Below are positions 1 through 64,000 of a stretch of 64,000 bases of DNA, piece by piece. The notes below the pieces were generated by a model. The model was given only the letters and a program-made list of their open reading frames with translations, had not been told where the DNA came from and searched no databases. How positions within the stretch are numbered: position 1 is the first letter of the stretch; each line of letters begins with the position of its first letter. Source of the stretch: a virus; IMG/VR virus record IMGVR_UViG_3300032236_000548, positions 1 to 64,000 of that record; one strand, given 5' to 3'. The position numbers were made by a program, and so were the translations under genes.

Positions 1-59
1 GGTAGAGCAACTGATTTGTAATCAGTAGGTGGTCTGTTCGAGTCGGACAAGGGGCACCA
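1..59 (+). tRNA. tRNA-Thr(TGT), 5' end cut by window edge
   Basis: The visible part starts in the D arm (GGTAGAGC). It has an anticodon stem ACTGA/TCAGT around loop TTTGTAA, giving anticodon TGT (Thr). The T arm is GTCTG-TTCGAGT-CGGAC, followed by acceptor strand AAGGGGC, discriminator A and an encoded CCA. The 5' acceptor strand, expected to be GCCCCTT, lies outside the window. First member of a phage tRNA array. Confidence 0.9.
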
Positions 60-338
60 AAACCCCGTTTTACACTTTTACGTTAACTAAAGTGCGCGAT
101 TGCTGTAAGCGAGAACAGCACGGTGCATTGGATCTACCGCAAGGCTCCATTTAAGAGCGACTTGAGAAATCACAAAGGCGGGGACGCTATCCCGTCTAAA
201 TGGAAAAGAACGTGGACAGAGTAACAGCTCGGTCTAGGGCCCTTGTGGTGAGGGTAGCTAGACACTTTAATAAAGCTCTACCGCTTAATATGGTCATAGA
301 CCCAAAGTAGAATAAAATGCAGATTGCTTTATTAAAGT
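60..338 (+). ncRNA. Structured non-coding stretch inside the tRNA array
   Basis: No plausible ORF lies between tRNA-Thr and tRNA-Gly. The stretch is rich in potential stems: CACTTT/AAAGTG near 73-94, TGCTGT/ACAGCA near 101-120, CCATTTA/TAAATGG (about 147-153 with 196-202), GTCTAG/CTAGAC (about 231-263) around CCCT/AGGG, and a 14-bp perfect inverted repeat at 263-339. I could not match it to RNase P RNA, tmRNA, 6S RNA or a group I intron by their conserved cores. It may be an RNA gene, tRNA precursor spacer structure or a degraded tRNA region. Confidence 0.45.
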
Positions 339-339
339 G
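263..339. repeat. 14-bp perfect inverted repeat abutting tRNA-Gly
   Basis: CACTTTAATAAAGC at 263-276 is the exact reverse complement of GCTTTATTAAAGTG at 326-339, with a 49-nt spacer. The right arm runs into the first base of tRNA-Gly. In RNA it would form a long AU-rich stem that could present the tRNA 5' end for processing. As DNA it could be a binding or recombination site. There is no T-run, so a terminator is unlikely. Confidence 0.75.
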
Positions 340-412
340 CGGGGTTCGTATAGTGGTAATACCTTAGCCTTCCAAGCTAAAGCGGAGAGTTCGATTCTCT
401 TACCCCGCTCCA
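339..412 (+). tRNA. tRNA-Gly(TCC)
   Basis: Complete cloverleaf: acceptor GCGGGGT/ACCCCGC, anticodon stem TTAGC/GCTAA with loop CTTCCAA (anticodon TCC, Gly), T loop TTCGATT, discriminator T and encoded CCA. It sits 9 nt before tRNA-Pro. Confidence 0.95.
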
Positions 413-421
413 CAGCATTTT

Positions 422-498
422 CGGAGTGTAGCACAGCCTGGTAGTGCGCCTGGTTTGGGACCAGGAGGTCCAAGGTTCGAATCCTTGTACTCCGACCA
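422..498 (+). tRNA. tRNA-Pro(TGG)
   Basis: Complete cloverleaf beginning with C, as bacterial tRNA-Pro does. Acceptor CGGAGTG/TACTCCG, anticodon stem CTGG/CCAG with loop TTTGGGA (anticodon TGG), T arm CAAGG-TTCGAAT-CCTTG, encoded ACCA. The parvulin gene starts 20 nt downstream. Confidence 0.95.
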
Positions 499-518
499 AA
501 ATTTAAAAAGAGGAAACT

Positions 519-779
519 ATGAGAGCAAGTCACATTTTAGTAGATACATTAGAGCAGGCACAATCAATCCTAGCTGAAGCAAACACAATTAATTTTGGTT
601 CACTAGCACAAGTTCACAGCAAGTGCCCAAGTAAGGCACGTGGTGGAGACCTTGGTGATTTTGGTCCAGGTCAAATGGTTAAGCCGTTTGAAGATGCTAC
701 AGTAGCTACTCCAGTTGGACAAATTAGTCAGCCTGTACAAACACAATTTGGTTATCACCTAATCCATCGTACAGCCTAA
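519..779 (+). CDS. Parvulin-type peptidyl-prolyl cis-trans isomerase (PpiC-like)
   Basis: A stand-alone parvulin domain of 86 residues, close in length to E. coli PpiC (93 aa). It would isomerise X-Pro bonds in the cytoplasm, since it has no signal peptide. Visible family signatures: RASHILV at the N terminus, the FGSLAQ helix, CPSKARGGDLG in the middle, FG.GQMVKPFE, and the C-terminal FGYHLI with the active-site His. Its start has a clear GAGGAAA ribosome site. The next gene starts one base after its stop, so the two are probably co-transcribed with the upstream tRNAs. It could help fold phage virion or host proteins; that role is inference. Confidence 0.93.
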   Translation: MRASHILVDTLEQAQSILAEANTINFGSLAQVHSKCPSKARGGDLGDFGPGQMVKPFEDATVATPVGQISQPVQTQFGYHLIHRTA

Positions 780-780
780 T

Positions 781-1329
781 ATGGACTCGCTAGTTAAGTC
801 TTACGATTATAGTAGTTTCATAACCGCTGATGATATAGAATCCGCGATACGCGATATAAATGAAATCATAGACAGCGGAAACTACTTTACTAATAGTCCC
901 CGATATCAAACTAAAGAGAACATCTTTAAACTACAAGGGGATCATTGGTTAAAATTGAGAATGTCATTCTTAACTAGTGTGTTTACCTATCTTGGACAAG
1001 AACGACAAGTCAGTAATATGATGGCTTGGTGTTTTAAGACTAATAAGAGTACTGAAGAAAACAGAGACATATATTGGCATCATCATAATAAACACAGTGG
1101 CAAGAGCATGAGCGGTATTATGTACTTGCACATTCCAGATGATGTTACAGATTTAACAACTTGTGGAACTGAGATTGCTCCGAATGGTCCTGAAGGCGAT
1201 GGCAAATTTTTTGCTGGGCCTAATGACAGAACATGGAACATCTATCCAAGCCAAACTTGGCACCGTCCTGGTCCTGTACAAAGTAATAAATGGAGATACG
1301 TGTTAGCAGTTGATGTTGACTACGTTTAA
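781..1329 (+). CDS. 2-oxoglutarate/Fe(II) oxygenase-like protein
   Basis: 182 residues with the layout of a double-stranded beta-helix dioxygenase. A His-rich stretch (WHHHNKHSG, about residues 97-105) sits where the first metal ligands are expected. A distal His is in QTWHRPG and a following Arg in NKWRYVLAVD would bind 2-oxoglutarate. The usual HxD motif is not clean, so the metal site is atypical. It is translationally coupled to the parvulin gene, which suggests a protein target such as a prolyl residue; that is inference. Its stop codon overlaps the stop of the convergent minus-strand gene. Confidence 0.6.
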   Translation: MDSLVKSYDYSSFITADDIESAIRDINEIIDSGNYFTNSPRYQTKENIFKLQGDHWLKLRMSFLTSVFTYLGQERQVSNMMAWCFKTNKSTEENRDIYWHHHNKHSGKSMSGIMYLHIPDDVTDLTTCGTEIAPNGPEGDGKFFAGPNDRTWNIYPSQTWHRPGPVQSNKWRYVLAVDVDYV

Positions 1330-1910
1330 CTCATTGCCGCAGACATTGCTATTGCAAATGTCTTTGGAACATATCCTAAAGCACTATTGATTTGACTAGC
1401 AGTTAATCTAGCCGGAGTGAATGTAAAGACTCCATTGCTATAAGATAATGCTCCTGTGCCTGTAGCACTGGCAGTAGTTACGCTCAAGCCGCTTGCTGGA
1501 ATTGGTGTAAAACCTAATGCAGTAGTAACTTGATTGCTAGTCAATGTGATACTAGTGTCAGGAACCCAAGATAGAGTTCCGGTTCCATTGTTAGTTAAAA
1601 CACCCACAGAATCTGTAGGAAGAACACTAGCAGTAGTAACACCGCTGACAAACAACCAACTAATGTTAAAAGTACCAACATTTTGCGTTACAGCATAACC
1701 TGCTCTAACTAGCATACTGGAAAACGCTGTAGCATCAGTTAAATCGGTAATTGTGTAGGTTGTTGTATACAATCCTTGAGTTGATTTATATTCAATTTGA
1801 CTGAATACATCACCGTACTTTTCGAGCATGATTGCATCGGAGGCGCTGTTAGCGGTGCTAACGGCAGAGTTTGTAACGGTATATTGATCAGATGCTAGTA
1901 AAATTGACAT
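1326..1910 (-). CDS. Short tail-fibre-like structural protein
   Basis: 194 residues on the minus strand, rich in Ser, Thr, Ala and Val and low in charge, as in fibre proteins. Two copies of the tail-fibre repeat are visible near the C terminus: SNQVTTALGFTP and ASQINSALGYVP. An ATAAATA late-type motif lies 7 nt upstream of the ATG with no ribosome-binding site, so the transcript may be leaderless. The 3' end overlaps the stop of the preceding plus-strand gene by 4 nt. Probably a late virion component; the exact position in the tail is unknown. Confidence 0.75.
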   Translation of the reverse strand: MSILLASDQYTVTNSAVSTANSASDAIMLEKYGDVFSQIEYKSTQGLYTTTYTITDLTDATAFSSMLVRAGYAVTQNVGTFNISWLFVSGVTTASVLPTDSVGVLTNNGTGTLSWVPDTSITLTSNQVTTALGFTPIPASGLSVTTASATGTGALSYSNGVFTFTPARLTASQINSALGYVPKTFAIAMSAAMS

Positions 1911-1917
1911 AGTAAAT

Positions 1918-1924
1918 TATTTAT
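1918..1924 (-). promoter_or_regulatory. Late-type promoter motif ATAAATA (minus strand)
   Basis: On the minus strand the sequence reads CGATAAATA, then 7 nt, then the ATG of the tail-fibre-like gene. It resembles the T4 late promoter TATAAATA. It is back to back with the sigma70-type promoter of the omega-like gene. Confidence 0.6.
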
Positions 1925-1929
1925 CGTAC

Positions 1930-1958
1930 TTGACAAACAAGTAAATACGCAGTATAAT
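1930..1958 (+). promoter_or_regulatory. Sigma70-type promoter for omega-like gene
   Basis: TTGACA at 1930-1935, a 17-bp spacer, and TATAAT at 1953-1958: a perfect consensus. The expected start of transcription is near 1965, 14 nt before the ATG, leaving room for the AAGGAAA ribosome site. Confidence 0.88.
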
Positions 1959-1978
1959 TAAGTTTTTAAGGAAATCGT

Positions 1979-2254
1979 ATGCCACAACAAGTAAGCCGTG
2001 TAGCACAATTGGACAATGATAAAATCGTTGAAATGTCAGGTGGTAACAGATTCAATCTTGTTATTATGGCGGCAGCTCGCAGTCGTGAGATTCGCAGACA
2101 AAACAAGGACAGTCAAAAATTTGAACACTTGCACAGTAATGTAAGCGCATTACTTGATTTCCAAAATGGAACATTGGGTGCGGATTATATGAAAAAGGTT
2201 AAGTTTCACCAGCCACATGATCATCGTGTTGATCGTCAGGCAAAGTATAACTAA
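1979..2254 (+). CDS. rpoZ: RNA polymerase omega subunit-like protein
   Basis: 91 residues, the same size as E. coli omega. Residues about 8-45 carry the omega signature: V..LDNDKIVEMSGGNRFNLV followed by AAARSREI, matching the conserved NRF-LV-AA-RAR region by which omega clamps the beta' C terminus. The C-terminal half diverges and ends in a His/Arg-rich tail (HQPHDHRVDRQ). It is cytoplasmic. It has its own perfect sigma70 promoter and a good ribosome site, and is followed by tRNA-Val and tRNA-Cys. It likely binds host RNA polymerase and could replace host omega; that effect is inferred. The annotation rests on one conserved motif plus length. Confidence 0.82.
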   Translation: MPQQVSRVAQLDNDKIVEMSGGNRFNLVIMAAARSREIRRQNKDSQKFEHLHSNVSALLDFQNGTLGADYMKKVKFHQPHDHRVDRQAKYN

Positions 2255-2261
2255 AGAATTT

Positions 2262-2337
2262 GGGTTCTTAGCTCAGTTGGTAGAGCGTCTGCCTTACACG
2301 CAGAATGTCGTCAGTTCGAACCTGGCAGAACCCACCA
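2262..2337 (+). tRNA. tRNA-Val(TAC)
   Basis: Acceptor GGGTTCT/AGAACCC, D arm GCTCAGTTGGTAGAGC, anticodon stem TCTGC/GCAGA with loop CTTACAC (anticodon TAC), T loop TTCGAAC, encoded ACCA. It lies 7 nt after the omega-like gene and 4 nt before tRNA-Cys. Confidence 0.96.
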
Positions 2338-2341
2338 TAAT

Positions 2342-2419
2342 GGAACGGTGGCAGAGAGGCCCAATGCACCGGATTGCAAATCCGTAAAACCGCCAGTTCA
2401 AATCTGGCCCGTTCCTCCA
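2342..2419 (+). tRNA. tRNA-Cys(GCA)
   Basis: Acceptor GGAACGG/CCGTTCC, anticodon stem CCGGA/TCCGT with loop TTGCAAA (anticodon GCA), T arm GCCAG-TTCAAAT-CTGGC, discriminator T, encoded CCA. The oxygenase gene starts 4 nt after the CCA. Confidence 0.95.
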
Positions 2420-2423
2420 TATT

Positions 2424-2996
2424 ATGAAAGCATATACACTTAACAATTTAGATAACTTTATTTTAGGTTGGTACATTGATCCAAGTGTATGTGACAAGCT
2501 GATAGACTATCATAAAAATGGTCTTAAGCGTGAAGGAAGAGTTAGCGGTGTAGTCAATCCTAATTTCAAAATTAGTACAGACTGTACCCTAGCAGTGAAT
2601 AGTGATCTATATCGAGAGTATACTTCACTATTGCGTAATGTTGTTGATCTGTATCAGGAGCACTATCCAATGTCGGGAGACATTGTTCCGGATTGGGGCT
2701 TAACAGAAACTGTACAGATACAGCATTACAAACCAGGCGAAGGTTTTATTGCCTGGCATACAGAACGAGCTGGAACACATCATCCAGTATGTAACAGACA
2801 TTTGGTTTGGATGACATATTTGAATGATGTAGCTGACGGTGGTGAAACAGAATTTTATCATCAGCAGTTAAAAGTTAAACCTGAAAAAGGACTAACTTTA
2901 GTTTGGCCAGCAGATTGGACATTTACACATAGAGGTGTAACTAGTCCAACAGAAGAGAAGTACGTGATTACAGGGTGGTTAACTTTTCAAAAATAA
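2424..2996 (+). CDS. Prolyl-4-hydroxylase-like 2OG-Fe(II) oxygenase
   Basis: 190 residues. The C-terminal half has the family layout: QIQHYKPGEGF, then WHTE (the first metal His, with Glu in place of the usual HxD Asp), then TYLND..DGGETEF, the typical strand before LKVKPEKG, then the distal metal His in FTHRG, and a basic residue in EEKYVITGW to bind 2-oxoglutarate. Such soluble P4H-like proteins hydroxylate prolines or other residues and are common in aquatic T4-like phages. It starts right after tRNA-Cys without an evident ribosome site. The HxE variant is unusual but known in some oxygenases. Confidence 0.85.
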   Translation: MKAYTLNNLDNFILGWYIDPSVCDKLIDYHKNGLKREGRVSGVVNPNFKISTDCTLAVNSDLYREYTSLLRNVVDLYQEHYPMSGDIVPDWGLTETVQIQHYKPGEGFIAWHTERAGTHHPVCNRHLVWMTYLNDVADGGETEFYHQQLKVKPEKGLTLVWPADWTFTHRGVTSPTEEKYVITGWLTFQK

Positions 2997-3019
2997 TTTG
3001 TCAGGTTTACCAAAATGTA

Positions 3020-3048
3020 ATGACAGCATTGTAGATTTATACTACAAT
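3020..3048 (+). promoter_or_regulatory. Sigma70-type promoter before the structured RNA
   Basis: ATGACA at 3020-3025, a 17-bp spacer, and TACAAT at 3043-3048. Expected start near 3055. It reads into a region of about 500 nt without a plausible gene, so its product is either a free RNA or a long leader of the DUF2828 gene. Confidence 0.65.
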
Positions 3049-3080
3049 AGATACATGTTAAGCAATTAACAACAGATTTT

Positions 3081-3245
3081 AGGATCGGCTCAGCAATTCA
3101 TAATATACTATGAACTGTTAGACACTGTGGTAGTTATTGGAGCAGAGTGCGTAAAAACACCGAGCGTTGAAGGTAACTATTGAAGCAAGACTAACGAGCA
3201 CAGAGTGATGGCCTGTGTAAAATAAAAGCAGTCAAAAACGATCCT
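3081..3245 (+). ncRNA. Structured RNA domain 1 upstream of DUF2828 gene
   Basis: A 165-nt segment closed by a perfect 7-bp stem: AGGATCG at 3081-3087 pairs with CGATCCT at 3239-3245. Inside are an 8-bp helix (GGTAGTTA at 3129-3136 with TAACTATT at 3174-3181, two G-T pairs) and a CACAG/CTGTG hairpin at 3199-3217. There is no plausible reading frame, and a sigma70-type promoter ends about 30 nt upstream. Together with domain 2 it forms a candidate RNA partner of the Ro60-like protein encoded next. No match to a named RNA family was recognised. Confidence 0.6.
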
Positions 3246-3257
3246 GTTTGTATTCCT

Positions 3258-3466
3258 AGGATGGATACAGCAACTTTTACTATAACTGAACTGCCGTAAT
3301 AATCGTCGAAAGACGTTAAAGGGCTAGTGCTAGTAGAATACTAGATAGTGCCTATAGAATGTAGGATAGTAGCCCACATAGAATAAATGGGATATGCTTA
3401 CGGGACTTGAACCGATATACTGGGGATGGGGGTAAGCAGAAAATAAAATACTGTCCCGACCATCCT
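3258..3466 (+). ncRNA. Structured RNA domain 2 with predicted pseudoknot
   Basis: A 209-nt segment closed by AGGATGG (3258-3264) with CCATCCT (3460-3466), 7 bp. Inside: a CGTC-GAAA-GACG tetraloop hairpin (3304-3315); GGGCTA/TAGCCC (3321-3326 with 3370-3375) enclosing two hairpins, CTAGTA-GAA-TACTAG (3330-3344) and CCTAT/GTAGG (3351-3365); and an H-type pseudoknot. In the pseudoknot, GCTTAC (3396-3401) pairs with GTAAGC (3432-3437), crossed by GGGAC (3402-3406) with GTCCC (3453-3457). This density of nested helices is unlikely by chance, but it is judged by eye and not by an energy calculation. Confidence 0.65.
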
Positions 3467-3553
3467 GTTGAATTTATATAGGTTAAGTTCAGCAACTATT
3501 TTTCGCTCATAATGAAACCGCCCCACAAGGGCATTAACCTGAAAGGACACAAA
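3467..3553 (+). promoter_or_regulatory. Leader between structured RNA and DUF2828 gene
   Basis: Contains a GCCC/GGGC hairpin at 3520-3532 and a strong GAAAGGA ribosome site at 3541-3547, which fixes the ATG at 3554. No terminator lies between the structured RNA and the gene, so the RNA may be processed from the same transcript. Confidence 0.5.
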
Positions 3554-4957
3554 ATGTCAACATTCGTAGAAGCAGTAGCAAATCAAGAAGGCCGTACCGC
3601 TAATGGTATGAAGGCACGTAAGTCAACTTCCAACAAGGTGGTTGATCTATTTTATAACATCGGTGCTAGCCGTGGCAAGGACATCGTTCCTGCATTCGTC
3701 GGTGCGTACACAGCCGACAAGAATCTAGCACTTCGTATTGCACTATGGGCACGTGATGCTCGTGGTGGAGCTGGTGAACGTGAATTGTTCCGTTCAATCC
3801 TTAAGTACTTGGAAAAGAACGATAAGGACGCCGCTTTGGCTTTGCTAAAGAAGGTGCCAGAATTGGGTCGTTGGGACGACATCTTTGTCTTCGCAGACAA
3901 GGATTTGAAGTCAGCCGCTTACACAATGCTAGGTGACGCTCTTCGTGAGAAGAATGGTCTAGCCGCTAAGTGGACTCCACGTAAGGGTGAAGTAGCACGT
4001 GAAATCCGTGAGTTCTTCGGTATGAGCCCAAAGTTCTACCGTAAGAGTCTAGTAGCACTTACAAAGGTCGTTGAAACACAAATGTGTGCCAAGGACTGGG
4101 ACAACATCAACTTTAGCCATGTTCCATCTGTAGCGGCTAGCCGTTACAAGAAGGCATTCAACCGTAACACTACAAAGTTCGCTGAGTATGTTGCGTCATT
4201 GGTTAAGGGTGACCCAACCGTAAAGGTAAATGCTTCGGCAGTTTTCCCTTACGATGTTTTGAAGGGCGTTGCGTATGCACGTTTCGACAAGACAGAAACT
4301 GATCATATCATCGCACAATGGGAGGCTTTGCCAAACTATGTGGGTGACGCTAACATCTTGCCATTGGTAGACGTTAGTGGCTCTATGAGCTGTCCAGCTG
4401 GCAAGAACACTTCGGTGACTTGCATGGATGTAGCAGTTTCACTAGGTTTGTATTTGGCTGAAAAGAATCAAGGTAAGTTTAAGGACACGTTCCTAACTTT
4501 CTCTGACAAGCCAGAACTAATGACCCTAAAGGGTAACGTAGTTCAAAAGATGGCCCAAATGGTTAAGTCCGACTGGGGCATGAGTACAAACCTACATGCG
4601 GCTTTCAGCAAGATCCTAGATGTTGCTGTTAAGAATGAAGTGCCACAAAGTGAAATGCCAGAAATGGTTTTGATCCTAAGTGACATGCAATTCAACCAAT
4701 GTGTCCGTCACGACGACAGCGCAATGGAAATGATTGAACGTAAGTTCAAGGCCGCAGGCTATGCTGTACCACAAGTTGTTTTCTGGAACTTGAACGCTAG
4801 CGATAACGTTCCTGTTAAGGCAGACAAGTCAGGTGCCGCACTAGTGTCTGGTTTTAGCCCAGCTATCACCAAGGCATTGCTAGCCGCAAACATGGATGAA
4901 TTCACACCAGAAGGCATCATGTTGAAGACTGTAATGAGCGATCGTTACAACTTCTAA
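3554..4957 (+). CDS. Ro60/TROVE-like DUF2828 protein with vWA domain
   Basis: 467 residues. Residues about 1-265 are helical and resemble the TROVE/DUF2828 HEAT-repeat ring: KSTSNKVVDLFYNIG, LRIALWARDARGGAGER, PELGRWDD. Residues about 266-467 form a von Willebrand A domain with a complete MIDAS: DVSGSMS at 273-279, a Thr in GMSTNLH and an Asp in LSDMQF. This architecture matches Ro60-type RNA-binding rings, which bind Y RNAs and misfolded RNAs. An in-frame ATG at 3512 is rejected because the ribosome site points to 3554. Codon use shifts to AAG, CGT and TTC, suggesting high expression. The gene ends in a strong terminator. RNA binding is inferred from the family. Confidence 0.85.
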   Translation: MSTFVEAVANQEGRTANGMKARKSTSNKVVDLFYNIGASRGKDIVPAFVGAYTADKNLALRIALWARDARGGAGERELFRSILKYLEKNDKDAALALLKKVPELGRWDDIFVFADKDLKSAAYTMLGDALREKNGLAAKWTPRKGEVAREIREFFGMSPKFYRKSLVALTKVVETQMCAKDWDNINFSHVPSVAASRYKKAFNRNTTKFAEYVASLVKGDPTVKVNASAVFPYDVLKGVAYARFDKTETDHIIAQWEALPNYVGDANILPLVDVSGSMSCPAGKNTSVTCMDVAVSLGLYLAEKNQGKFKDTFLTFSDKPELMTLKGNVVQKMAQMVKSDWGMSTNLHAAFSKILDVAVKNEVPQSEMPEMVLILSDMQFNQCVRHDDSAMEMIERKFKAAGYAVPQVVFWNLNASDNVPVKADKSGAALVSGFSPAITKALLAANMDEFTPEGIMLKTVMSDRYNF

Positions 4958-4972
4958 AAACATAAGTTTTGA

Positions 4973-4998
4973 ATAGGACCTTCGGGTCCTATTTTTTT
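4973..4998 (+). terminator. Rho-independent terminator
   Basis: ATAGGACC-TTCG-GGTCCTAT followed by a T-run (4992-4998), 16 nt after the DUF2828 stop. It isolates the RNA/DUF2828 unit from the next promoter. Confidence 0.95.
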
Positions 4999-5037
4999 AT
5001 CCAAAATAACCGTTGTAAAAATACAACACTTTAAGTA

Positions 5038-5066
5038 TTGACTGGGTACCAATTTGGTGCTATAAT
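5038..5066 (+). promoter_or_regulatory. Sigma70-type promoter, apparently leaderless
   Basis: TTGACT (5038-5043), 17-bp spacer, TATAAT (5061-5066). The expected start falls at about 5073, exactly the ATG of the following gene, so the transcript would lack a leader. Confidence 0.85.
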
Positions 5067-5072
5067 AATACT

Positions 5073-5630
5073 ATGATGAAACAAAACATTGAACTGATTA
5101 AACAAGTATTTGCCCAATTAGGACACGATTGGGTAGAGCCTTACCAAACTACAGAGGGTGCAATTAATCGTCAGGAAGTGGGCAACCACAGAGGATTGTA
5201 TTACATCTATCCAGAAGTAAATTTCTATTTTGGTAAAGCGGCTACTAACACAGTAATCAATCGTCATCAAACACATCGTCCAAAATTGGATGTTAATTTG
5301 GCAGAGCTGTATAGCACGCCAGTAGAAAAAGTGGAACCCAAGTGGATGTTCCCAGAAGGTTGGAAAGAAGGTGTATGTAAGTACATCATCGAAGGAGTGG
5401 ATAGTATTCCTAGCCACTATGTTAAAATTGGGAAGAAGTTGGTAGCACCTGGTGTGCTAGACTTTCCAGTTAAACACAAAGTTGATGTTGATACGTTGAC
5501 TGTACTAGTTTGGAATTTGGACCATTTGACGTCAAAACAAATTAGCGAAATTGAAGAGGCTATAATTCCGGTGATTTGGCCTTATTGTAATAATGAGACA
5601 TATAGAAAAAGAAAGAAAGAAAATGTATAA
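5073..5630 (+). CDS. GIY-YIG-like nuclease-fold protein
   Basis: 185 residues. Residues about 40-70 resemble a GIY-YIG core: GLYYIYP, then YFGKA, then an Arg in INRHQTH, followed by KLD. The C-terminal half (EPKWMFPEGWKEG, TLTVLVWNLD) does not match a known nuclease partner domain. It is a stand-alone gene rather than an intron endonuclease, because no split gene surrounds it. Its ATG (or the second Met) sits at the predicted transcription start of a consensus promoter. It leads a run of overlapping small genes up to about 6.3 kb. Nuclease activity is inferred and the catalytic Glu is not obvious. Confidence 0.5.
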   Translation: MMKQNIELIKQVFAQLGHDWVEPYQTTEGAINRQEVGNHRGLYYIYPEVNFYFGKAATNTVINRHQTHRPKLDVNLAELYSTPVEKVEPKWMFPEGWKEGVCKYIIEGVDSIPSHYVKIGKKLVAPGVLDFPVKHKVDVDTLTVLVWNLDHLTSKQISEIEEAIIPVIWPYCNNETYRKRKKENV

Positions 5631-5829
5631 GATAATGAAAGATAAAGTTGAGTTGGATCGTTTCCTAACTCTAGGCGAAGCAATGGATTATGCCAAGATG
5701 CTTGGCGAGCTAGTTACCATTGAAGGTAATGGAATGGAAATTGTCGGCATCTTTGGTGCTGATAGTATTAAGGACGGGCTATGCCCAGACGGTGTTGAAT
5801 ACACCTGGATGAAGCGGAGAACACAATGA
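5623..5829 (+). CDS. Small protein of unknown function
   Basis: 68 residues, overlapping the end of the GIY-YIG-like gene by 8 nt. The ATG at 5623 follows an A/G-rich GAAAGAAAGAAA stretch and is preferred over the in-frame ATG at 5593. It has a helical N-terminal half (LDRFLTLGEAMDYAKMLG), then a beta-rich part with VTIEGNGMEIVGIFG, and a WMKRR end. It reads like a compact single-domain accessory protein. No family recognised. Confidence 0.6.
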   Translation: MYKIMKDKVELDRFLTLGEAMDYAKMLGELVTIEGNGMEIVGIFGADSIKDGLCPDGVEYTWMKRRTQ

Positions 5830-6134
5830 AGATGTATATTTGTATTAAAGAAGGTACGCCCGTGGGTATGGCAATGAACGCCGCGGCCCATGCTGGACTT
5901 ATGTGTCATCTGGAATATCAAAATGATCCAGGCTACAAAGAGTGGCTTGAAACTAGTTTTAAGAAAGTAACTTGCATGGTAACTCCAGCAGAGTTTGCTA
6001 TGTGTAAAGAAGTTGTAGAGAATCTTGTTGTAACTGAAAGCCGTATGGACAATGCCGAACTGGCTGTTGTTATGTGCCCACGTCACGACAATGAATGGCC
6101 CGAATTTGTTAACTTACTGAAACTTTGGAAATGA
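5826..6134 (+). CDS. Peptidyl-tRNA hydrolase 2 (PTH2)-superfamily-like protein
   Basis: 102 residues in the PTH2 pattern: MKMYICIKEGTPVGM for the first strand, an AAHA helix (AAAHAGLMC), FKKVTCMV as the central strand, TPAEFAMCKEV as the helix, VVTES, and ELAVVMCPR as the last strand. PTH2 enzymes free tRNA from stalled peptides. The phage members of this fold are poorly characterised and may act differently. It starts in an ATGA overlap with the preceding gene and ends in another. Confidence 0.55.
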   Translation: MKMYICIKEGTPVGMAMNAAAHAGLMCHLEYQNDPGYKEWLETSFKKVTCMVTPAEFAMCKEVVENLVVTESRMDNAELAVVMCPRHDNEWPEFVNLLKLWK

Positions 6135-6298
6135 AAATTAAATTTGATAAAGATACAATGCCCGATCACTTGTATAATACACTATTGCAACATTTTGTAA
6201 ATGAAGCAGTCGGATTAGGAGTAGAAGTAAACAAGTTTACCGAATTTAATAATTGGGTAATTGAATGTGAAGTGGACGTAAAGGAATCAGTCCACTAA
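6131..6298 (+). CDS. Small protein of unknown function (55 aa)
   Basis: Starts with an ATGA overlap on the PTH2-like gene. It encodes an amphipathic, acidic protein with the pieces MKIKFDKDTMPDHLYN, FVNEAVGLGVEV and WVIECEVDVKES. The length, coupling and even amino-acid composition support a real gene. No family recognised. Confidence 0.6.
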   Translation: MKIKFDKDTMPDHLYNTLLQHFVNEAVGLGVEVNKFTEFNNWVIECEVDVKESVH

Positions 6299-6308
6299 GG
6301 AGAATTAA

Positions 6309-6776
6309 ATGCCGTGGATTGAAAATGTAGCCGCCGATGACATCCCAAAAAGATTTCATCACGATGCGGGTGAAAATAGTATGCTGATCAGTATCACTGA
6401 TCCAGCAAGTTGGCGTCCTACTCCTGCACACAAATTCAAAGAGATTCATAACTTTGAATTTTTGGATGTAGAAGAAAAGGACGAAGTTTTGGAAGAAGCT
6501 ATGAAGTGTAGTCAAGAAGATGCTAACAAACTTGTGGCTCTTTTACAACACGCTTTGGCTAATCGAATGAACGTTGTTGTTCATTGCTTTGCGGGTATTT
6601 GCCGTTCGGGTGCAGTATGCGAAGTGGGCGTAATGCTCGGCTTTGAAGATACAGGCAGGTTTAGAAGCCCTAATCTGCTCGTTAAGCACCGGATGATGAA
6701 GGCGTTGGGTTGGACCTACGATCCGGACGAAAAGCCCAACATCGACGATTGGCGCACGTTTAGAAGCATAGATTAA
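6309..6776 (+). CDS. Protein-tyrosine/dual-specificity phosphatase-like protein
   Basis: 155 residues with a cysteine-phosphatase P-loop, HCFAGICRSG (CX5R followed by Ser), about residues 95-104. An upstream helix (EDANKLVALLQHAL) and strand (MNVVVHC) match dual-specificity phosphatases. A general-acid Asp could be in the 50-60 region but is not certain. Substrates may be phosphoproteins, RNA 5' ends or nucleotides. An AAGGAG ribosome site precedes the ATG. A downstream dyad separates it from the next promoter. Confidence 0.75.
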   Translation: MPWIENVAADDIPKRFHHDAGENSMLISITDPASWRPTPAHKFKEIHNFEFLDVEEKDEVLEEAMKCSQEDANKLVALLQHALANRMNVVVHCFAGICRSGAVCEVGVMLGFEDTGRFRSPNLLVKHRMMKALGWTYDPDEKPNIDDWRTFRSID

Positions 6777-6795
6777 CCGTTGCGTTATTACAACA

Positions 6796-6832
6796 CTAGC
6801 CAGTAGCCAGTAATCTCTGGTTGACTGGCTAG
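6796..6832 (+). repeat. Long hairpin overlapping a -35 element
   Basis: CTAGCCAGT (6796-6804) pairs with ACTGGCTAG (6824-6832), and an inner AGCCAG pairs with CTGGTT. The 3' arm contains the TTGACT -35 box of the next promoter. No U-tract follows, so this may be an operator dyad or an mRNA 3'-end hairpin rather than a classic terminator. Confidence 0.7.
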
Positions 6833-6849
6833 CTGTTTGAGCTTATAAT
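6821..6849 (+). promoter_or_regulatory. Sigma70-type promoter for the RNA repair operon
   Basis: TTGACT (6821-6826), 17-bp spacer, TATAAT (6844-6849). Expected start near 6856, with an AAGGAG ribosome site before the ATG at 6880. It probably drives 6880-10090. Confidence 0.9.
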
Positions 6850-6879
6850 ATGTATATAAGTTAAACAAAGGAGCGACAA

Positions 6880-7161
6880 ATGAAACAAGACTATACAATG
6901 TATATCTACAAATTGGACAAGCGTACCAAAAGTGGTGAGCGTCTTGTTTCAACTACAGTTTGGACTAACCGCACTGAAGCAGGTATGAAGCGTGAATGTG
7001 CTGAACTGTTTGACTTGTATCCTGCTAAACAAGGATACCGTTTCGAGTACCATCCCAAAATGGTTACAGTTAAAAATTTGATGACTGGTAAAGACATCCA
7101 AATTGATCGTGACACTCCTTGGTGTTGCAATCCAGCTTCGGAGTCCTACTGGTCGATGTAA
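6880..7161 (+). CDS. Small basic protein of unknown function
   Basis: 93 residues, first gene after a consensus promoter and a good AAGGAG site. Basic N-terminal half (YKLDKRTKSGERL, NRTEAGMKRECAELFD), then an aromatic segment (GYRFEYHPKMVTVKN), ending in WCCNPASESYWSM with a paired Cys. It reads as a compact alpha/beta domain and is probably an early phage protein. No family recognised. Confidence 0.65.
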   Translation: MKQDYTMYIYKLDKRTKSGERLVSTTVWTNRTEAGMKRECAELFDLYPAKQGYRFEYHPKMVTVKNLMTGKDIQIDRDTPWCCNPASESYWSM

Positions 7162-7170
7162 GGAGCCAGT

Positions 7171-7368
7171 ATGATGTTCGTAGCAAAATACAAAGACAAG
7201 ATTGTACAAATTGTTCGGGTTGCCGAGACTGTACAATTTTCTGAAGAAAAGGGCTGGATCTTTATCTGCTTTGACTTCGACAAGATCAACAGACGTCGTG
7301 AGCAATTCAAGTGGGTAAAGGCTAGCGAAACAAAATTCGAATGGATCCGCGAATTTGCGGAAGAGTAA
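7171..7368 (+). CDS. Small protein of unknown function (65 aa)
   Basis: Follows an AAGGAG site; either of two adjacent ATGs (7171 or 7174) could serve. It encodes a short beta-rich then helical protein (FVAKYKDKIVQIVRV, WIFICFDFDKINRRREQ, WIREFAEE). It lies between the first gene of the operon and the metallophosphoesterase. No family recognised. Confidence 0.6.
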   Translation: MMFVAKYKDKIVQIVRVAETVQFSEEKGWIFICFDFDKINRRREQFKWVKASETKFEWIREFAEE

Positions 7369-7369
7369 T

Positions 7370-7927
7370 ATGGAAGAAATAAAGACATGGATTACAAGTG
7401 ACTTGCACTTTGGGCATAAGAACATTATGACGTTCTGCCCAGAGACAAGAGCACGTTTTAGAAACGATGTAAACTACATGACTGAGGCAATGATTGAAGA
7501 ATGGAATGCCCGGGTTGGCACAGCTGACACAGTTTACATTTTGGGTGACGTAGCATTTATGAGCGGCTTCAATGCCTCTTTGGTAATGATGCGTTTGAAT
7601 GGTATTAAGATTTTGGTTGAAGGTAACCACGACCGTAAGACATTGATGGATGTAAATTTCCGCAATGCCTTTAAGGAAGTACACAAGTATTTGGATATTA
7701 ACTATAACGGCCACAAGGTTGTTATGTTCCACTATCCAATTGCCGAGTGGGACCAAATGCACAGAGGTGCGTTGCATTTTCATGGTCACTTGCACGGAGG
7801 TGTGAGCGGATTGGAAAAGTATCGCGCATTGGACGTGGGCATGGACTCAACTGGTGAGATTGTTATTTCATTGGATCGTGCTATCCGTATGATCAAGGAC
7901 AAAGAAATTAAGGGTCATCATGTTTAA
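7370..7927 (+). CDS. Calcineurin-like metallophosphoesterase
   Basis: 185 residues with all metal-binding motifs of the family: SDLHFGH near the start, LGDVAF, EGNHDRK, FHYPIAEW and HGHLHGG. Such enzymes hydrolyse phosphomono- or diesters. Placed immediately upstream of an RNA ligase and a P-loop kinase, it may remove 2',3'-cyclic or 3' phosphates from broken RNA; this role is inference. The ATG at 7370 is preferred over 7355 because it sits just after the previous stop and behind GGAAGAG. It overlaps the ligase gene by 8 nt. Confidence 0.92.
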   Translation: MEEIKTWITSDLHFGHKNIMTFCPETRARFRNDVNYMTEAMIEEWNARVGTADTVYILGDVAFMSGFNASLVMMRLNGIKILVEGNHDRKTLMDVNFRNAFKEVHKYLDINYNGHKVVMFHYPIAEWDQMHRGALHFHGHLHGGVSGLEKYRALDVGMDSTGEIVISLDRAIRMIKDKEIKGHHV

Positions 7928-8828
7928 GGACAAGTTGAAGGCATACGTAGAATCGTCTAACCTAGTTAACATGCGAAAGTGTGGCGACGGTATCTACGTG
8001 CTAAAGTACAAGAAGAAAGTGTTCTACGATTCGTTGTGGAACGAGTACATTGCCGAATGTCGTGGGTCCATTGTGGACAAGGATTTTAACCTAGTTACAT
8101 ATCCATTCACAAAGATCTATAACTATGGTATCGAAAAGGAAGCACCAGTACTAGACAAGGGTACTAAGGTTACAGCATTCCGTAAAGTTAACGGCTTTAT
8201 GGTTGCTATGACTGTACACCGCGGAGAATTGTTAGTGTCTACTACTGGTAGCACAGACAGCCCATATGTCGATCTAGCAAAGGAAATGATGGCAACACAC
8301 ATGCCTTTGATAGACTGGCACATGGCATTAGGTAACGCAGAATGTGAAGGTGTTACTTATATGTTCGAATGTGTGCATCCAAACGACCCACACATCATTC
8401 CAGAAAAGCCAGGAATGTATTTGTTAGGTTGGCGTGAAAACGTATGGGGTTCAAAGATCCTGCACGACCCATTTATCCTAATGGACTTTGCTCGTAATAC
8501 ACTTAACTGCTTTTGGGCAGAAAGTGTAACTACTAACATGGCACGTTTGGAACAATTGGCTAAGGAATGTAAGCACGAAGGTTATGTATTCTATACAGAT
8601 GAAGGTGTGAGTGCCAAAATCAAATCGCCATACTATTTGACTTCAAAATGGGTTGCTCGCAATCCACGTACAGACAAATTGGTTGATTTGAACAAGGACA
8701 TTAAGCACAATTTGGACGAAGAGTACTATCCTTTGGTTGACGCTATACGTGAAAATATAGTACAATACACTAAGATGGACGAGCAAGCTCGTTTGGCTTG
8801 GGTACGTAACTATATGGAGGCGTTATGA
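7920..8828 (+). CDS. T4 Rnl1-like RNA ligase
   Basis: 302 residues of the covalent nucleotidyltransferase superfamily. ECRGSIVDKD..L..YPFTKIYNYG (about 46-70) is the typical Rnl1-type N-terminal region. Motif I is K89-V-N-G. Motif III is TYMFECV (about 145-151), motif IV EGYVF (219-223) and motif V AKIKSPYY (231-238). It would join 3'-OH and 5'-phosphate ends, for example nicked tRNA anticodon loops. It is coupled by overlap with the metallophosphoesterase upstream. It is shorter than T4 Rnl1 (374 aa), with a reduced C-terminal tRNA-specificity domain. Confidence 0.9.
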   Translation: MFKDKLKAYVESSNLVNMRKCGDGIYVLKYKKKVFYDSLWNEYIAECRGSIVDKDFNLVTYPFTKIYNYGIEKEAPVLDKGTKVTAFRKVNGFMVAMTVHRGELLVSTTGSTDSPYVDLAKEMMATHMPLIDWHMALGNAECEGVTYMFECVHPNDPHIIPEKPGMYLLGWRENVWGSKILHDPFILMDFARNTLNCFWAESVTTNMARLEQLAKECKHEGYVFYTDEGVSAKIKSPYYLTSKWVARNPRTDKLVDLNKDIKHNLDEEYYPLVDAIRENIVQYTKMDEQARLAWVRNYMEAL

Positions 8829-9058
8829 GATGCGAAGATGAAAGTCATTTGCCCGTAGCAGAACAGAGCCTTGTGTTCCGACTGTACAAACGAGCAGAGA
8901 TACGTAGGCAAATTCCAGGTAGGTTAGCAGTTACGGAGGGCAAGCCCGACAAGATTGCTAACCTTCTAGAAGAAGCCGCAATGGAAATTCAAATGCTACG
9001 GGCAACCATAGCAGAATTAGGCAAACATACAAAAGGAAGAGATGGGTTTCAACCATGA
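8825..9058 (+). CDS. Small protein of unknown function in RNA repair operon
   Basis: 77 residues, ATGA overlap with the ligase and with the kinase gene downstream. Resembles small phage proteins in which FRLYKRAEIRRQIPGR precedes a helical segment (DKIANLLEEAAMEIQMLRATIAEL) likely to form a coiled coil. Its position between ligase and kinase suggests it is an accessory. No family recognised. Confidence 0.6.
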   Translation: MRCEDESHLPVAEQSLVFRLYKRAEIRRQIPGRLAVTEGKPDKIANLLEEAAMEIQMLRATIAELGKHTKGRDGFQP

Positions 9059-9513
9059 AGTGTTATCAATTAATTGGAGTACCAGGCGCTGGCAAATCTA
9101 CTTGGATTAAAAACCAAGTATGGGCTAAAGACATGCCTGTTATTTCTACAGATAATTTTGTAGAAGCTTATGCCAAAGAGCAAGGCAAGACTTACTCTGA
9201 AGTGTTTAAAGACTACATGCCTATCGCTGTTCGTTTGATGGCTAACCAAGCGTTGATTTGTCAAGCAAACAAACTGGACGTAATTTGGGATCAAACTAGT
9301 ACTACCATTGCAAGTCGTAAGCGTAAGTTTAACACCTTGCCAGACTACGAACATATTGCTGTTGTATTCCGCACACCAGATCGTGATGAGTTGGATGTTC
9401 GATTGTCCGGTCGGCCAGGTAAGCATATTCCAAAGAAAGTTATCGACGACATGATTGCAAACTGGGATGAGCCAACTGAAGACGAAGGCTTTAAGGAGAT
9501 TTGGTATGTTTAA
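9055..9513 (+). CDS. P-loop polynucleotide/nucleoside kinase-like protein
   Basis: 152 residues with a Walker A motif GVPGAGKST (8-16), a STDNF motif (31-35) as in the T4 Pnkp kinase domain, and WDQTSTT..SRKRK with the lid Arg residues. It lacks the C-terminal HAD 3'-phosphatase domain of T4 Pnkp (301 aa). The nearby metallophosphoesterase could supply that step. Together with the ligase it forms an RNA (or DNA) end-healing and sealing set. ATGA overlap upstream, and the SGNH gene overlaps its 3' end. Confidence 0.85.
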   Translation: MKCYQLIGVPGAGKSTWIKNQVWAKDMPVISTDNFVEAYAKEQGKTYSEVFKDYMPIAVRLMANQALICQANKLDVIWDQTSTTIASRKRKFNTLPDYEHIAVVFRTPDRDELDVRLSGRPGKHIPKKVIDDMIANWDEPTEDEGFKEIWYV

Positions 9514-10090
9514 CGTAAGGGCCTTGTTGCCCTTACTACTAGTATTATCTTTCAATGCGTTTGGATTTGAAATCTATGCGCTAGGTACTAGTAATACTAA
9601 CTGCAAGAATGCAGGGCAAACATACACTAAAACTCTTAACGAGCTTTTTAAACAAGAAGGTATAGATGCTACAGTCATCAACGGCGGTGTCGACGGCGAT
9701 AGGCCAGTATGGATGATGAATCGCTTAACATCAAATGTTAACAACAATACAAAAATTGTAATATTTGAACCCGGCCCTAATGATCGTAATAAAACATCTA
9801 ATGTAGAAGAGTCTGAGAAGATACTAAGCTATTTGAAACAACATAATATGCCAACTGTATTTGTTTCAAATAGTATTATTTGGTCTAAAGAAGAAGCAGA
9901 CCAAATGGCCGCAAAGTATAATGCATACTACTACGGACATTGGGCCAAAAATATTCCCAAAGATACAACACACCGACAATTTGATATTGGCTCCGAGGGC
10001 GGCCACGCTACTTCGGAAGGTTGTAAACTTTGGGCTACTTACATGTTCCCATTACTTAAACAAGTAATGAAGGAACAGAATATTCATTAA
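9506..10090 (+). CDS. Secreted SGNH/GDSL-type hydrolase
   Basis: 194 residues from the ATG at 9506, which follows AAGGAG. Residues 1-20 form a signal peptide (VRALLPLLLVLSFNAFG). The SGNH blocks are recognisable: ALGTSNT in place of GDS (nucleophile Ser), the GGVDGD block, GPND for the GxND Asn, and GGHATSEG near the C terminus with the catalytic His. Such esterases deacylate lipids or polysaccharides; a periplasmic role on cell-wall or LPS acetyl groups during infection is plausible. Its stop overlaps the convergent minus-strand gene. Confidence 0.75.
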   Translation: MFNVRALLPLLLVLSFNAFGFEIYALGTSNTNCKNAGQTYTKTLNELFKQEGIDATVINGGVDGDRPVWMMNRLTSNVNNNTKIVIFEPGPNDRNKTSNVEESEKILSYLKQHNMPTVFVSNSIIWSKEEADQMAAKYNAYYYGHWAKNIPKDTTHRQFDIGSEGGHATSEGCKLWATYMFPLLKQVMKEQNIH

Positions 10091-10503
10091 TCTATTAGCA
10101 ATCCACCGGGTAAGACTTTACTACCGTATTCTACTGTCTTACCTGGAATTGTTTTAGATATTAAGTTTCTAGGTTCATCTGGATCTTCGTTCCATTCAAT
10201 AATCATTGTCTGCGCCGTAGTAACTAAAAACTTCCATCTCTTGGTGTAAATTTCGGGATCTCTTTCTTTAAGAGAGTTACGATAATTTAAAAATGCTTGA
10301 GCATCGCGGAATGTTACTGTAAGCATTCTAATTAAACCGTCTTCACTAACTACGCTAGTTGGCTCAACTTCTGGGTGAAATAGATCAACGCGGCTGTTGC
10401 TTCGTACATCACGATAAGTATCTACTTCTTCGCCACCCGAATCGTGCCACCATGGTGTTTGGGTATCAGGGCGTATAAAAGTTATATATTGATAAAATGC
10501 CAT
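10087..10503 (-). CDS. Unknown protein, probable late gene
   Basis: 138 residues on the minus strand with ribosome site CGGAG before the ATG and a TAAATA motif further upstream. Acidic, with MAFYQYITFIRPD, WWHDSGG, VTFRDAQAFLNYRNSL and a C-terminal segment IPGKTVEYGSKVLPGG. Its 3' end overlaps the stop of the SGNH gene by 4 nt. The late-type promoter suggests a virion or assembly role. No family recognised. Confidence 0.65.
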   Translation of the reverse strand: MAFYQYITFIRPDTQTPWWHDSGGEEVDTYRDVRSNSRVDLFHPEVEPTSVVSEDGLIRMLTVTFRDAQAFLNYRNSLKERDPEIYTKRWKFLVTTAQTMIIEWNEDPDEPRNLISKTIPGKTVEYGSKVLPGGLLID

Positions 10504-10522
10504 TGCAAATCTCCGTTTTTTA

Positions 10523-10528
10523 TATTTA
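10523..10528 (-). promoter_or_regulatory. Late-type motif TAAATA (minus strand)
   Basis: Reads GCTAAATATA on the minus strand, 19 nt before the start of the minus-strand gene. Forms a divergent pair with the plus-strand motif at 10544. Confidence 0.5.
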
Positions 10529-10543
10529 GCCTTAGCTAAGGTG

Positions 10544-10549
10544 TAAATA
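10544..10549 (+). promoter_or_regulatory. Late-type motif TAAATA, leaderless arrangement
   Basis: GTGTAAATA followed 4 nt later by the ATG at 10554, with no ribosome-binding site. Confidence 0.5.
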
Positions 10550-10553
10550 TGCT

Positions 10554-11063
10554 ATGATTAGAAAACATGCGTATTTTTCAGAGTTTGCTAGTATAATAGA
10601 CGAGTGCAAAATATTACTTAATACTGTACCTTTTCAAAACAATATCAATCAGTTAGCCCTGCAAGTAAGCGATCCTGCTATAGAAGATTGGTATGAATCT
10701 TGTGGAAGAGTACATAAAGTAGGGATTACACTATCTGAAGAAAATTACAAATATATTAACCCGCCCTTAAAAGGCAGTGCTATAGAAGCATGGTTAAACT
10801 CTTTAGAAGTTCCAGTGTTCAGGGCACGACTGATGCTAATACCAGGCAGAACATGCTACAGCGTACATAAAGACGCACAGCCCAGAATACATCTCCCTGT
10901 AGTTACAAACGACCAGAACTATATGTGCTTTCCTGATTTAGGAATTATGGAGTATTTGCCAGCTACCGGAGACAGCTATTGGGTTGATACTATACAGCGC
11001 CATACCTTTGTTAATTGTTCGGCTCAGGATCGCATACATCTAGTAGCTTGTGTTGATAATTAA
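10554..11063 (+). CDS. Aspartyl/asparaginyl beta-hydroxylase-like 2OG oxygenase
   Basis: 169 residues. The C-terminal half carries the metal site: HKD in CYSVHKDAQPR (HxD), the distal His in IQRHTFVN, and the Arg in DRIHLVACVD that binds 2-oxoglutarate. RIHLPV right after the HxD motif is typical of the Asp/Asn beta-hydroxylase cupin group. The N-terminal half is not assigned. It probably hydroxylates a side chain of a host or phage protein. A TAAATA motif sits 4 nt before the ATG, suggesting a leaderless late transcript. Confidence 0.75.
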   Translation: MIRKHAYFSEFASIIDECKILLNTVPFQNNINQLALQVSDPAIEDWYESCGRVHKVGITLSEENYKYINPPLKGSAIEAWLNSLEVPVFRARLMLIPGRTCYSVHKDAQPRIHLPVVTNDQNYMCFPDLGIMEYLPATGDSYWVDTIQRHTFVNCSAQDRIHLVACVDN

Positions 11064-11078
11064 ATGTAAGGAGACTGT

Positions 11079-11336
11079 ATGTTTAACATAAAAACTAAAT
11101 TTGAAGAACGAATTCCACGTTCTGTTGCTAAGGTAATTACTTGGCGTATTCTAGTAACAATTACTAACTTTTTCGGCGGCTGGATTGCCAGCGGTAATCC
11201 GTGGGTTGGCTTAGGCGTTGTTAGTTTTGCTCTAGTAGTTAATAGCATAATTTACTTCTTCCACGAACGTGCTTGGAATTCAAGTGACTGGGGTAAAGAA
11301 ATAACCGAAATTGAAGGTTCCCAAACAGCTAAATAA
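11079..11336 (+). CDS. DUF2061 family small membrane protein
   Basis: 85 residues with the DUF2061 signature: ERIPRSVAKVITWRI at the N terminus, two membrane segments (about 25-42 and 47-62) and a C-terminal FHERAWN..WG motif. The family is widespread in bacteria and phages and has no established function. It has an AAGGAG ribosome site. It is followed by a hairpin and the DctP-like gene, so they may be linked functionally at the membrane. Confidence 0.85.
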   Translation: MFNIKTKFEERIPRSVAKVITWRILVTITNFFGGWIASGNPWVGLGVVSFALVVNSIIYFFHERAWNSSDWGKEITEIEGSQTAK

Positions 11337-11357
11337 ATGGTAGGAGTCATGACCTAC
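11330..11357 (+). promoter_or_regulatory. TAAATA motif and hairpin before the DctP-like gene
   Basis: TAAATA at 11330-11335 overlaps the stop codon of the DUF2061 gene. It is followed by a GTAGG/CCTAC hairpin (11340-11357). The DctP-like gene begins at 11390 behind a GGAG site. Weak evidence for a late promoter; the hairpin may shape the 5' leader. Confidence 0.35.
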
Positions 11358-11389
11358 ATAAATTTAACGTTAAAAATTGGAGATTCCAA

Positions 11390-12334
11390 ATGAATAAAAA
11401 ACATGTAAAATGGGTACTAGCACACGAACCAATCGAATTGTTTATTCGTGCCGCTAAAGTATTTGCTGACGAAGTAAATGCTCGCGCACCAGAACAGTTA
11501 GAAATCGAAGTTATGACTATGAGCGAATACGCTGAAAAGTATAACAACGGTGTTGTAGTTGATAAGCATAGTTTAGTAGATTTACTAGATTCAGGCGCAA
11601 TTCAAATGAGCCAAACTTATACAATTACATTAGGTAAGATCAATAAAGACTTCTATGCTTTAGATTTACCATTCTTGTTCAAAGACCATGATCACGCAAG
11701 CCGTGTATTTGAAGGCGAAGTTGGCGCTAGTTTGTTAGACAGCTTACAAGAGTCAAAGAAAGTAAAAGGATTGGCATTCACATATAGTGGTGGATTCCGT
11801 ATTATCCCTGGTAACGAAACAGTTGCTAAGATTGAAGACTTACGCGGTATGAAGATGCGTACAAGTTTCAGCCCAGTAGCTATTGAAACATTCAAGACAC
11901 TAGGTGCTGATGTAGTTCCAATGGAACTAGAAGAATTATCAGACAATCTAGGTTCAGCTAATGTTGCAGTTGGCGAAAGCACATATCCACGTGTTTATGC
12001 TTTAGGACATGATAAAGTTTCTAAAGTTATCAATCACACAGAGCATAGCTTGTTCCTAACAAGTATCTTAATTGGTACTGACTTCTGGAATACACTAAGC
12101 CCAGAACTACAAACTGTAGTTGCTGAGAGTGCCAAGACAGCCGCACGTCATGAGCGTACACTAAGCATCGAAGACATTGCTCTAGTACAAGCTCGTGCAG
12201 AAGCAGATGGTATCGAAGTTGTTAAGATGAGTGCTGAAGAGCAAGCTCGTTTTGCAGAAGCTACTAAAGTTGTTTACTCTAAATTTGAAGATTACTTTAC
12301 TCCAGGTTTAGTAGAACAAATCAAATCAAAATAA
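11390..12334 (+). CDS. TRAP transporter DctP-like solute-binding protein without signal peptide
   Basis: 314 residues matching the TRAP periplasmic receptor (DctP) fold: KVFADEVNAR, GAIQMSQ, ALDLPFLFKDHDHA, then IEDLRGMKMRT with the substrate-binding Arg region, FKTLGADVVPMELEEL, and GTDFWNTLSPELQ. The N terminus (MNKKHVKWVLAHEP) starts directly in the first strand and has no signal peptide, so the protein should stay in the cytoplasm. No TRAP membrane subunits are in the window. It may have become a cytosolic binder of an organic acid or a virion protein. It ends in a strong terminator. Confidence 0.82.
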   Translation: MNKKHVKWVLAHEPIELFIRAAKVFADEVNARAPEQLEIEVMTMSEYAEKYNNGVVVDKHSLVDLLDSGAIQMSQTYTITLGKINKDFYALDLPFLFKDHDHASRVFEGEVGASLLDSLQESKKVKGLAFTYSGGFRIIPGNETVAKIEDLRGMKMRTSFSPVAIETFKTLGADVVPMELEELSDNLGSANVAVGESTYPRVYALGHDKVSKVINHTEHSLFLTSILIGTDFWNTLSPELQTVVAESAKTAARHERTLSIEDIALVQARAEADGIEVVKMSAEEQARFAEATKVVYSKFEDYFTPGLVEQIKSK

Positions 12335-12347
12335 TTTTTGATTAATT

Positions 12348-12376
12348 AAAAAAGGACCTTTGGGTCCTTTTTTTTT
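12348..12376 (+). terminator. Rho-independent terminator
   Basis: A-rich stem ending GGACC, loop TTTG, GGTCC and a T-run to 12376. It separates the DctP-like gene from the biosynthetic operon. The core matches the terminator at 4973 (GGACC/GGTCC). Confidence 0.93.
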
Positions 12377-12395
12377 GGTGGTACACAGCATAGTG

Positions 12396-12401
12396 TAAAT
12401 A
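12396..12401 (+). promoter_or_regulatory. Late-type motif TAAATA before the ATP-grasp operon
   Basis: AGTGTAAATACAC lies 21 nt upstream of the ATG at 12423, which has an AAGGA ribosome site. It is the only promoter-like element found between the terminator and the ten-gene operon. Confidence 0.5.
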
Positions 12402-12422
12402 CACTTACATTTAAGGACCAGC

Positions 12423-13688
12423 ATGAACATCGGTGTACTATCCTCTGTATCTAGTTATCATCATTTGGCACAACTGTTTACAAACACTCCCGGAGTAGAC
12501 AACGTATTTCATTTTGGCGCAAATAAGGCTTTGTCCGAGACAGACATTTATCACCCACGCCCGATTGAAGTTCCAATGGAAGAACTTACGGACCATATGT
12601 CTAATAAAATTTCCTCATTACTTAAGACTGAAAAAATAGACTTCTTGCTAGCATCAGGAGTGCCTGTCGCATACAGTAGCGTTATACACAACAGTTTGAA
12701 AGAATCTAACATACCGTACTTCTTTCCATCAAAGGAACTAGTAAGATTGGAAGTAAACAAAAACGTCACAAAGGCTATGTTAAACAAAATTGGTATACCA
12801 AATAGTCCAGGAGAAATCTACGACGGAAGACAGTTATTTGCAAAATTTAAAAGTCTCCCAAGACCGTTTGTAGTAAAACTCAACTATGTATACCAGTACG
12901 GAAGACAAACATATATTGTCAACGATGAAAACTACGAAGAAGTATTTTTAGATTTATTCAGTGATAGGGCTGGGCTTGTACCACGGATAACAAATATTAA
13001 TAACGATACAAACATTACAGTTGAGAAATTTGTTAACCTTAAAAGAGAATACTCATATCATCTAGTAGCAAATGCTACTGGTTGGCAATACTTAGGGTCT
13101 GCCAGAGATTATAAAAAACTTGATGATGGAGATGTTGGATTCAATAGTGTAAGCATGGGTGCGTATAACGTAGACGACATAGATCCTCGAGTACACGAAT
13201 ACGCAGATAAAATTATCAATTATTTAAAAAACTACGGATATCCTTACAAAGGATTTATGTTTATAGGAATTGGCATAGACGAAGATGATGTGCCGATAGT
13301 TTTAGAAATAAACACAAGAAGTGGAGATCCCGAACTACAAGTAATTTTAGGATCTATAGAAAACAATCTTGCTGATTTATTTCTAGCGTGTAGCACTGAT
13401 GCTCGCATTCCAGATATTGTGCATAACAATAAAAAATCAGTAACTGTAAGATTAGTAAACACACATTATGATTGGAAGTGGCCTGCGTCCTTTTTACCTA
13501 AATTAAATCCGTGCCCTGATAATATCATCTGCGGATTAGAAGGAACAGAACGTTTTTATATTAAACATTCTGTAGTTACTACAAGCGATACTACACACGA
13601 GCAAGCAAGCAAGACCCTATACGACTACTTAGATAAGCAACAAGTAGGTCAGTATAGATATAGAAGAGATATAGGATTATTAAAATGA
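12423..13688 (+). CDS. PurD-like ATP-grasp carboxylate-amine ligase
   Basis: 421 residues. The fold is that of phosphoribosylamine-glycine ligase (PurD): a start MNIGVLSS in place of the usual GxGGREHAL, LEVNKNVTKAMLNKIGIP for the ATP-grasp entry, FVVKLNYVYQYG as the ATP lid, DYKK..DGD.G.NS.SMGAY at 229-248, YKGFMFIGIGI, and EINTRSGDPELQ with the metal ligands E295 and N297. PurD itself has TGGM where this has SVSM and lacks the phosphoribosylamine site seen in true PurD, so the substrate has probably changed. It likely makes an amide from an acyl phosphate. First gene of a coupled operon. Confidence 0.8.
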   Translation: MNIGVLSSVSSYHHLAQLFTNTPGVDNVFHFGANKALSETDIYHPRPIEVPMEELTDHMSNKISSLLKTEKIDFLLASGVPVAYSSVIHNSLKESNIPYFFPSKELVRLEVNKNVTKAMLNKIGIPNSPGEIYDGRQLFAKFKSLPRPFVVKLNYVYQYGRQTYIVNDENYEEVFLDLFSDRAGLVPRITNINNDTNITVEKFVNLKREYSYHLVANATGWQYLGSARDYKKLDDGDVGFNSVSMGAYNVDDIDPRVHEYADKIINYLKNYGYPYKGFMFIGIGIDEDDVPIVLEINTRSGDPELQVILGSIENNLADLFLACSTDARIPDIVHNNKKSVTVRLVNTHYDWKWPASFLPKLNPCPDNIICGLEGTERFYIKHSVVTTSDTTHEQASKTLYDYLDKQQVGQYRYRRDIGLLK

Positions 13689-14941
13689 TTGACGATTTAG
13701 GATACTATACAGTAGGCACAGAAAAGTTCTACGAAAAAATTCCTGCAATGTTTAAGGCACAGCAATTAAAACAAGAGATGCACTGGAATTTTAATGATAA
13801 AGAATTTTCGGCAATGGATTGGACTAAAGAACCTACTCAAAGTTTAGATGAGTTTTATGCTATTCGAGCAAGACAAATTCGAGAAGAATACGATTATGTA
13901 TTGTTGTTTTGTAGTGGCGGTGCAGATAGTACTAATATGTTCTATGCATTTGTAAACAACGGTCTGCATGTCGACGAAGTAGTAGGTAGTGCTCCATTAG
14001 AAGGTCTTAGAGATTGGAAATCAGATGCAACTAATCAAGACGTAACAAACACCATCGACGAAACATTCCATACACAAATTCCTTGGCTTGAAAAAATTAG
14101 AGTAGAGTATCCACAAATTAAAGTAACCCTCCATGATTACTTTGAAGACATGCTAGACTATAAAGCCGATGACTGGTTAATAAAAGGTAACGATTGGATG
14201 CATCCTACTATGGCAGGTAGATACAACCTAGACAAGTATTTGCATTTAAAACGTATTGCCGAATCGGGAAAAAGAATTGCTATTGTACAAGGTATTGATA
14301 AACCAAAAATTGCTAGATACAAAAATCAATTTGTTATCTTATTTGCCGACAACGTGTATAATAACAAATACGACTCTGTGAAGCATCCTAATACAAACCC
14401 AGTATTCTTTTATCATAGCCCACAGCTTCCAGAGATGATTGTAAAACAAGCGCACGTCACTGCTAGGTTTTTAATGCGCCCAGAAAATATAGAAATATAC
14501 AATGCCATGGTGCAAAACGATGAACGTTTTTTAAAACAACCTTTATCTGAATTGATGAACCCTCCAAACTATAGTGTATACGAACGTGGCATTGTTCCAG
14601 TAATATACCCAGCATTGAAAAAGTATTCGTTTCAGGCAGGTAAGCCAGATCGTATGTTTTTAGGAAAACATGATGCGTGGTTTTATAACCACCACTCAGG
14701 AACTAAGATATGGGAAATGATGCAAAGTGATTTATACAACCTTATAAAATCACTAGATCCAAAGTTTTTAAACTTTCATAAATTTAGAGGGCTATTAGGT
14801 TTTAGAACTTGGCGTAAGTATTACATACTTGGCCCAGTATCAAACTTTATACCTCAGGGTGAAGTTATTTTATCAGATGCTAAAGTATTAGACGATACAG
14901 CAAAAGCAGATTTAATCAAACAGATGGATGCAGAAGGTTAA
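13685..14941 (+). CDS. PP-loop ATPase, asparagine-synthetase-like (copy 1)
   Basis: 418 residues. The pyrophosphatase loop SGGADS is at 77-82 after VLLF, preceded by a 70-residue extension (DLGYYTVGTEKFYEKIP, DEFYAIRARQIREEYDY). A later block IVQGIDKPKIARYKNQ is shared with the next gene (IWGFDKPFLMFEKNK), so the two are paralogues. PP-loop enzymes adenylate a carboxylate or carbonyl oxygen for amidation or thiolation. No glutaminase domain is present, so nitrogen must come from ammonia or another amine. ATGA overlap with the ATP-grasp gene. Confidence 0.78.
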   Translation: MIDDLGYYTVGTEKFYEKIPAMFKAQQLKQEMHWNFNDKEFSAMDWTKEPTQSLDEFYAIRARQIREEYDYVLLFCSGGADSTNMFYAFVNNGLHVDEVVGSAPLEGLRDWKSDATNQDVTNTIDETFHTQIPWLEKIRVEYPQIKVTLHDYFEDMLDYKADDWLIKGNDWMHPTMAGRYNLDKYLHLKRIAESGKRIAIVQGIDKPKIARYKNQFVILFADNVYNNKYDSVKHPNTNPVFFYHSPQLPEMIVKQAHVTARFLMRPENIEIYNAMVQNDERFLKQPLSELMNPPNYSVYERGIVPVIYPALKKYSFQAGKPDRMFLGKHDAWFYNHHSGTKIWEMMQSDLYNLIKSLDPKFLNFHKFRGLLGFRTWRKYYILGPVSNFIPQGEVILSDAKVLDDTAKADLIKQMDAEG

Positions 14942-14943
14942 CA

Positions 14944-16161
14944 ATGTTTTTTGACGACGATTTAGAATTTACTAAACACGGATACTATCAGGTTGACGGA
15001 ATAAAAACTCTAAGCAAATTTGAAGCATTTAAATTTGCTGGTAATGATATGAGTAAAATTCAGTTTATATACAACGAAGATGTAATGTCACAGCAAGACT
15101 GGACTACAGAACCTTCGGAAGACATTTACGAACTATATGCTGAACGTGCTAGACAACTACGTCATAAGTACGACTACCTAGTATTGTTATACAGTGGAGG
15201 TATCGATAGTCATACAGTACTAAAATCTTTCCTGGACAACGATGTTCATTTAGATGAAATTTGTACCTTTACAAATGCAAAAATAGAAGCTAAGACTGGA
15301 AAGTTTAATCAAGAAGTTTTTAATGCCGCAGTACCATTTGTCAATACATTAGATCTTAATAAACTAAGAACTAAATTTAGATTGTTTGATATTAGCGATT
15401 TAATTATTAATCAATTCCAGGACGAGTTTCACTTTGAACATCATCATTTGTACAATCAAGGACCTGGTAACAATTGGAGTAGTGCAGTACGCTCGCATGT
15501 ATTAAAATCTAAAATACAAGATCATTTAACACTAACAGAGCAAGGAAAGAGTGTTTGCTATATCTGGGGTTTTGACAAACCATTCCTAATGTTTGAAAAG
15601 AACAAGTACTCTATACACTTTGTAGATAATGCTATCGATTTAAACATGCGTCAGTTTATCAATAGAAAAACACTTGTAAGTAAGTTTGCAAACTTCTACG
15701 ATGAGCCGTTTTATACTTGTAGAGAATTTCCTAAGATAGTAATTAAACAAGGACACCTATTGTTTAACTTGATTAAGACTATGGATAAAACTGACTTGAG
15801 ATTAAAATCACAAGATGAGATACCAACTACTGGTCCGTTCGTTATACATCATAGAGAAAAATACTATAGATTCTTGCCTAAGAAAATGGTAGACGGTACA
15901 ATCTATCCAAGAGCAAACTTGCTACAATTTGGAGATGACAAGACCAAAGGCAGTATTATTTTATCTGGAAAGGATAATTGGTTCAATCATTCTAATCACG
16001 ATAACCAGCGCCGATGGTATCAAAACTTAGATAATCTAATAAAACAAAATCAAGGGTTGTATCATTTTAAAAACAATAAAGTAATTGCTATTAACGGCAT
16101 ACGAAGTAAGCCTTACTTAATAGGCGAATACAATATGGTTAATTATGATAACCAAGAATAA
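14944..16161 (+). CDS. PP-loop ATPase (copy 2)
   Basis: 405 residues, paralogue of the preceding gene in its N-terminal extension (KHGYYQVDGIKTLSKFEAFK, DIYELYAERARQLRHKYDY) and in the GFDKP block. The PP loop is SGGIDS at 84-89. The C-terminal part is unlike asparagine synthetase. It starts 2 nt after the stop of copy 1 and is overlapped by copy 3. Having two copies of the long form suggests either a heteromer or successive steps on similar substrates. Confidence 0.78.
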   Translation: MFFDDDLEFTKHGYYQVDGIKTLSKFEAFKFAGNDMSKIQFIYNEDVMSQQDWTTEPSEDIYELYAERARQLRHKYDYLVLLYSGGIDSHTVLKSFLDNDVHLDEICTFTNAKIEAKTGKFNQEVFNAAVPFVNTLDLNKLRTKFRLFDISDLIINQFQDEFHFEHHHLYNQGPGNNWSSAVRSHVLKSKIQDHLTLTEQGKSVCYIWGFDKPFLMFEKNKYSIHFVDNAIDLNMRQFINRKTLVSKFANFYDEPFYTCREFPKIVIKQGHLLFNLIKTMDKTDLRLKSQDEIPTTGPFVIHHREKYYRFLPKKMVDGTIYPRANLLQFGDDKTKGSIILSGKDNWFNHSNHDNQRRWYQNLDNLIKQNQGLYHFKNNKVIAINGIRSKPYLIGEYNMVNYDNQE

Positions 16162-16972
16162 CTGGATACAGTCTACTACATTAAATCTGCGTGACAGCAA
16201 TCCTATTGCTGATTTTATATTGACTATAAATTTATATCCATTTAAAAAAATAGACTTCGATTCTGCTGTTGAAATAACTGTTAAAGAAATAGGTCATAAT
16301 TATTCAAATTTATATTTGGCGCTTAGTGGAGGGTATGACTCCGAATTCTTATTGCGATCATTTCATAAATTTAATGTAGATGTAACACCTATTATTGTTT
16401 GCTACAACAATGATGCAGAAACAAAATATGCATTTGAAGTTTGCGATGAGTTGAATATAACGCCTGTAAAGATTGTGCTAACTGACGATCAGTTTTTAAC
16501 ATATTTGAATGAAAAAATATCTAAGAAATTTAACGGCTCAGGATATAATTTTACCCATGTGCTGTTTGCGGCAGATTATTCTAGACAGCATAACGGCACA
16601 CTGTTGACTGGGAATCATCTAATCGGTGATAGCACTGATATAATAACCGATGACAATTTTGCCAGCTTAAACGAATGGGATTTTTACTTAGATCATACCC
16701 ACCCAGATTTGAATCATATTGATGTATTCTTATACACACTAGAATTAGCTTGTTCTATGCTTCCTGCTGATAACGGATTGACCTGGCAAGAATATAAACA
16801 CAAATTATTTAATGTGAAACAGAGAGATAAAGCAAGGCCCACATATTCTACTGAGGTAATTTCGCAAATCAAATCAATACTTGGTGCGAAAGAAGATTAC
16901 AAACACGTACAAGTGCATGAATGGACCCGTGCAGAATTTAATAAAACCTTTAAAGAGTTTCTTACAACATGA
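16145..16972 (+). CDS. PP-loop ATPase, short form (copy 3)
   Basis: 275 residues with SGGYDS at 61-66 following LYLAL. Then VDVTPIIVCYN and a helix (AFEVCDELNITPVKIVL), typical of the Rossmann-like PP-loop core. LLTGNHLIGD is the second nucleotide-site loop. It lacks the long N-terminal extension of copies 1 and 2. It overlaps copy 2 by 17 nt and copy 4 by an ATGA. The substrate is unknown. Confidence 0.75.
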   Translation: MITKNNWIQSTTLNLRDSNPIADFILTINLYPFKKIDFDSAVEITVKEIGHNYSNLYLALSGGYDSEFLLRSFHKFNVDVTPIIVCYNNDAETKYAFEVCDELNITPVKIVLTDDQFLTYLNEKISKKFNGSGYNFTHVLFAADYSRQHNGTLLTGNHLIGDSTDIITDDNFASLNEWDFYLDHTHPDLNHIDVFLYTLELACSMLPADNGLTWQEYKHKLFNVKQRDKARPTYSTEVISQIKSILGAKEDYKHVQVHEWTRAEFNKTFKEFLTT

Positions 16973-17871
16973 TACCAAGACTTAAAAATAGTTTTATACG
17001 GCCAGTTGGTACTGGGGAATCTTGGCGACTAGAGATCGATCCTCTTCCTACACGGTTTGAAAATTATTTTAAAGAGTCGTGTAATGCGGCAGTGGAGATA
17101 AATGATCTCAAAGAAGGACCTCTCCATCTAATGTATAGCGGAGGTATCGATAGTGAGTATGCGTTAAATATATTTTTACACATGGGCATAGATATTACTC
17201 CGGTGATTGTTAGACTACTTCCTGATTACAATAACCACGATATCGATTATGCTTTTAAATTTTGTCAACAGCACAATTTAGAACCTATAGTTATAGATAT
17301 AAACTTTGATGAATTTGTTACATCTGGAAAAATGACAGATATTAATCAACTTGTAAAATCTAGCGTCATAGGTAGAGCAACGACATGTTATGCTATGGAT
17401 TTCGTCGACGGCAGTATTATATGCTGTGAAGGTGACCCACATACGATTAAATACCCCGGAACAGAAGATTGGTATTTTATGGCGGCACAAGATGACTACA
17501 CTTTTGAAAATTACATGAATGCAAAAGGTATAGACGGCACTTCCTTCTTTAACGGTTATACTCCCGAAATGGTTTCTGCGTTTCTAGTAGATCCTATAAT
17601 GCGAGATTTAGCTGATAATAAGATTCCAGGAAAACTTGGAAATAAGTCTAGCAAAAATATAATTTATACAAGAGATAGTAATTTTGAAATGGAAACTAGA
17701 CCCAAGTATAACGGATACGAAAAAATACTAAACAGTGAAATTATTAAGCACCCTGCTTTTGCTAAGGTATACTTTCACCACAAAGATTATAAACAATTCG
17801 AAAAAGAACGTCTTGACATCCACGGCCAATTTTTTGTAAAATACTACGATCTCATAAAGGATTTAATATGA
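16969..17871 (+). CDS. PP-loop ATPase, short form (copy 4)
   Basis: 300 residues, SGGIDS at 57-62 after LHLMY. Closely related to the gene at 19126: both begin MIP..KN..IR..G, have EID, a YSGGIDSEYAL core, ITPVI.RL, and the C-terminal GKLG..SSK and YE.I..SEI..HP.FA blocks. The pair flanks the SpeD-like and Rieske genes. This arrangement looks like a tandem duplication split by, or built around, those two genes. ATGA overlap with its neighbours. Confidence 0.77.
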   Translation: MIPRLKNSFIRPVGTGESWRLEIDPLPTRFENYFKESCNAAVEINDLKEGPLHLMYSGGIDSEYALNIFLHMGIDITPVIVRLLPDYNNHDIDYAFKFCQQHNLEPIVIDINFDEFVTSGKMTDINQLVKSSVIGRATTCYAMDFVDGSIICCEGDPHTIKYPGTEDWYFMAAQDDYTFENYMNAKGIDGTSFFNGYTPEMVSAFLVDPIMRDLADNKIPGKLGNKSSKNIIYTRDSNFEMETRPKYNGYEKILNSEIIKHPAFAKVYFHHKDYKQFEKERLDIHGQFFVKYYDLIKDLI

Positions 17872-18242
17872 AAGAAAAATATTGGGGATACCATTTGATG
17901 TTGGATTGCGGCGGATGTAACATCAACGCAATGACCAATAAAGATGTTGTTAAAGAATTTGTAAAAGTACTAGTAGAAGCTATCGATATGGTAGCTGTAG
18001 GCGAACCTTGGATCGAACGTACTGCTATAGGTATGCCCGATAAAGAAGGATTTAGCTTGTATCAACTGATAGTTACAAGTAATATCTCTGCACATTTTGT
18101 AGATGAACCCAAACAAATTTATCTCGATGTATTCAGTTGCAAAGAGTTTGATGAAGCTGTGGTAAAAGATGTAGTTAACACTTATTTCAAACCAACAAAA
18201 ATTAACACTAGATTTATAACTAGAGACGCATCCGATGTTTAA
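17868..18242 (+). CDS. S-adenosylmethionine decarboxylase (SpeD)-like pyruvoyl enzyme
   Basis: 124 residues, the size of prokaryotic class 1B AdoMet decarboxylase. GYHLMLDCGGCN at the start matches HL-LDLYGCN. The core G.S..QLI.TSNISAHF matches G.S...LI.ESHISIHT. The self-cleavage Ser is S71, followed by His76 (+5) and Cys91 (+20). The spacing is the same as Ser63, His68 and Cys83 in the Thermotoga enzyme. The residue before the Ser is Thr instead of Glu, and SH is SN. Homologues with changed active sites are known to decarboxylate arginine or ornithine, so the substrate is open. It could supply an amine to the ligases of this operon. Confidence 0.78.
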   Translation: MKEKYWGYHLMLDCGGCNINAMTNKDVVKEFVKVLVEAIDMVAVGEPWIERTAIGMPDKEGFSLYQLIVTSNISAHFVDEPKQIYLDVFSCKEFDEAVVKDVVNTYFKPTKINTRFITRDASDV

Positions 18243-19122
18243 TAATCCGCCAAATATCTACGCACACGTTTCTGCTTTAAAGAACGGTCACTTCGTAACT
18301 GAAGATCAACTCATCCTTAACAACAATGGAGAATACTCTATAAAAAGTAGAGAGTGTCCGCATCGTGGTTATCTTATTCAGGAACCCGGTGACGTGGTAA
18401 AAACTGTAGTCTGCAAACTACATGGGTTTGCATGGGATAGTGAAGGTAAACCTTTAGATAATGCCGCTGAGCCTTGCCGTAATCATTTTTACAAACTACA
18501 TCACCACGGTCCTTTAGAACTAGGCAAAACAGGTTTGCTATTTCAAAATTTTAAAGAACTACCCGACTCCGAATGGGTACAAGAACTAAGCAAGATAACC
18601 GATCTCGAATTTGATAGAACAGTTGTCGGTGAAAGCAAGGGAAGCTGGCTATGGATGATGGAGCAACTAACTGATGTAATTCATCTTAGACAAAACGGAA
18701 TACACCCTAGACAAAGTTTAGAAACACCGTTAGATGGGGATCACATAGAGCAATTCCTAGAAGAAGGATGCTCTGTACAAAAGAATACGAACATCAACGG
18801 AACTAAAGGATTCTGGGTGTTTATATATCCCGGATACGGAGTTGAGTTTGAGCCAGGTAAGTTGCTCATTACCCGATTAGTGCCAAACGATATCAATGAA
18901 GAATTTGGATTCCGTTGGGAATTACAAACTTACTATTCTCCATGGGTAGATAAAAATGAAAGAGAAGAATGGGAAAAGAGTATTGAAGTATACTACGAAG
19001 ATATCCATGCTATTGAAAAAATCAAACGACCGTATTTTCCATTAAAGCGAATGGTTAACCAGTATGAAGAACAAATGCATCACTGGGGGCAGTGGTACAA
19101 GGATAATCTTAAAAAAGATTAA
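18235..19122 (+). CDS. Rieske non-heme iron oxygenase-like protein
   Basis: 295 residues. N-terminal Rieske [2Fe-2S] domain with C41-P-H43 and C60-K-L-H63 (C-x-H-x16-C-x2-H). The catalytic domain has a non-heme iron motif with D147..H150 and H157 (TDVIH...GIH) and a C-terminal YYEDIHAIEKI helix that supplies the Asp ligand. Such enzymes hydroxylate, desaturate or demethylate small molecules and need a reductase, which is not in the window. It overlaps the SpeD-like gene by 8 nt. Phage Rieske oxygenases in a biosynthetic setting are unusual. Confidence 0.85.
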   Translation: MFNNPPNIYAHVSALKNGHFVTEDQLILNNNGEYSIKSRECPHRGYLIQEPGDVVKTVVCKLHGFAWDSEGKPLDNAAEPCRNHFYKLHHHGPLELGKTGLLFQNFKELPDSEWVQELSKITDLEFDRTVVGESKGSWLWMMEQLTDVIHLRQNGIHPRQSLETPLDGDHIEQFLEEGCSVQKNTNINGTKGFWVFIYPGYGVEFEPGKLLITRLVPNDINEEFGFRWELQTYYSPWVDKNEREEWEKSIEVYYEDIHAIEKIKRPYFPLKRMVNQYEEQMHHWGQWYKDNLKKD

Positions 19123-19125
19123 TTA

Positions 19126-19995
19126 ATGATTCCTTTATCAAAAAATAACTATATACGGACACGCGGGTTTGGGGATAATTTTAAAGTTGAAATAGATCCT
19201 GTGATATCTGCCGACAACTATTATAATGAAAGTGTACTAGCGGCAGAAGAAATATACAGTCTTAAAGAAGGCCAAATGTATGTTATGTACAGTGGCGGAA
19301 TCGATAGTGAATACGCCCTTAGTGTATTCTTAGAATTAGGCATGGCAATAACTCCTGTTATTATAAGACTAGGCAATTACAACGAGCACGATATAAAGTA
19401 TGCTATGGATTTTTGCCATGCAAAAAACATAACTCCTAAGATTATCAACTTTGACTTTGACGAGTTTGTTAAGAGTGAAAAAATATTAGATGTGGCTTTA
19501 GAATCTCGCTCAATGCTATACCATCGTCCAGCTACCGCCTATGTTGCAAGTCAACTTGATGGAACTATCTTGTTAGGTGACGGCGAGCCGTATATTCGGT
19601 TAAACAAAAATACAAACACTTGGAACTTAGAAATAGACGAACACGATTTTGCAGTGTGCAACTATCTTGTTGCTAAAGGTATTCCATGTGTTCCTCACTT
19701 TAATAGATACCGCCCAGGCATGATGTCGTCTTATATGTTAGATCCTAGAATGCAAGAACTTGCAGAGCATAAGCATCCAGGCAAATTAGGATCCAACTCT
19801 AGCAAAGCATACATGTATAATCGTACTAGTCCTTTTAAATTAGAATCACGACAAAAGTACACAGGATACGAAATTATAGAAGAAAGCGAAATCTTTAAAC
19901 ATCCAGTGTTTGCTCAAATGGAAGACCAATGCAAGAAGTACAATGGATTAGTAGCTATTGACTACCACACATTTATAAAAGATTATATACAATGA
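19126..19995 (+). CDS. PP-loop ATPase, short form (copy 5)
   Basis: 289 residues with SGGIDS at 56-61 after MYVMY. Paralogue of the gene at 16969 over its whole length, including ITPVIIRL, FDFDEFV, LLGDGEPYI and the C-terminal GKLGSNSSKAYMYNR block. It starts 3 nt after the Rieske stop and overlaps the next gene by ATGA. It may act as a heteromer with copy 4. Confidence 0.77.
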   Translation: MIPLSKNNYIRTRGFGDNFKVEIDPVISADNYYNESVLAAEEIYSLKEGQMYVMYSGGIDSEYALSVFLELGMAITPVIIRLGNYNEHDIKYAMDFCHAKNITPKIINFDFDEFVKSEKILDVALESRSMLYHRPATAYVASQLDGTILLGDGEPYIRLNKNTNTWNLEIDEHDFAVCNYLVAKGIPCVPHFNRYRPGMMSSYMLDPRMQELAEHKHPGKLGSNSSKAYMYNRTSPFKLESRQKYTGYEIIEESEIFKHPVFAQMEDQCKKYNGLVAIDYHTFIKDYIQ

Positions 19996-20531
19996 GAGTT
20001 ATAACTTGGCGTCCAGGAACTGAGCCTGCATATGATAAAATCTTTGAAGAGCTAAGGGCCGAGCATTATGCTGATCATAGTCACAGATTGTGGAAGAACT
20101 ATTCTAAAGAAGCGTTCAAGGAAGTAGCTGTACTATCGATTTACTTTGATGAAGATAATGTTCCAGAAGTATGCTCGAGTGCGGTTCAACGTAGTTGTTG
20201 GCCGCAGGGTGCTTACCGTATACACAACCGTGTATGGAAATGCAACAACAAGAAACAGTTCTTACGCAAAGTTAGTCCTAGCATGGGTTATACTGCTCGT
20301 AGCCAAATTGAATGGCTCAAAGCAAATACAGACTTCAAACTGTATTTTATCAGTCGACAAACAGACAATTGGAATGACTGGATGATAGAACACTTCAAAG
20401 AATATGGTATAGAGTTCAAAACAGATAACTACATGTATCTAACATGTCCCAACGAATGCGATGATACTTGCTGGCAACGTATCATATACTCGGGCGATGA
20501 ATCGTTGTTAGAACAATGGAAGCGTAGATGA
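19992..20531 (+). CDS. Unknown protein in the biosynthetic operon
   Basis: 179 residues. Pieces such as MRVITWRPGTEPAYDKIFEEL, VLSIYFDEDNVPEVCSSAV and LYFISRQTDNWNDWMIEHF have an acyltransferase-like alpha/beta rhythm, but no GNAT acetyl-CoA loop is evident. The end contains CPNECDDTCW, a possible metal or disulfide site. Coupled on both sides by ATGA overlaps, so it is almost certainly part of the same pathway. The function is not recognised. Confidence 0.7.
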   Translation: MRVITWRPGTEPAYDKIFEELRAEHYADHSHRLWKNYSKEAFKEVAVLSIYFDEDNVPEVCSSAVQRSCWPQGAYRIHNRVWKCNNKKQFLRKVSPSMGYTARSQIEWLKANTDFKLYFISRQTDNWNDWMIEHFKEYGIEFKTDNYMYLTCPNECDDTCWQRIIYSGDESLLEQWKRR

Positions 20532-21310
20532 AAAATATTTTCAATGTTAATAGATTAAAGAACCTGCAGATCCTAACAATATCTGCATACTTGATTACGG
20601 CGGTATCTTTACCTATTATACAATTTAGTTGGAGCATGTTTGCCTTAACTATTTTAATGTACTTTCTTATATTTGGATTTGGAGTAAGTCTTACATTCCA
20701 TAGAAGCATTACTCATAGAGCAGTAGATATGCATCCTGTACTAGAACTACTGGGTAAGTTCTTTGCCAGTGTTGGCGGAACAGGAAGTCCTATTAGCTGG
20801 GTTTTAGTACACAAGGCTCACCACAAGCATTCGGACACCGATCGAGATCCGCATAGTGCTAGAGATGTATTAAAATATGTAATTGGCAAATACCCAAAAG
20901 TTAGTACACAAGGCATGCGCCGATTAGCTCAAAGTAAATTTAACAAGTTCATACATAAGCATTACTATCTAGTAATCTTTACGTACGGTGCAATTTGGGC
21001 AATGTTAGGAATTGATTACTTTTGCTACGGGTTTATCTACCCAATGGTTTTGAACATGGTTGCTGGCCATCTTGTAAACTGGTACACACATTCTGAGTAT
21101 TTTTCAAATTATCGATTGCACGATACTAAAGACACTAGCCAAAATAATTTATTAATTGGATTAGTTACTTGGGGAGAAGGATTTCATAACACCCATCACA
21201 AGTATCCAGGTAGAGCTAATTTTGGTGTAAAGTTTTGGGAAGTCGATGCTACTTATGCACTTACCAAAATACTGGCAAAGCTCAAACTAGTTAAGATACG
21301 GTTGACTTAA
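20528..21310 (+). CDS. Fatty-acid (acyl-lipid/acyl-CoA) desaturase
   Basis: 260 residues with the three His boxes of membrane di-iron desaturases: HRSITH, HKAHH and HNTHH. Four hydrophobic segments (about 16-33, 37-57, 148-166 and 171-191) match the usual topology. SPISWVLVHKAHH and GEGFHNTHHKYP are close to delta-9 desaturases. It would introduce a double bond into host acyl chains, changing membrane fluidity, or act on an acyl group made by the operon. Desaturases are known in aquatic T4-like phages. Last gene of the operon, ATGA overlap with the previous gene. Confidence 0.93.
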   Translation: MKNIFNVNRLKNLQILTISAYLITAVSLPIIQFSWSMFALTILMYFLIFGFGVSLTFHRSITHRAVDMHPVLELLGKFFASVGGTGSPISWVLVHKAHHKHSDTDRDPHSARDVLKYVIGKYPKVSTQGMRRLAQSKFNKFIHKHYYLVIFTYGAIWAMLGIDYFCYGFIYPMVLNMVAGHLVNWYTHSEYFSNYRLHDTKDTSQNNLLIGLVTWGEGFHNTHHKYPGRANFGVKFWEVDATYALTKILAKLKLVKIRLT

Positions 21311-21336
21311 AACCTAAAAGACTATATAATTAAAAT

Positions 21337-21436
21337 GTGGACGTGAGTGGAACTTGGTATACCTCCTCCCTTCGGGGAGGGTACGGGGCTTGGTCTTAGA
21401 CTGCCTTTGTAGGTTCGAATCCTACCGTCCGCACCA
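21337..21436 (+). tRNA. Atypical tRNA-like gene (100 nt), possibly Leu- or Arg-type
   Basis: The ends are canonical: acceptor GTGGACG (21337-21343) with CGTCCGC (21426-21432), discriminator A, encoded CCA, and T arm GTAGG-TTCGAAT-CCTAC. The D region has the Leu-like TGGAACTTGGTA. The middle is abnormal. Where the anticodon arm should be is a 7-bp hairpin closed by a TTCG tetraloop (21364-21381). A Leu-like CTTAGAC (21395-21401) lies in what would be the variable region and lacks a matching 5' stem. Read as a 7-nt loop with one mismatch, the hairpin would give TCG (Arg). It may be a tRNA mimic, a decayed class II tRNA or one with re-ordered arms. Confidence 0.6.
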
Positions 21437-21461
21437 TTTTAGGCACATTGAAAGGCATTGT

Positions 21462-21785
21462 ATGAAAAAGGCATTTGCAGTACTGTTATCAGTTTTATCA
21501 TTTAACACGATGGCGTATTACGAAGACCCACATCAGCAATTCGATATGACTCGCAACGCTACAAACAAAGTCGAGATCACATTTCGAACTACAAACAATA
21601 TCAACCAGACTTGCCAAGCAGAAAGTCGTGCTCGCGGCTTAGGCGGATTTGGTTATAGTGTGGAAGCATGTAGCTTTTGGAATTACGACAAAACTCAATG
21701 TACCATTATCACTAGCCCTACAGCAAACTTCCATACAGTTGGACACGAAGTCCGTCATTGCTTACAAGGTAATTTCCATAAATGA
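21462..21785 (+). CDS. Small secreted HExxH metallopeptidase-like protein
   Basis: 107 residues from the ATG at 21462 behind GAAAGG. The in-frame upstream ATG overlaps the tRNA-like gene and is rejected. Residues 1-19 form a signal peptide (KKAFAVLLSVLSFNTMAY). A zinc-binding HEVRH sits near the C terminus in TVGHEVRHC, with four Cys residues that could form disulfides in the periplasm. The third zinc ligand is not obvious. Coupled by overlap to the next gene. It could be a periplasmic peptidase acting during lysis or against host envelope proteins; that is inference. Confidence 0.65.
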   Translation: MKKAFAVLLSVLSFNTMAYYEDPHQQFDMTRNATNKVEITFRTTNNINQTCQAESRARGLGGFGYSVEACSFWNYDKTQCTIITSPTANFHTVGHEVRHCLQGNFHK

Positions 21786-22180
21786 CCAAACTTGATTTAG
21801 TTGAGGATATCCGTAACTCTCCAGAAATAATGGCAAAGCTACGACAAGAGAGTCGCTACTATGCCCAAAACTTATATTGTGCTTGGTGCAATATGCAGTG
21901 GTGTAAAAGAGACACTTGGCCTATTCTTGCAGAGCAATACTGGAGTGCTAGTTGGCGCAGTGCCGGCGGTATTGTAGCAGACTTACGCAACCAAGGCGAA
22001 GACTACATGGACTACTACTGCTCGGGAATTAAAGGTGGTACGAGTTACGACCCAAACGATGACGATGAGCTTTTTGAAGAACTAAAGTATGTTTCGGAAG
22101 GCGAAGTTACAGAAGAGATTCTCAATGACCTTGACAAACTAGGATGGTTTCCAGTACCATACAAAGACGACTTTGTATAA
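21782..22180 (+). CDS. Unknown acidic protein
   Basis: 132 residues, ATGA overlap with the HExxH gene. It has a Cys/Trp-rich N-terminal half (LYCAWCNMQWCKRDTW, a possible metal site), then SWRSAGGIVADLRNQG, and a strongly acidic C-terminal half (DPNDDDELFEELK, EEILNDLDKLGW). No signal peptide. Similar proteins are common as uncharacterised phage ORFs. No family recognised. Confidence 0.65.
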   Translation: MTKLDLVEDIRNSPEIMAKLRQESRYYAQNLYCAWCNMQWCKRDTWPILAEQYWSASWRSAGGIVADLRNQGEDYMDYYCSGIKGGTSYDPNDDDELFEELKYVSEGEVTEEILNDLDKLGWFPVPYKDDFV

Positions 22181-22188
22181 GTAATTAT

Positions 22189-22359
22189 ATGACACATTGG
22201 ACTATGACAGTACAAGAAGCAGAAGACGGTAGTGGAGATTTGATTCTTCCACTACCACAAGACTTGCTGGATTTGCAAGGATGGAAAGAAGGGGACACAC
22301 TCGAGTGGACGGATATGGGCGATGGCTCATGGAGTTTATCGAAAGCAGACAATGGCTAA
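22189..22359 (+). CDS. AbrB/MazE-like swapped-hairpin protein
   Basis: 56 residues from the ATG at 22189. The segment LPLPQDLLDLQGWKEGDTLEW followed by a short DGSWSLSK strand matches the AbrB/SpoVT fold of transition-state regulators and MazE antitoxins. In these, a dimer of swapped hairpins binds DNA. No toxin partner is next to it; instead it overlaps the IF-1 gene by 8 nt. It may be a small transcription regulator of phage or host genes. Confidence 0.65.
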   Translation: MTHWTMTVQEAEDGSGDLILPLPQDLLDLQGWKEGDTLEWTDMGDGSWSLSKADNG

Positions 22360-22570
22360 AGACGACATTATTGAATTAACAGGCTCAGTTGAAGAAGTAC
22401 TACCTGGAAACATGTTCCGGGTTAAAGTAGAAAACATGCCAAACCCGTTACTTTGTTATATGGGTGGCAAATTGAAACAAAACAAGATACGCATTATCTT
22501 AGGCGATAATGTAAGGCTAGAGGTTAGTCCGTATGACCTCAGCAAGGGTAGAGTAACTTATAGGTTGTAA
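22352..22570 (+). CDS. infA: Translation initiation factor IF-1
   Basis: 72 residues, the exact length of E. coli IF-1. Visible IF-1 features: MAKDDIIELTGSV at the start, LPGNMFRVKVEN, a shortened turn, GGKLKQNKIRIILGD, and the diagnostic ending V.PYDLSKGRVTYRL. It is a single OB-fold that binds the ribosomal A site during initiation. The start at 22352 is chosen by homology; the reading frame extends upstream. Acquisition from a host is likely, and the remaining sequence divergence suggests long residence in the phage. It may alter translation toward phage mRNAs. Confidence 0.93.
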   Translation: MAKDDIIELTGSVEEVLPGNMFRVKVENMPNPLLCYMGGKLKQNKIRIILGDNVRLEVSPYDLSKGRVTYRL

Positions 22571-22571
22571 C

Positions 22572-23234
22572 ATGAATATCATTCTCGAACGTGTAAACAA
22601 TGTTTGTAAAAGTGTTCGGGAAGATTGTCAGGACCTTATAACCTTTAAAAAGTTAATATCCAAAACTAGATCAGCTTTTAAAAAACACGAGTTTGATTTA
22701 TCATTAAAGACTAAAAAAGAAAAAGACTGGGATACTGACAAGTTTTATGTGGTAGCATATTACGACTCAGAAAACGATGCCCAAGGTGAAACTCCAATTG
22801 AAGTCATTGTGCATCATAACTTAGATGGAACTGAAGAGTTTGGATTGCATCAAGTGACTAGTTTTCTTATAGAAATTTACGATGCTGTAGTACATGAATT
22901 TAGACATCAGTACCAAAGTATGCGTAGAGATTTTATAGCATACGAAACTAAACCTGTGTCCCCTTATAACGAGTATCTGGCAGACCAAGATGAGATAGAT
23001 GCCTACTCTGTAAGTATCGCAATTGAGCTATTGCGTACAATGGATTCTGACAGGGCCAAGCGCAGACTTTCTAAAATTAGTGTTTTGAGTAAAATGCGTA
23101 CGGGTGCAAATTTATCTAGCCCAATGCTAAGAGCATACATTGGCCATTTTGGTTTAAACGAGATAACACGAATAGTAGCCAAAAAAGTATATAGACACTT
23201 AGATCGACTTGACAAGCAACATATTTTCATGTAA
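22572..23234 (+). CDS. HExxH metallopeptidase-like protein
   Basis: 220 residues. Zinc motif HEFRH (after YDAVV) at about residues 112-116, then a downstream block YLADQDEIDAYSVSIAIELL with the likely third ligand. The same two-part pattern occurs in the protein at 31231 (HEMVH, then YGDRDEMGAHAF), so the two are distant paralogues. No signal peptide. It starts 1 nt after the IF-1 stop. It may be a protease or a non-catalytic SprT-like factor. Confidence 0.65.
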   Translation: MNIILERVNNVCKSVREDCQDLITFKKLISKTRSAFKKHEFDLSLKTKKEKDWDTDKFYVVAYYDSENDAQGETPIEVIVHHNLDGTEEFGLHQVTSFLIEIYDAVVHEFRHQYQSMRRDFIAYETKPVSPYNEYLADQDEIDAYSVSIAIELLRTMDSDRAKRRLSKISVLSKMRTGANLSSPMLRAYIGHFGLNEITRIVAKKVYRHLDRLDKQHIFM

Positions 23235-23237
23235 AAT
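23209..23237 (+). promoter_or_regulatory. Sigma70-type promoter inside the end of the HExxH gene
   Basis: TTGACA (23209-23214), 17-bp spacer, TAAAAT (23232-23237). Expected start near 23244. It drives the gene at 23268 and the overlapping genes after it. Confidence 0.7.
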
Positions 23238-23267
23238 TATCGTATATTAATTCATTCCGGAGCGGGT

Positions 23268-23999
23268 ATGTTAGATGATCTTGTCGGCACAGTTAGAGTG
23301 TATAACGGCCCAGTATGGCCTACTCGCCAAGTCCTTGAATTAGCCTGTGCCGCACAACGCGAGAATCAAAAATATATTAAAACAGACGAGTATGTACTCG
23401 ACTCCGAAGATGTGACCAAAGTGTTGTATGTCAGGCATCCAAACAAAACTCTTATGTTGGTTACAATCAATCCGCAGTACTATCCTACCGGACAAGAGCA
23501 TCAACCCATGCCTCTTAAGATAACTGACGCTGATGTTAGTCAAGCAGATGCAATCGTAAAACACTATAAGAAACTGATGTTTGCCGCTATATCTGGCGAA
23601 AATGAATTTCAAACTACTGTCAATAGTTTACTCAACGGTGAAACTATTGGAGAAAACATGTTTGGGTATATAGCATGTTTGCCTAGTTTGCATTTTAAAG
23701 ATGCCATGTTTACCAATGTTAAGCGTAAGTCTAAAGTAGTCGAAGAAGGTTATTTGGCAGATGTAGGCAGTTGGGTACTAGATTTGGATTGCGAAATACT
23801 TGAAGTTTTAAAGTCAAAAAACTTTGAAGGCTACAATGTTTGTGCTACAATAGGCAATAAGATGGTGAGCTGGATTAGTAAAAATAATCTAGCCACAGGG
23901 CCCTGTGTTATTGTCAAAGCCAAGGTTAAGGATCATTCTAAACATTGGAAGCATGGAAATGATGTAACACGTTTAAATTATGTAAAGGCGGCACAATGA
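23268..23999 (+). CDS. Unknown protein, first gene of an operon
   Basis: 243 residues, with a CCGGAG ribosome site and its own promoter. Soluble alpha/beta protein with segments VRVYNGPVWPTRQVLELAC, VLYVRHPNKTLMLVTINP, LPSLHFKDAMFTNVKRK and GPCVIVKAKVKDHSKHWKHG. No motif of a known enzyme is visible. The His/Lys-rich C terminus might bind nucleic acid. ATGA overlap with the next gene. Confidence 0.65.
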   Translation: MLDDLVGTVRVYNGPVWPTRQVLELACAAQRENQKYIKTDEYVLDSEDVTKVLYVRHPNKTLMLVTINPQYYPTGQEHQPMPLKITDADVSQADAIVKHYKKLMFAAISGENEFQTTVNSLLNGETIGENMFGYIACLPSLHFKDAMFTNVKRKSKVVEEGYLADVGSWVLDLDCEILEVLKSKNFEGYNVCATIGNKMVSWISKNNLATGPCVIVKAKVKDHSKHWKHGNDVTRLNYVKAAQ

Positions 24000-24430
24000 A
24001 AATATCAGAAGAAGAAATGCAGGATTACTTTCCAAAAGTATATCCAAAAATTTTTAGCGGCAAGTACGGTGGTATTGCTGTAGGTAAAGGTTGGTTCGAT
24101 TTGCTTAACCAAGCATGTCGTTTAATCCAAAGTCACTTGGATTGGAAAAAGGATGTCCCGCAAGTTGTTGCTGAACAAGTCAAAGAGAAATTTGGCGGCT
24201 TGCGTTTCTATGTTCAAGGCGGTGATGACTATACACAAGGTATCATTGCTATGGCAGAACAAATGAGTATGATGATGTGCGAAGAATGTGGAGCACCGGG
24301 CGACCGTGGCGGAGATGGATGGATCACTACGTTATGTGAAACTCATCGTGCTGAACGTGATGAAGCCCGTAAGAAAGCAATGGAAGAATACGAACACCGT
24401 AAACTACTTAAAGAAGGATTTGAAGAATGA
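23996..24430 (+). CDS. Small zinc-site protein of a phage/prophage family
   Basis: 144 residues. A central V.EKFGGLRFYV..GDD followed by AEQMSMMMCEECGAPG, and W.TTLCETH, gives a CxxC...CxxH zinc site. This pattern occurs in many uncharacterised phage and prophage proteins. The C terminus is a charged helix (RAERDEARKKAMEEYEHRKL). Coupled by overlaps on both sides. The function is not known. Confidence 0.7.
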   Translation: MKISEEEMQDYFPKVYPKIFSGKYGGIAVGKGWFDLLNQACRLIQSHLDWKKDVPQVVAEQVKEKFGGLRFYVQGGDDYTQGIIAMAEQMSMMMCEECGAPGDRGGDGWITTLCETHRAERDEARKKAMEEYEHRKLLKEGFEE

Positions 24431-25035
24431 TTACAATGCAAGAATTTATGGAACTGGTTAACTTTCGAATTACCGAAGGTAGTGACTACGGTTGGGAATG
24501 TTATGGCCCAGATGCATATATGCTAGACAGTTGGGACGGTGATCACGACGGTGCTAGTTTTACTATCATCTTTGATACTAAGACGCAGGAAGTTTACGAA
24601 GTTCAAGCACATGACTATCGTAACCAACGTGCATATCGAATGCTCAATCCTGACTTCATGAAGAAGATGAAGAAGGAAGCTAAGAAGCGCCATGTTAGTA
24701 AAAAAGAAGCATGGGACGATGTCGACTACGTTGATTTAGACGTGGATGCAGATTGGCTTGGAAAAGCAGAAGCTATCATTGCAGGTGAAGATTACGACAC
24801 TCGTGTACAAGTAGAGGTTGACTTTTCGGACGAAGATTTGCTACAATACATGAAACTAGCGCACAAGCGTGATATTACTTTTAACCAGCTGGTTGAAGAA
24901 GCATTGCGTTTTGCTATTGAAGAAGTCGAGGCAGGGCGTCTTACTAAAGAAGATGCACAAAATTTTGTGCTCGAAAGCAATGGTAAGGCTTGGCCTTTTA
25001 AAACAACATCAGACGAAGAATACAACGAGATATAA
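24427..25035 (+). CDS. Unknown protein with C-terminal ribbon-helix-helix-like segment
   Basis: 202 residues. N-terminal acidic beta-rich domain (WECYGPDAYMLDSWDGD, FTIIFDTKTQEVYEVQAHD), a basic linker (FMKKMKKEAKKRHVSKKEA), and a C-terminal stretch VQVEVDFSDEDLLQYMKLA..RDITFNQLVEEALRFAI. The last piece has the strand-helix-helix rhythm of RHH DNA-binding proteins. ATGA overlap with the zinc-site gene. It could be an autoregulator of the operon; that is inferred. Confidence 0.6.
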   Translation: MITMQEFMELVNFRITEGSDYGWECYGPDAYMLDSWDGDHDGASFTIIFDTKTQEVYEVQAHDYRNQRAYRMLNPDFMKKMKKEAKKRHVSKKEAWDDVDYVDLDVDADWLGKAEAIIAGEDYDTRVQVEVDFSDEDLLQYMKLAHKRDITFNQLVEEALRFAIEEVEAGRLTKEDAQNFVLESNGKAWPFKTTSDEEYNEI

Positions 25036-25036
25036 A

Positions 25037-25891
25037 ATGCGTATCAAATTAGTCAGTGATCTTCATTTAGAGTTCAGTGACATTAACATTCAAAATGATC
25101 AGAACTACGATGTTCTAATCCTGAGTGGCGACATCATGGTTGCCCAAGATCTGTACGACCACCAGCCGCCTATGTCCGGTGCTTGGAGTTTGGATGAGAT
25201 CCCAGGTTTAGGTCGTCGGCAGGCTAGTGCTCAACGGTTCCGTGACTTTTTGAAGCGTTGCAGTTTCCAATTCCCACATACAGTTTATGTGGCCGGCAAT
25301 CACGAATTCTATCACGGTAAGTGGCACAAGACTTTGGATATTCTTGCTACAGAATGCGAGAAGTACCCCAACGTCTATTTCATGGAACGTGGTAGTAAAA
25401 AGATCGATGATGTTACTTTTATCGGTAGCACGTTGTGGACTGACATGAACAAAGGCGATCCTTTGACCATGCATGCCGTTCGTGATATGATGATGGACTA
25501 TAAATGTGTCAAAAAAGAGTTTGAAGGTTACACTAACCTAAAGCCACACGACACAGTTATGCGTCACAAGCAATCACTCGACTACATCAAAAGTGTAGTG
25601 GCAGAAAAGCCAGATGAAAAATTTGTTGTAGTAGGACACCATAGCCCAAGTTTTCAGAGTGTAAGTGAACAATATAAAACTGAGCACTTGATGAACGGTG
25701 CTTACCACAGTGATTTGAGTGAGTTCATTTTGGATCGTCCTCAGATCAAACTGTGGACACATGGACACACGCATCATCCGTTTGATTACATGATTGGCGA
25801 CACCCGAGTTGTATGCAACCCACGTGGTTACGAATCGGATGGTTACAGCGAAGACAGTGGTTGGAACCCTAGTATCTTGTTGGAGGTTTAA
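25037..25891 (+). CDS. Calcineurin-like metallophosphoesterase (second copy)
   Basis: 284 residues from the ATG at 25037. A longer in-frame extension to 24869 is rejected because it would overlap most of the previous gene's end. It shows all metal motifs: SDLHLEF, LSGDIMVA, GNHEFYHG, VVVGHHSPS and HGHTHHPFDY. Unlike the first copy it has a MEEI-free N terminus and a larger cap. Substrate unknown; possibilities include cyclic nucleotides, nucleic-acid ends and phosphoproteins. It lies between an RHH-like gene and a GIY-YIG-like gene. Confidence 0.92.
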   Translation: MRIKLVSDLHLEFSDINIQNDQNYDVLILSGDIMVAQDLYDHQPPMSGAWSLDEIPGLGRRQASAQRFRDFLKRCSFQFPHTVYVAGNHEFYHGKWHKTLDILATECEKYPNVYFMERGSKKIDDVTFIGSTLWTDMNKGDPLTMHAVRDMMMDYKCVKKEFEGYTNLKPHDTVMRHKQSLDYIKSVVAEKPDEKFVVVGHHSPSFQSVSEQYKTEHLMNGAYHSDLSEFILDRPQIKLWTHGHTHHPFDYMIGDTRVVCNPRGYESDGYSEDSGWNPSILLEV

Positions 25892-26401
25892 ATGAGTACA
25901 GTTGCGAAAAATCATGTGAGTCAGTTTAAAGACTTTAAACGAGTTTGCCGTATTAACGACTGTTACGGAGAATGGCTCTACGATAAAATCGATGCCGCTA
26001 TCATGTATGCCGATCATACTAGTTGGGTATACTTTATTACTGTAAACGGAATCATTTATAAGATAGGAGCATCCGGTGTACCGTTAGGTATCCGGATGTC
26101 AGACGGTCAGCCTAAAAAAGGAACCAAGTGTAGATTTGGAAGATACCGCGCTCACAAAGGTACATACTCATACGATACTGACGAGTATTGTAGGAATGAG
26201 CTTAGAGGTATTATTGCTGATAAAAAGAACCTTGTTGAGTTCTGGGCTTACCAATGTCCAGAAGTTAAACAAACTTTAAATATGGCAGGAGATTCTATTG
26301 TAGTGAAGTCTTCAATACACTGGGATTTAGAAAAGGCTTTATTGAATCAGTTTGAAAAAATTACCGGCGTATTGCCAAAGTTAAACAAAGGAAAAGCATA
26401 A
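25892..26401 (+). CDS. GIY-YIG-like protein (second copy)
   Basis: 169 residues. The core WVYFITVNGIIYKIGAS followed by an Arg in LGIRMSD resembles the GIY-YIG/T5orf172 nuclease fold. A Glu in DLEKALLNQFEK could be the metal ligand. The N-terminal segment (QFKDFKRVCRINDCYGEWLYDKIDAA) is unassigned. It is not inside an intron. It starts 1 nt after the stop of the phosphoesterase. Nuclease activity is inferred from a short motif only. Confidence 0.55.
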   Translation: MSTVAKNHVSQFKDFKRVCRINDCYGEWLYDKIDAAIMYADHTSWVYFITVNGIIYKIGASGVPLGIRMSDGQPKKGTKCRFGRYRAHKGTYSYDTDEYCRNELRGIIADKKNLVEFWAYQCPEVKQTLNMAGDSIVVKSSIHWDLEKALLNQFEKITGVLPKLNKGKA

Positions 26402-26586
26402 TGACAGAAAATTTACAACCACCATCAGTTAGCGAAATGATCCGTATTACATCAGAAAATACTTCTGAATTTATGGAGCAAGTTGCTAAACATATTGACA
26501 AACTAGAAGATGCAATAGTAGGATTGCAAAAACGTGTTGCAGAACTTGAAGGTCAAAATGGCGACAATAACACGACACAGCAATAA
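26401..26586 (+). CDS. Small coiled-coil protein
   Basis: 61 residues, ATG overlapping the previous stop. A single long acidic amphipathic helix (VAKHIDKLEDAIVGLQKRVAELEG) with a polar tail suggests a dimeric or trimeric coiled coil. The downstream gene starts within its 3' end. No family recognised. Confidence 0.6.
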   Translation: MTENLQPPSVSEMIRITSENTSEFMEQVAKHIDKLEDAIVGLQKRVAELEGQNGDNNTTQQ

Positions 26587-26791
26587 GTGTATAATTCGAC
26601 AAACGTCTAGTGGACGTGAAGTAGAAGGCGAGGTTATGGCTTTTAACGAAGGTCGTAATCTTACCGTAGTAATGAACAAGTCAGTTAAAATTATGATGAC
26701 TTGGAATGGCAGAATGTACGAGGGCCGGAGTGCTGGTATGGATTTCACTAGTAACGGCCCAACAGTAAGCAAAACACAGACTGGAAGATAA
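26558..26791 (+). CDS. Small beta-rich basic protein
   Basis: 77 residues from the ATG at 26558, overlapping the coiled-coil gene by 29 nt in another frame. Strands such as KCIIRQTSSGREVEGEVMAF, NLTVVMNKSVKIMMTW and RMYEGRSAGMDFTS suggest a small barrel that may bind nucleic acid. The start is judged from length and the ATGGCG context. No family recognised. Confidence 0.6.
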   Translation: MATITRHSNKCIIRQTSSGREVEGEVMAFNEGRNLTVVMNKSVKIMMTWNGRMYEGRSAGMDFTSNGPTVSKTQTGR

Positions 26792-26792
26792 A

Positions 26793-27212
26793 ATGAAAAT
26801 CGGACTTAGTTATAGCCGTTGCGTTCGAGATATTGTAGACGGTGTGGTAGATATCGACGATGTGCTCATATTGATTACCCGTACAGATTTTGATCCAAAT
26901 AAAGACGATGAATGGGCTAGTATTTGGCAAGGGTACCATAAGTTCTCTGCTTGGAGCAATCCTGAATGGAGCTCTTACGCAGATGAAGATGAAGACCGTT
27001 TCCGTTCAGTAAGCATCGAACTTTGGGAAACTGGTAAGCTACACCAACCACGTAAGTTTGGCGCACACCCAGTCCGCCGCCCAGAAATTTGGCTAGAAAC
27101 TGTATTGCCAAACAGTGAATTGGAAAAGAATCCTACTGCCAAAATGGCTTGGGACAAGTTCCAAACTGTTGCCGGATTGACCAATGTTGAATTGGACGAA
27201 AAGTATCGTTAA
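26793..27212 (+). CDS. Unknown phage protein (139 aa)
   Basis: Starts 1 nt after the preceding stop. An N-terminal segment (MKIGLSYSRCVRDIVDGVVDIDDVLILITRTDF) followed by WASIWQGY and SVSIELWETGKLHQPRKFG, then RRPEIWLETVLP. It looks like a compact soluble domain rich in Trp and acidic residues. Last gene before a new promoter. No family recognised. Confidence 0.65.
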   Translation: MKIGLSYSRCVRDIVDGVVDIDDVLILITRTDFDPNKDDEWASIWQGYHKFSAWSNPEWSSYADEDEDRFRSVSIELWETGKLHQPRKFGAHPVRRPEIWLETVLPNSELEKNPTAKMAWDKFQTVAGLTNVELDEKYR

Positions 27213-27216
27213 TTGA

Positions 27217-27245
27217 TTGACACTGTAACCGAATTATTATACAAT
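27217..27245 (+). promoter_or_regulatory. Sigma70-type promoter
   Basis: TTGACA (27217-27222), 17-bp spacer, TACAAT (27240-27245). Expected start near 27252. It drives the membrane-anchored protein gene at 27278. Confidence 0.85.
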
Positions 27246-27277
27246 ACTAATATCGTAACTTGATAGAAAGTTGTAAA

Positions 27278-27685
27278 ATGATTCGGTTAATGATCCTTAT
27301 CGGATTTATAATTTGGGCGATGAAGGCATGCGGCCCGCTCGATACTACATCTGCACAAGCCCCTGTACAAGAACAAGTCGAATACGACCAAGAAGGTTGT
27401 AACATCAAAACATCGAGTCGTTTGGCAAATGAGCACAAAGTTAGTGCTATTCGCAATTTGGAAAAACAAGAATTCAATTTTGGCACTAAAAATGAGTGTA
27501 CTGTAGACTACGATATTACAGTAGACGGCACAGAATATCATTTAACCGAAACTGAAACCGGGCTGGAACAAATGGCTAGTGTCTGCTACTATGCTACAGA
27601 CAGAGCTCGTAAAAACTTACTTTTGAGTTTGGGTGGAAACTTCAAAACAGAAGCCAATATCAATTGCCGTAGGCACGATCAATAA
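27278..27685 (+). CDS. Membrane-anchored or lipoprotein-like exported protein
   Basis: 135 residues from the ATG at 27278. An in-frame TTG at 27260 is less likely. N-terminal hydrophobic segment (MIRLMILIGFIIWAMKAC) ends in a Cys that could be a lipobox, though it is not ideal. The exported part carries four more Cys residues (EGCNIK, NECTVDY, SVCYYATD, NINCRR), consistent with disulfides in the periplasm. It has its own promoter and precedes the lipoprotein cluster. No family recognised. Confidence 0.65.
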   Translation: MIRLMILIGFIIWAMKACGPLDTTSAQAPVQEQVEYDQEGCNIKTSSRLANEHKVSAIRNLEKQEFNFGTKNECTVDYDITVDGTEYHLTETETGLEQMASVCYYATDRARKNLLLSLGGNFKTEANINCRRHDQ

Positions 27686-27701
27686 TTTGGTAAACTTGTA
27701 T

Positions 27702-27730
27702 TTGACACTAGACTCAATCCGCAGTATAAT
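27702..27730 (+). promoter_or_regulatory. Sigma70-type promoter for the lipoprotein cluster
   Basis: TTGACA (27702-27707), 17-bp spacer, TATAAT (27725-27730): perfect consensus. Expected start near 27737. It drives the coupled genes from 27763 on. Confidence 0.92.
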
Positions 27731-27762
27731 AGTAACATCAACACACACAGAAAGGCACTATT

Positions 27763-27891
27763 ATGAAGGCATTTGTATTAGGCACAATTTTTGGAATTGT
27801 TTTAGCTACAGTTGGGTTTTCCGGCATTGCTAAGATTATGGACAAAGGTTTAGACACAGTTAAAACTCAGAGTACGGAGTTGGCAAAATGA
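27763..27891 (+). CDS. Very small membrane protein (42 aa)
   Basis: AAAGG ribosome site, then an ATG. Residues 4-25 are a hydrophobic segment with small residues (VLGTIFGIVLATVGFSGIA), followed by a charged tail KIMDKGLDTVKTQSTELAK. It overlaps the entericidin-like gene by ATGA. It may be a partner (for example an immunity or spanin-like peptide) of the downstream lipoprotein; that is inference from the coupling. Confidence 0.7.
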   Translation: MKAFVLGTIFGIVLATVGFSGIAKIMDKGLDTVKTQSTELAK

Positions 27892-28010
27892 AATTGGTAG
27901 TATCATTAATTTTGGTTTCGGCCCTTGCCGCTTGCTCAACAGTAGCAGGTGTAGGTAAGGATATTCAATCGTCCGCAGAATGGACTAAAGAAAAGATGAG
28001 TGGAAAATGA
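27888..28010 (+). CDS. Entericidin EcnA/B-like small lipoprotein
   Basis: 40 residues, the size of entericidins. Signal peptide MKLVVSLILVSALAAC with a good lipobox (ALAA-C), then STVAGVGKDIQSS, which matches the entericidin pattern C-N-T-x-x-G-x-G-x-D-I. Entericidin B is a bacteriolytic outer-membrane lipoprotein that acts with the antidote EcnA in E. coli. Here it is between a tiny membrane protein and an LPP20-type lipoprotein, all overlapping. It could damage the host envelope at lysis or block superinfection; those roles are inferences. Confidence 0.78.
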   Translation: MKLVVSLILVSALAACSTVAGVGKDIQSSAEWTKEKMSGK

Positions 28011-28564
28011 AAAAGATTTTATTGCTAGTTCCTGTAATTGCAATTTTAACAGCTTGTGGTTCAACCCGTGATCCGTACGAACGCCGTGCAGATGCTGAAC
28101 GTGAACGTCAAGAACGTTATGTAGAAAAGGCTATCGATCAAGCACCTAAGTGGATGTTCAATCCTCCATTGAGTAATAGTGCTGTCTATGAAGCTGGTAC
28201 AGCCGTCAGCGGTGACTTTAGTATGTCAGATATTAAAGCCAAAGCAGATGCATATGGTAAGATTTGTATGGCGGCCGGCGGCACAGCAAGTCAGCGTACA
28301 AAGATCTATCGTATGGATAGTGACCGTGCAAGTACAGAAGTTTCAGAAATGGCACTTCGCACTTCATGTAAAGAAGTTGACCTTACAGGTGTAGAGGTTA
28401 AGGAAATTAAGCGAGTGGCAGAAGGTACACGTTTCCGTACCTATGTATTAGTTGCCCTCCCAACAGGTGATGCTAACATTTTGCGTCGAGCAAAAGAGGA
28501 AGCAAAACAACGTCAGTTTGCCGAAGGTCGTGCAGACAAAGCATTTAAAGAAATGGACAATTAA
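28007..28564 (+). CDS. LPP20-type lipoprotein
   Basis: 185 residues. Lipobox LTAC at residues 14-17 after a typical signal. A charged helix (RRADAERERQERYVEKAID) leads to PKWMFNPP..NSAVYEAGTA, the signature of the LPP20 family of outer-membrane lipoproteins, then a strand-helix region with ASTEVSEM and FRTYVLVALPTGD. It may be exposed in the outer membrane of the infected cell. ATGA overlap with the entericidin-like gene. Confidence 0.75.
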   Translation: MKKILLLVPVIAILTACGSTRDPYERRADAERERQERYVEKAIDQAPKWMFNPPLSNSAVYEAGTAVSGDFSMSDIKAKADAYGKICMAAGGTASQRTKIYRMDSDRASTEVSEMALRTSCKEVDLTGVEVKEIKRVAEGTRFRTYVLVALPTGDANILRRAKEEAKQRQFAEGRADKAFKEMDN

Positions 28565-28565
28565 T

Positions 28566-28883
28566 ATGTTTAAAGAAATTTCAGCAATCGTAGTCGGCTG
28601 GGTCGCAGTTATCGTGTTTCTTACATTTGGTAGTTTTTACACTTACCAATATTTTGCACCCAAGTATCGTCAAGTAGATAACGAAGTATTCAAACAAAGC
28701 GAGCAGTACAATGACGGCATGATCCGTGATTTGGAAAACTTGCAGATTGAATATATCAGTGCTGATGCGGAGAAGAAACAAGCTCTCCGTGCTATTGTGT
28801 TACACCGTTTTAGTGTATACCCAGAGGATAAAATGCCTCCCAACCTTCGTAATTTTTATAACAGTTTGAAAGCAGGTAAGTAA
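28566..28883 (+). CDS. Single-span membrane protein
   Basis: 105 residues from the ATG at 28566; a longer in-frame ATG at 28452 lies in the previous gene and is rejected. One membrane segment at residues 5-26 (ISAIVVGWVAVIVFLTFGSFYTY), then a periplasmic helical part (NDGMIRDLENLQIEYISAD) and a short tail. It sits between two lipoprotein genes, so it may be an inner-membrane partner, as in i-spanin/o-spanin pairs. That reading is inference. Confidence 0.7.
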   Translation: MFKEISAIVVGWVAVIVFLTFGSFYTYQYFAPKYRQVDNEVFKQSEQYNDGMIRDLENLQIEYISADAEKKQALRAIVLHRFSVYPEDKMPPNLRNFYNSLKAGK

Positions 28884-28884
28884 A

Positions 28885-29364
28885 ATGAAAAGTATTCTAG
28901 CCCTTGTAGCTGTCGCAACTCTTTTGACAGCGTGTGATGTTAAAGAAACATCCACTCAAATCGAGCGCCGTAAGCAAGAAGAACTCAGTTTGCAAGGCGT
29001 ACAGTCAGTTGGTATGCCTAGTATTGTAAACTTTGCTGAAAAGCGTATGATGAAAGACATTATCGAGTTGCGTGATCAAAACGTAGCCACTTATGTTTAC
29101 ATCACTGACATGAACGGTAAATTACATAAGGTTTGTAATGCAGTTGGCTATGGCTTGCCTTATGCTACTCAGTATACTAACCCAATGCGTATTAGTGGAG
29201 ATGGGCATGGCTATGTAACGTTGCCACAAGCTGATCCGAATGGATTGTATAGTCCTGCAAGTGCCGACGGTACTTGGGTATTGTGCGTAGACACTAAGTC
29301 TGGCAAGCCTAAGCCAGTTTATATTGAACCACGTGTTATTGTAAGCCCGATTGCTTTAGACTAA
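28885..29364 (+). CDS. Lipoprotein of unknown function
   Basis: 159 residues with the signal MKSILALVAVATLLTAC and a strong lipobox (LTAC, Cys17). The mature part begins with a charged helix (STQIERRKQEELSLQG), then a beta-rich domain (VATYVYITDMNGKLHKVCNAVG, GTWVLCVDTKSGKPKPVYIEP) with two Cys residues that could pair. It starts 1 nt after the preceding stop. A candidate outer-membrane (o-spanin-like) partner of the gene before it. Confidence 0.72.
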   Translation: MKSILALVAVATLLTACDVKETSTQIERRKQEELSLQGVQSVGMPSIVNFAEKRMMKDIIELRDQNVATYVYITDMNGKLHKVCNAVGYGLPYATQYTNPMRISGDGHGYVTLPQADPNGLYSPASADGTWVLCVDTKSGKPKPVYIEPRVIVSPIALD

Positions 29365-29365
29365 T

Positions 29366-29905
29366 ATGAATTGGCCAGTAATTAGAAAAATTATTTGGCA
29401 ACCTAGCGGCGGGTATTGGCTATTCTACTGGAGTGCCATTTACCTTGCCGTTGGAATGTATTCCACTTTTGTTGATAAATTTGCTCGATTTGAATTGATT
29501 GAGTGTGCGTGGTTGTGTATAATTGCTTTACCGTTAATATGTAATCCGCTGGCTCGCCGGCTCAATATGAAAGAGAATCATATGTTTGATTTATTTAAAA
29601 AGAAAAGTAATGTAGTTGCGTTTCCAGAAGTTCCAAAGACAGAAGTTAAGAATCCATATATTCCTCCAGAACCGGAGAAGCCTGCTACCACTTACTACCG
29701 GTTAGGTATTACTAGTAATGGTCGTGTTAGTTTCCAAATGGGTTACAGTGAAATTACTATGAACGCTGGTGGTATCAATAACATGATTGAGCAGTTGGAA
29801 GTATTCCGTGATCAAATCCTTCAATATGAAGATCATGGTCCAGAAGATGATCCAGATGGTGGAGAGCCAGTACCAGTGCCAGCAAAAGAACAGAAGGCCG
29901 CATAA
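29366..29905 (+). CDS. Membrane protein fused to a soluble tail domain
   Basis: 179 residues. Two membrane segments at about 15-33 and 45-62, then a basic stretch and a soluble part (MFDLFKKKSNVVAFPEVPKTEV, then YYRLGITSNGRVSFQMGY). An in-frame ATG at 29582 could start the soluble domain alone. The acidic/Pro C terminus (EDDPDGGEPVPVPAKEQ) is low complexity. It starts 1 nt after the lipoprotein stop. No family recognised. Confidence 0.65.
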   Translation: MNWPVIRKIIWQPSGGYWLFYWSAIYLAVGMYSTFVDKFARFELIECAWLCIIALPLICNPLARRLNMKENHMFDLFKKKSNVVAFPEVPKTEVKNPYIPPEPEKPATTYYRLGITSNGRVSFQMGYSEITMNAGGINNMIEQLEVFRDQILQYEDHGPEDDPDGGEPVPVPAKEQKAA

Positions 29906-30084
29906 TGAGCAGTAGAGGTATCATAGCACAGCAACCTGACGAAGTTTGTGAGATGTGCGGTAAGGTTGACGAGTGCAGACCTTATGGCCCAAACGATGAA
30001 AACATCTGTTTTGAGTGCGCCATGAAGGATGAAGATACAACCCGTCGTAAGATGGAACAATATATTTTTGGAGAAAGCGAATGA
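29905..30084 (+). CDS. Small zinc-ribbon-like protein
   Basis: 59 residues. ATG overlaps the TAA of the previous gene by one base. CEMC near residue 15 and CFEC about 20 residues later form a four-Cys zinc ribbon, followed by a charged helix (DEDTTRRKMEQYIFG). It overlaps the MazG-like gene by ATGA. Probably a nucleic-acid- or protein-binding adaptor. Confidence 0.7.
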   Translation: MSSRGIIAQQPDEVCEMCGKVDECRPYGPNDENICFECAMKDEDTTRRKMEQYIFGESE

Positions 30085-30452
30085 ATCCATTTCGGGATCA
30101 AGAGAAGTTTATGAAAGCATGTGATCAAACGACAGATAACTGGAACGTTGAACAGTTCAATTTGTATGTTAATTTGATTGAAGAAGAATTCAGCGACGAG
30201 CTGAAGACTGCTATTAAAAATTGTGACAATGTTGAGATTGTCGATGCATTAATCGATATCCTTGTTGTTACAATCGGAGCATTACATAGCATGGGTGCAG
30301 ATGCTGAAGGTGCTTGGAAAGAAGTTATGAAAACTAACTTTGCAAAAATCGGCGAAGACGGCAAAGTTCGTAAACGCGAAGACGGCAAAGTATTAAAGCC
30401 AGTAGGTTGGGTTCCGCCAAACTTGGAACCTTTTGTAAAGAAGAATGTATAA
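30081..30452 (+). CDS. MazG-like NTP pyrophosphohydrolase
   Basis: 123 residues of the all-alpha NTP-PPase fold. The metal motifs are LIEEEFSDEL (EExxE) and VEIVDALIDILVV (ExxD), followed by a helix (GADAEGAWKEVMKTNFAK) and GKVRKREDGKV, as in phage MazG/dUTPase-like enzymes. These hydrolyse non-canonical or excess NTPs; in phages MazG may also lower alarmone signals. It overlaps the next small gene by 8 nt. Confidence 0.85.
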   Translation: MNPFRDQEKFMKACDQTTDNWNVEQFNLYVNLIEEEFSDELKTAIKNCDNVEIVDALIDILVVTIGALHSMGADAEGAWKEVMKTNFAKIGEDGKVRKREDGKVLKPVGWVPPNLEPFVKKNV

Positions 30453-30579
30453 AGTAAAATATTGGTTACTTGGATCTTTGAAATCGAAAAAGTTTACATC
30501 ATTGCACGATGCTGTTATATTTTCGGTTTACAAAGCCCCATTTCAAAGTATTCACGAAATTTATAAAATAGAGGATTAA
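30445..30579 (+). CDS. Small basic protein (44 aa)
   Basis: ATG inside the end of the MazG-like gene, stop TAA 1 nt before clpP. Encodes a short basic peptide ([37 protein letters not shown]). The coupling on both sides and the GAGG site before clpP in its 3' end support it. No family recognised. Confidence 0.55.
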
Positions 30580-30580
30580 G

Positions 30581-31171
30581 ATGCCAAATTTAGTACCAAT
30601 GGTAATTGAGCAAGAAGCTCGCGGAGAACGTAGTTATGACATTTACAGTCGCTTGCTCAAGGATCGGATTGTCATGTTGGACACAGATGTAAACGAGCAC
30701 TCTGCTAGTTTGCTAGTAGCACAGCTACTATTTTTAGAAAGTCAAGGTAATGAAGACATTACTTTTTTCATCAACAGTCCTGGGGGTGTGGTTACTGCCG
30801 GCATGGCTATCTACGACACAATGCAATTTATCAAACCTGACGTGTCGACAGTGGTTATGGGTCAGGCTTGTAGCATGGGTTCCTTGCTCGCTACTGCTGG
30901 GGCTCCTGGCAAACGCAAAATGCTTCCAAACGCTCGTCACATGATTCACCAGCCCTCGGGCGGTGCTGGTGGACAAGCTACAGACATGGAAATCCAAGTT
31001 GAAGAAATCCTTAAAATGAAACGAAATTTAACCCAGATTTATGTAAACCATAATTCTAAGGGTAAAACTTTTGAGGACTTTAAAAACGATATGGAACGTG
31101 ATAAGTTCATGAGTGCCCAAGAAGCCCTGGATTATGGGTTGATTGACGAGATCATTACAAAACGTCCATAA
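30581..31171 (+). CDS. clpP: ATP-dependent Clp protease proteolytic subunit
   Basis: 196 residues, typical ClpP length without a long propeptide. Catalytic Ser98 in GQACSMGS, His123 in MIHQP, and Asp about 170 in KNDMERDKF; handle region NSPGG at about 65-69. It would form a tetradecamer with host ClpX or ClpA, or act in phage morphogenesis; many large phages carry ClpP. The QACS sequence is a small change from the usual QAAS. GAGG ribosome site. No Clp ATPase in the window. Confidence 0.95.
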
Positions 31172-31202
31172 AGTGCGTATATAATTGATAGCCGTAGTAT
31201 AC

Positions 31203-31210
31203 TATAAATA
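31203..31210 (+). promoter_or_regulatory. Perfect T4-type late promoter TATAAATA
   Basis: TATAAATA at 31203-31210, the exact T4 late consensus, followed by TAGGAG and the ATG at 31231. A TATAAT also occurs at 31180-31185 but lacks a -35 element. Confidence 0.65.
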
Positions 31211-31230
31211 GATATGTCTAGGAGTATACT

Positions 31231-31956
31231 ATGGCCCAATTACCATTCAACTGGTCCGAACTTGATAGAAGTACCCTGTATTCTATGTTCTACTCGCTGA
31301 ACAGCGAAATAGTAGGCAAAGAGTTATCTCCTGGCCAAATTCAAAAACGTATCAACAAGCACGTTAAAGCGCATTTACCCGTTAAACTTAAAAAGTGTAT
31401 CCACGCTCCTACTACTAAAGGATTCGTGTTTATGGGCGGAGTATATTATAGCAATTTGGATCGAAAAGGACTTCCGGCTATAGAAGTTAATTTTAACTAT
31501 AATCCAACAGACAGCAAGTTAAAACTTACACAGTATCGTTTCAAACGTATGGCTGTTCGCTTTGCAGATGTAATGCTACACGAAATGGTCCACATGCGTC
31601 AATTCCGTGCTAGAAACTTTAAAGACATTCCAGGCTATCAAAGTACAGCAGAATTAACTAAAGAACGAAAAAAGCAAGAGTACTACGGTGACAGGGACGA
31701 AATGGGTGCCCACGCATTCAATACAGCTTGCGAACTAATTGATCGGTTTGGTTACGATCCAACTACTATTGGACACTACTTAGATACTTTTGAGTGTCGA
31801 AAGCATAAAAACTCTACATGGTGTGATTATTTGAAAACATTCGATTGGAATCACAACCATCCAATTATACGCAGAATGAGAAATTTAATTATGCGACAAT
31901 TGGAGAATGCCGCCAACGGCAAACCATTTAAGACATCTACCCACTTGACATACTGA
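31231..31956 (+). CDS. HExxH metallopeptidase-like protein (SprT-like)
   Basis: 241 residues. N-terminal region (LPFNWSELDRSTLYSMFYSLN), a basic stretch, the zinc motif HEMVH after FADVMLH at about residues 117-121, then a third-ligand block EYYGDRDEMGAHAFNTACELI. The same pattern occurs in the protein at 22572. The C-terminal part has CRKHKNSTWCDYLKTFDW. SprT-like proteases act on DNA-protein crosslinks; a virion or DNA-repair role is possible. It has a late-type promoter and an AGGAG site. Confidence 0.7.
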   Translation: MAQLPFNWSELDRSTLYSMFYSLNSEIVGKELSPGQIQKRINKHVKAHLPVKLKKCIHAPTTKGFVFMGGVYYSNLDRKGLPAIEVNFNYNPTDSKLKLTQYRFKRMAVRFADVMLHEMVHMRQFRARNFKDIPGYQSTAELTKERKKQEYYGDRDEMGAHAFNTACELIDRFGYDPTTIGHYLDTFECRKHKNSTWCDYLKTFDWNHNHPIIRRMRNLIMRQLENAANGKPFKTSTHLTY

Positions 31957-31973
31957 TAATTAGACTGTATACT
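31945..31973 (+). promoter_or_regulatory. Sigma70-type promoter for DNA ligase
   Basis: TTGACA (31945-31950), 17-bp spacer, TATACT (31968-31973). It overlaps the end of the metallopeptidase gene. Expected start near 31980; ATG at 32008 with an AAAGG site. Confidence 0.85.
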
Positions 31974-32007
31974 AGCTATTATTAACTAGTTATTAAAAGG
32001 TCTATTC

Positions 32008-33330
32008 ATGAGCGATCCATGCTACCGCGTTATTTCTTCTTTGGAAGATCATCCTAGCCGTTTGAACAAAGAAGCTATTATTTTGATACAAGCTCAAGAT
32101 GGCAACAAAGAATTCTTTGAAGGTTGTCGCCTAGCACTAGATCCAATGATTACCTTTGGACTTAAACAAATATCGGAGAAAACAGATGAAGACGGCCCTG
32201 GCTTACCTTGGGACAGTTTTACTCTCGCTCTTACTGGTTTCATTACTCGCAATGTCACCGGTAATACAGCACGGACTATGATTGAAACTATGATGAAATC
32301 AGCTACCAAAAAAGAGTGGAATGGCTGGTATCGTCGGATCCTTATCAAAGACTTGCGTTGCGGAGTAAGCGAAAAAACAATTAACAAAGTAGTGGAGAAG
32401 AAATATGCTGACTATAGCATTCCTGTTTTCGGTTGTCAACTTGCTCACGATAGTGCAAATCATGAGTCTAAAGTGTCAGGAAAGAAACTTATCGAAGTTA
32501 AACTTGATGGGGTTAGGGTTATCACTATTGTTCGCTGTGACGGCCGTGTCGATATGTTTAGTCGGAATGGTAAAGAGCTGGTAAACTTTCCGCAAATTGC
32601 TGAACAGATTAGTAACGTAGTTAAATCAGACCCTCCACCATATGATCTAGTATTAGACGGTGAAGTAATGTCTAGCAGTTTCCAAGACTTAATGAAACAA
32701 GTACATCGTAAGAGTGATGTTCAAAGTGAAGACGCTATTCTTAATTTGTTTGACGTTATTCCATTAGAAGACTTTGAAAAAGGTGTTTGGGATAGAAAAC
32801 AATCGGATCGTAGTGACATGGTTTACTACTGGCATAAAAAGCATAAAGATGCATTACCTAATGTTGCAGTTGTTGGGCACGAGCTTGTTGATTTAAATAC
32901 AGACGAAGGGCAAAAGCGTTTTAAAGAAATTAACGCTCAGGCAATTGTTGGTGGCTACGAAGGTATTATGATTAAAGATCCAGAAGCTGGATACGAATGT
33001 AAGCGTAGTGTAGCATGGTTGAAACTAAAGCCCTTTATCGAAGTATCGTTGGAGGTAACTGGTGTTGAAGAAGGAACTGGTAAGAATGTTGGCAAACTTG
33101 GTGCGCTTATTTGCGAAGGTACCGACGATGGTAAAGCAATCCGTGTCAACGTGGGATCCGGTTTTACTGATGCTAATCGCGATGAATATTGGAGCGATCG
33201 TACAGGCCTACTTGGAAACATTGTCGAAGTGAGAGCCGATGCTATTACACAAAATCAAGACGGTACTTATAGTTTGCGATTTCCACGCTTTAAAGGTTTT
33301 AGAGGATTTCAAGCAGGTGAAAAAATTTAA
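32008..33330 (+). CDS. ATP-dependent DNA ligase
   Basis: 440 residues. Motif I K165-L-D-G-V-R; motif III VLDGEVM; motif IV YEGIMIK; motif V VAWLKLKPF; then an OB domain with GKLGALICEG. The N-terminal 150 residues match the helical DNA-binding region of T4 gp30-type ligases (487 aa), with LTLALTGFITRN.TGN and RCGVSEKTINKV. It seals nicks during replication and repair. It is placed under a sigma70-type promoter, consistent with early or middle expression. Confidence 0.95.
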   Translation: MSDPCYRVISSLEDHPSRLNKEAIILIQAQDGNKEFFEGCRLALDPMITFGLKQISEKTDEDGPGLPWDSFTLALTGFITRNVTGNTARTMIETMMKSATKKEWNGWYRRILIKDLRCGVSEKTINKVVEKKYADYSIPVFGCQLAHDSANHESKVSGKKLIEVKLDGVRVITIVRCDGRVDMFSRNGKELVNFPQIAEQISNVVKSDPPPYDLVLDGEVMSSSFQDLMKQVHRKSDVQSEDAILNLFDVIPLEDFEKGVWDRKQSDRSDMVYYWHKKHKDALPNVAVVGHELVDLNTDEGQKRFKEINAQAIVGGYEGIMIKDPEAGYECKRSVAWLKLKPFIEVSLEVTGVEEGTGKNVGKLGALICEGTDDGKAIRVNVGSGFTDANRDEYWSDRTGLLGNIVEVRADAITQNQDGTYSLRFPRFKGFRGFQAGEKI

Positions 33331-33331
33331 C

Positions 33332-33577
33332 ATGGAAAGATTGCGTGTAATTGGTATGATTGTCCTTGTAGGATCCATACTAATTCTAGCATGGCCAGTT
33401 CAACTGATAGACGATGATATACACACTCATCGTTTCTGTGCATACGGGCAAGTATACGTAGAATTCCAACACGGCTCTAGCAGATGGGGCACAACATTTT
33501 TAGATGAATACGGACATCCTATTTCATGCAATGAAGACGATGTCAAAACACAAACAGCACACAAGGAAGTAATATGA
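33332..33577 (+). CDS. Small membrane-anchored protein
   Basis: 81 residues from the ATG at 33332, 1 nt after the ligase stop. One membrane segment (VIGMIVLVGSILILAWPVQL, about 5-24), then a soluble tail with two Cys (RFCAYGQVYVEF, HPISCNEDD) that could form a disulfide outside the membrane. ATGA overlap with the next gene. No family recognised. Confidence 0.65.
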   Translation: MERLRVIGMIVLVGSILILAWPVQLIDDDIHTHRFCAYGQVYVEFQHGSSRWGTTFLDEYGHPISCNEDDVKTQTAHKEVI

Positions 33578-34410
33578 GTAGAACTCATTATTGGACAATT
33601 GGAAAGTTTGCAGATTGGGTGCGAGGAACTCCTAAACTCAAAATGGGTACCAGTGAGCAATGGGGCGAGTGGGAACGCAAAGCTCAAGGCTATAGTAAAC
33701 TACGGTACTGGCTAGCAGAAGAAGGATTAGACTATGCTCAAAAAATTGTTTTCTTTATCCCAGATACAATCCATGCGATTAAGTATTATATTAATAACCG
33801 CTATATCACTCGCAGTCACGCTCTTACTGCCCATCCTCGCGATATTAAACCTGGGGCTTGGCGTGATGTGGGAGACCGTTTTTTGCCTTGCCTATTTAAT
33901 GAGCTACAGGATTTTGTGGAAGTGGAACTCGCCTGGTGGCACCTTGCCTGGAGCCCAGAAGAAAGACCAAAATACAATATGCCATGGTGGGCAGTCGGTT
34001 GGTGGCGTATACGTACATGGCGTTGCCCACAAGCTGGATTGGACAACCTCGAGTGGCAACGACAGCTTCGTTGGAAAGAAGACGAAGTTGGGCCCAACTC
34101 AGACAGCTTGGGCAAACTTACACCACAAGCAGTTAAAGCACAAGAGATTCTTGACCTGTACACATGGTGGACACAAGTATATCGTAATCGTCCAGAACCA
34201 ATGGAAGCCAGTGGTTGGAGTGCTTACTGTGAAGCCGCAAGACTTGCAAACGGTGGCAAATTAAGTTTCGGCGGTGACAAGACTCCTGAGCTTGCTAAGA
34301 TGAGCAAAGTTGCTATGAAGAAGCTACACAAGATGGAAGCTGATTACGAAAAAGAAGACGAACAAATGATGATTCGACTAATAAAAGTTCGACACGGCCT
34401 CTGGACTTAA
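33574..34410 (+). CDS. Unknown Trp-rich protein
   Basis: 278 residues with about 19 Trp, for example in HLAWSPEERP, PWWAVGWWRIRTWRC and LYTWWTQVYRNRPEPM. It has a possible membrane-proximal stretch (KIVFFIPDTIHAIKYYINNRY) and a basic C-terminal helix (SKVAMKKLHKMEADYEKED). An unusual composition, reminiscent of membrane-surface or polysaccharide-binding proteins, but no family is recognised. ATGA overlap upstream; it ends 7 nt before the radical SAM cassette. Confidence 0.6.
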   Translation: MSRTHYWTIGKFADWVRGTPKLKMGTSEQWGEWERKAQGYSKLRYWLAEEGLDYAQKIVFFIPDTIHAIKYYINNRYITRSHALTAHPRDIKPGAWRDVGDRFLPCLFNELQDFVEVELAWWHLAWSPEERPKYNMPWWAVGWWRIRTWRCPQAGLDNLEWQRQLRWKEDEVGPNSDSLGKLTPQAVKAQEILDLYTWWTQVYRNRPEPMEASGWSAYCEAARLANGGKLSFGGDKTPELAKMSKVAMKKLHKMEADYEKEDEQMMIRLIKVRHGLWT

Positions 34411-34417
34411 TAAGTAC

Positions 34418-35677
34418 ATGATGGATAAAAAAGATACTATATGTGCAATACCGTGGATGCACTTAAATTTCGAACCCAACGGTAAGGTAGTTCCTTGTTG
34501 TTTAACCAGTCACCACAATTATTTTGCAGGTGACTTAAACACACAAACTATTGATGAGATTTGGAATAGCGACAACATGAAATCGTTGCGTAAGCAAATG
34601 ATTAATGGCGAGCGTCCAAAGATTTGTGATACTTGTTGGAACAAAGAAGATGTCACAGGAGTAAGTGGACGGTTTTATCAAAACAGAGACTTTCCAGATG
34701 TTCTTAAAAAGATCCCTGACATTACATTAGAAGACGGTACTTGTACTGAGATGGAGCTCAAGTATTGGGACTTCCGTTTTAGTAACTTGTGTAATTATAA
34801 ATGTCGCAGTTGCGGTCCACGCTATAGTTCTGCATGGGTGCCTGATGCTAAAAAGCTCGGCTACACCGACCAAGAAAAAGTATGGAATATCGAAGCAGTT
34901 GAGAACAAAGCAAACGTCGACTTCCTAGAGGATCAGATAGACACTGTTCGTAGAATTTATTTTGCCGGTGGCGAACCCTTACTCATGGACGAGCACTGGC
35001 AGATACTTGACAAACTAGTAGAACGTAAACGTTTTGATGTTAAGTTAAGTTACAATACTAATGTTAGCACACTAACCTATGGTAAGAAGAATGTAGTTGA
35101 CTATTGGAAACAATGGCAATTAGGTAAACTAGAAGTATGGCCTAGTATTGACGAAATTGGTGAACGTGCTGAATTGATACGCAGTGGTACAGTCTGGAGT
35201 AAAGTAGAAGAAAACTTGAAAGAACTTGCCAAGTACGATAATATCATCTTGCGTCCTGGTATGACTATCGGTGCATGGAACGTTCGTAGACTTCCTACCA
35301 TTATCACATACTTGACCGACTTAGGAGTAGTTCGCCGCCATCCTGAAATTTATCAGTATGTTAACTATAATAATTTCTTTATAAACTTACTAGATCATCC
35401 TAGACATTACCATGTGGGTATTTTACCAGATGGCTACAAAAATGAAACTATCAAAGAGCTAGAAGCATTTGCCGAAGAATACAATAAAAAGTATAATACA
35501 GATATAAGTTCAGTCTTCACACAAATAATACACGAGCTTAAACAGCCTCATGATCCAGAAGCGGCTAAACGATTCTTACATACTACAAAACGTGTAGACG
35601 ATATCAGAGATGAGAAATTCTTTGATGTTGTTCCTGAACTTGCTATCATAAGAGATATGTACCCAGGAGTGTACTAA
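34418..35677 (+). CDS. Radical SAM enzyme with SPASM-like cluster region (A)
   Basis: 419 residues. An N-terminal SPASM-type segment (CAIPWMHLNFEPNGKVVPCC, then C.TCWNKE) precedes the radical SAM core, a circular arrangement seen in phage members. The core is CNYKCRSC (CxxxCxxC) followed by IYFAGGEPLLM (GGE motif for SAM). Such twitch/SPASM enzymes modify peptides or small metabolites. It starts a coupled four-gene cassette with another radical SAM protein. The substrate is unknown. No precursor peptide is evident nearby. Confidence 0.85.
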   Translation: MMDKKDTICAIPWMHLNFEPNGKVVPCCLTSHHNYFAGDLNTQTIDEIWNSDNMKSLRKQMINGERPKICDTCWNKEDVTGVSGRFYQNRDFPDVLKKIPDITLEDGTCTEMELKYWDFRFSNLCNYKCRSCGPRYSSAWVPDAKKLGYTDQEKVWNIEAVENKANVDFLEDQIDTVRRIYFAGGEPLLMDEHWQILDKLVERKRFDVKLSYNTNVSTLTYGKKNVVDYWKQWQLGKLEVWPSIDEIGERAELIRSGTVWSKVEENLKELAKYDNIILRPGMTIGAWNVRRLPTIITYLTDLGVVRRHPEIYQYVNYNNFFINLLDHPRHYHVGILPDGYKNETIKELEAFAEEYNKKYNTDISSVFTQIIHELKQPHDPEAAKRFLHTTKRVDDIRDEKFFDVVPELAIIRDMYPGVY

Positions 35678-35678
35678 T

Positions 35679-36611
35679 ATGAGTACCATTGCTGTATTTG
35701 AAATGATGGATAAGAATCGAACTCCATATGCATTAACGTTCAACTTATACAACTCATCACTGGCCAAACGCTGGCAAGCAATGGTAGAACAAAATGTACA
35801 AGCTCAGCACGAGATTTACGCAAGTTTTATTAACCTTACTTACGACAGGCTTCCTGAAGTATTAGAAGAGCTTAATGAAATGGTTGCTATAATTAATCGC
35901 AACTATGATAAAAAGTTACCCGAGTTTATTAGCACAGAAATTTTAGATCAGCAAATCTTAAATGACTTGCATGAAGAGTACGAAGTGTACGGCGGTAGAA
36001 TCGATCAATTCGAATCTAAAAAATTACACGCAAGTTTTTTAAGATTAAACGAATTGATTCATGCTTGTGAAGAAATGACTGCAACCAAGGATAAGAAGTT
36101 TATCCCCATGAGTGCGCTAATCGACTATTACCCACAGGGCATACACGAGCCTTTGAAGGATCAGGATAAAGTATACCTAACTACAGACTTCAATTGGGGC
36201 AAGTTGTATCTAGGGTATAACACCTTAGGAAAAGATTGGTTAGAAGTGCAACGTCATAACGACTTAGATGTTATACTGAGAAATCAAGTTCGTAAGCAAG
36301 AAAGATTTGCCGCCGAATGTTGGTTAAACTTTACACAAGACGATACGTGTAAGTGGAATGCAACTCAGTTTGAAAAGTGGTATGATAAGTTATCTCCCGA
36401 GATACAAGCACAAGTTCCCGTAGACGACATGTCTGCGCTGGCATTAGGCAGATATGAAATTGGAACACTAGAGATTACAGAAAATTTCTTAGAATACCAC
36501 AATAACAAATCTGATTGGTTAGTTCCAGAACATCCGATAAAAGCAAAGTGGAACAAAGAAGTGTTTTCCACATTTAAAATAGTCAAGAGCATTAAGTTCA
36601 TAAATGTCTAA
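35679..36611 (+). CDS. Unknown protein between two radical SAM genes
   Basis: 310 residues, starts 1 nt after radical SAM A and overlaps radical SAM B by 8 nt. Mostly helical: EIYASFINLTYDRLPEVLEELN, EILDQQILNDLHEEYEVYGG, FLRLNELIHACEE, then a beta-rich end with LGRYEIGTLEITENFLEYH. The close coupling and conserved position make it a likely substrate-binding or scaffold partner. No family recognised. Confidence 0.65.
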   Translation: MSTIAVFEMMDKNRTPYALTFNLYNSSLAKRWQAMVEQNVQAQHEIYASFINLTYDRLPEVLEELNEMVAIINRNYDKKLPEFISTEILDQQILNDLHEEYEVYGGRIDQFESKKLHASFLRLNELIHACEEMTATKDKKFIPMSALIDYYPQGIHEPLKDQDKVYLTTDFNWGKLYLGYNTLGKDWLEVQRHNDLDVILRNQVRKQERFAAECWLNFTQDDTCKWNATQFEKWYDKLSPEIQAQVPVDDMSALALGRYEIGTLEITENFLEYHNNKSDWLVPEHPIKAKWNKEVFSTFKIVKSIKFINV

Positions 36612-37533
36612 AATTATAGAAATAAAACAGCACACTCCTGACTTATATTTGACTTGGGTCATTAATAATATATGCACCAACAAATGTAGTTACTGCCCAC
36701 CTAACCTACACAACGGTACTAACCATAACTACGAATGGGAACAGGCTGAAGCATTTATACAAGAGTTACTTAAACGCTATCCTAAAATACAACTAGCTAT
36801 CAGCGGTGGCGAACCAACACTAAGTCCATTTCTTAAAGACATGGTTAAAATGTTTAGTGATGCTGGGCATCCAGTAGGCATGACTACAAACGGTGCTAGA
36901 ACTGTAAGATACTTTGAAGAAATTTCTCAGTATATGAGCTACATTGTTATGAGCTACCATCCAAGTTTTGAAGACCCTGAGTTGTTAGAAAAGGCATTAG
37001 CCTGCGCCCAACATACAAAAACAACTGTAGCTGTTATGATGGATAGTAGACATTTTGATCAAAGTCTAGCAATGTATTATAAATTACGTACATATGATGT
37101 GTTACAAGTAGAGCCTTGGAGAATTACTCCTTGGATTAAAAATAATACAGTAGGATGCGACTACACTGAAGATCAGCTACGGATACTTAGTTCATTATCA
37201 ACCAAAGAAATGAATAACCCAGTTGTGCCAAAAAATGAAGGAACAATGGGTGCAACCTTTTATTTCGAAGATGGATCTGAGCAAAACAGTAACGCACAAG
37301 ATTTAATTAATGAAAAGCTCACTAACTTTTATGGTTGGGAGTGTGACATCGGACTTAATAGTTTATATGTAAGGTTAGACGGCGGAGTACGGTTGGGTAA
37401 CTGTATTAGCTCTAGCTACATAGGAAATATACAAAATTATAAAGATATACAATGGCCGACAAAATCGTTTATATGTCCGCAGACATTCTGCCATTGCACA
37501 ACTGACGTATACGTATCAAAGAGACCAGTATGA
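36604..37533 (+). CDS. Radical SAM enzyme (B)
   Basis: 309 residues. Radical SAM motif CTNKCSYC at about 19-26, GGEPTLS for SAM binding, TTNGAR next. A C-terminal Cys set (WECDIGL, GNCISS, CPQTFCHC) can hold a second Fe-S cluster, as in SPASM or twitch proteins. It has the fold of peptide- or sugar-modifying enzymes rather than QueE. It overlaps the gene before and after it. With enzyme A it probably acts on one product in sequence. Confidence 0.85.
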   Translation: MSKIIEIKQHTPDLYLTWVINNICTNKCSYCPPNLHNGTNHNYEWEQAEAFIQELLKRYPKIQLAISGGEPTLSPFLKDMVKMFSDAGHPVGMTTNGARTVRYFEEISQYMSYIVMSYHPSFEDPELLEKALACAQHTKTTVAVMMDSRHFDQSLAMYYKLRTYDVLQVEPWRITPWIKNNTVGCDYTEDQLRILSSLSTKEMNNPVVPKNEGTMGATFYFEDGSEQNSNAQDLINEKLTNFYGWECDIGLNSLYVRLDGGVRLGNCISSSYIGNIQNYKDIQWPTKSFICPQTFCHCTTDVYVSKRPV

Positions 37534-38336
37534 CAACTTTAAGAATATATGGAGACAGCTACGGCGCACCATTTGAAGGAAGCGGTTGGCCTAATATGTT
37601 GTCCAAGAAACTTGGCGCACCTGTAATTAATACTGCTATTCCCGGAGCCAGTACAGAATATGCCGCATTGAAACTTGCACGAGATATACAGCGTAATCTT
37701 ATTAAAGATGGGGATATTGTAATTTTTGTTCCTAGTACACCAGGAAGGTTACATCTCGATTATCAAATCAGGCAAGATGCTAGTACTGCGGCAACATACT
37801 TGCACGGCGATAAACAAATTAAAAAAGAAGACCATCCTTGGTTCTTTGAAAATCGCAAACACATAGAATGGTTATTAGTTAATCAAAGCCATGATATTAA
37901 CTTATTAAATCATGAAAGCTATTTGAATTTAATACGTCAAGTTGCACTAGGTAGACCCGAGTGTTTATTCATAGTATTAAAAAATAGCGATTGGCGATTT
38001 CATATTCCAGTTGGCAAACCTTCTGAAAACTTTTTAATGCCAAATATACTTCTAAACGAAATATCCCAAACGGAAGTCGAAGGGTACGTTTCATATTTTG
38101 ATTTTGTAGAACATACTCAAGTTGATGTTAGAGCGAACCATTTAACAGTTCCCAATTTAACAATATTGGCTGACTTATTATTTGAAAGTATTAATACCCG
38201 TTCTGTAGATAACTTTACATATGATAAATTCAAATCAAATGTTATTAAGAAAATTCACTCAAAAGAAGAATATCACGAGTGTGTAAACAAAGGTTTACTA
38301 ACTTTCCAGCATTGGATTTTGGATAGAATAGGTTGA
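37530..38336 (+). CDS. SGNH hydrolase-like protein (second copy)
   Basis: 268 residues, ATGA overlap with radical SAM B. Starts TTLRIYGDSYGAP, the GDS block with the nucleophile Ser, then PGASTEY, VPSTPGRLH, and VRANHLTVPNL near residue 200 for the catalytic His. Unlike the protein at 9506 it has no signal peptide, so it acts in the cytoplasm. It is probably an acyl-esterase or acyltransferase acting on the product of the radical SAM pair. Its stop overlaps the next promoter. Confidence 0.7.
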   Translation: MTTLRIYGDSYGAPFEGSGWPNMLSKKLGAPVINTAIPGASTEYAALKLARDIQRNLIKDGDIVIFVPSTPGRLHLDYQIRQDASTAATYLHGDKQIKKEDHPWFFENRKHIEWLLVNQSHDINLLNHESYLNLIRQVALGRPECLFIVLKNSDWRFHIPVGKPSENFLMPNILLNEISQTEVEGYVSYFDFVEHTQVDVRANHLTVPNLTILADLLFESINTRSVDNFTYDKFKSNVIKKIHSKEEYHECVNKGLLTFQHWILDRIG

Positions 38337-38361
38337 CACCTTGGCATTTTGATACTATAAT
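38333..38361 (+). promoter_or_regulatory. Sigma70-type promoter
   Basis: TTGACA (38333-38338), 17-bp spacer, TATAAT (38356-38361): perfect consensus. Expected start near 38368. Confidence 0.92.
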
Positions 38362-38393
38362 ATAAGTATTGTTAAACAAAGCAGGAGCTAAAA

Positions 38394-39581
38394 TTGGCCA
38401 AAACAGCTACAAAAACTCGCGTTACCAAAAAGCAAGTTATTGCACACCGTACTAAAGCAACCAAAGATCACAGCCCAACTTGGGAAAATGTAGAACAAAT
38501 GGATGCTGACCAATTTTTGCGTCACTGGCACAATGCAATGTCTTACTACCGTCTAGAGTTTAGCGGTAAAGATTTGAAACCCGCAGTTATCAAATGGATG
38601 ACTAACGAAGGTTGTACAAAAGAAGACATCGCCGCTTTTAAGAAAACTAAAGACAACCGTTGTAACAGCACAATGGGCGCTATTGCAAGTTGTTTGCTCC
38701 GCGGTATGCCCGCAGTTCGAGCAGACTTTAATGACGGGCGTGATACTGCCGCATGGTTGCGTGGACAGATTGTTGACGTTATTGAGCAAGGTAAGAATGA
38801 CGTGGAAGATGAAGTTGTTGAAACCAAGCCCACAGTTGTACAGCCTAGTATTCAAGAACGTGTTAAAGATGCCGCTTATCGCATGACTGAAGAATTGGAA
38901 GATGCTATCGAAGGCTTCCAAGTAGATGCTGAAAACTTTGATCCAAAAGCATTTAAAGTTCTTAACTTGCTCAAAGGTAAAGAAGTCAAAGCCGCTCATG
39001 CTCGTATCATCAAAGGCTTTTACGAAAAAGATTTGGCTGAATTGGAGGAACTTGCTAGCGGCAAGGGCGACGAGCAGTTGAAAGAAGGTTACGCACATCG
39101 TAGCAAAAAGCAAATTCGTAGTTTGATTACATTCTATCAAGAAATTATGAGTGCTTGCGATATGCTTGCCCAAGAAGCTAAAGTTAACCGTAAGCCACGC
39201 AAGACTAAGGTTGTTCCTAAAGACAAGATTGTTGCTAAACTCAAGTACATGAAGTCTAACGAGCCACTTAAACTTGTGTCAATTAACCCTACTGATATTA
39301 TTGGTTCTAAAGAATTGTGGATCTTTAACACTAAGACACGCAAATTGGGCAAGTATATTGCTAGCGAGTTTGCAGACTTGGGTGTAAAAGGCACTACAAT
39401 TACAGGCTTCGACGAGTTTAAGAGTGTTCAAAAGACTATTCGTAAGCCCGAAGAAAAGCTCAAAGAGTTCAAAGCGGCCGGCAAGGTACAGTTGCGTAAG
39501 TTCCTAGAGGATATTAACGCTACAGATACTAAAATGAACGGTCGTATTAACGAAGATACAGTATTGCTTAAAGTAGCATAA
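38394..39581 (+). CDS. Lys-rich protein of unknown function (TTG start)
   Basis: 395 residues. Starts with TTG at 38394 behind CAGGAG. Basic N terminus (AKTATKTRVTKKQVIAHRTK), a helical domain (ENVEQMDADQFLRHWHNAM...), an acidic middle (TEELEDAIEGFQVDAENF) and a basic C-terminal part (KPRKTKVVPKDKIVAKLKYM, then LWIFNTKTRKLGKYIASEF). This composition suggests nucleic-acid or nucleoid binding. It has its own strong promoter and is separated from the fibre gene by the late motif. Uncharacterised; no family recognised. Confidence 0.7.
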   Translation: MAKTATKTRVTKKQVIAHRTKATKDHSPTWENVEQMDADQFLRHWHNAMSYYRLEFSGKDLKPAVIKWMTNEGCTKEDIAAFKKTKDNRCNSTMGAIASCLLRGMPAVRADFNDGRDTAAWLRGQIVDVIEQGKNDVEDEVVETKPTVVQPSIQERVKDAAYRMTEELEDAIEGFQVDAENFDPKAFKVLNLLKGKEVKAAHARIIKGFYEKDLAELEELASGKGDEQLKEGYAHRSKKQIRSLITFYQEIMSACDMLAQEAKVNRKPRKTKVVPKDKIVAKLKYMKSNEPLKLVSINPTDIIGSKELWIFNTKTRKLGKYIASEFADLGVKGTTITGFDEFKSVQKTIRKPEEKLKEFKAAGKVQLRKFLEDINATDTKMNGRINEDTVLLKVA

Positions 39582-39598
39582 GGGTACAGCAAAACATG

Positions 39599-39606
39599 GA
39601 TAAATA
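39599..39606 (+). promoter_or_regulatory. Late-type promoter GATAAATA before the tail-fibre gene
   Basis: GATAAATACTCC, close to T4 late promoters in both the -10 box and the following bases. ATG at 39627. Confidence 0.7.
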
Positions 39607-39626
39607 CTCCAAAGAGAGTATTTTCC

Positions 39627-41057
39627 ATGGCCCAAACAATCAACGATAGCATTATTCAAATAGTACAAGCCGAGCTTGCCGATTCAAACGGCACGTTTAC
39701 GCATACTGGCGACTATACAATAAATGGTACATTAACAGTTTCTAGTCTAGTTACTAGAACCGGTGACGGTGCCGCACCCGGAAATTTTACTGCAAATTCT
39801 GAACAAGAATTAAATGGACAAGGTATACACTGGAAATCAGATGTTACTGATAATATTCTAGCATATCGTTTAGGAAGCAGACTATGGACCAACGCAAACT
39901 TTGATTTGTCAGCTGGCTCTGCTTATAAAATTGATAACAACGATGTACTAACTGCCACAGCGTTAGGCGGAGTTATTCGACACAGTAGCCTTACCAGCGT
40001 AGGTACTTTGGAAAGTTTAGCAGTATCAGGCGATACTAGCCTCGCAGATTTTGCATTTTTCAGTAGCACATTTAATCGCTTGGGTTTAGGTGTTGAAGAA
40101 CCCGAAGCTGCCATTAACATTTTAGAAAACAATGTTAGCATTGTATTGGGTAGTCCAGCTATAGGCACAGGGCAAGTGGGTACATTTAGCAATCACGATT
40201 TTGCGATTGTTACCGATAACCTATCACGTATTACAGTTAAAAATAACGGTGATGTTACTGTAGCAGGTAATGTAACTATTAATGGACAACTAACAGTATC
40301 TAATATCGTTTCGGACAGCAGAATCGATCGTACACATCCATTAGAATTTAATGCTACACGAGATACAAGTATCTATGGATTAGGATTAATTTGGAGCGGC
40401 ACCGGCTATGCTCGTCAATTAATCATGATGAGTTCTCCTGATAGATTGTACACCACTGAAAGTTTTGACATTGGTGAAAATCAAACTTACCATGTCAATG
40501 GTAAACCCGTATTAAGCGAAACTGCATTGGGTGCGGGCGTAGTACGTTCAAACTTATCTACAGTAGGTACACTAGATTCACTAACTGTATCAGGATTAGC
40601 AACACTACACGGCGGTGTGGATGCTAGCACAAGCGATGTTACTGCTAAAACTTTAACATTTAACGACGGTGATTCTATTGTTTCTTACAGCACTGCCGGT
40701 GCTAATGCTAGTTCAAGTTTTGCACTAAGCGTACAGAACAAAGAAATTATCTACGGTGATGGTAATCAGATTAGTATCGGTGATAAGAGTTTACAAGCTA
40801 AACCTGTAAAAGTATTTGGCAAACTAAGTGTAGGTATTAATAACCCAGATCCAACAGTTAATTTTAGCGTAAATGGAGATGTTAGTATCGGCGGTAAACG
40901 CTTTACTAGTGCTACAGAAGCACCTACATCTGGTAGCTATCAACTTGGTGACATTTGTTGGAATAGTGCTCCGCATACTAACAGCTATGTTGGCTGGGTG
41001 TGTGTAGTTGCCGGCACACCAGGTCAATGGTGTGGCTTTGGACAAATTGCTAGTTAA
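39627..41057 (+). CDS. Tail-fibre-like structural protein
   Basis: 476 residues, Thr/Ser/Gly/Asn-rich with beta-strand repeats. Two related modules are visible: TATALGGVIRHSSLTSVGTL and ETALGAGVVRSNLSTVGTL, each followed by a SVSG-type turn, separated by about 185 residues. The repeat VAGNVTINGQLTVSNIV resembles phage fibre shafts. The C-terminal SGSYQLGDICWNSAP..YVGWVC is typical of fibre tips. Late-type promoter upstream. Probably part of a receptor-binding or side-fibre structure. Confidence 0.82.
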   Translation: MAQTINDSIIQIVQAELADSNGTFTHTGDYTINGTLTVSSLVTRTGDGAAPGNFTANSEQELNGQGIHWKSDVTDNILAYRLGSRLWTNANFDLSAGSAYKIDNNDVLTATALGGVIRHSSLTSVGTLESLAVSGDTSLADFAFFSSTFNRLGLGVEEPEAAINILENNVSIVLGSPAIGTGQVGTFSNHDFAIVTDNLSRITVKNNGDVTVAGNVTINGQLTVSNIVSDSRIDRTHPLEFNATRDTSIYGLGLIWSGTGYARQLIMMSSPDRLYTTESFDIGENQTYHVNGKPVLSETALGAGVVRSNLSTVGTLDSLTVSGLATLHGGVDASTSDVTAKTLTFNDGDSIVSYSTAGANASSSFALSVQNKEIIYGDGNQISIGDKSLQAKPVKVFGKLSVGINNPDPTVNFSVNGDVSIGGKRFTSATEAPTSGSYQLGDICWNSAPHTNSYVGWVCVVAGTPGQWCGFGQIAS

Positions 41058-41086
41058 ACTAGTCGTATTTAAATCAACGAAGTCTC

Positions 41087-41094
41087 AATAAATA
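41087..41094 (+). promoter_or_regulatory. Late-type motif AATAAATA
   Basis: AATAAATATTTGC, 23 nt before the ATG at 41118. Confidence 0.5.
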
Positions 41095-41117
41095 TTTGCT
41101 TAAGAGCGAATATTATT

Positions 41118-41453
41118 ATGGGACCTATTACCCGAGAACTATACAAACAAATTAAAGGCTGGAGGATCTACTCTGTTATCGCTCCGGCACTATTTTGTGC
41201 GAGTGCGGCTTTATTGTATCTAAAATACGGAACTCCCTTCCAATCAATTTTTTTCACAGGCTTGATTGTTTTGAGTGTAACTTGTATTAGTTGGTGGCAT
41301 TGGAGCCTTTCGACTATGGTTACCATGCTTGCCATTATGAAAGATACCGACGACCACTTTAAAGAAGTTGCTGAAAAATTGGAGCAACTACGTATCCAAA
41401 ATGGTGGCAGACCTGAATTAAAATTAGTCAAACCCGTTGACAACGATAAGTAA
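41118..41453 (+). CDS. Small membrane protein with two spans
   Basis: 111 residues. Two membrane segments (about 17-35 and 40-62), short loop, then a cytoplasmic coiled-coil tail (DHFKEVAEKLEQLRIQNGG) and a charged end. No enzymatic motif. A late-type motif precedes it. It could be holin-like, but the long soluble tail and the lack of a lysis neighbour argue against a firm call. Confidence 0.65.
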   Translation: MGPITRELYKQIKGWRIYSVIAPALFCASAALLYLKYGTPFQSIFFTGLIVLSVTCISWWHWSLSTMVTMLAIMKDTDDHFKEVAEKLEQLRIQNGGRPELKLVKPVDNDK

Positions 41454-41464
41454 GAGTATATAAT
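41437..41464 (+). promoter_or_regulatory. Sigma70-type promoter for the QueD-like gene
   Basis: TTGACA (41437-41442), 16-bp spacer, TATAAT (41459-41464). A TGCGG/CCGCA hairpin (41473-41497) lies near the expected 5' end of the transcript, and the gene has a TAGGAG site before the ATG at 41540. Confidence 0.82.
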
Positions 41465-41539
41465 AGTTATATTGCGGCCTTAGACGCTCATCCCGCATTA
41501 TAAATTCTGCGTGTCATTGCTAAATCTTAGGAGATAACA

Positions 41540-42046
41540 ATGGCAAATTTACAACCGGTTGCTTACAAATATCAAAGCACAAAAGAATATGTAGACGCAT
41601 TTCCATGCGCCTATAGACAGTGGAGGGCAGATAGCCACTGTAATTTGATCCATGGATATGCTTTTAGCATGAAGTTCTATTTTGGGACTAACGACTTAGA
41701 CGTTCGTAATTGGGCGGCTGATTACGGTGGATTAAAAGAACTCAAAAGTATGCTAGAAGATCAATTTGATCACACTTTATTGGTAAGTGAAGATGATCCA
41801 GAATTGGCTACTTACAAACTGCTACAAGAAAAGAAATTGGCTAAACTAACTATCCTACCTCGTTTAGGATGCGAAGGTTTAGCAGACATGCTGTACAAGT
41901 ATGTAAACGGTGTTTACATTCCAGACATGTGGGGACAAGGCGAAGCCGATCGCTTATGGTGCTACCGTGTGGAAGTTAGAGAAACTCAAAGTAATATGGC
42001 ATTTAGAGAAGGGCACCGCGAGTGGAATGAGGATCTTCTTTCGTAA
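41540..42046 (+). CDS. QueD/6-pyruvoyl-tetrahydropterin-synthase-like protein
   Basis: 168 residues of the PTPS fold: C34-N-L-I-H38-G-Y40 matches the C-x3-HGH motif but with Tyr in place of the last His; then MKFYFG, DYGGLKELK (the usual DF..LK), QFDHTLLV (the catalytic DH) and CEGLAD (the catalytic Glu). The N-terminal zinc His is not found, so only one of three zinc ligands remains clear. Either it uses another metal set or it has lost pterin synthase activity. QueD normally makes a deazaguanine precursor. The gene is under a sigma70-type promoter. Confidence 0.75.
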   Translation: MANLQPVAYKYQSTKEYVDAFPCAYRQWRADSHCNLIHGYAFSMKFYFGTNDLDVRNWAADYGGLKELKSMLEDQFDHTLLVSEDDPELATYKLLQEKKLAKLTILPRLGCEGLADMLYKYVNGVYIPDMWGQGEADRLWCYRVEVRETQSNMAFREGHREWNEDLLS

Positions 42047-42197
42047 ATTTTGGCGCATTTGGGCCAAAGCGTTAGGTGAAAAAGCAGGCAAAACGGACGA
42101 GGAATCGGACCGAATTGCTTGCATTCGAACCCTAATTGTGTTATCATATGTACTTACAAACACTTTTATAATCGCAGGCGTCATAAGGCATTGGTAA
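42027..42197 (+). CDS. Small membrane protein (56 aa)
   Basis: Starts inside the end of the QueD-like gene and overlaps the UvdE start (TAATG). Basic N terminus (MRIFFRKFWRIWAKALGEKAG), an acidic turn, then one membrane segment (IRTLIVLSYVLTNTFIIAGVI). Its real start is judged at 42027; the frame is open to 41910. No family recognised. Confidence 0.55.
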   Translation: MRIFFRKFWRIWAKALGEKAGKTDEESDRIACIRTLIVLSYVLTNTFIIAGVIRHW

Positions 42198-43222
42198 TGA
42201 AACGTATAGGCTTCGCATGTAAATGGATCGATCATCCACATCAAACAGACGGTATTGGCAAAGACGATGATGCCAAACAATACAACACAGGCACAACTAC
42301 TATTTCTTGGTTAAATAGACAATCGAGAGATATCGCGGAGCAGAAATTATGGGACCTAATGGTAGGCAATATCGAAGCAACAAGGAAGTTGGTTGAACGT
42401 GTCAGCACACTTGACAGTTCTCTTCGGATGGTTAGGATTAGTAGTGACATTCTGCCTGCTTATACTCACGCTGACTTTGCTGATTATTGGCGTAAACCTG
42501 ACGTTGTATCATACGCCGAAACCCACTTTAAGAGAGTGGGTGACATTGCTCGCAATAGCAATGTTCGCTTGTCTATGCATCCTGGCCAATTTACTGTGCT
42601 GGCAAGTGATAACCCAGGGATTGTCGAACGCTCGATCGCAGAGTTTGAATACCATGCTGATATGGCCCGCTGGATGGGATATGGAAAAACATTCCAAGAT
42701 TTTAAAATCAACGTCCATATCTCCGGCAAACAAGGCCCTGAAGGCATTAGACGTGCCTACGGAAAACTAACACCCGAAGCCCGTAACTGTATTACTATCG
42801 AAAACGAGGAAAACTCTCATGGACTTACTGACTGTCTCACTATTAGTGATATTGTCCCCATTGTTCTTGACATACATCATCATTGGATACGAGAAGGGGA
42901 ATATATTCAACCTAACGATGACCGCGTTAAAATGGTTGTTGATAGCTGGCGCGGCCTCCGTCCCACTTGTCATTATAGTATCAGCCGTGAAGATGTACTT
43001 GTGGGGCACTCCGGTAACGTTGCACCGAATCATGCCCAACTTCTTTTAGAAGGTTACAAAAAGCAAAAGCTCAGGGCACATTCAGACTTTTACTGGAATA
43101 CAGCAACGAATGAATGGGCTCTGAGCTTTTTAGATACTCACGATATTATGTGCGAATCTAAAGGCAAAAACTTAGCTAGTTTTGCCCTTTACGAACAAGC
43201 TAAAAAACTTACTCTGCTTTAG
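42197..43222 (+). CDS. uvdE: UV-damage endonuclease (UvdE)
   Basis: 341 residues from the ATG at 42197. UVDE TIM-barrel with its metal-site motifs: RMVRISSDILP, LSMHPGQFTVLAS, FKINVHISGKQG, NCITIENEE, VLDIHHHW, HYSIS and AHSDFYW. It nicks DNA 5' to UV photoproducts and starts alternative excision repair. T4 uses the unrelated DenV for the same need. Its 3' end overlaps the convergent Lys/Pro-rich gene by 14 nt. A hydrophobic ORF in another frame (42393-42770) is a shadow. Confidence 0.94.
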   Translation: MKRIGFACKWIDHPHQTDGIGKDDDAKQYNTGTTTISWLNRQSRDIAEQKLWDLMVGNIEATRKLVERVSTLDSSLRMVRISSDILPAYTHADFADYWRKPDVVSYAETHFKRVGDIARNSNVRLSMHPGQFTVLASDNPGIVERSIAEFEYHADMARWMGYGKTFQDFKINVHISGKQGPEGIRRAYGKLTPEARNCITIENEENSHGLTDCLTISDIVPIVLDIHHHWIREGEYIQPNDDRVKMVVDSWRGLRPTCHYSISREDVLVGHSGNVAPNHAQLLLEGYKKQKLRAHSDFYWNTATNEWALSFLDTHDIMCESKGKNLASFALYEQAKKLTLL

Positions 43223-43460
43223 GCTTTTTAGGAGCACGTGGCTTTTTAACAGCTGGTGCTTTCTTAGCCGATGGCTTTTTCTTAGCAGGTTTTGCAGGTG
43301 CAATATCAACTTGACCAGCACCTTCTACTACTACAGAAGCTGGTGGCTCGCCAACTACGACAGGCACGTCACTGATTGTAGAAACACTAGGTGTTTCAAC
43401 TTTGTATGGTGCTACTGGCTCGTCTGCTTTTTTAAAGAAACTTTTGAAAAATTTTAACAT
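43209..43460 (-). CDS. Histone-tail-like Lys/Ala/Pro-rich protein
   Basis: 83 residues. The N terminus MLKFFKSFFKKADEP is a short basic helix. The middle is low-complexity (PVVVGEPPASVVV), and the end is a run of KKP/KKAP repeats like histone H1 or HU tails (KPSAKKAPAVKKPRAPKK). It has a good GGAGG ribosome site and a TAAATA motif upstream. It would bind DNA or the membrane through the amphipathic start; a role in packaged-DNA condensation is plausible but not shown. Confidence 0.75.
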   Translation of the reverse strand: MLKFFKSFFKKADEPVAPYKVETPSVSTISDVPVVVGEPPASVVVEGAGQVDIAPAKPAKKKPSAKKAPAVKKPRAPKKPKAE

Positions 43461-43479
43461 GGTATTTTATCCTCCAAGA

Positions 43480-43485
43480 TATTTA
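43480..43485 (-). promoter_or_regulatory. Late-type motif TAAATA (minus strand)
   Basis: Reads GGTAAATATC on the minus strand, ahead of TTGGAGG and the start at 43460. Divergent partner of the motif at 43491. Confidence 0.55.
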
Positions 43486-43490
43486 CCTCG

Positions 43491-43497
43491 ATAAATA
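43491..43497 (+). promoter_or_regulatory. Late-type motif ATAAATA for SOD, leaderless arrangement
   Basis: CGATAAATA, then CACT, then the ATG at 43502. There is no ribosome-binding site in between. Confidence 0.6.
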
Positions 43498-43501
43498 CAC
43501 T

Positions 43502-44062
43502 ATGTATAATTTTATCAAGCATATTACTTTAAATGAGGGCAAAACACCCAAGACTTTAACCCAAACAAAATTGCCGTATAGCCGCGATGATTTGGAGCCA
43601 AGTATCAGCGAAGATACTATAAACTATCACTATGGTAAACTATACAAAGCATACGTAGAACGTTTTAATAACGGCGAAGGCGATGCTGATTTTAATGAAG
43701 CAGGTGCTTTTTTACACGATTTATTGTTTACACAATACCAGGCACCAAGCAGTAGTAACACTCCAGACGGTTCTGCGGGCGAACTAATCACTAAACATTT
43801 TAAAACTTTTGATAACTTTAAAGAAAAGTTTCAAAAAGAAGCTATGGCAGTGCAAGGTAGCGGCTGGGTTTACTTGTCACACAGGGGCGAAATTAAAACA
43901 ATCAAAAACCATGAAATTAAGATGGATATTGTATTGTTAATCGACTGGTGGGAGCATGCCTGGGCATTGGACTACCAAGCAGATAAAAAGAAGTACCTAG
44001 CTAATCAGTGGAAAATTATCAACTGGAACGTTATTAGTTCTAGAATTGGTCTAGTGTCTTAA
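43502..44062 (+). CDS. Iron/manganese superoxide dismutase
   Basis: 186 residues. All four metal ligands are in place: His43 (NYHYGKLY), His72 (AFLHDL), Asp148 and His152 (DWWEHAW). Other family marks are LPYSRDDLEPSIS, GSGWVYLS and YLANQWKIINW. The first 20 residues (MYNFIKHITLNEGKTP) are an extension not seen in bacterial SodA/SodB. It converts superoxide to peroxide; a late-type leaderless promoter suggests action late in infection, or even packaging in the virion. The metal cannot be told from sequence alone. Its 3' end overlaps the convergent zinc-protein gene by 23 nt. Confidence 0.92.
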   Translation: MYNFIKHITLNEGKTPKTLTQTKLPYSRDDLEPSISEDTINYHYGKLYKAYVERFNNGEGDADFNEAGAFLHDLLFTQYQAPSSSNTPDGSAGELITKHFKTFDNFKEKFQKEAMAVQGSGWVYLSHRGEIKTIKNHEIKMDIVLLIDWWEHAWALDYQADKKKYLANQWKIINWNVISSRIGLVS

Positions 44063-44327
44063 GACTACTAACTGGCATATCCCAAACTTTACGCGACTCA
44101 ACACCCTTTTCCTGTGCAAACTTCTTAGCGTCACAATCTCCGCAAACGTGATAGTAGTTATTGTTTAACCTATTAGGATCCATTGATCCTTTATCGCGTT
44201 TAAAAATTCCCTGGCAACAATCGCAACGAAATATTACCACACGTTTCTTACGAAAATATGTGTGGTTGTTCCCACGCTTACTTGTTCGCATGTATTGTGT
44301 TTGCTGGTATTCTGTTCCTAAGTACAT
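44040..44327 (-). CDS. Zinc-ribbon protein, probable late gene
   Basis: 95 residues on the minus strand. Basic N terminus (RTSKRGNNHTYFRKKR), then a four-Cys site CDCC...CGDC about 30 residues apart, as in HNH-associated or ribbon zinc fingers, but without a clear HNH catalytic triad. The TAAATA motif lies 5 nt before the ATG with no ribosome site. The 3' end overlaps the SOD gene. Probably nucleic-acid binding. Confidence 0.7.
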   Translation of the reverse strand: MYLGTEYQQTQYMRTSKRGNNHTYFRKKRVVIFRCDCCQGIFKRDKGSMDPNRLNNNYYHVCGDCDAKKFAQEKGVESRKVWDMPVSSLKTLDQF

Positions 44328-44332
44328 GATTG

Positions 44333-44338
44333 TATTTA
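44333..44338 (-). promoter_or_regulatory. Late-type motif TAAATA (minus strand), leaderless arrangement
   Basis: Reads AGTAAATA, then CAATC, then the ATG of the minus-strand zinc-ribbon gene. Confidence 0.55.
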
Positions 44339-44369
44339 CTAGTTTACATTAAGATTATAAAACGCCTTT

Positions 44370-44377
44370 GATAAATA
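44370..44377 (+). promoter_or_regulatory. Late-type promoter GATAAATA for the Fe-S carrier and giant tail gene
   Basis: GATAAATA 20 nt before the GTG start at 44398. It may read through the Fe-S carrier into the 14-kb gene that begins 3 nt after its stop. Confidence 0.6.
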
Positions 44378-44397
44378 TTATATCGAGGGCTAAAATT

Positions 44398-44721
44398 GTG
44401 ATCACAATTACTGAATCAGCAAAAACAAAAATTAAAGACATCCTTTATCAAGAAGGAAACCCAAGTTTAGCACTACGTACTTTTGTCCAAGGAGGTGGCT
44501 GTAGCGGTTTTAGTTACGGTTTTACACTAGACGAAGTAGCGAACGAAGACGATTTTGAAATCCCTGTTGATGAGTTTCGAGTGCTTGTAGACAGCATGAG
44601 TATGCAATACATGACAGGTGCAGAAATAGATTATAAAGAAGAGCTAATGGGCAGTAGTTTCACTATAAAGAATCCTAATGCGACAACACAATGCGGCTGC
44701 GGTAGCAGTTTCGGAGTTTAA
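44398..44721 (+). CDS. A-type Fe-S cluster carrier (IscA/ErpA/HesB family)
   Basis: 107 residues from a GTG start behind GAGGG. The in-frame TTG at 44368 overlaps the promoter motif and is rejected. The three ligand cysteines are GGGCSGF and CGCG near the C terminus, with the family pattern [17 protein letters not shown] and SF.IKNPNA. It carries 2Fe-2S or 4Fe-4S clusters to apo-proteins. Clients in this window could be the Rieske and radical SAM enzymes, or Fe-S tail proteins. It lies directly before the giant structural gene. Confidence 0.92.
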
Positions 44722-44724
44722 TAA

Positions 44725-47700
44725 ATGACACAACAAATAATTGATATTGGTATACAAGGTAATGACGGAACTGGTGATAGTATCCGTACATCGTTTAACA
44801 AAGTTAACCAAAACTTTACCGAAATTTATGCAATTTTTGGTGCTGGCGGCAGTATTAAATTTGGAAACTTAGCAGATGCTCCAGGTAGTAGTACTTTTAC
44901 TATCGTTAGTGCTAGCGGCAATGGTACCCAAGCTACATTAAACTTTGCCAATCCTAACCCAGGTTTAGGACTTCCGTTTAGTATTGGTCAAAATATTGTT
45001 ATCACTGGCACACTTCCTAGCGGATATAATGGTGCTTATACTGTCACTAACGCAACGCCAACTAGTGTTACTTTTGCAAATACTACAACAGCCGCTATTA
45101 CCCAAACAGGTAAAATTGCAGGAACTGCATATAGCTCTAACCAAGTTATTATGGCTAGCACTACTGGCAATAGCTTAACTGCTAGAGATATTGTAGGTAT
45201 TAATGGTATTACCATTGATGCTTCAGATAACAATCAATTGATTATTGGTTCCAATTCTGGAGGATTGATCACTGATCCACAGCCAACACTTGGTACACAC
45301 ATGAATGCCGATCAGTTTATTATCGGTAATTTAGCAGATCCTGATCCAAGTCTTGTAACACAATTTAATGCTGTATTTGCTAGTAAAGGATATACAACAA
45401 CTATTGGCCAAATGGCTGTTACTGTTAACTACGCTAACAATCATTACTTGCAAGTTACTAACGGACAGGTAGTAGGTCCATTGCGTGTTCGCGCACAACC
45501 AACCGTTGCACAAACAAATGATCCTGATTATGATCCAACATTAAGTGGAAACTATGTATCAACAGAAGCCATTCAACGTAAAGATGCTATTTTACGTAGC
45601 GGCGACAAGATGGCTGGAACTTTAACCCTAAGTGATCACCCAGGTAGTATGGCCGGTGCAGGAACACCAAATGGTGCAGATGATTTGCAAGCGGCTACAA
45701 AGTTCTATGTTGACAACAACACTCATTATAGTAATGTAAACTTGTATGTTAGTACAGGCGGCGATGATACACAAAGAAAAACTCCATTAGGACGCGAAGG
45801 TCGTGCTCCTCAGTACGCTTATAAAACTGTCGGTGCGGCTGCTCTACAAGCACAAAACTTAATTAACTTGTCGTTCACAGAGCCTGGCCCTTACAGACAA
45901 ACTGTTGCTTACACTATTGGACCATCTCAGTACACAAGTAGTGTTACTAGTGTAAGTTTCAGTGGAGGAAATAGTGGTATACAGGGTTATTTAGATGCGG
46001 CTAGTTTGTTAGAATCAAACAAAACATTTATTCAAAACGAAACATTAGCTTATCTAAACCAAAAATATGTAAACACATTTACATTTGATAAAACTCGTTA
46101 TAGCAATATCATATCTGACATTGTCGACGGCGTAGCATATGACTTAGTTTTAGGTACAAACTTTAACTCTACTACACAAGCAAGCATCTTATTCAATGCA
46201 TATAATAGTGATGTTGTTGGAAACTTATCAACCATCATTGCGGCTATTCAAAATGCTGAGAGCCAAATTTTAAATTATTCATATAATACCGATAACACAC
46301 GAACATATATCGGTAAAGTAATTAACGCTCTATGCTATGACTTAGAGTTTGGATCTAACTTCCAAAGTATTCAAGTAGGTTTAGGATTTAAGTATGCAAA
46401 TACTGGATTGGAAACAACTCCTACCGTTATTAATACTGTTGCTACTGCAACTAGCGGTACTGCGATCGGTACAGACAGTTCTATTTCTGGAACTACGTTA
46501 GTTGTAGGTGGATCAGTTACTGGTACATTTGCCGTAGGAATGACCTTAAGTGGCATTGGCATTACTCCCGGAACAACTATCACAGCACTGGGTACTGGTA
46601 CAGGCGGAGCAGGTTCTTACACAATTAGTACAAGTTACTCTGGTGGTCTTTCGCATGTAAGAGTTACAGGTGTTAATAATCGAATTACAGTTAGTAGCAC
46701 ACAAAGTATGGTTGTTGGTTCTGCTATTGTGTTTACTGGAACTAGTTTTGGTAACTTAATTGCAGGTAATACATATTACATTAACAGTATTCCCGATAGT
46801 GCAAATATTACTATTAGTTCATCGTTTGGTGGATCTGACTACTCTCTAGCAACTGCTACAGGTAGCATGGTGGCTAATACAACGGCTCCTTCAGAAATTG
46901 CAAGTGCGTTGACAAACTTGGCTAATCAAATTACATTGTTGCCTGCCGTTTCATCAACTCCTTCAATTGTTAATTCTATTAATGCAATTCTTAAAAATAT
47001 TAGTGATATTATTGTCACTGGAACATTGCCTGCGCCAACTTATCCGCCAGTTACTACTGGCACTGGTTTTAGTTATAACTCAGCTAAGTGTGCTCGCGAC
47101 GTTGGACTTATTGTTAATGCAGTATTAGACGATATTATTTTTAATACAAACTATCGCTCGTTGACTGCGGCGTTTGCATATTTACGAAGCTATAGTAATG
47201 TAGTAACAACTAGTCAAAAAGCACAAACAATTGCCGGTATTAATAATGCTAGAGATCAAATCATTGCATTAGTAAGTTCTAATAACGCGGCTGTAACTGC
47301 TATTACTGGCAAGTTTGGCATCATCACAACAATTATTAATAATGTCAGTGCTTCTGGTGCACCGAGTGTATCGTTTACCAATCCAGGAAATACAGCAGTT
47401 GGTATCGTTAACGGTGCCGCTGAATTACAATCAAATCGTCAATTCTTAATCGATGAAACTATTGCATACGTTAAAGCTAATCTTAGCCCAAATAGTATTC
47501 CTTTATACGATGAAACAAGTTGCCGTCGTGACACCGGATACATTGTTGATGCATTAACATTTGACTTATTATACGGTGGCAATAGTGCGACAGTTGTTGC
47601 CGCGGATGCTTACTTTAACGGTGTAACTAGTACCATTAGTCAAGAAACTACTGCGGTTGCAAGTGCGTTCACACACTTACAAGCTATCATTGGTAACATT

Positions 47701-50700
47701 ATTCAAGCAAATACTTCTTGGACCAAGACTACCGGCAACGTTACAAATCAAAGCACAGTAGTAGGAGTTGGTTCTCCAGCTGCCGCATCGACTGTTAGTA
47801 CATTATTAGGTTATGTTATTGCTATCGTTAACGGAGGAACTTCGGCAGGACCTGCTGTTATTGCTCCAACATACGCAAACGGTGTAAATTACAGTTCTTA
47901 TTCTTCTGTACAAACTACTATATTATCTAGTTTAACAAGCATCGAGTCGAACGTTATAACATTCCTAAATGAAACTTATGTTTCATCAACAGGTCAAGTA
48001 AGTGCTGTTAACTTATTGTTAAACAATATTAATTTTATTCAAGCTGAGATTGTTGCGTACCTACTAGCAAACTATCCAACAGTAACTTATAACAAGGCCA
48101 CTTGCCAGCGAGATGTAAAATATATTATCTGGGCATTATGTTATGACATCACTTACGGTGGTAACAGCCAAAGTATATACGCCGGTTTACAATACTGGAT
48201 CAACAATGCATATCAGATTGCTGGATACGAACAAGCGGCTACAGTAAGTGCAATCGGTTATCTTGGAACTATTGCACAGAATATTGTACAAAATCAAACT
48301 CCAGTTAAACTATATCAAACTGGTGTAATTCAATATGCAAATACTACATTAAGTGGCGGTAGTGTAGCTACTTCTAGCATTAATACTAACATTGGTACAA
48401 TTCAAAGTATCGTGGCTAGTAGCTCACAACCTAGTGTGTCGGTCACTTACCCAACCACAAGTGCCGTTGCATCAACATTGACTACCGCTGTTGCGGCAAT
48501 TACTGCCGATACAACAACTTTAGAATCGAATGCTATCACTTATATTGATACAAACTTCCCAGTATTGAATAATAGTATTCAAAAGACTACTATTACAAAT
48601 CTATTCAATACTGTAACTAATATTCTAAATGGTGGCATCGGTAGTAGAACACGACCTACATACGCAACTACAGGATTTAGTTCAAGTATCGTACAAGCAC
48701 AGTCTGCAATTTTAGCTAACATTGATTTTATTACAGCTGAAACAAATGCATGGATTAATTCTCAATACCCAGGTGTAACATATGATCCTGTTGCATCTGC
48801 TAGAGATTTGTCATTTGTTTTAGAAGCGATTGTTTACGACATTACCTACGGTGGTAGTGCGGCTACGACTCAAGCGGCTAACCAATATTATGCAAACGGT
48901 GTTGCACAACTAGTGACTGGATTACCTTCAGTTTGTTCGGCTGCACTTAACCATGCATTAAACGTAACTCAAAACGTTGTATCAAACAGTTTAGTGACTC
49001 CAAGTGCTGGTAATTATATTACTACAACTGGTGCTAGTGGTGACGGTGTCAACGTTACTATCACATTTGCACCACAAGCAACTCCTCCTTATAGCATTGG
49101 CCAAGTAATTGCTATTCAAGGTGTTACTCCAACGGGGTACAATACTAATAATGGTGCAGGTGTAACTGTTACCAACTGTACTACTACCAGTGTAACTTTT
49201 GCAAGTACTGCCAGTGGCGCACAAACTATTGCAGGAAAAATTACAAAACAAGTTTTAAATTCATCATGGACACAAAGCTATGCTCAAAGTGCCGTTGTTA
49301 ATACTTTGTTTGGAATTGTAACTGGTGTAATCGGAAGTAACAGTGTAGCTACTCCTGTATATCCAGTAATCACTAGTTACGATAATGCATTGCAAGCAAC
49401 ATTTGGTATTATTACAAACAATACATACACTATTTCAAATAATGTAGTAACATACTTGACTAATACATTTAGTGGTGGATTTAGTTATAACGAAGCAACT
49501 TGCTACAGAGACCTTGGTTACATTATCGACGGACAAGTGATTGACTTGTTAACAGACGGAACTTATCAAAGTATTACCGCAGGTAAGAGTTATTACAAAA
49601 ACGTAAGTGCAAAGGCAATTGCGATTGGCTCACAGTACTCTGAAACAGTTGATGGTATTCAGTTTGCACAACAACTTGCAATTCAAGTTTTAAATCAAAC
49701 AGTACAAACACGTTATCAAACATTAATATCTCAAGTTACTGATAATACTAAAAATGCTACTGTAGGTACAAACGTTGCTACAGGTACATTTGTAAGCAAC
49801 ACAACAACTACATTGACATTAACTAGTATTACAGGAGTTATTGTTCCAGGTATGGTGATAACTGGTACTGGATTTACAAATAGCACTCCAGTAACTATTA
49901 CAAGTATTTTAAATTCAAGCACTGTATCAATTAGCGCGGCACCTGCTGGAACTCCTAGCGGTACTATTACATTAACTGCTACACCAGTTACAACATTAAA
50001 TGCCAACATGAATACTATTATTAGTATTATCAATGGCGGTGTTGGTGCGGCTCCTACACCAAGTTTTGGTAGCGGATACTATACTGTTACATTCAGTAAC
50101 GGTGGTAATGGTTATGTTGATCAAGGTCAGGCTGGTTCAAATCACATTATTCCAGGAAAGATTTTAGTAGGAGATACATCTAGCTCATACGGTCAAATTG
50201 TTAGTTATGTACCTGGAGTAAGTTCTAACAACGACACAGTTACATTGAACATGACTCGCCCAGGGTTCTTTGCATACATTCCAACAACTGCAACTGCAAC
50301 TGCTGGTAGTACTACACTTACTGTAACTGCAACAAGTTATACAACTGCATTTAATAGCACTTCAAACATTGTTGTTGGGTTAGGTGTAACTGGCGTTAAT
50401 ATTCCGTTAGGTGCAACGGTTACTGCTATTATAGGAAATACTGTAACCATTAGCACTCCTACACTAGGAATTCTAACTAGCAGTAACGTTGTATTCGGTG
50501 AATTACTAGATTTCGGTGAAACTGTTTCAGAACAAAACATTACCATTTATGTTGAAAGCGGTATCTATTATGAAGATTACCCAATTAAGTTATCAGCCAA
50601 CGTAACAATTCGCGGTGACGACTTCCGTAGAACAATTATTCGTCCGTTGAATCGTATTAGTCAATCACCATGGCGCAATGTATTCTTCTACCGCGATACT

Positions 50701-53700
50701 ATTATCGACGGTATGCAACTTGGATTGATTAATTTCTCAGGTACAGACTACGCGGCTGCTACCGGTTCAGGTGCAACTTTAAGTGGAACTACTGGTAACA
50801 TTACCATTACATTGACTACTGGACAAGCAAGCCCAACATGGATTGGTAAAGTTATTGTGGACCAGACTAGCGAAACAGGTATTGCTGGTAAGGCTGTGAT
50901 TAATACCGTTAGCGGTAACGTAATGAACTGTACTGTAGTGTATCCGTTTGCGGCGGTAATAACATACCCAAGCGGTTCATGGCACATGTACGACACTATC
51001 AACTATGGACGTCACTACTTGACTAACCCATCGTTGCCAGAAAGTCCAAGCAATCCGGCATTAAACAACAAGTTAATGGACGTATTCTTAACTAACGATG
51101 CTAACCGTGTTAAGTTAATTACATGTCAAGGCCACGGCGGATTTATGATGGTACTCGACCCAGAAGGTCAGATCAAAACTAAATCTCCATATGCTCAAGA
51201 ATCTGCTAGCTTCTCTGGAAGTATAAACAGAAAACGTTTTGCTGGTGGTCAATTCATTGACGGCTTTGCTGGACGTTTATTTGGTACTATCACTGGTGTA
51301 AGTAATAGCGGGTATACAATTACTGTAACTGGATCTACTAATAGTGGGTTGGATGTACGTGCTCCACAAACTCCTTGTGCATTCTATGTACAAGGTAATC
51401 GTTATCAAATTAACAATGTGTTGAGCTACAATAATACAACTGCTACTGTTGTATTAGGTTTAGATACAAGTACACCATTCTACCCAAGTGCTACCTATAG
51501 CAACTCATTATTGTATTCAAACATTGCAAGTGTTGTCGATGGCATTAGCTATGACATGGCATTTGGTAGTAACTATCAAAGTATTAAGACTGGTATTACA
51601 TTCTTGCAACCTGCAAATTCTGTTGTAGGTCTAAGCGAGTCAATTATTACACAAAGTTTTAGTTATGTTGCCACACAAATTAATGCGTTACCTGGGGTAG
51701 ATAGTCCTGGTAAGACTGCAATTAATAACAACGTAACTATTATTAATAACATTATTAATAACGGTATTTTTGGAAATAGTACTGCCGGTATTCCAACAGT
51801 TGTGTTCCCTAACCCAGCTAACGTAACTGCAAACGTTTCTAATGCAAAATTATTGCTACAAGCTAATAAAGCATTTATACAAGCTGAAGTTGTTGCTCGT
51901 GTTTCTGCCAACTATAACGTAGGCGGCTTTGCTGGTTATAGTGCATTAACATTATCTAATAACATTGGTTTTGCAATTGATGCTATCACTTATGACTTAT
52001 TATACGGCGGAACAAGTAGCGTATATGACGTTGCACAATGGATGTACTTCCCAGCATTAGCTACTTTATATACTGCGGCTATGGGTTACTTGGGTACAGT
52101 TGCTGGACAAATTGTTCAGAAAACTAATGTAACACGAACAAACGGTAATACACTATTCCAAGTAACTACAGGATATACTGCGGCTACAAGTACTCAAGCA
52201 ACTACAATTACTTCGTTATGTGCTGTTCTAGCTGACTATACAACTGATGGCACATTTGGCAGTTCAACAAGAACATTGCCAACTGTTTCAAGTACAACAA
52301 CTACAAGTTCATTAGCTACTGATTTTAATAATATTCAAACAGCAAAATCAACATTACAATCTACTACAATTACCTATGCTAACAACGGTTCTGGTATTGT
52401 TATTAATATTGAAATGGGCGGTAATAAGTCCATGTTGGCCAACGACTTTACACAGATTAACGACTTAGGTTATGGTATTCTATGTACTAACGCTGGTTTA
52501 ACTGAACAAGTTTCAACATTTACCTACTACTGTTATACAGCTTACTGGGCGTTGAATGGTGGACAGATTCGTTCTGTTGCTGGTTCAAACTCAAACGGTG
52601 TGTTTGGTTTACGTGGCACTGGTTCAGACGTAACTGAACTACCTAACGCAGTTAACCTTGCTTACAACATGGTACAAAGTGCTCGTGTTTACAAACAAGG
52701 CGCATACTCTACTGCAATGCAACCGACTTCTACTCAGCAAGCATTAACAGTTTACATCACTAACTGGGAATACTTGCCAGCTGGTACAAGTGAATTAGAA
52801 ATTGACCACACACTTGCTGGTGGTGGAATTGCACGTTATGAAATCAGTACTGTTGCACATACTCCAGTTAACGTTAACGGACAAAACGTTCTTAGCTTGA
52901 CATTGAGTACAAGCGGTAATAACCAAACTAGTGCTAGCGGTTTACAATATGCATTATACGATGGACAAATTGTTACAATTCGTGTTCTAAGTAATATTAA
53001 GTTTTACAACATTAGTAACGTAAAACCAGTTCGTCCAAGTACAGCGTTACAATATAGTAACAACTTGGCCAGCATCTATCGTATTATTGCGTATAACTTA
53101 ACAGAAGCAACTGGTGAGGCACTACCTGCTCACCAATCATTGCTACAGATGGATACTTCGTTTGCTTACTATAAGTTTGTTGTCGATACAACAAATATGT
53201 ACAACGCTGATCCATCAGTATACATAACATTAGGTACTGTTGCATTAAGCCCTGCTAGTACAATTGGTACAACATTATATGTTGTAACAAGTAGTCTTAC
53301 AAATGGTGCACCAGTTGTTGGACAATATGTTGGCGGTTACGGATATCAAAACTGTGTTGTAACAAACGTTACAACTAGTGGTGCTAACACAGTTATTACT
53401 ACAAGCACTCCACCAAGTGTAGCGCCAGTAGGAAATGTTTGGTTCTCCACAACCACAATGGGTGCTCAAGTTGGCGACAACAAGATTGCTGTATTGCAGA
53501 TTAGTGATACCGCAACTATTAGCCAATTAAATTCAGGTACTTACGTATTTGGTTGGGCAGGTCGTACACATCGTGTTATCAGTTATGTTGTTCCACAAAC
53601 TATTGCATCTGGATCATTTGGTACTGGTAGTACCAGCAGTTATACTCTAGTTGTTAACAACGTTGCTGGAACTATTACTCCTGGACAGATTGTTACAGGA

Positions 53701-56700
53701 AATGGTTTTAACGGTACACAAACTGTTAGCAGTGTATCAACTAGTATCATAACCGGTACATCTAATATTCAAGCTACTATTACATTAAGTGCATATCCAT
53801 CAAGTACTCCTAGCGGAACTATTACATTTGGTGGTGCAAACACTAACGGTTACTTACAGATTGATCCAAACCCTGTAATCAATATTAGTGCTGTAGGTAC
53901 CGGTGTAAGTGCCATGACTTATCAGAGCAATACATTAGAGACTGGTAGTACTACAAGTAAAATTGTTACATTTAACTTGCCATACAATTCATTGTATACA
54001 TATCCTCCAGTCGACAGCTTCTTAACTGTTACAGGAAATGCCAATGCAAAGTATAACGGTTCATATCAAGTAACTAGCTTTACAAATGCTAGCCAGTTAA
54101 CTGTTGCATCGACAACTAGCTTGCAAGTTGGTATGGTTGTAAGTACCAGCACAAGCGGTGCGTTTATTGAAAGTTCAGTAACAAATCCAAGTGGTACTAC
54201 AATTATTCAAAGTATTGATAGTCCGACACAGTTTACAGTTGCTCCAGCTATTTGGGCTCCTGTAGGAACTACTATCAACGCTATCTTAGTAGCCACTGTT
54301 GCAAGTATTACAATTTCCAATGCAGGTAGCGGATATACTAGTGCTCCAACAATTATATTCAGCGGTGGTGGTGCGGCTAGCCAAGCACTTGCAACATGTA
54401 GTATTGTTAACGGCAGTATTAGCCAAGTTGTTTTAGTAAGTCCAGGTTATGGTTATACTAGCGTTCCAACAATTACCTTAAGTGGTAATAGTGGTAGTGT
54501 ATTCAACACTACAATTGGAACTAACTTGATAACTTTAAACTCAAGTGCTAACTTACAAGTTAACCAAGTTATTATATTTGGCGGTAGTGTGTTTGGCGGT
54601 ATTGTATCTGGTACACAATATTATATTGCTAGTATCAATGGTAACCAAATTACTATTAGTGCAAGTACTGGCGGTGTTGGTATTATTACATTAACAACTG
54701 CAAGTGGTGCAGGTATGACATGGAGCACTCCAGGTAATGCTGTACTAACTCCAGTATTAACAAGTAGTCCAACTGCTGTTGTAACCACACTAGCAGGTTC
54801 AGATGTTCTACAATTAAGTTTACTATATCCAACTGATCCAGGTACTAGCGGCAATGCTACTGCTACTTCTAACGCAGTTGCTACTTTAAGCACTAGTTCA
54901 ATTAACAGTAGCGGTGTATTAACAGTTGGAACTGTAAGCGGAACTGTTGCGGCTGGTATGGTGTTAACTGGTGGTCCTAACACAGGTTCAGGTATTGCTC
55001 AAATCAATTCATATGCTACTACTGCCACAAGCGGTAACGGTACTACTGTAACTATTTCGTTCTCTGCACAGACATTTGTTCCATATGCAGTTGGCCAGAC
55101 AATCTTTGTTTCAGGCGTAACTCCAGCTGGATACAACGGAACATATATCGTAACTGCGGCAACGACTAGCTCGGTTAGCTATACTAATGCAACTACTGGC
55201 GCACAAACTATTGCTGGTACTGTTGCAAGTAATGTCTACACTTATATTACTGCTAATATTAGCGGTAGTGGTGCAGGTTCTACATGGCAAACTGCTACAA
55301 GTCAAGGTACTAACTTTACTGTTGCATCATCGACTATTACTGGCACTAACAACTTAGTAACACTAAGCTCTAACACTAACGTTAGTGTTGGTAACACGAT
55401 TACATTTGCAGGAACAGCATTTGGTAATCTTAGCGTAGCTACTGTTAGTGCTGGCTCATTTGTAGTTGGTCAAACTTATACTATTACTAGTGTAGGTTCT
55501 AATACAACTACAACAACTACAACAAACTTTACACTAATTGGTGCTCCTAACAATAACGTTGGAACAGTCTTTACTGCGACTGGCGCAGGTAGTGGAAGCG
55601 GCCAGGGATTGATAACATACTATATCACTGAAGTTATTGGTTCAAGTGTTGGTATCAGTGCTGTCAAAGGCGGTACTAACGTAACCTTAACTGGTGCAAC
55701 TGGTGCAAGTTTAACATACTACACTCCAGGATATACATTCGGTACAAGCTATACTGCAACAACATTTGGCAGTGTTTCAGGAACAGGTCCATACTTAGTT
55801 ACTTTAAACATTCCAACAACAACTGCTCCTACTACAAGCGTATATTATTATGTTAGTGGTAACAGCAATGCATTGTATAACGGTTACTGGCAAGCAACAA
55901 GTAGTACTACAACAAGTATTACATTGAGCTATCCATATAACCCAGGTACTTATGGTATTAGTAGTATTACTACAGTTACTAGAGAAGCGACATCTGCTAC
56001 TAGTTCAAGTTTAGGTCTTGCAAGACCATTCAATCCTAACTCAAGTACTACATTACGTCTAGGCTACCCAGCAACAGGTGGCGCACAGATTACTGTTCGT
56101 ATTAGTACTTGCCGTGCTACAGGACATGACTTCTTAGATATTGGTACTGGTGGTTTCATTACTACTAACTATCCAAACCAGATTTATGGTAACGCGGCTC
56201 TTAGTGCTAATGAAAGTAATGACGTTGTTGAAGAAACAACAGGTCGCGTATTCCACGTATCAACAGACCAAAACGGTATCTTCCGTGTAGGACGCTTCTT
56301 CAAAGTTGACCAAGGTACTGGTACAGTTACATTCAGTGCTAGTATTGCGTTGAGTAACTTGGACGGTTTAGGATTTAAGCGTGGTGTTGTTGTAAGTGAA
56401 TTCTCAACAGATCCTTACATGACAGAAAACGCCGCCGACGTTGTACCAGTACAGTCAGCAGTTCGTAGCTTTATGGACTACAGATTAGGTTTAGACTACG
56501 GTGGTAGTCCAGTTCCAACATCTGGTTTAATTGGCCCAGGATTCTTACCACTGAACGGTGTGTTAAGTATGAAGGGTAACTTAAACATGGCAAGTTACAC
56601 AATTGGTAACTTAACAATGCCAGTTAGTAACGTTACACAGTACGATGCGGCTAACAGAGGTTATGTAGATGCTAACGCAACTGCATTGAATAACTTATAC

Positions 56701-58692
56701 AAATTAAACGATGTAGCTACTGGTGCTATTGCAACTTATGTAAGTTTCAGTAGCGTAGGAAATACTGTAACATTGCAAGGTGTTTATGGTACTATTGTTC
56801 CAGGCATGGTTATTAGTGGAACTGGATTTAGTGGTGGACAAGTTGTTTTAAGTGTAAACATAACACCGGGTGCAACTTCAGCAATTGGTGGTAGCGGTAC
56901 TGTTACTCTAAACGGTCCATATAACACTACTCCTAACGGTGTATTAACATTTAATAATCTTGCAAATGGTAACTTCATTGTTTACGATTCAACATTTAAT
57001 CAATGGACTAACATTGTTCCGCCAACTGGTACAAGTAATAATAACCAAGTTGCTATTACATACACCCATGGAACTCCAGGATATTTGACTGCAACTATTC
57101 AACCAGGTGTTATTGTTAACTCAATGGTTAGTACTAGTGCGGCAATTGCACAAAGCAAGTTAGCATTGCAACCTGCAACTGCACAACCTGCAGGACAAAG
57201 TTCTTATGTACAAAGTACATTAGGCCTAAGTAGCTTCAACAATCAAGTGTTTACTTCAACTAATGGTTGGATTAATTTAGCTCAAGCTAATAGTGTCACT
57301 GCTACTTACGTGTCAGGCGGTACTTCAGGTACTACAATGACTGTGTCTAGTACAACTAACATTGTACCAGGAATGATTGTAACTGGACTTGGTTTTACAA
57401 GTTATACACAAACTGTTGTTAGCGTTCCTAATGGAACTACACTTATTCTAAGTGCTGTTGCTGACGGAGTTCCAAGTGGTACATTACAATTCTCAAATAG
57501 CGGTATTGGTTTAAGTTACTTACAACAAATTGGTACTGGGTACGTGTTAGGTAACAGAAGCGGTATTTCTGCAAGCCCACAATTAATTACTCCAGGTAAC
57601 ATTGTTGCTGACGGTGATGGTTTGAAGAATGCATTGTTCAGCATACCAAATACTGTTAGTTCAAACGTTAACGCAGTAGCAATGCTAGCATTGTATGACG
57701 GTGCAACTACTACAAATAACCAATACGGTGTTATCGGTATTACTACTACTGGTGTTGCTAGTAAGTTAGTTAAGACTGGTTCTGATGGTTCAATTAGTGC
57801 GGCATTGATTAACGTAGGTGGCTACAAAGCAATTACATCTAGCGGTAGTACAATTAGTTTCTACACACCTGGACAGTTCTCATTCATGAGTAGTCAGGAC
57901 GTTAGTGGTAGTAGTACAACTACTATCAACGGTGTGTTGAATGCGGCTGGTACATTAATTACAACTACACTTGAAACTGGTGCTAGTGTTGCTACTACAG
58001 GTACAATTACTGGTCAATGGAGTTTAGGTGCGTTAAGCTCAATTAACGCAAGTGCTGGTACATTACAGTCTAACAACCTAACATCTGGTAGTGCAAGTAC
58101 AGCTGGTACATTTACTGGTTTGTGGACATTTGCTCAAGCTACTACAATGTCAAGTAATTTAACTGTTAATGGCACTATTGTAACTCCAACAATCAGCAGT
58201 CCAACAATTAGTGGCGCTATTACAACTACTAATATCACAACAGGCGATGCGTATACTGCTGGTACTATTACTGGTGCATGGAGCTTAAGTGCTAACAGTA
58301 CATTACAAGCTACTTACGCTGACTTAGCTGAGTATTACGAAGGCGATGCACAGTATGAGCCGGGAACTGTTTTAGTGTTTGGCGGTGACAAAGAAGTCAC
58401 AACAACTGACATGATTAATGATACACGTTCAGCTGGTGTAGTAACAACAAACCCAGCGTATGTAATGAACTCAGAACAAACTGGTATTAAAGTTTGTCTA
58501 GCACTTGCAGGACGTATTCCATGTAAAGTTGTAGGCCGTGTTAAGAAAGGAGACATGTTAACTACAAGTGCTACTCCTGGATATGCTGTTAAAGCATTGA
58601 CTCCAACACTAGGTGCTATTATTGGTAAGGCATTAGAGGATAAAGACTACGGCGAGGCCGGAGTAATTCAAATTGCTGTAGGGAGAGCATAA
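44725..58692 (+). CDS. Giant repetitive virion protein (4655 aa)
   Basis: The N terminus (IGIQGNDGTGDSIRTSFNKVN) is the virion-protein signature of aquatic T4-like phages. Nine copies of a repeat of the form RD-G-I-DA--YDL-YGG occur between nt 46.0 and 52.0 kb. A pectate-lyase-like beta-helix stretch is near residue 1935 (VESGIYYEDYPIKLS, RGDDFRR). Later come several PGMVITGTGF-type modules near nt 49.8, 53.6, 56.8 and 57.3 kb. The C-terminal about 127 residues (YADLAEYYEGD...GTVLVFGG) are the conserved end domain of cyanophage-type tail proteins. It is Ser/Thr/Gly/Asn-rich, beta-structured and probably a tail or fibre scaffold. Confidence 0.9.
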   Translation: MTQQIIDIGIQGNDGTGDSIRTSFNKVNQNFTEIYAIFGAGGSIKFGNLADAPGSSTFTIVSASGNGTQATLNFANPNPGLGLPFSIGQNIVITGTLPSGYNGAYTVTNATPTSVTFANTTTAAITQTGKIAGTAYSSNQVIMASTTGNSLTARDIVGINGITIDASDNNQLIIGSNSGGLITDPQPTLGTHMNADQFIIGNLADPDPSLVTQFNAVFASKGYTTTIGQMAVTVNYANNHYLQVTNGQVVGPLRVRAQPTVAQTNDPDYDPTLSGNYVSTEAIQRKDAILRSGDKMAGTLTLSDHPGSMAGAGTPNGADDLQAATKFYVDNNTHYSNVNLYVSTGGDDTQRKTPLGREGRAPQYAYKTVGAAALQAQNLINLSFTEPGPYRQTVAYTIGPSQYTSSVTSVSFSGGNSGIQGYLDAASLLESNKTFIQNETLAYLNQKYVNTFTFDKTRYSNIISDIVDGVAYDLVLGTNFNSTTQASILFNAYNSDVVGNLSTIIAAIQNAESQILNYSYNTDNTRTYIGKVINALCYDLEFGSNFQSIQVGLGFKYANTGLETTPTVINTVATATSGTAIGTDSSISGTTLVVGGSVTGTFAVGMTLSGIGITPGTTITALGTGTGGAGSYTISTSYSGGLSHVRVTGVNNRITVSSTQSMVVGSAIVFTGTSFGNLIAGNTYYINSIPDSANITISSSFGGSDYSLATATGSMVANTTAPSEIASALTNLANQITLLPAVSSTPSIVNSINAILKNISDIIVTGTLPAPTYPPVTTGTGFSYNSAKCARDVGLIVNAVLDDIIFNTNYRSLTAAFAYLRSYSNVVTTSQKAQTIAGINNARDQIIALVSSNNAAVTAITGKFGIITTIINNVSASGAPSVSFTNPGNTAVGIVNGAAELQSNRQFLIDETIAYVKANLSPNSIPLYDETSCRRDTGYIVDALTFDLLYGGNSATVVAADAYFNGVTSTISQETTAVASAFTHLQAIIGNIIQANTSWTKTTGNVTNQSTVVGVGSPAAASTVSTLLGYVIAIVNGGTSAGPAVIAPTYANGVNYSSYSSVQTTILSSLTSIESNVITFLNETYVSSTGQVSAVNLLLNNINFIQAEIVAYLLANYPTVTYNKATCQRDVKYIIWALCYDITYGGNSQSIYAGLQYWINNAYQIAGYEQAATVSAIGYLGTIAQNIVQNQTPVKLYQTGVIQYANTTLSGGSVATSSINTNIGTIQSIVASSSQPSVSVTYPTTSAVASTLTTAVAAITADTTTLESNAITYIDTNFPVLNNSIQKTTITNLFNTVTNILNGGIGSRTRPTYATTGFSSSIVQAQSAILANIDFITAETNAWINSQYPGVTYDPVASARDLSFVLEAIVYDITYGGSAATTQAANQYYANGVAQLVTGLPSVCSAALNHALNVTQNVVSNSLVTPSAGNYITTTGASGDGVNVTITFAPQATPPYSIGQVIAIQGVTPTGYNTNNGAGVTVTNCTTTSVTFASTASGAQTIAGKITKQVLNSSWTQSYAQSAVVNTLFGIVTGVIGSNSVATPVYPVITSYDNALQATFGIITNNTYTISNNVVTYLTNTFSGGFSYNEATCYRDLGYIIDGQVIDLLTDGTYQSITAGKSYYKNVSAKAIAIGSQYSETVDGIQFAQQLAIQVLNQTVQTRYQTLISQVTDNTKNATVGTNVATGTFVSNTTTTLTLTSITGVIVPGMVITGTGFTNSTPVTITSILNSSTVSISAAPAGTPSGTITLTATPVTTLNANMNTIISIINGGVGAAPTPSFGSGYYTVTFSNGGNGYVDQGQAGSNHIIPGKILVGDTSSSYGQIVSYVPGVSSNNDTVTLNMTRPGFFAYIPTTATATAGSTTLTVTATSYTTAFNSTSNIVVGLGVTGVNIPLGATVTAIIGNTVTISTPTLGILTSSNVVFGELLDFGETVSEQNITIYVESGIYYEDYPIKLSANVTIRGDDFRRTIIRPLNRISQSPWRNVFFYRDTIIDGMQLGLINFSGTDYAAATGSGATLSGTTGNITITLTTGQASPTWIGKVIVDQTSETGIAGKAVINTVSGNVMNCTVVYPFAAVITYPSGSWHMYDTINYGRHYLTNPSLPESPSNPALNNKLMDVFLTNDANRVKLITCQGHGGFMMVLDPEGQIKTKSPYAQESASFSGSINRKRFAGGQFIDGFAGRLFGTITGVSNSGYTITVTGSTNSGLDVRAPQTPCAFYVQGNRYQINNVLSYNNTTATVVLGLDTSTPFYPSATYSNSLLYSNIASVVDGISYDMAFGSNYQSIKTGITFLQPANSVVGLSESIITQSFSYVATQINALPGVDSPGKTAINNNVTIINNIINNGIFGNSTAGIPTVVFPNPANVTANVSNAKLLLQANKAFIQAEVVARVSANYNVGGFAGYSALTLSNNIGFAIDAITYDLLYGGTSSVYDVAQWMYFPALATLYTAAMGYLGTVAGQIVQKTNVTRTNGNTLFQVTTGYTAATSTQATTITSLCAVLADYTTDGTFGSSTRTLPTVSSTTTTSSLATDFNNIQTAKSTLQSTTITYANNGSGIVINIEMGGNKSMLANDFTQINDLGYGILCTNAGLTEQVSTFTYYCYTAYWALNGGQIRSVAGSNSNGVFGLRGTGSDVTELPNAVNLAYNMVQSARVYKQGAYSTAMQPTSTQQALTVYITNWEYLPAGTSELEIDHTLAGGGIARYEISTVAHTPVNVNGQNVLSLTLSTSGNNQTSASGLQYALYDGQIVTIRVLSNIKFYNISNVKPVRPSTALQYSNNLASIYRIIAYNLTEATGEALPAHQSLLQMDTSFAYYKFVVDTTNMYNADPSVYITLGTVALSPASTIGTTLYVVTSSLTNGAPVVGQYVGGYGYQNCVVTNVTTSGANTVITTSTPPSVAPVGNVWFSTTTMGAQVGDNKIAVLQISDTATISQLNSGTYVFGWAGRTHRVISYVVPQTIASGSFGTGSTSSYTLVVNNVAGTITPGQIVTGNGFNGTQTVSSVSTSIITGTSNIQATITLSAYPSSTPSGTITFGGANTNGYLQIDPNPVINISAVGTGVSAMTYQSNTLETGSTTSKIVTFNLPYNSLYTYPPVDSFLTVTGNANAKYNGSYQVTSFTNASQLTVASTTSLQVGMVVSTSTSGAFIESSVTNPSGTTIIQSIDSPTQFTVAPAIWAPVGTTINAILVATVASITISNAGSGYTSAPTIIFSGGGAASQALATCSIVNGSISQVVLVSPGYGYTSVPTITLSGNSGSVFNTTIGTNLITLNSSANLQVNQVIIFGGSVFGGIVSGTQYYIASINGNQITISASTGGVGIITLTTASGAGMTWSTPGNAVLTPVLTSSPTAVVTTLAGSDVLQLSLLYPTDPGTSGNATATSNAVATLSTSSINSSGVLTVGTVSGTVAAGMVLTGGPNTGSGIAQINSYATTATSGNGTTVTISFSAQTFVPYAVGQTIFVSGVTPAGYNGTYIVTAATTSSVSYTNATTGAQTIAGTVASNVYTYITANISGSGAGSTWQTATSQGTNFTVASSTITGTNNLVTLSSNTNVSVGNTITFAGTAFGNLSVATVSAGSFVVGQTYTITSVGSNTTTTTTTNFTLIGAPNNNVGTVFTATGAGSGSGQGLITYYITEVIGSSVGISAVKGGTNVTLTGATGASLTYYTPGYTFGTSYTATTFGSVSGTGPYLVTLNIPTTTAPTTSVYYYVSGNSNALYNGYWQATSSTTTSITLSYPYNPGTYGISSITTVTREATSATSSSLGLARPFNPNSSTTLRLGYPATGGAQITVRISTCRATGHDFLDIGTGGFITTNYPNQIYGNAALSANESNDVVEETTGRVFHVSTDQNGIFRVGRFFKVDQGTGTVTFSASIALSNLDGLGFKRGVVVSEFSTDPYMTENAADVVPVQSAVRSFMDYRLGLDYGGSPVPTSGLIGPGFLPLNGVLSMKGNLNMASYTIGNLTMPVSNVTQYDAANRGYVDANATALNNLYKLNDVATGAIATYVSFSSVGNTVTLQGVYGTIVPGMVISGTGFSGGQVVLSVNITPGATSAIGGSGTVTLNGPYNTTPNGVLTFNNLANGNFIVYDSTFNQWTNIVPPTGTSNNNQVAITYTHGTPGYLTATIQPGVIVNSMVSTSAAIAQSKLALQPATAQPAGQSSYVQSTLGLSSFNNQVFTSTNGWINLAQANSVTATYVSGGTSGTTMTVSSTTNIVPGMIVTGLGFTSYTQTVVSVPNGTTLILSAVADGVPSGTLQFSNSGIGLSYLQQIGTGYVLGNRSGISASPQLITPGNIVADGDGLKNALFSIPNTVSSNVNAVAMLALYDGATTTNNQYGVIGITTTGVASKLVKTGSDGSISAALINVGGYKAITSSGSTISFYTPGQFSFMSSQDVSGSSTTTINGVLNAAGTLITTTLETGASVATTGTITGQWSLGALSSINASAGTLQSNNLTSGSASTAGTFTGLWTFAQATTMSSNLTVNGTIVTPTISSPTISGAITTTNITTGDAYTAGTITGAWSLSANSTLQATYADLAEYYEGDAQYEPGTVLVFGGDKEVTTTDMINDTRSAGVVTTNPAYVMNSEQTGIKVCLALAGRIPCKVVGRVKKGDMLTTSATPGYAVKALTPTLGAIIGKALEDKDYGEAGVIQIAVGRA
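46080..52020 (+). repeat. Nine degenerate in-frame repeats in the giant protein
   Basis: Each repeat contains a short core resembling RD-GYIVDA--YDL-YGGN. Approximate positions of the cores: 46095, 46310, 47095, 47520, 48100, 48795, 49500, 51510 and 51955. Spacing is irregular (0.2 to 2 kb). The core is conserved but the linkers are not, so this is old duplication rather than recent tandem copying. Confidence 0.75.
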
Positions 58693-59180
58693 TGAGTCGA
58701 CAATCTATAAACATTGGACAGTCTGCAAACGATCGCAACGGAGATCCGTTGCGTACAGCATTTAATAAAATAAATGCCAACTTTATTGAGTTATATGGAA
58801 ACTTAACCACATACTTGCCAAGCCCGACTGGAAATGGTGGGAAGTTTTTAACAACAGATGGTAGTTCATTAATTTGGCAAACATTACCGACCCCTGCTCC
58901 TAGTTCGGCACCAATTACTGCCAGTGCAACTGCTCCAAATAGTCATCCAGATGGTACTCTTTGGTACGACGAAGTCAGTGGCAGATTGTATGTATATTAT
59001 GATGGCGGATGGGTCGATGCTAGTCCGCGTGGTGTTGGTGTTGCCGCCAGTGTTGGGTTAGGTACAAAAGCCGCTAACGATACAGGAACTGCTGGGCAGA
59101 TAAGTTACGATGCAAATTACATATATATTTGTACAGCAACGAACACATGGAAAAGATCACCATTGACTGGTGGATATTAA
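58692..59180 (+). CDS. Small virion structural protein
   Basis: 162 residues. ATG overlaps the stop of the giant gene. The N terminus (INIGQSANDRNGDPLRTAFNKIN) is homologous to that of the giant protein and marks the same virion attachment domain. It continues with low-complexity Pro/Ser/Ala linkers and a segment HPDGTLWYDEVSGRLYVYYDG, a common fibre-tip strand. Probably a short fibre or adaptor that shares a baseplate site with the giant protein. Confidence 0.82.
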   Translation: MSRQSINIGQSANDRNGDPLRTAFNKINANFIELYGNLTTYLPSPTGNGGKFLTTDGSSLIWQTLPTPAPSSAPITASATAPNSHPDGTLWYDEVSGRLYVYYDGGWVDASPRGVGVAASVGLGTKAANDTGTAGQISYDANYIYICTATNTWKRSPLTGGY

Positions 59181-59195
59181 TTAAGGACACAATCG

Positions 59196-62100
59196 ATGGC
59201 AATTTTAAATTTCCCAGATCATCCGCAGACTGGTGATCAATATACAGGTGATAACGGTACTACTTATATATTTGATGGTGTTAAATGGTTAGGGACCGCA
59301 GGTGCAGGAACTAGTGGCACTAATAGTATTGTTAACAATGGTAATACTGTTCAAATAGACAGTACTGGTAAGTTAGTATTACCCGCATACTCATTACCTA
59401 ACACTACAGGTACAGCAGGGCAAGTATTGGTATGGCCAGGAAGTGGCACAACATTAACATGGGCTACACAAAGTGGCAGTGGCGGAGGTAGCGGATCTAG
59501 TTTAACTAACGGCGGTTACTCGGTATCATTAGGTGTTGACGGTTACTTAAATTTACCTAACGGACTAGATACTGCTGGTGCATTGTTACAGAGCGCAAGT
59601 CCTATAAGAGTTAACAGCAACGGTCATTTCTGGACATTTGGAGCAGACGGCAAACTATCGTTTCCTCCCACAGTAGCTTCTCCAGTAGGTACAACAACTC
59701 AAGCGTTTGGTATGGGCAATTTGTTTGCTTGGGAAGACGGCGACAATTGGACTATTGCTACTGGTAATCCTAGTACTGGTGCATTTGGAGAAACTGGCAT
59801 CAGCATCAGTCCAGGTATTGAAAGTAATGCTTATCTAAATCTTCCTTCTGACACAGATATCGGCAATGGGGCAACAACAACGCTGGCCAACTTTAGCGGC
59901 AATGTTGTGATACAGTCCGCCGATGGTAACTGGGTATTTGGTAAAGATAATTCAACAATATTCCCTAACAGCACCCTAACCACTGACAAATTATCTATAC
60001 AAGGTGCTCCATATACTATACAAATCACAGACAGCGGCGGTGTATGGCCTCCTGCTGTTAATACATACACAAGACTACCTGGGCTTGGAGATCCAAAATG
60101 GGTTCCAGCTAATTACAATGCCAGCAGTGACTCTTATATAACATTTTCTAATGGCCTTTGGGCACTTAGTAGTCCAAGTTTCCCTCATCCTGTTTATGTA
60201 AACACAGGAACACTATACGCTCCTTCAGCAACTTGGAATCCTGATACACAATTTGGTCTTGGATCTGGTAACCCCACAGGTGCTTATACCTACAACACTT
60301 GGTTATTTGATTCTAATGGAGATTTAACAGCACCAGGCGATATTGTTGTTGGTGGCGGCCTCAACGCCGGCGGACAAGAACAACACTTTATCATTGACAG
60401 TTCTAACTACTGGACCAGCATCCAGTGGAAAAACTTTGCCAATCCTCAAGATCCTGGTACTACGCCGTTTGAATGTCAAGCACAGTTGCTAAGAGTATTT
60501 GCCAACAATAATACAGTCACTAGTGAGTGTAATGTTCAAAATCCTCGTGAAGAACTAGTAGCAGTAACAGTTGTTCGACCTGATAATACAAACTACAATG
60601 GTTTGATGATCAGTACCAGCGAAAGAAAAATTCCAGATGCTCCGTACAATGACGGAACTGGTGCAAGACACGATTTCTTATTTGGTGGTGATGGTTATCT
60701 AACTATGGAAAGCCTACACCTACAAGGTCACTTAAAAGGTGTAGATGGTAGCACCGGTTCAACAGGACAAGTATTAACACGTCAAAGCAATGGAGGCGCG
60801 GCTTGGGCAAATGCCACAGGAGGAAGTGGTAGTGTAGTATTCCGCACTGTTAGCTATCCAGCAGGTGCAGATGGTGATACACAGGGCACAATCGCTGTTG
60901 ACAACACTGGTAAAATTTATCTGTGTCTCACAACTTGGGCGGCGTCAAGTACAGTAACTTATAGCGCAACTAACAACACAGACTATGCTATCAGTCAAAG
61001 CGCCGGGCATCTTCTTATGTATCAAATAACTCCGTCAACCTTGCCAGACATACAGGCATTGTTTGGTACGTTTAACAACTATCAATATAACTATCCAACT
61101 CCCGGTGACTTTACACTAGAAGTTCCAGGCATCACTGGTCCTAGAACTGTTACCGCTTGTGGATATCTTTCAGGTAGCGGCGATATATGGTTTGATATTG
61201 CCTATGTGTCAGGAGATCCTACAACAGTTTCAATCGGTGATGCAGTAACAATTCACTATACTCCACAACAGCCTGCTATTTGGGAAAAAGTTGGAGCCAC
61301 CGGTAATATTAAATTTGACGGACAAAATATTAGCACTGACGTTGGCTCAAGCATCTACATAAAGTCAACCAGCGACTCAACAGATGATACCGAAGTTGAC
61401 ATTGGTACACATTATGTTGACATTTACACCTATAATGACACTTCAGGTAGTTCAGCAGAACTATACATAAACAATGCTGATCATGCTAATCCCTACGCTT
61501 ATATCTATACACAAGCACACAACAGTGCCTCTAAACAATGGACATTTAACAAGGATGGTAACATTGTATTTCCAGATAACACAGTACAGACCACTGCCTA
61601 TGTACCTGGATCTACTGATCCATTGATATGGGCAGTACAAGCCGTATCGAATACCAAAGCAACTTTCATGCAAGCAGTGACTCACGACAGCGTAGGCAAC
61701 GCTATCGCGCTGATGTGGCAAGGTAACTGGAATGGTCCCGGCGAAGGCAAAGCCACTATAGTCAAACTAGACGACCACGGTAACCCAGTATGGGCTATAG
61801 ACCTAGCCGATGGCAACAGCGTTAACCCTTGGAGTTTATGCTGTGACGCTAACAATGATGTATATGTAATTACACAGCGAGTCAATGGCAGTGGCTATTA
61901 CAACAACGCCGTGGTAAAATTAAGCACTAGTAATGGTGGCATCTTGTGGCAAACTGATATACAGGATTCACAGAACTCTAATAATATGCAGGCTGTGCCA
62001 ATGGTGTATAGTTCAGGCGAACTTAGTTTCAATGGCATTGTAATTGCTGGTACTGCCTATAACGGAACAGACAATGATTTCTTTGTAACATTTATTAACA

Positions 62101-63569
62101 ACGACGGCTCAGTACCTGCTCCATCGGTTTTACTTGGCGATCAATATGAGCAGGCGGCATATAGTGTAGCAGTTAATAATACTACAGGTGATATTTTATT
62201 TGTGGGTAGAAAACAGAGTAATACTGACGCACACTATTATCTGGAGATGGTTAAACTCAACATTGCAAGCCCAAGTCCTGGTTGGCAAAAACAAGTTTCA
62301 GTAACTGGTGACAATTATAATGTTCAAGGTACCGACTGCTGTTTACTAGCAGATGGTAACTGGGCTATACTGGCCACACACGGTCACAGCAGTGGCGCTG
62401 GCATTATAACTATGAAGGTCAGTAATACCGATGGTAGTGTTATGTGGAGTAGAGAAGTTAGTCAAGGCTGTCAGGCAGTTAGCTCTAGTTTAACCACAGG
62501 CAGTGATGGAAATATTTACATTTCGGGAATAACTTTCAATGGACAAACTATTCCCCCATATGGCTTACCGTTAACCAGCAGAGTAGTAGCAGCCTATAAC
62601 ACCAGCGGCACTAGCCTGTGGCAAAAATGGTTTGGAGCACCGGGTAGCAATTCACTTGTTGATGGTAACTCCTTTAACAGCATAGGTTTCGCGGGTAAAC
62701 TTTTATCAATATCTAACGATCACCTACTTCTAGGATCATCTCTTCTTACATTCCCCGACGGTTCATATCCTTCAACATCAATAGGTGTTGTTGTACAAAT
62801 TCCAACAGGCAGTGACAATCAAGTAATTGGACCATTTGAACTTACCAACAGTAATTTATCGGGTACTAGTGTTGCAATGACTGTGGCAGATACTGAATTT
62901 ACCTTTAGTCAAGGTAGTCAAACGTTTGGTTCAGGATCAACAATATCTGGTACTAACAGTTCAGTATCTTGGACAAAATTTAACTCGGGCGTTAGACCAA
63001 ATCAGCTAGCCGCTAGCACCAAGACTCTAACACTACAGACAAATGGTTTGCTAGTTGATGAAAATATCAGAAGCATCACAGGTGAGTTTAACGGCCTTAC
63101 TGAAAACACTGGTAACTATAGCAACAGCCAAATTTCAATTAGAAATGCTTCGGGTTACAAACGTATCAACAACTTGGACAGCGCACCGCAGACTTGGTTT
63201 AATGTCAGCGATGTGGCCACTCAGTTAGGAGTCAATCAATACTGGATTACCAGTGTAAGTATGGAATTCCAAGTGACCAGCAGTGGACTTGGTAACAGCG
63301 GTGACGTCTGTACAATGGTAGGAACTATTTTAATGGCTCACGACTATAGTTGGGGCAGAAACAGTGTCACACACACTGAAACAGCTATCTATGGCAACGA
63401 CGATAACGCAGACGCTTATGTATTTGCTAACTTGGAACTATGGAATGCACCAAATGGTAATATGCAATTGAAAACCTACAGAACTGACGGCAACAGTGGA
63501 CAACAGCTAGACATTATGTGGACAGCTCGAGTCTTTATTAACCCAATGCTGGTAGAAAGATACTGCTAA
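59196..63569 (+). CDS. Large tail-fibre protein with beta-propeller-like region
   Basis: 1457 residues. The start NFPDHPQTGDQYTGDNGTTYIFDGVKWLG is a common phage fibre N-terminal pattern. The middle has FWTFGADGKLSFP and VFGKDNSTIFPN repeats typical of fibre shafts. From about residue 840 to 1150 there is a series of PVWAIDL, GGILWQT, GWQKQ and VMWSREV strands, the repeat of PQQ-type or SBBP beta-propellers, a likely receptor- or glycan-binding region. The C terminus is a beta-rich knob. AAGGA ribosome site. Confidence 0.85.
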   Translation: MAILNFPDHPQTGDQYTGDNGTTYIFDGVKWLGTAGAGTSGTNSIVNNGNTVQIDSTGKLVLPAYSLPNTTGTAGQVLVWPGSGTTLTWATQSGSGGGSGSSLTNGGYSVSLGVDGYLNLPNGLDTAGALLQSASPIRVNSNGHFWTFGADGKLSFPPTVASPVGTTTQAFGMGNLFAWEDGDNWTIATGNPSTGAFGETGISISPGIESNAYLNLPSDTDIGNGATTTLANFSGNVVIQSADGNWVFGKDNSTIFPNSTLTTDKLSIQGAPYTIQITDSGGVWPPAVNTYTRLPGLGDPKWVPANYNASSDSYITFSNGLWALSSPSFPHPVYVNTGTLYAPSATWNPDTQFGLGSGNPTGAYTYNTWLFDSNGDLTAPGDIVVGGGLNAGGQEQHFIIDSSNYWTSIQWKNFANPQDPGTTPFECQAQLLRVFANNNTVTSECNVQNPREELVAVTVVRPDNTNYNGLMISTSERKIPDAPYNDGTGARHDFLFGGDGYLTMESLHLQGHLKGVDGSTGSTGQVLTRQSNGGAAWANATGGSGSVVFRTVSYPAGADGDTQGTIAVDNTGKIYLCLTTWAASSTVTYSATNNTDYAISQSAGHLLMYQITPSTLPDIQALFGTFNNYQYNYPTPGDFTLEVPGITGPRTVTACGYLSGSGDIWFDIAYVSGDPTTVSIGDAVTIHYTPQQPAIWEKVGATGNIKFDGQNISTDVGSSIYIKSTSDSTDDTEVDIGTHYVDIYTYNDTSGSSAELYINNADHANPYAYIYTQAHNSASKQWTFNKDGNIVFPDNTVQTTAYVPGSTDPLIWAVQAVSNTKATFMQAVTHDSVGNAIALMWQGNWNGPGEGKATIVKLDDHGNPVWAIDLADGNSVNPWSLCCDANNDVYVITQRVNGSGYYNNAVVKLSTSNGGILWQTDIQDSQNSNNMQAVPMVYSSGELSFNGIVIAGTAYNGTDNDFFVTFINNDGSVPAPSVLLGDQYEQAAYSVAVNNTTGDILFVGRKQSNTDAHYYLEMVKLNIASPSPGWQKQVSVTGDNYNVQGTDCCLLADGNWAILATHGHSSGAGIITMKVSNTDGSVMWSREVSQGCQAVSSSLTTGSDGNIYISGITFNGQTIPPYGLPLTSRVVAAYNTSGTSLWQKWFGAPGSNSLVDGNSFNSIGFAGKLLSISNDHLLLGSSLLTFPDGSYPSTSIGVVVQIPTGSDNQVIGPFELTNSNLSGTSVAMTVADTEFTFSQGSQTFGSGSTISGTNSSVSWTKFNSGVRPNQLAASTKTLTLQTNGLLVDENIRSITGEFNGLTENTGNYSNSQISIRNASGYKRINNLDSAPQTWFNVSDVATQLGVNQYWITSVSMEFQVTSSGLGNSGDVCTMVGTILMAHDYSWGRNSVTHTETAIYGNDDNADAYVFANLELWNAPNGNMQLKTYRTDGNSGQQLDIMWTARVFINPMLVERYC

Positions 63570-63586
63570 TTAACTGGAAATAAAAA

Positions 63587-64000
63587 ATGACAAGAGCATA
63601 CTATAGAAGAATAACTGGATCTACAATGCAAGGTGACGGCGGCCAAGTTGCTGAAAAAGCTGGCACCTTGGTAGTCAATGCAGACGGTACACTACACCTA
63701 CACGATGGGAGTACATCCGGTGGATTGCCTCTAGTGGTAGACAGTGATTGGGTAAATCCCAACGATCATACTTGGAAGATACGTACCTACAACGATGGGG
63801 CCGCTGTGAGTTTTGATGGCACTACACCTGTGGTATGGTTTGATGTGGCTAATAGCCCATCGGGCCTAGATCAGTTCCGCGGTGCTATTATTGAGTATCA
63901 CGCTTTTACCAGTCAAGGAACAATAGTTGGAACTATTCACATAGCCGACGATTATCAACCAGGGGATGCTTTTACGCACACTGAACATATGAGTGGCAGT
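63587..64000 (+). CDS. Tail-associated protein, 3' end cut by window edge
   Basis: Open to the last base of the window (138 codons, no stop). The start MTRAYYRRITGSTMQGDGG is followed by VVNADGTLHLHDGSTSGG, the usual tail-fibre strand-turn repeat, and a domain TWKIRTYNDGAAVSFDGT. The ATG at 63587 is 15 nt after the previous stop. Probably another fibre or baseplate component. Confidence 0.75.
   Translation, partial: MTRAYYRRITGSTMQGDGGQVAEKAGTLVVNADGTLHLHDGSTSGGLPLVVDSDWVNPNDHTWKIRTYNDGAAVSFDGTTPVVWFDVANSPSGLDQFRGAIIEYHAFTSQGTIVGTIHIADDYQPGDAFTHTEHMSGS

What the first reader, a model, noticed from the sequence alone, without database searches (positions are those of the whole stretch)
12423..21310. 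Ten-gene phage operon with ATP-grasp, five PP-loop ATPases, SpeD-like, Rieske and desaturase: unknown biosynthesis
Ten genes overlap or nearly touch and sit behind a terminator and a single promoter-like motif. They combine a PurD-like ligase with altered substrate residues, five PP-loop enzymes in two subfamilies, a pyruvoyl decarboxylase, a Rieske oxygenase and a desaturase. This enzyme set suggests stepwise amide formation on a carboxylate with an amine from the SpeD-like enzyme, then oxidation. Possible products are a modified nucleobase, a tRNA or lipid modification, a surface group or a small molecule. I know of no named pathway with this set.
Basis: partly seen in the sequence, partly recalled or inferred. 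Interest (0 to 1): 0.87.

Follow-up and report, generated by a model that had tools for sequence, protein, structure and literature searches.

The report
Virus-only multi-enzyme biosynthetic operon in phages
This uncultured phage carries ten tightly packed, intact enzyme genes that recur together in many other uncultured phages but were not found in isolated phages and hardly at all in bacteria; they look like a phage-owned pathway that makes a fatty-acid-derived, nitrogen-containing small molecule or lipid that nobody has described.

Summary
Ten same-strand genes (12423-21310) overlap or nearly touch, follow an intrinsic terminator, and encode a PurD-like ATP-grasp ligase, five PP-loop proteins, a SpeD homologue, a complete Rieske oxygenase, an unknown family (c14) and a membrane desaturase. 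The promoter claim is not supported. The set is not a chance pile-up: scans of viral contigs with different members as bait recover the same modules. (1) PurD-like + 400-aa PP-loop (PPb) + TctC solute-binding proteins. (2) Rieske + 290-aa PP-loop (PPd). (3) PPd + c14 + desaturase, often with phage-encoded acyl-carrier protein, its activating enzyme, ketoacyl synthase and dehydratase. The PP-loop and c14 families gave no hit in 50,697 isolate-phage records; PPb relatives were found in only four of 85,000 species genomes. The SpeD homologue has the residues of a pyruvoyl ornithine decarboxylase, so its likely product is putrescine. Best explanation (confidence 0.45): an acyl-derived amide or aminolipid pathway in which PP-loop and ATP-grasp enzymes activate carboxylates and the desaturase and Rieske enzyme tailor the chain. 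Product and use are inferred. Main rival: a hypermodified 7-deazaguanine in phage DNA; one PP-loop clade sits beside FolE/QueD/QueE in other phages, and this window encodes a QueD.

The parts
12348..12373 (+). intrinsic terminator-like hairpin with U run between the upstream DctP gene and g1
   Evidence: MFE -15.7 kcal/mol, z -3.2
12423..13688 (+). g1: PurD-like ATP-grasp ligase with PurD substrate motifs lost
   Evidence: next to a PPb gene in 7 of 11 loci found with it as bait
13685..14941 (+). g2: PP-loop ATPase, family PPb, SGGADS
   Evidence: 71% to the L076 gene that also follows a PurD-like gene
14944..16161 (+). g3: PP-loop ATPase, family PPb, SGGIDS; AlphaFold pLDDT 92.4
16145..16972 (+). 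g4: PP-loop ATPase, family PPd clade II (clade that also sits in FolE/QueD/QueE clusters)
16969..17871 (+). g5: PP-loop ATPase, family PPd clade I
17868..18242 (+). g6: SpeD homologue with the four ornithine-decarboxylase residues (Q66, T70, F77, Y85), cofactor Ser71, His76, Cys91
   Evidence: PMC10407285, PMC9992855
18235..19122 (+). g7: Rieske non-haem iron oxygenase, CxH..CxxH plus D147/H150/H157/D256
19126..19995 (+). g8: PP-loop ATPase, family PPd clade I; AlphaFold pLDDT 95.7
19992..20531 (+). g9: family c14, unknown function, possibly GNAT-like acyltransferase; pairs with desaturase genes
20528..21310 (+). g10: membrane fatty-acid desaturase with three His boxes (58, 95, 220)
11390..12334 (+). 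associated upstream gene: DctP-type solute-binding protein without a signal peptide (probably cytoplasmic); outside the ten-gene run, before the terminator
11079..11336 (+). associated upstream gene: DUF2061 membrane protein, recurrent next to PPb
10554..11063 (+). associated upstream gene: Asp/Asn-hydroxylase-like 2OG oxygenase, 54% to a gene beside the same cluster in L004

Best explanation
The ten genes form one operon for a virus-only biosynthetic pathway made of two modules. Module A (g1-g4): a PurD-like ATP-grasp ligase and PP-loop enzymes activate carboxylates (acyl-phosphate and acyl-adenylate, the chemistry of their superfamilies) and join them to nitrogen; in many relatives this module is coupled to periplasmic carboxylate-binding proteins of the TctC type. 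Module B (g5-g10): PP-loop enzymes of clade I, a Rieske oxygenase, a membrane desaturase and the c14 protein act on a fatty-acyl chain; in related phages the same genes come with phage-encoded acyl-carrier protein, its phosphopantetheinyl transferase, ketoacyl synthase and dehydratase, while this phage, whose 104,655-base record shows none of these, would use host acyl-ACP or acyl-lipid. The SpeD homologue makes putrescine from ornithine, the likely amine partner. The product is most likely a desaturated, hydroxylated fatty-acyl amide or aminolipid. Shown: operon layout, intact catalytic motifs, co-occurrence, acyl-carrier genes in relatives. Inferred: every reaction, the product and its role in infection (candidates: change of the infected cell's envelope, exclusion of other phages, a diffusible compound).
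For: Layout with -4-type overlaps. Co-occurrence against within-locus gene-order shuffles: TctC/DctP-type genes directly beside PPb 52 of 91 (shuffle mean 11.4, max 22); Rieske beside PPd 20 of 28 (3.5, max 10); PurD-like beside PPb 4 of 5 (0.4, max 3). Other baits: c14 bait, 46 loci, desaturase adjacent 29 (5.5, max 13), PPd within three genes 29 (8.6, max 18), AcpS adjacent 8 (1.0, max 6), ACP within three 12 (3.9, max 9); TctC bait, all 8 loci have PPb in the same cluster, 3 of them new; PurD-like bait, PPb adjacent in 7 of 11. AcpS, ACP, KAS and FabA-like identities from Pfam. Rieske iron ligands invariant in 20 sequences. Desaturase His boxes and nearest solved relative acyl-CoA desaturase. 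SpeD residue test with a control: the bona fide AdoMetDC of phage phiN3 lacks the Thr. PPd tree: all KAS/ACP/FabZ-linked members and nearly all c14- or desaturase-linked ones fall in clade I, with g5 and g8. TctA permease genes beside PPb in some phages point to real import.
Against: No ACP, AcpS, KAS or FabZ in this phage's own record. c14 is not a proven acyltransferase: no Pfam hit for the window protein, only profile matches of 80-91% probability to phage GNAT clusters. PP-loop folds match solved enzymes only over the core (TM to query at most 0.44), including sulfur transferases (LarE, TtuA) as well as amide-forming enzymes. Clade II PP-loops, Rieske and SpeD genes also sit inside FolE/QueD/QueE clusters. 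DctP relatives lack signal peptides, so not every solute-binding protein here can act in import.
Confidence: 0.45

Rival explanations
1. The operon helps build a hypermodified nucleobase (a 7-deazaguanine derivative) in phage DNA. PP-loop enzymes would amidate or conjugate the 7-carboxyl or 7-cyano group, the SpeD product would supply an amine, and Rieske and other oxygenases would oxidise the side chain.
For: Clade II PPd genes lie between FolE and QueD/QueE in L146, L151, L157, L159, L161, L162, in L159 and L162 together with Rieske genes and in L159 also with SpeD. The window encodes a QueD (41540-42046), and the same record carries k92 and k109 genes that accompany FolE/QueD clusters elsewhere.
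Against: No FolE, QueE or QueC-like gene was found in the 104,655-base record. The window PP-loops g5 and g8 score 12-14 bits against a QueC cut-off of 150, and no QueC-type C-terminal Cys cluster was seen by eye. The k92 protein did not match Pfam, PHROGs, NCBIfam or PDB transglycosylases. A membrane desaturase and acyl-carrier genes have no obvious place in a base pathway.
Confidence: 0.2
2. The product decorates a surface or membrane: acyl or aminoacyl groups on lipid A, ornithine-type lipids or phospholipids of the infected cell, to block other phages or stabilise the cell.
For: Membrane desaturases in up to several copies, FA_hydroxylase and Asp/Asn-hydroxylase-like oxygenases beside the cluster; from general knowledge, lipid hydroxylases of these two families act on lipid A and ornithine lipids.
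Against: No lipid A or glycerolipid acyltransferase was recognised in the operon; PP-loop and PurD-like enzymes are not known to me from such pathways.
Confidence: 0.15
3. A cargo hotspot: unrelated metabolic genes collected and co-transcribed, each with its own function.
For: Gene content varies between relatives; desaturases, radical SAM and 2OG-oxygenase genes also occur away from the PP-loop genes.
Against: Specific pairs recur far above gene-order shuffles and with independent baits, with overlapping start and stop codons.
Confidence: 0.12
4. PP-loop enzymes modify tRNA or transfer sulfur (TilS, MnmA, TtuA or LarE-like), and the oxygenases complete a tRNA modification.
For: Fold matches include LarE, TtuA, MnmA and TilS; the phage carries tRNA genes.
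Against: No family cut-off reached; no RNA-binding domain recognised; the acyl-carrier link is unexplained.
Confidence: 0.05

Closest known systems
Phage pyruvoyl-dependent ornithine decarboxylase (SpeD-derived SpeDC; PMC9992855, PMC10407285)
   Same: size, cofactor Ser/His/Cys, all four diagnostic residues by order; described from uncultured freshwater Caudovirales
   Different: here inside a multi-enzyme operon; activity not assayed
PurD, phosphoribosylamine-glycine ligase
   Same: full-length homology (150.6 bits to 2yw2 for the family profile), RxGDPE kept in g1
   Different: GGREH and GPE motifs lost, 111.5 bits against an equivalog cut-off of 288
PP-loop amide-forming enzymes (NadE, asparagine synthetase B, beta-lactam/carbapenam synthetase, nitrile synthetase ArtA, QueC)
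   Same: SGGxDS PP-loop core and ATP-binding fold
   Different: only the core aligns (TM to query at most 0.44); no glutaminase domain recognised; multiple paralogues per operon
Rieske oxygenases CntA (carnitine) and SxtT/SxtDIOX
   Same: both metal sites; best profile matches (8e-18, 1.5e-14)
   Different: no named-family model matched the window protein; about 295 aa; partner and substrate unknown
Acyl-ACP-dependent N-acyltransferase systems (N-acyl amino acid synthase with ACP, ornithine-lipid OlsB; general knowledge)
   Same: logic of an acyltransferase-like protein beside ACP, AcpS and acyl-modifying enzymes
   Different: resemblance is by gene company; c14 fold not established
Phage 7-deazaguanine DNA modification clusters (FolE, QueD, QueE, QueC, DpdA; general knowledge)
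   Same: QueD in the window; clade II PP-loops beside FolE/QueD/QueE in other phages
   Different: no FolE, QueE or QueC-like gene found in this record; transglycosylase not confirmed

Membership tests
PurD (GAR synthetase) | full-length ATP-grasp GARS architecture | tested here: met
   family profile covers 1-423 against 2yw2, E 8e-43
PurD (GAR synthetase) | N-domain GGREH and GPE substrate motifs | tested here: not met
   alignment: GNGGREH against lssvssy; GPEAP against sglpv
PurD (GAR synthetase) | NCBIfam equivalog cut-off (288 bits) | tested here: not met
   111.5 bits
AdoMet decarboxylase (SpeD) | pyruvoyl Ser, catalytic His and Cys | tested here: met
   S71, H76, C91 invariant
AdoMet decarboxylase (SpeD) | NCBIfam equivalog cut-off (75.65 bits) | tested here: not met
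   36.1 bits
Pyruvoyl ornithine decarboxylase (SpeDC) | four diagnostic residues Gln, Thr, Phe, Tyr | tested here: met
   Q66, T70, F77, Y85 in all nine phage homologues of A9 (Y85 and F77 included); phiN3 AdoMetDC has Asp at the Thr position; position mapping is ours, the paper gives order only
Pyruvoyl ornithine decarboxylase (SpeDC) | decarboxylates ornithine | not testable with these tools
   needs an enzyme assay
Rieske non-haem iron oxygenase | Rieske motif and 2-His-1-carboxylate site | tested here: met
   C41 H43 C60 H63, D147 H150 H157 D256 invariant in 20 sequences
Membrane fatty-acid desaturase | three His boxes | tested here: met
   HRSITH, HKAHH, HNTHH
DesA desaturase | NCBIfam equivalog cut-off (400 bits) | tested here: not met
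   100.7 bits
QueC | family cut-off (150.3 bits) and C-terminal Cys cluster | tested here: not met
   12.6-14.1 bits for g5 and g8; no Cys cluster seen in sequences printed
NadE, AsnB, LarE, TilS and other named PP-loop families | family score cut-offs | tested here: not met
   all hits far below cut-off; fold match limited to core
GNAT acyltransferase (c14) | GNAT profile match or fold | tested here: inconclusive
   no Pfam GNAT hit; profile matches of 80-91% to phage clusters, one of which has a Pfam GNAT hit
7-deazaguanine DNA modification system | FolE, QueD, QueE, QueC and transglycosylase in one genome | tested here: inconclusive
   QueD present; FolE, QueE and the QueC-like family not found in the record, which may be incomplete; transglycosylase not confirmed

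The most novel reading that the evidence does not exclude
Uncultured phages own a natural-product-like pathway, evolved in viruses and absent from cells, with its own acyl-carrier machinery, paralogous PP-loop ligases, Rieske and desaturase tailoring and dedicated carboxylate uptake, making a compound or lipid unknown in cells.
Probability: 0.4. Interest if true: 0.88.

Novelty: new variant of a known kind. Interest (0 to 1): 0.68.

Why it matters
Phages usually borrow single host metabolic genes. Here key enzyme families (two PP-loop families and c14) gave no hit in isolate phages and almost none in the bacteria searched, recur as linked modules in many uncultured phages, and come with acyl-carrier machinery in some. 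If they make one product, phages run dedicated biosynthesis of their own, and the purpose of the many oxygenase, desaturase and PP-loop genes in environmental phage genomes becomes testable.

Tried and rejected
Single-protein scan with g5 found nothing; INPHARED tblastn with g2, g3, g5 and g9 found nothing, and with g1 only ordinary PurD-like matches below 60% identity, many in unannotated fragments. Rieske scan of bacterial genomes found none. PDB sequence search with the PPb profile gave noise, c14 gave nothing, SpeD profile nothing. First TctC alignment was too diverse to scan. A plain AdoMet-decarboxylase reading of g6 was set aside because of the residue test with the phiN3 control. A T4-like late-promoter idea was dropped: TATAAATA occurs once in the window against 6.8 expected. 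QueC identity of the PP-loops was rejected. I labelled k92 a DpdA-like transglycosylase from a motif, but no library or structure search supports it. Literature searches for phage Rieske/PP-loop/ACP clusters found no clear precedent in the held library (the one hit, on Rhodobacteraceae prophages, was not read); subscription papers and preprints are mostly not held.
Full report
WHAT IS THERE. Ten + strand genes run from 12423 to 21310 with junctions of -4, +2, -17, -4, -4, -8, +3, -4, -4 bases. An intrinsic terminator-like hairpin (12348-12373) separates them from an upstream DctP-type gene. Sigma-70-like sites are no more common than in shuffled sequence and none lies in the leader, so the promoter is unknown. 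Pfam recognises g1 (GARS ATP-grasp), g6 (AdoMet_dc), g7 (Rieske) and g10 (FA_desaturase); the PP-loop proteins and g9 get weak or no hits. Differences from the nearest relatives concentrate at codon position 3 for every gene, so the genes are under constraint.

THE PARTS. g2 and g3 belong to a 400-aa PP-loop family (PPb), g4, g5 and g8 to a 290-aa family (PPd). All five keep SGGxDS. AlphaFold models are confident (pLDDT 92.4 and 95.7), yet only the PP-loop core matches solved enzymes: LarE, beta-lactam synthetase, GMP synthetase, nitrile synthetase, asparagine synthetase, NadE. No named family cut-off is reached. g1 is homologous to PurD over its length but has lost the GGREH and GPE motifs and scores 111.5 bits against a cut-off of 288. 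g7 has a Rieske cluster motif and the mononuclear iron ligands D147, H150, H157, D256, invariant in 20 relatives; its best solved relatives are carnitine monooxygenase and SxtT/SxtDIOX. g10 has the three desaturase His boxes. g9 (family c14) is unknown; profile comparison ties it to phage GNAT clusters with 80-91% probability, which I treat as a lead.

g6 IS PROBABLY AN ORNITHINE DECARBOXYLASE. Published work shows that SpeD homologues of uncultured freshwater phages are pyruvoyl ornithine decarboxylases (PMC9992855) and that Gln, Thr, Phe and Tyr mark that group (PMC10407285). The window protein and its phage relatives have Q66, T70, F77 and Y85. As a control, the proven AdoMet decarboxylase of phage phiN3 has Asp in place of the Thr, and a pelagiphage homologue (from the group in which arginine decarboxylase activity was shown) lacks Gln, Phe and Tyr. 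The paper gives the order of the residues, not numbers, so the mapping is mine. The likely product is putrescine.

THE GENES BELONG TOGETHER. Scans of IMG/VR fetched about 200 loci. In 123 non-redundant loci, TctC/DctP-type solute-binding genes stand directly beside PPb in 52 of 91 cases (gene-order shuffles: mean 11.4, max 22), Rieske beside PPd in 20 of 28 (3.5, max 10), PurD-like beside PPb in 4 of 5 (0.4, max 3). These loci were found through PPb, PPd or Rieske, so I repeated the test with other baits. With c14 (46 loci): desaturase adjacent 29 (5.5, max 13), PPd within three genes 29 (8.6, max 18), Rieske within three 12 (3.2, max 8), AcpS adjacent 8 (1.0, max 6), ACP within three 12 (3.9, max 9). 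With TctC: all 8 loci carry PPb, 3 of them new. With PurD-like: PPb adjacent in 7 of 11, two of which look like near-duplicates. The shuffles do not correct for shared ancestry, so the counts are not independent events. The closest neighbours of the window set are L005, L104 and L004 (Rieske 39-73%, SpeD 72-75%, c14 62-74%).

THE ACYL LINK. In L090, L091, L096, L097, L099 and others the PPd gene, usually with its Rieske gene, is followed by FabA-like dehydratase, acyl-carrier protein and ketoacyl synthase, and the c14-desaturase pair is flanked by AcpS and a second ACP (identities). L004 carries AcpS- and ACP-like genes beside three desaturases (an ACP over the Pfam cut-off). The window record (104,655 bases, possibly incomplete) has none of these.

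TWO PP-LOOP CLADES, TWO COMPANIES. A tree of 93 PPd proteins splits with full support. Clade I holds g5 and g8 and the members linked to KAS/ACP/FabZ and most of those linked to c14 and desaturase. Clade II holds g4 and the members linked to PPb and, in other phages, to FolE, QueD and QueE. In L159 the order is FolE, two small genes, Rieske, SpeD, PPd, Rieske, PPd, FA_hydroxylase, PPd, QueD, one gene, QueE. The window has a QueD at 41540-42046. This is why a hypermodified base stays the main rival.

DISTRIBUTION. PPb, PPd and c14 have no match in 50,697 isolate-phage records. PPb was found in 4 contigs of about 85,000 bacterial and archaeal species genomes: three look chromosomal in Bacteriovoracales, one is a short virus-like contig. 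The Rieske scan found none. c14 gave one marginal fragment (E 8e-4, one stop) in 274 genomes of one bacterial class. The genome scans depend on short peptide patterns, so distant members may be missed.

MECHANISM, SHOWN AND INFERRED. Shown: layout, intact motifs, recurrent modules, acyl-carrier genes in relatives, ornithine-decarboxylase residues. Inferred: PP-loop and ATP-grasp enzymes activate carboxylates and join them to nitrogen; the desaturase and Rieske enzyme modify an acyl chain; c14 transfers it; putrescine may be the amine; TctC proteins bring in a carboxylate. The product would be an acyl amide or aminolipid. Its role in infection is open.

VERDICT. Real, conserved, not ordinary, and not a known pathway in anything I could search. 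The chemistry is not settled.

Noticed in passing
window 11390-12334 and about 30 relatives (L076, L088, L019, L033 and others): DctP solute-binding proteins in these phages start at the mature domain (KWVLAHEP...), with no signal peptide even from the earliest start codon, so they are probably cytoplasmic; neighbouring TctC proteins keep theirs. The window DctP is 95% identical to that of L076 while neighbouring genes are 53-71%.
   Followed up: partly
window 41540-42046; record 99592-101298 (L223:4092-5798): QueD homologue in the window, and in the same record a 568-aa protein (k92) that accompanies FolE/QueD clusters in other phages; it looks transglycosylase-like by motif but no search supports that.
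   Followed up: partly
L018, L021, L031, L036: TctA-type permease genes beside PPb PP-loop genes: phages carrying a membrane part of a carboxylate transporter.
   Followed up: partly
L231:2853-3983: Cytochrome P450 gene (Pfam PF00067, 3.4e-18) between PP-loop and TctC genes in a phage contig.
   Followed up: no
L165, L166, L167: PPb-like gene in chromosomes of Bacteriovoracales, single and near a conserved housekeeping block; possible cellular relative of the phage family.
   Followed up: partly
window 34418-37533: Two radical SAM genes (one with SPASM) flanking a 310-aa protein without Pfam hit.
   Followed up: no
window 44725-58692: Single 4655-aa open reading frame, weak matches to phage structural families.
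   Followed up: no
window 21337-21436: ARAGORN calls a 100-base tRNA-Arg just after the operon; Rfam does not support it at its gathering score.
   Followed up: no
window 781-1329 and 2424-2996: 2OG-Fe(II) oxygenase genes; many related phages carry several such genes near the PP-loop cluster.
   Followed up: no
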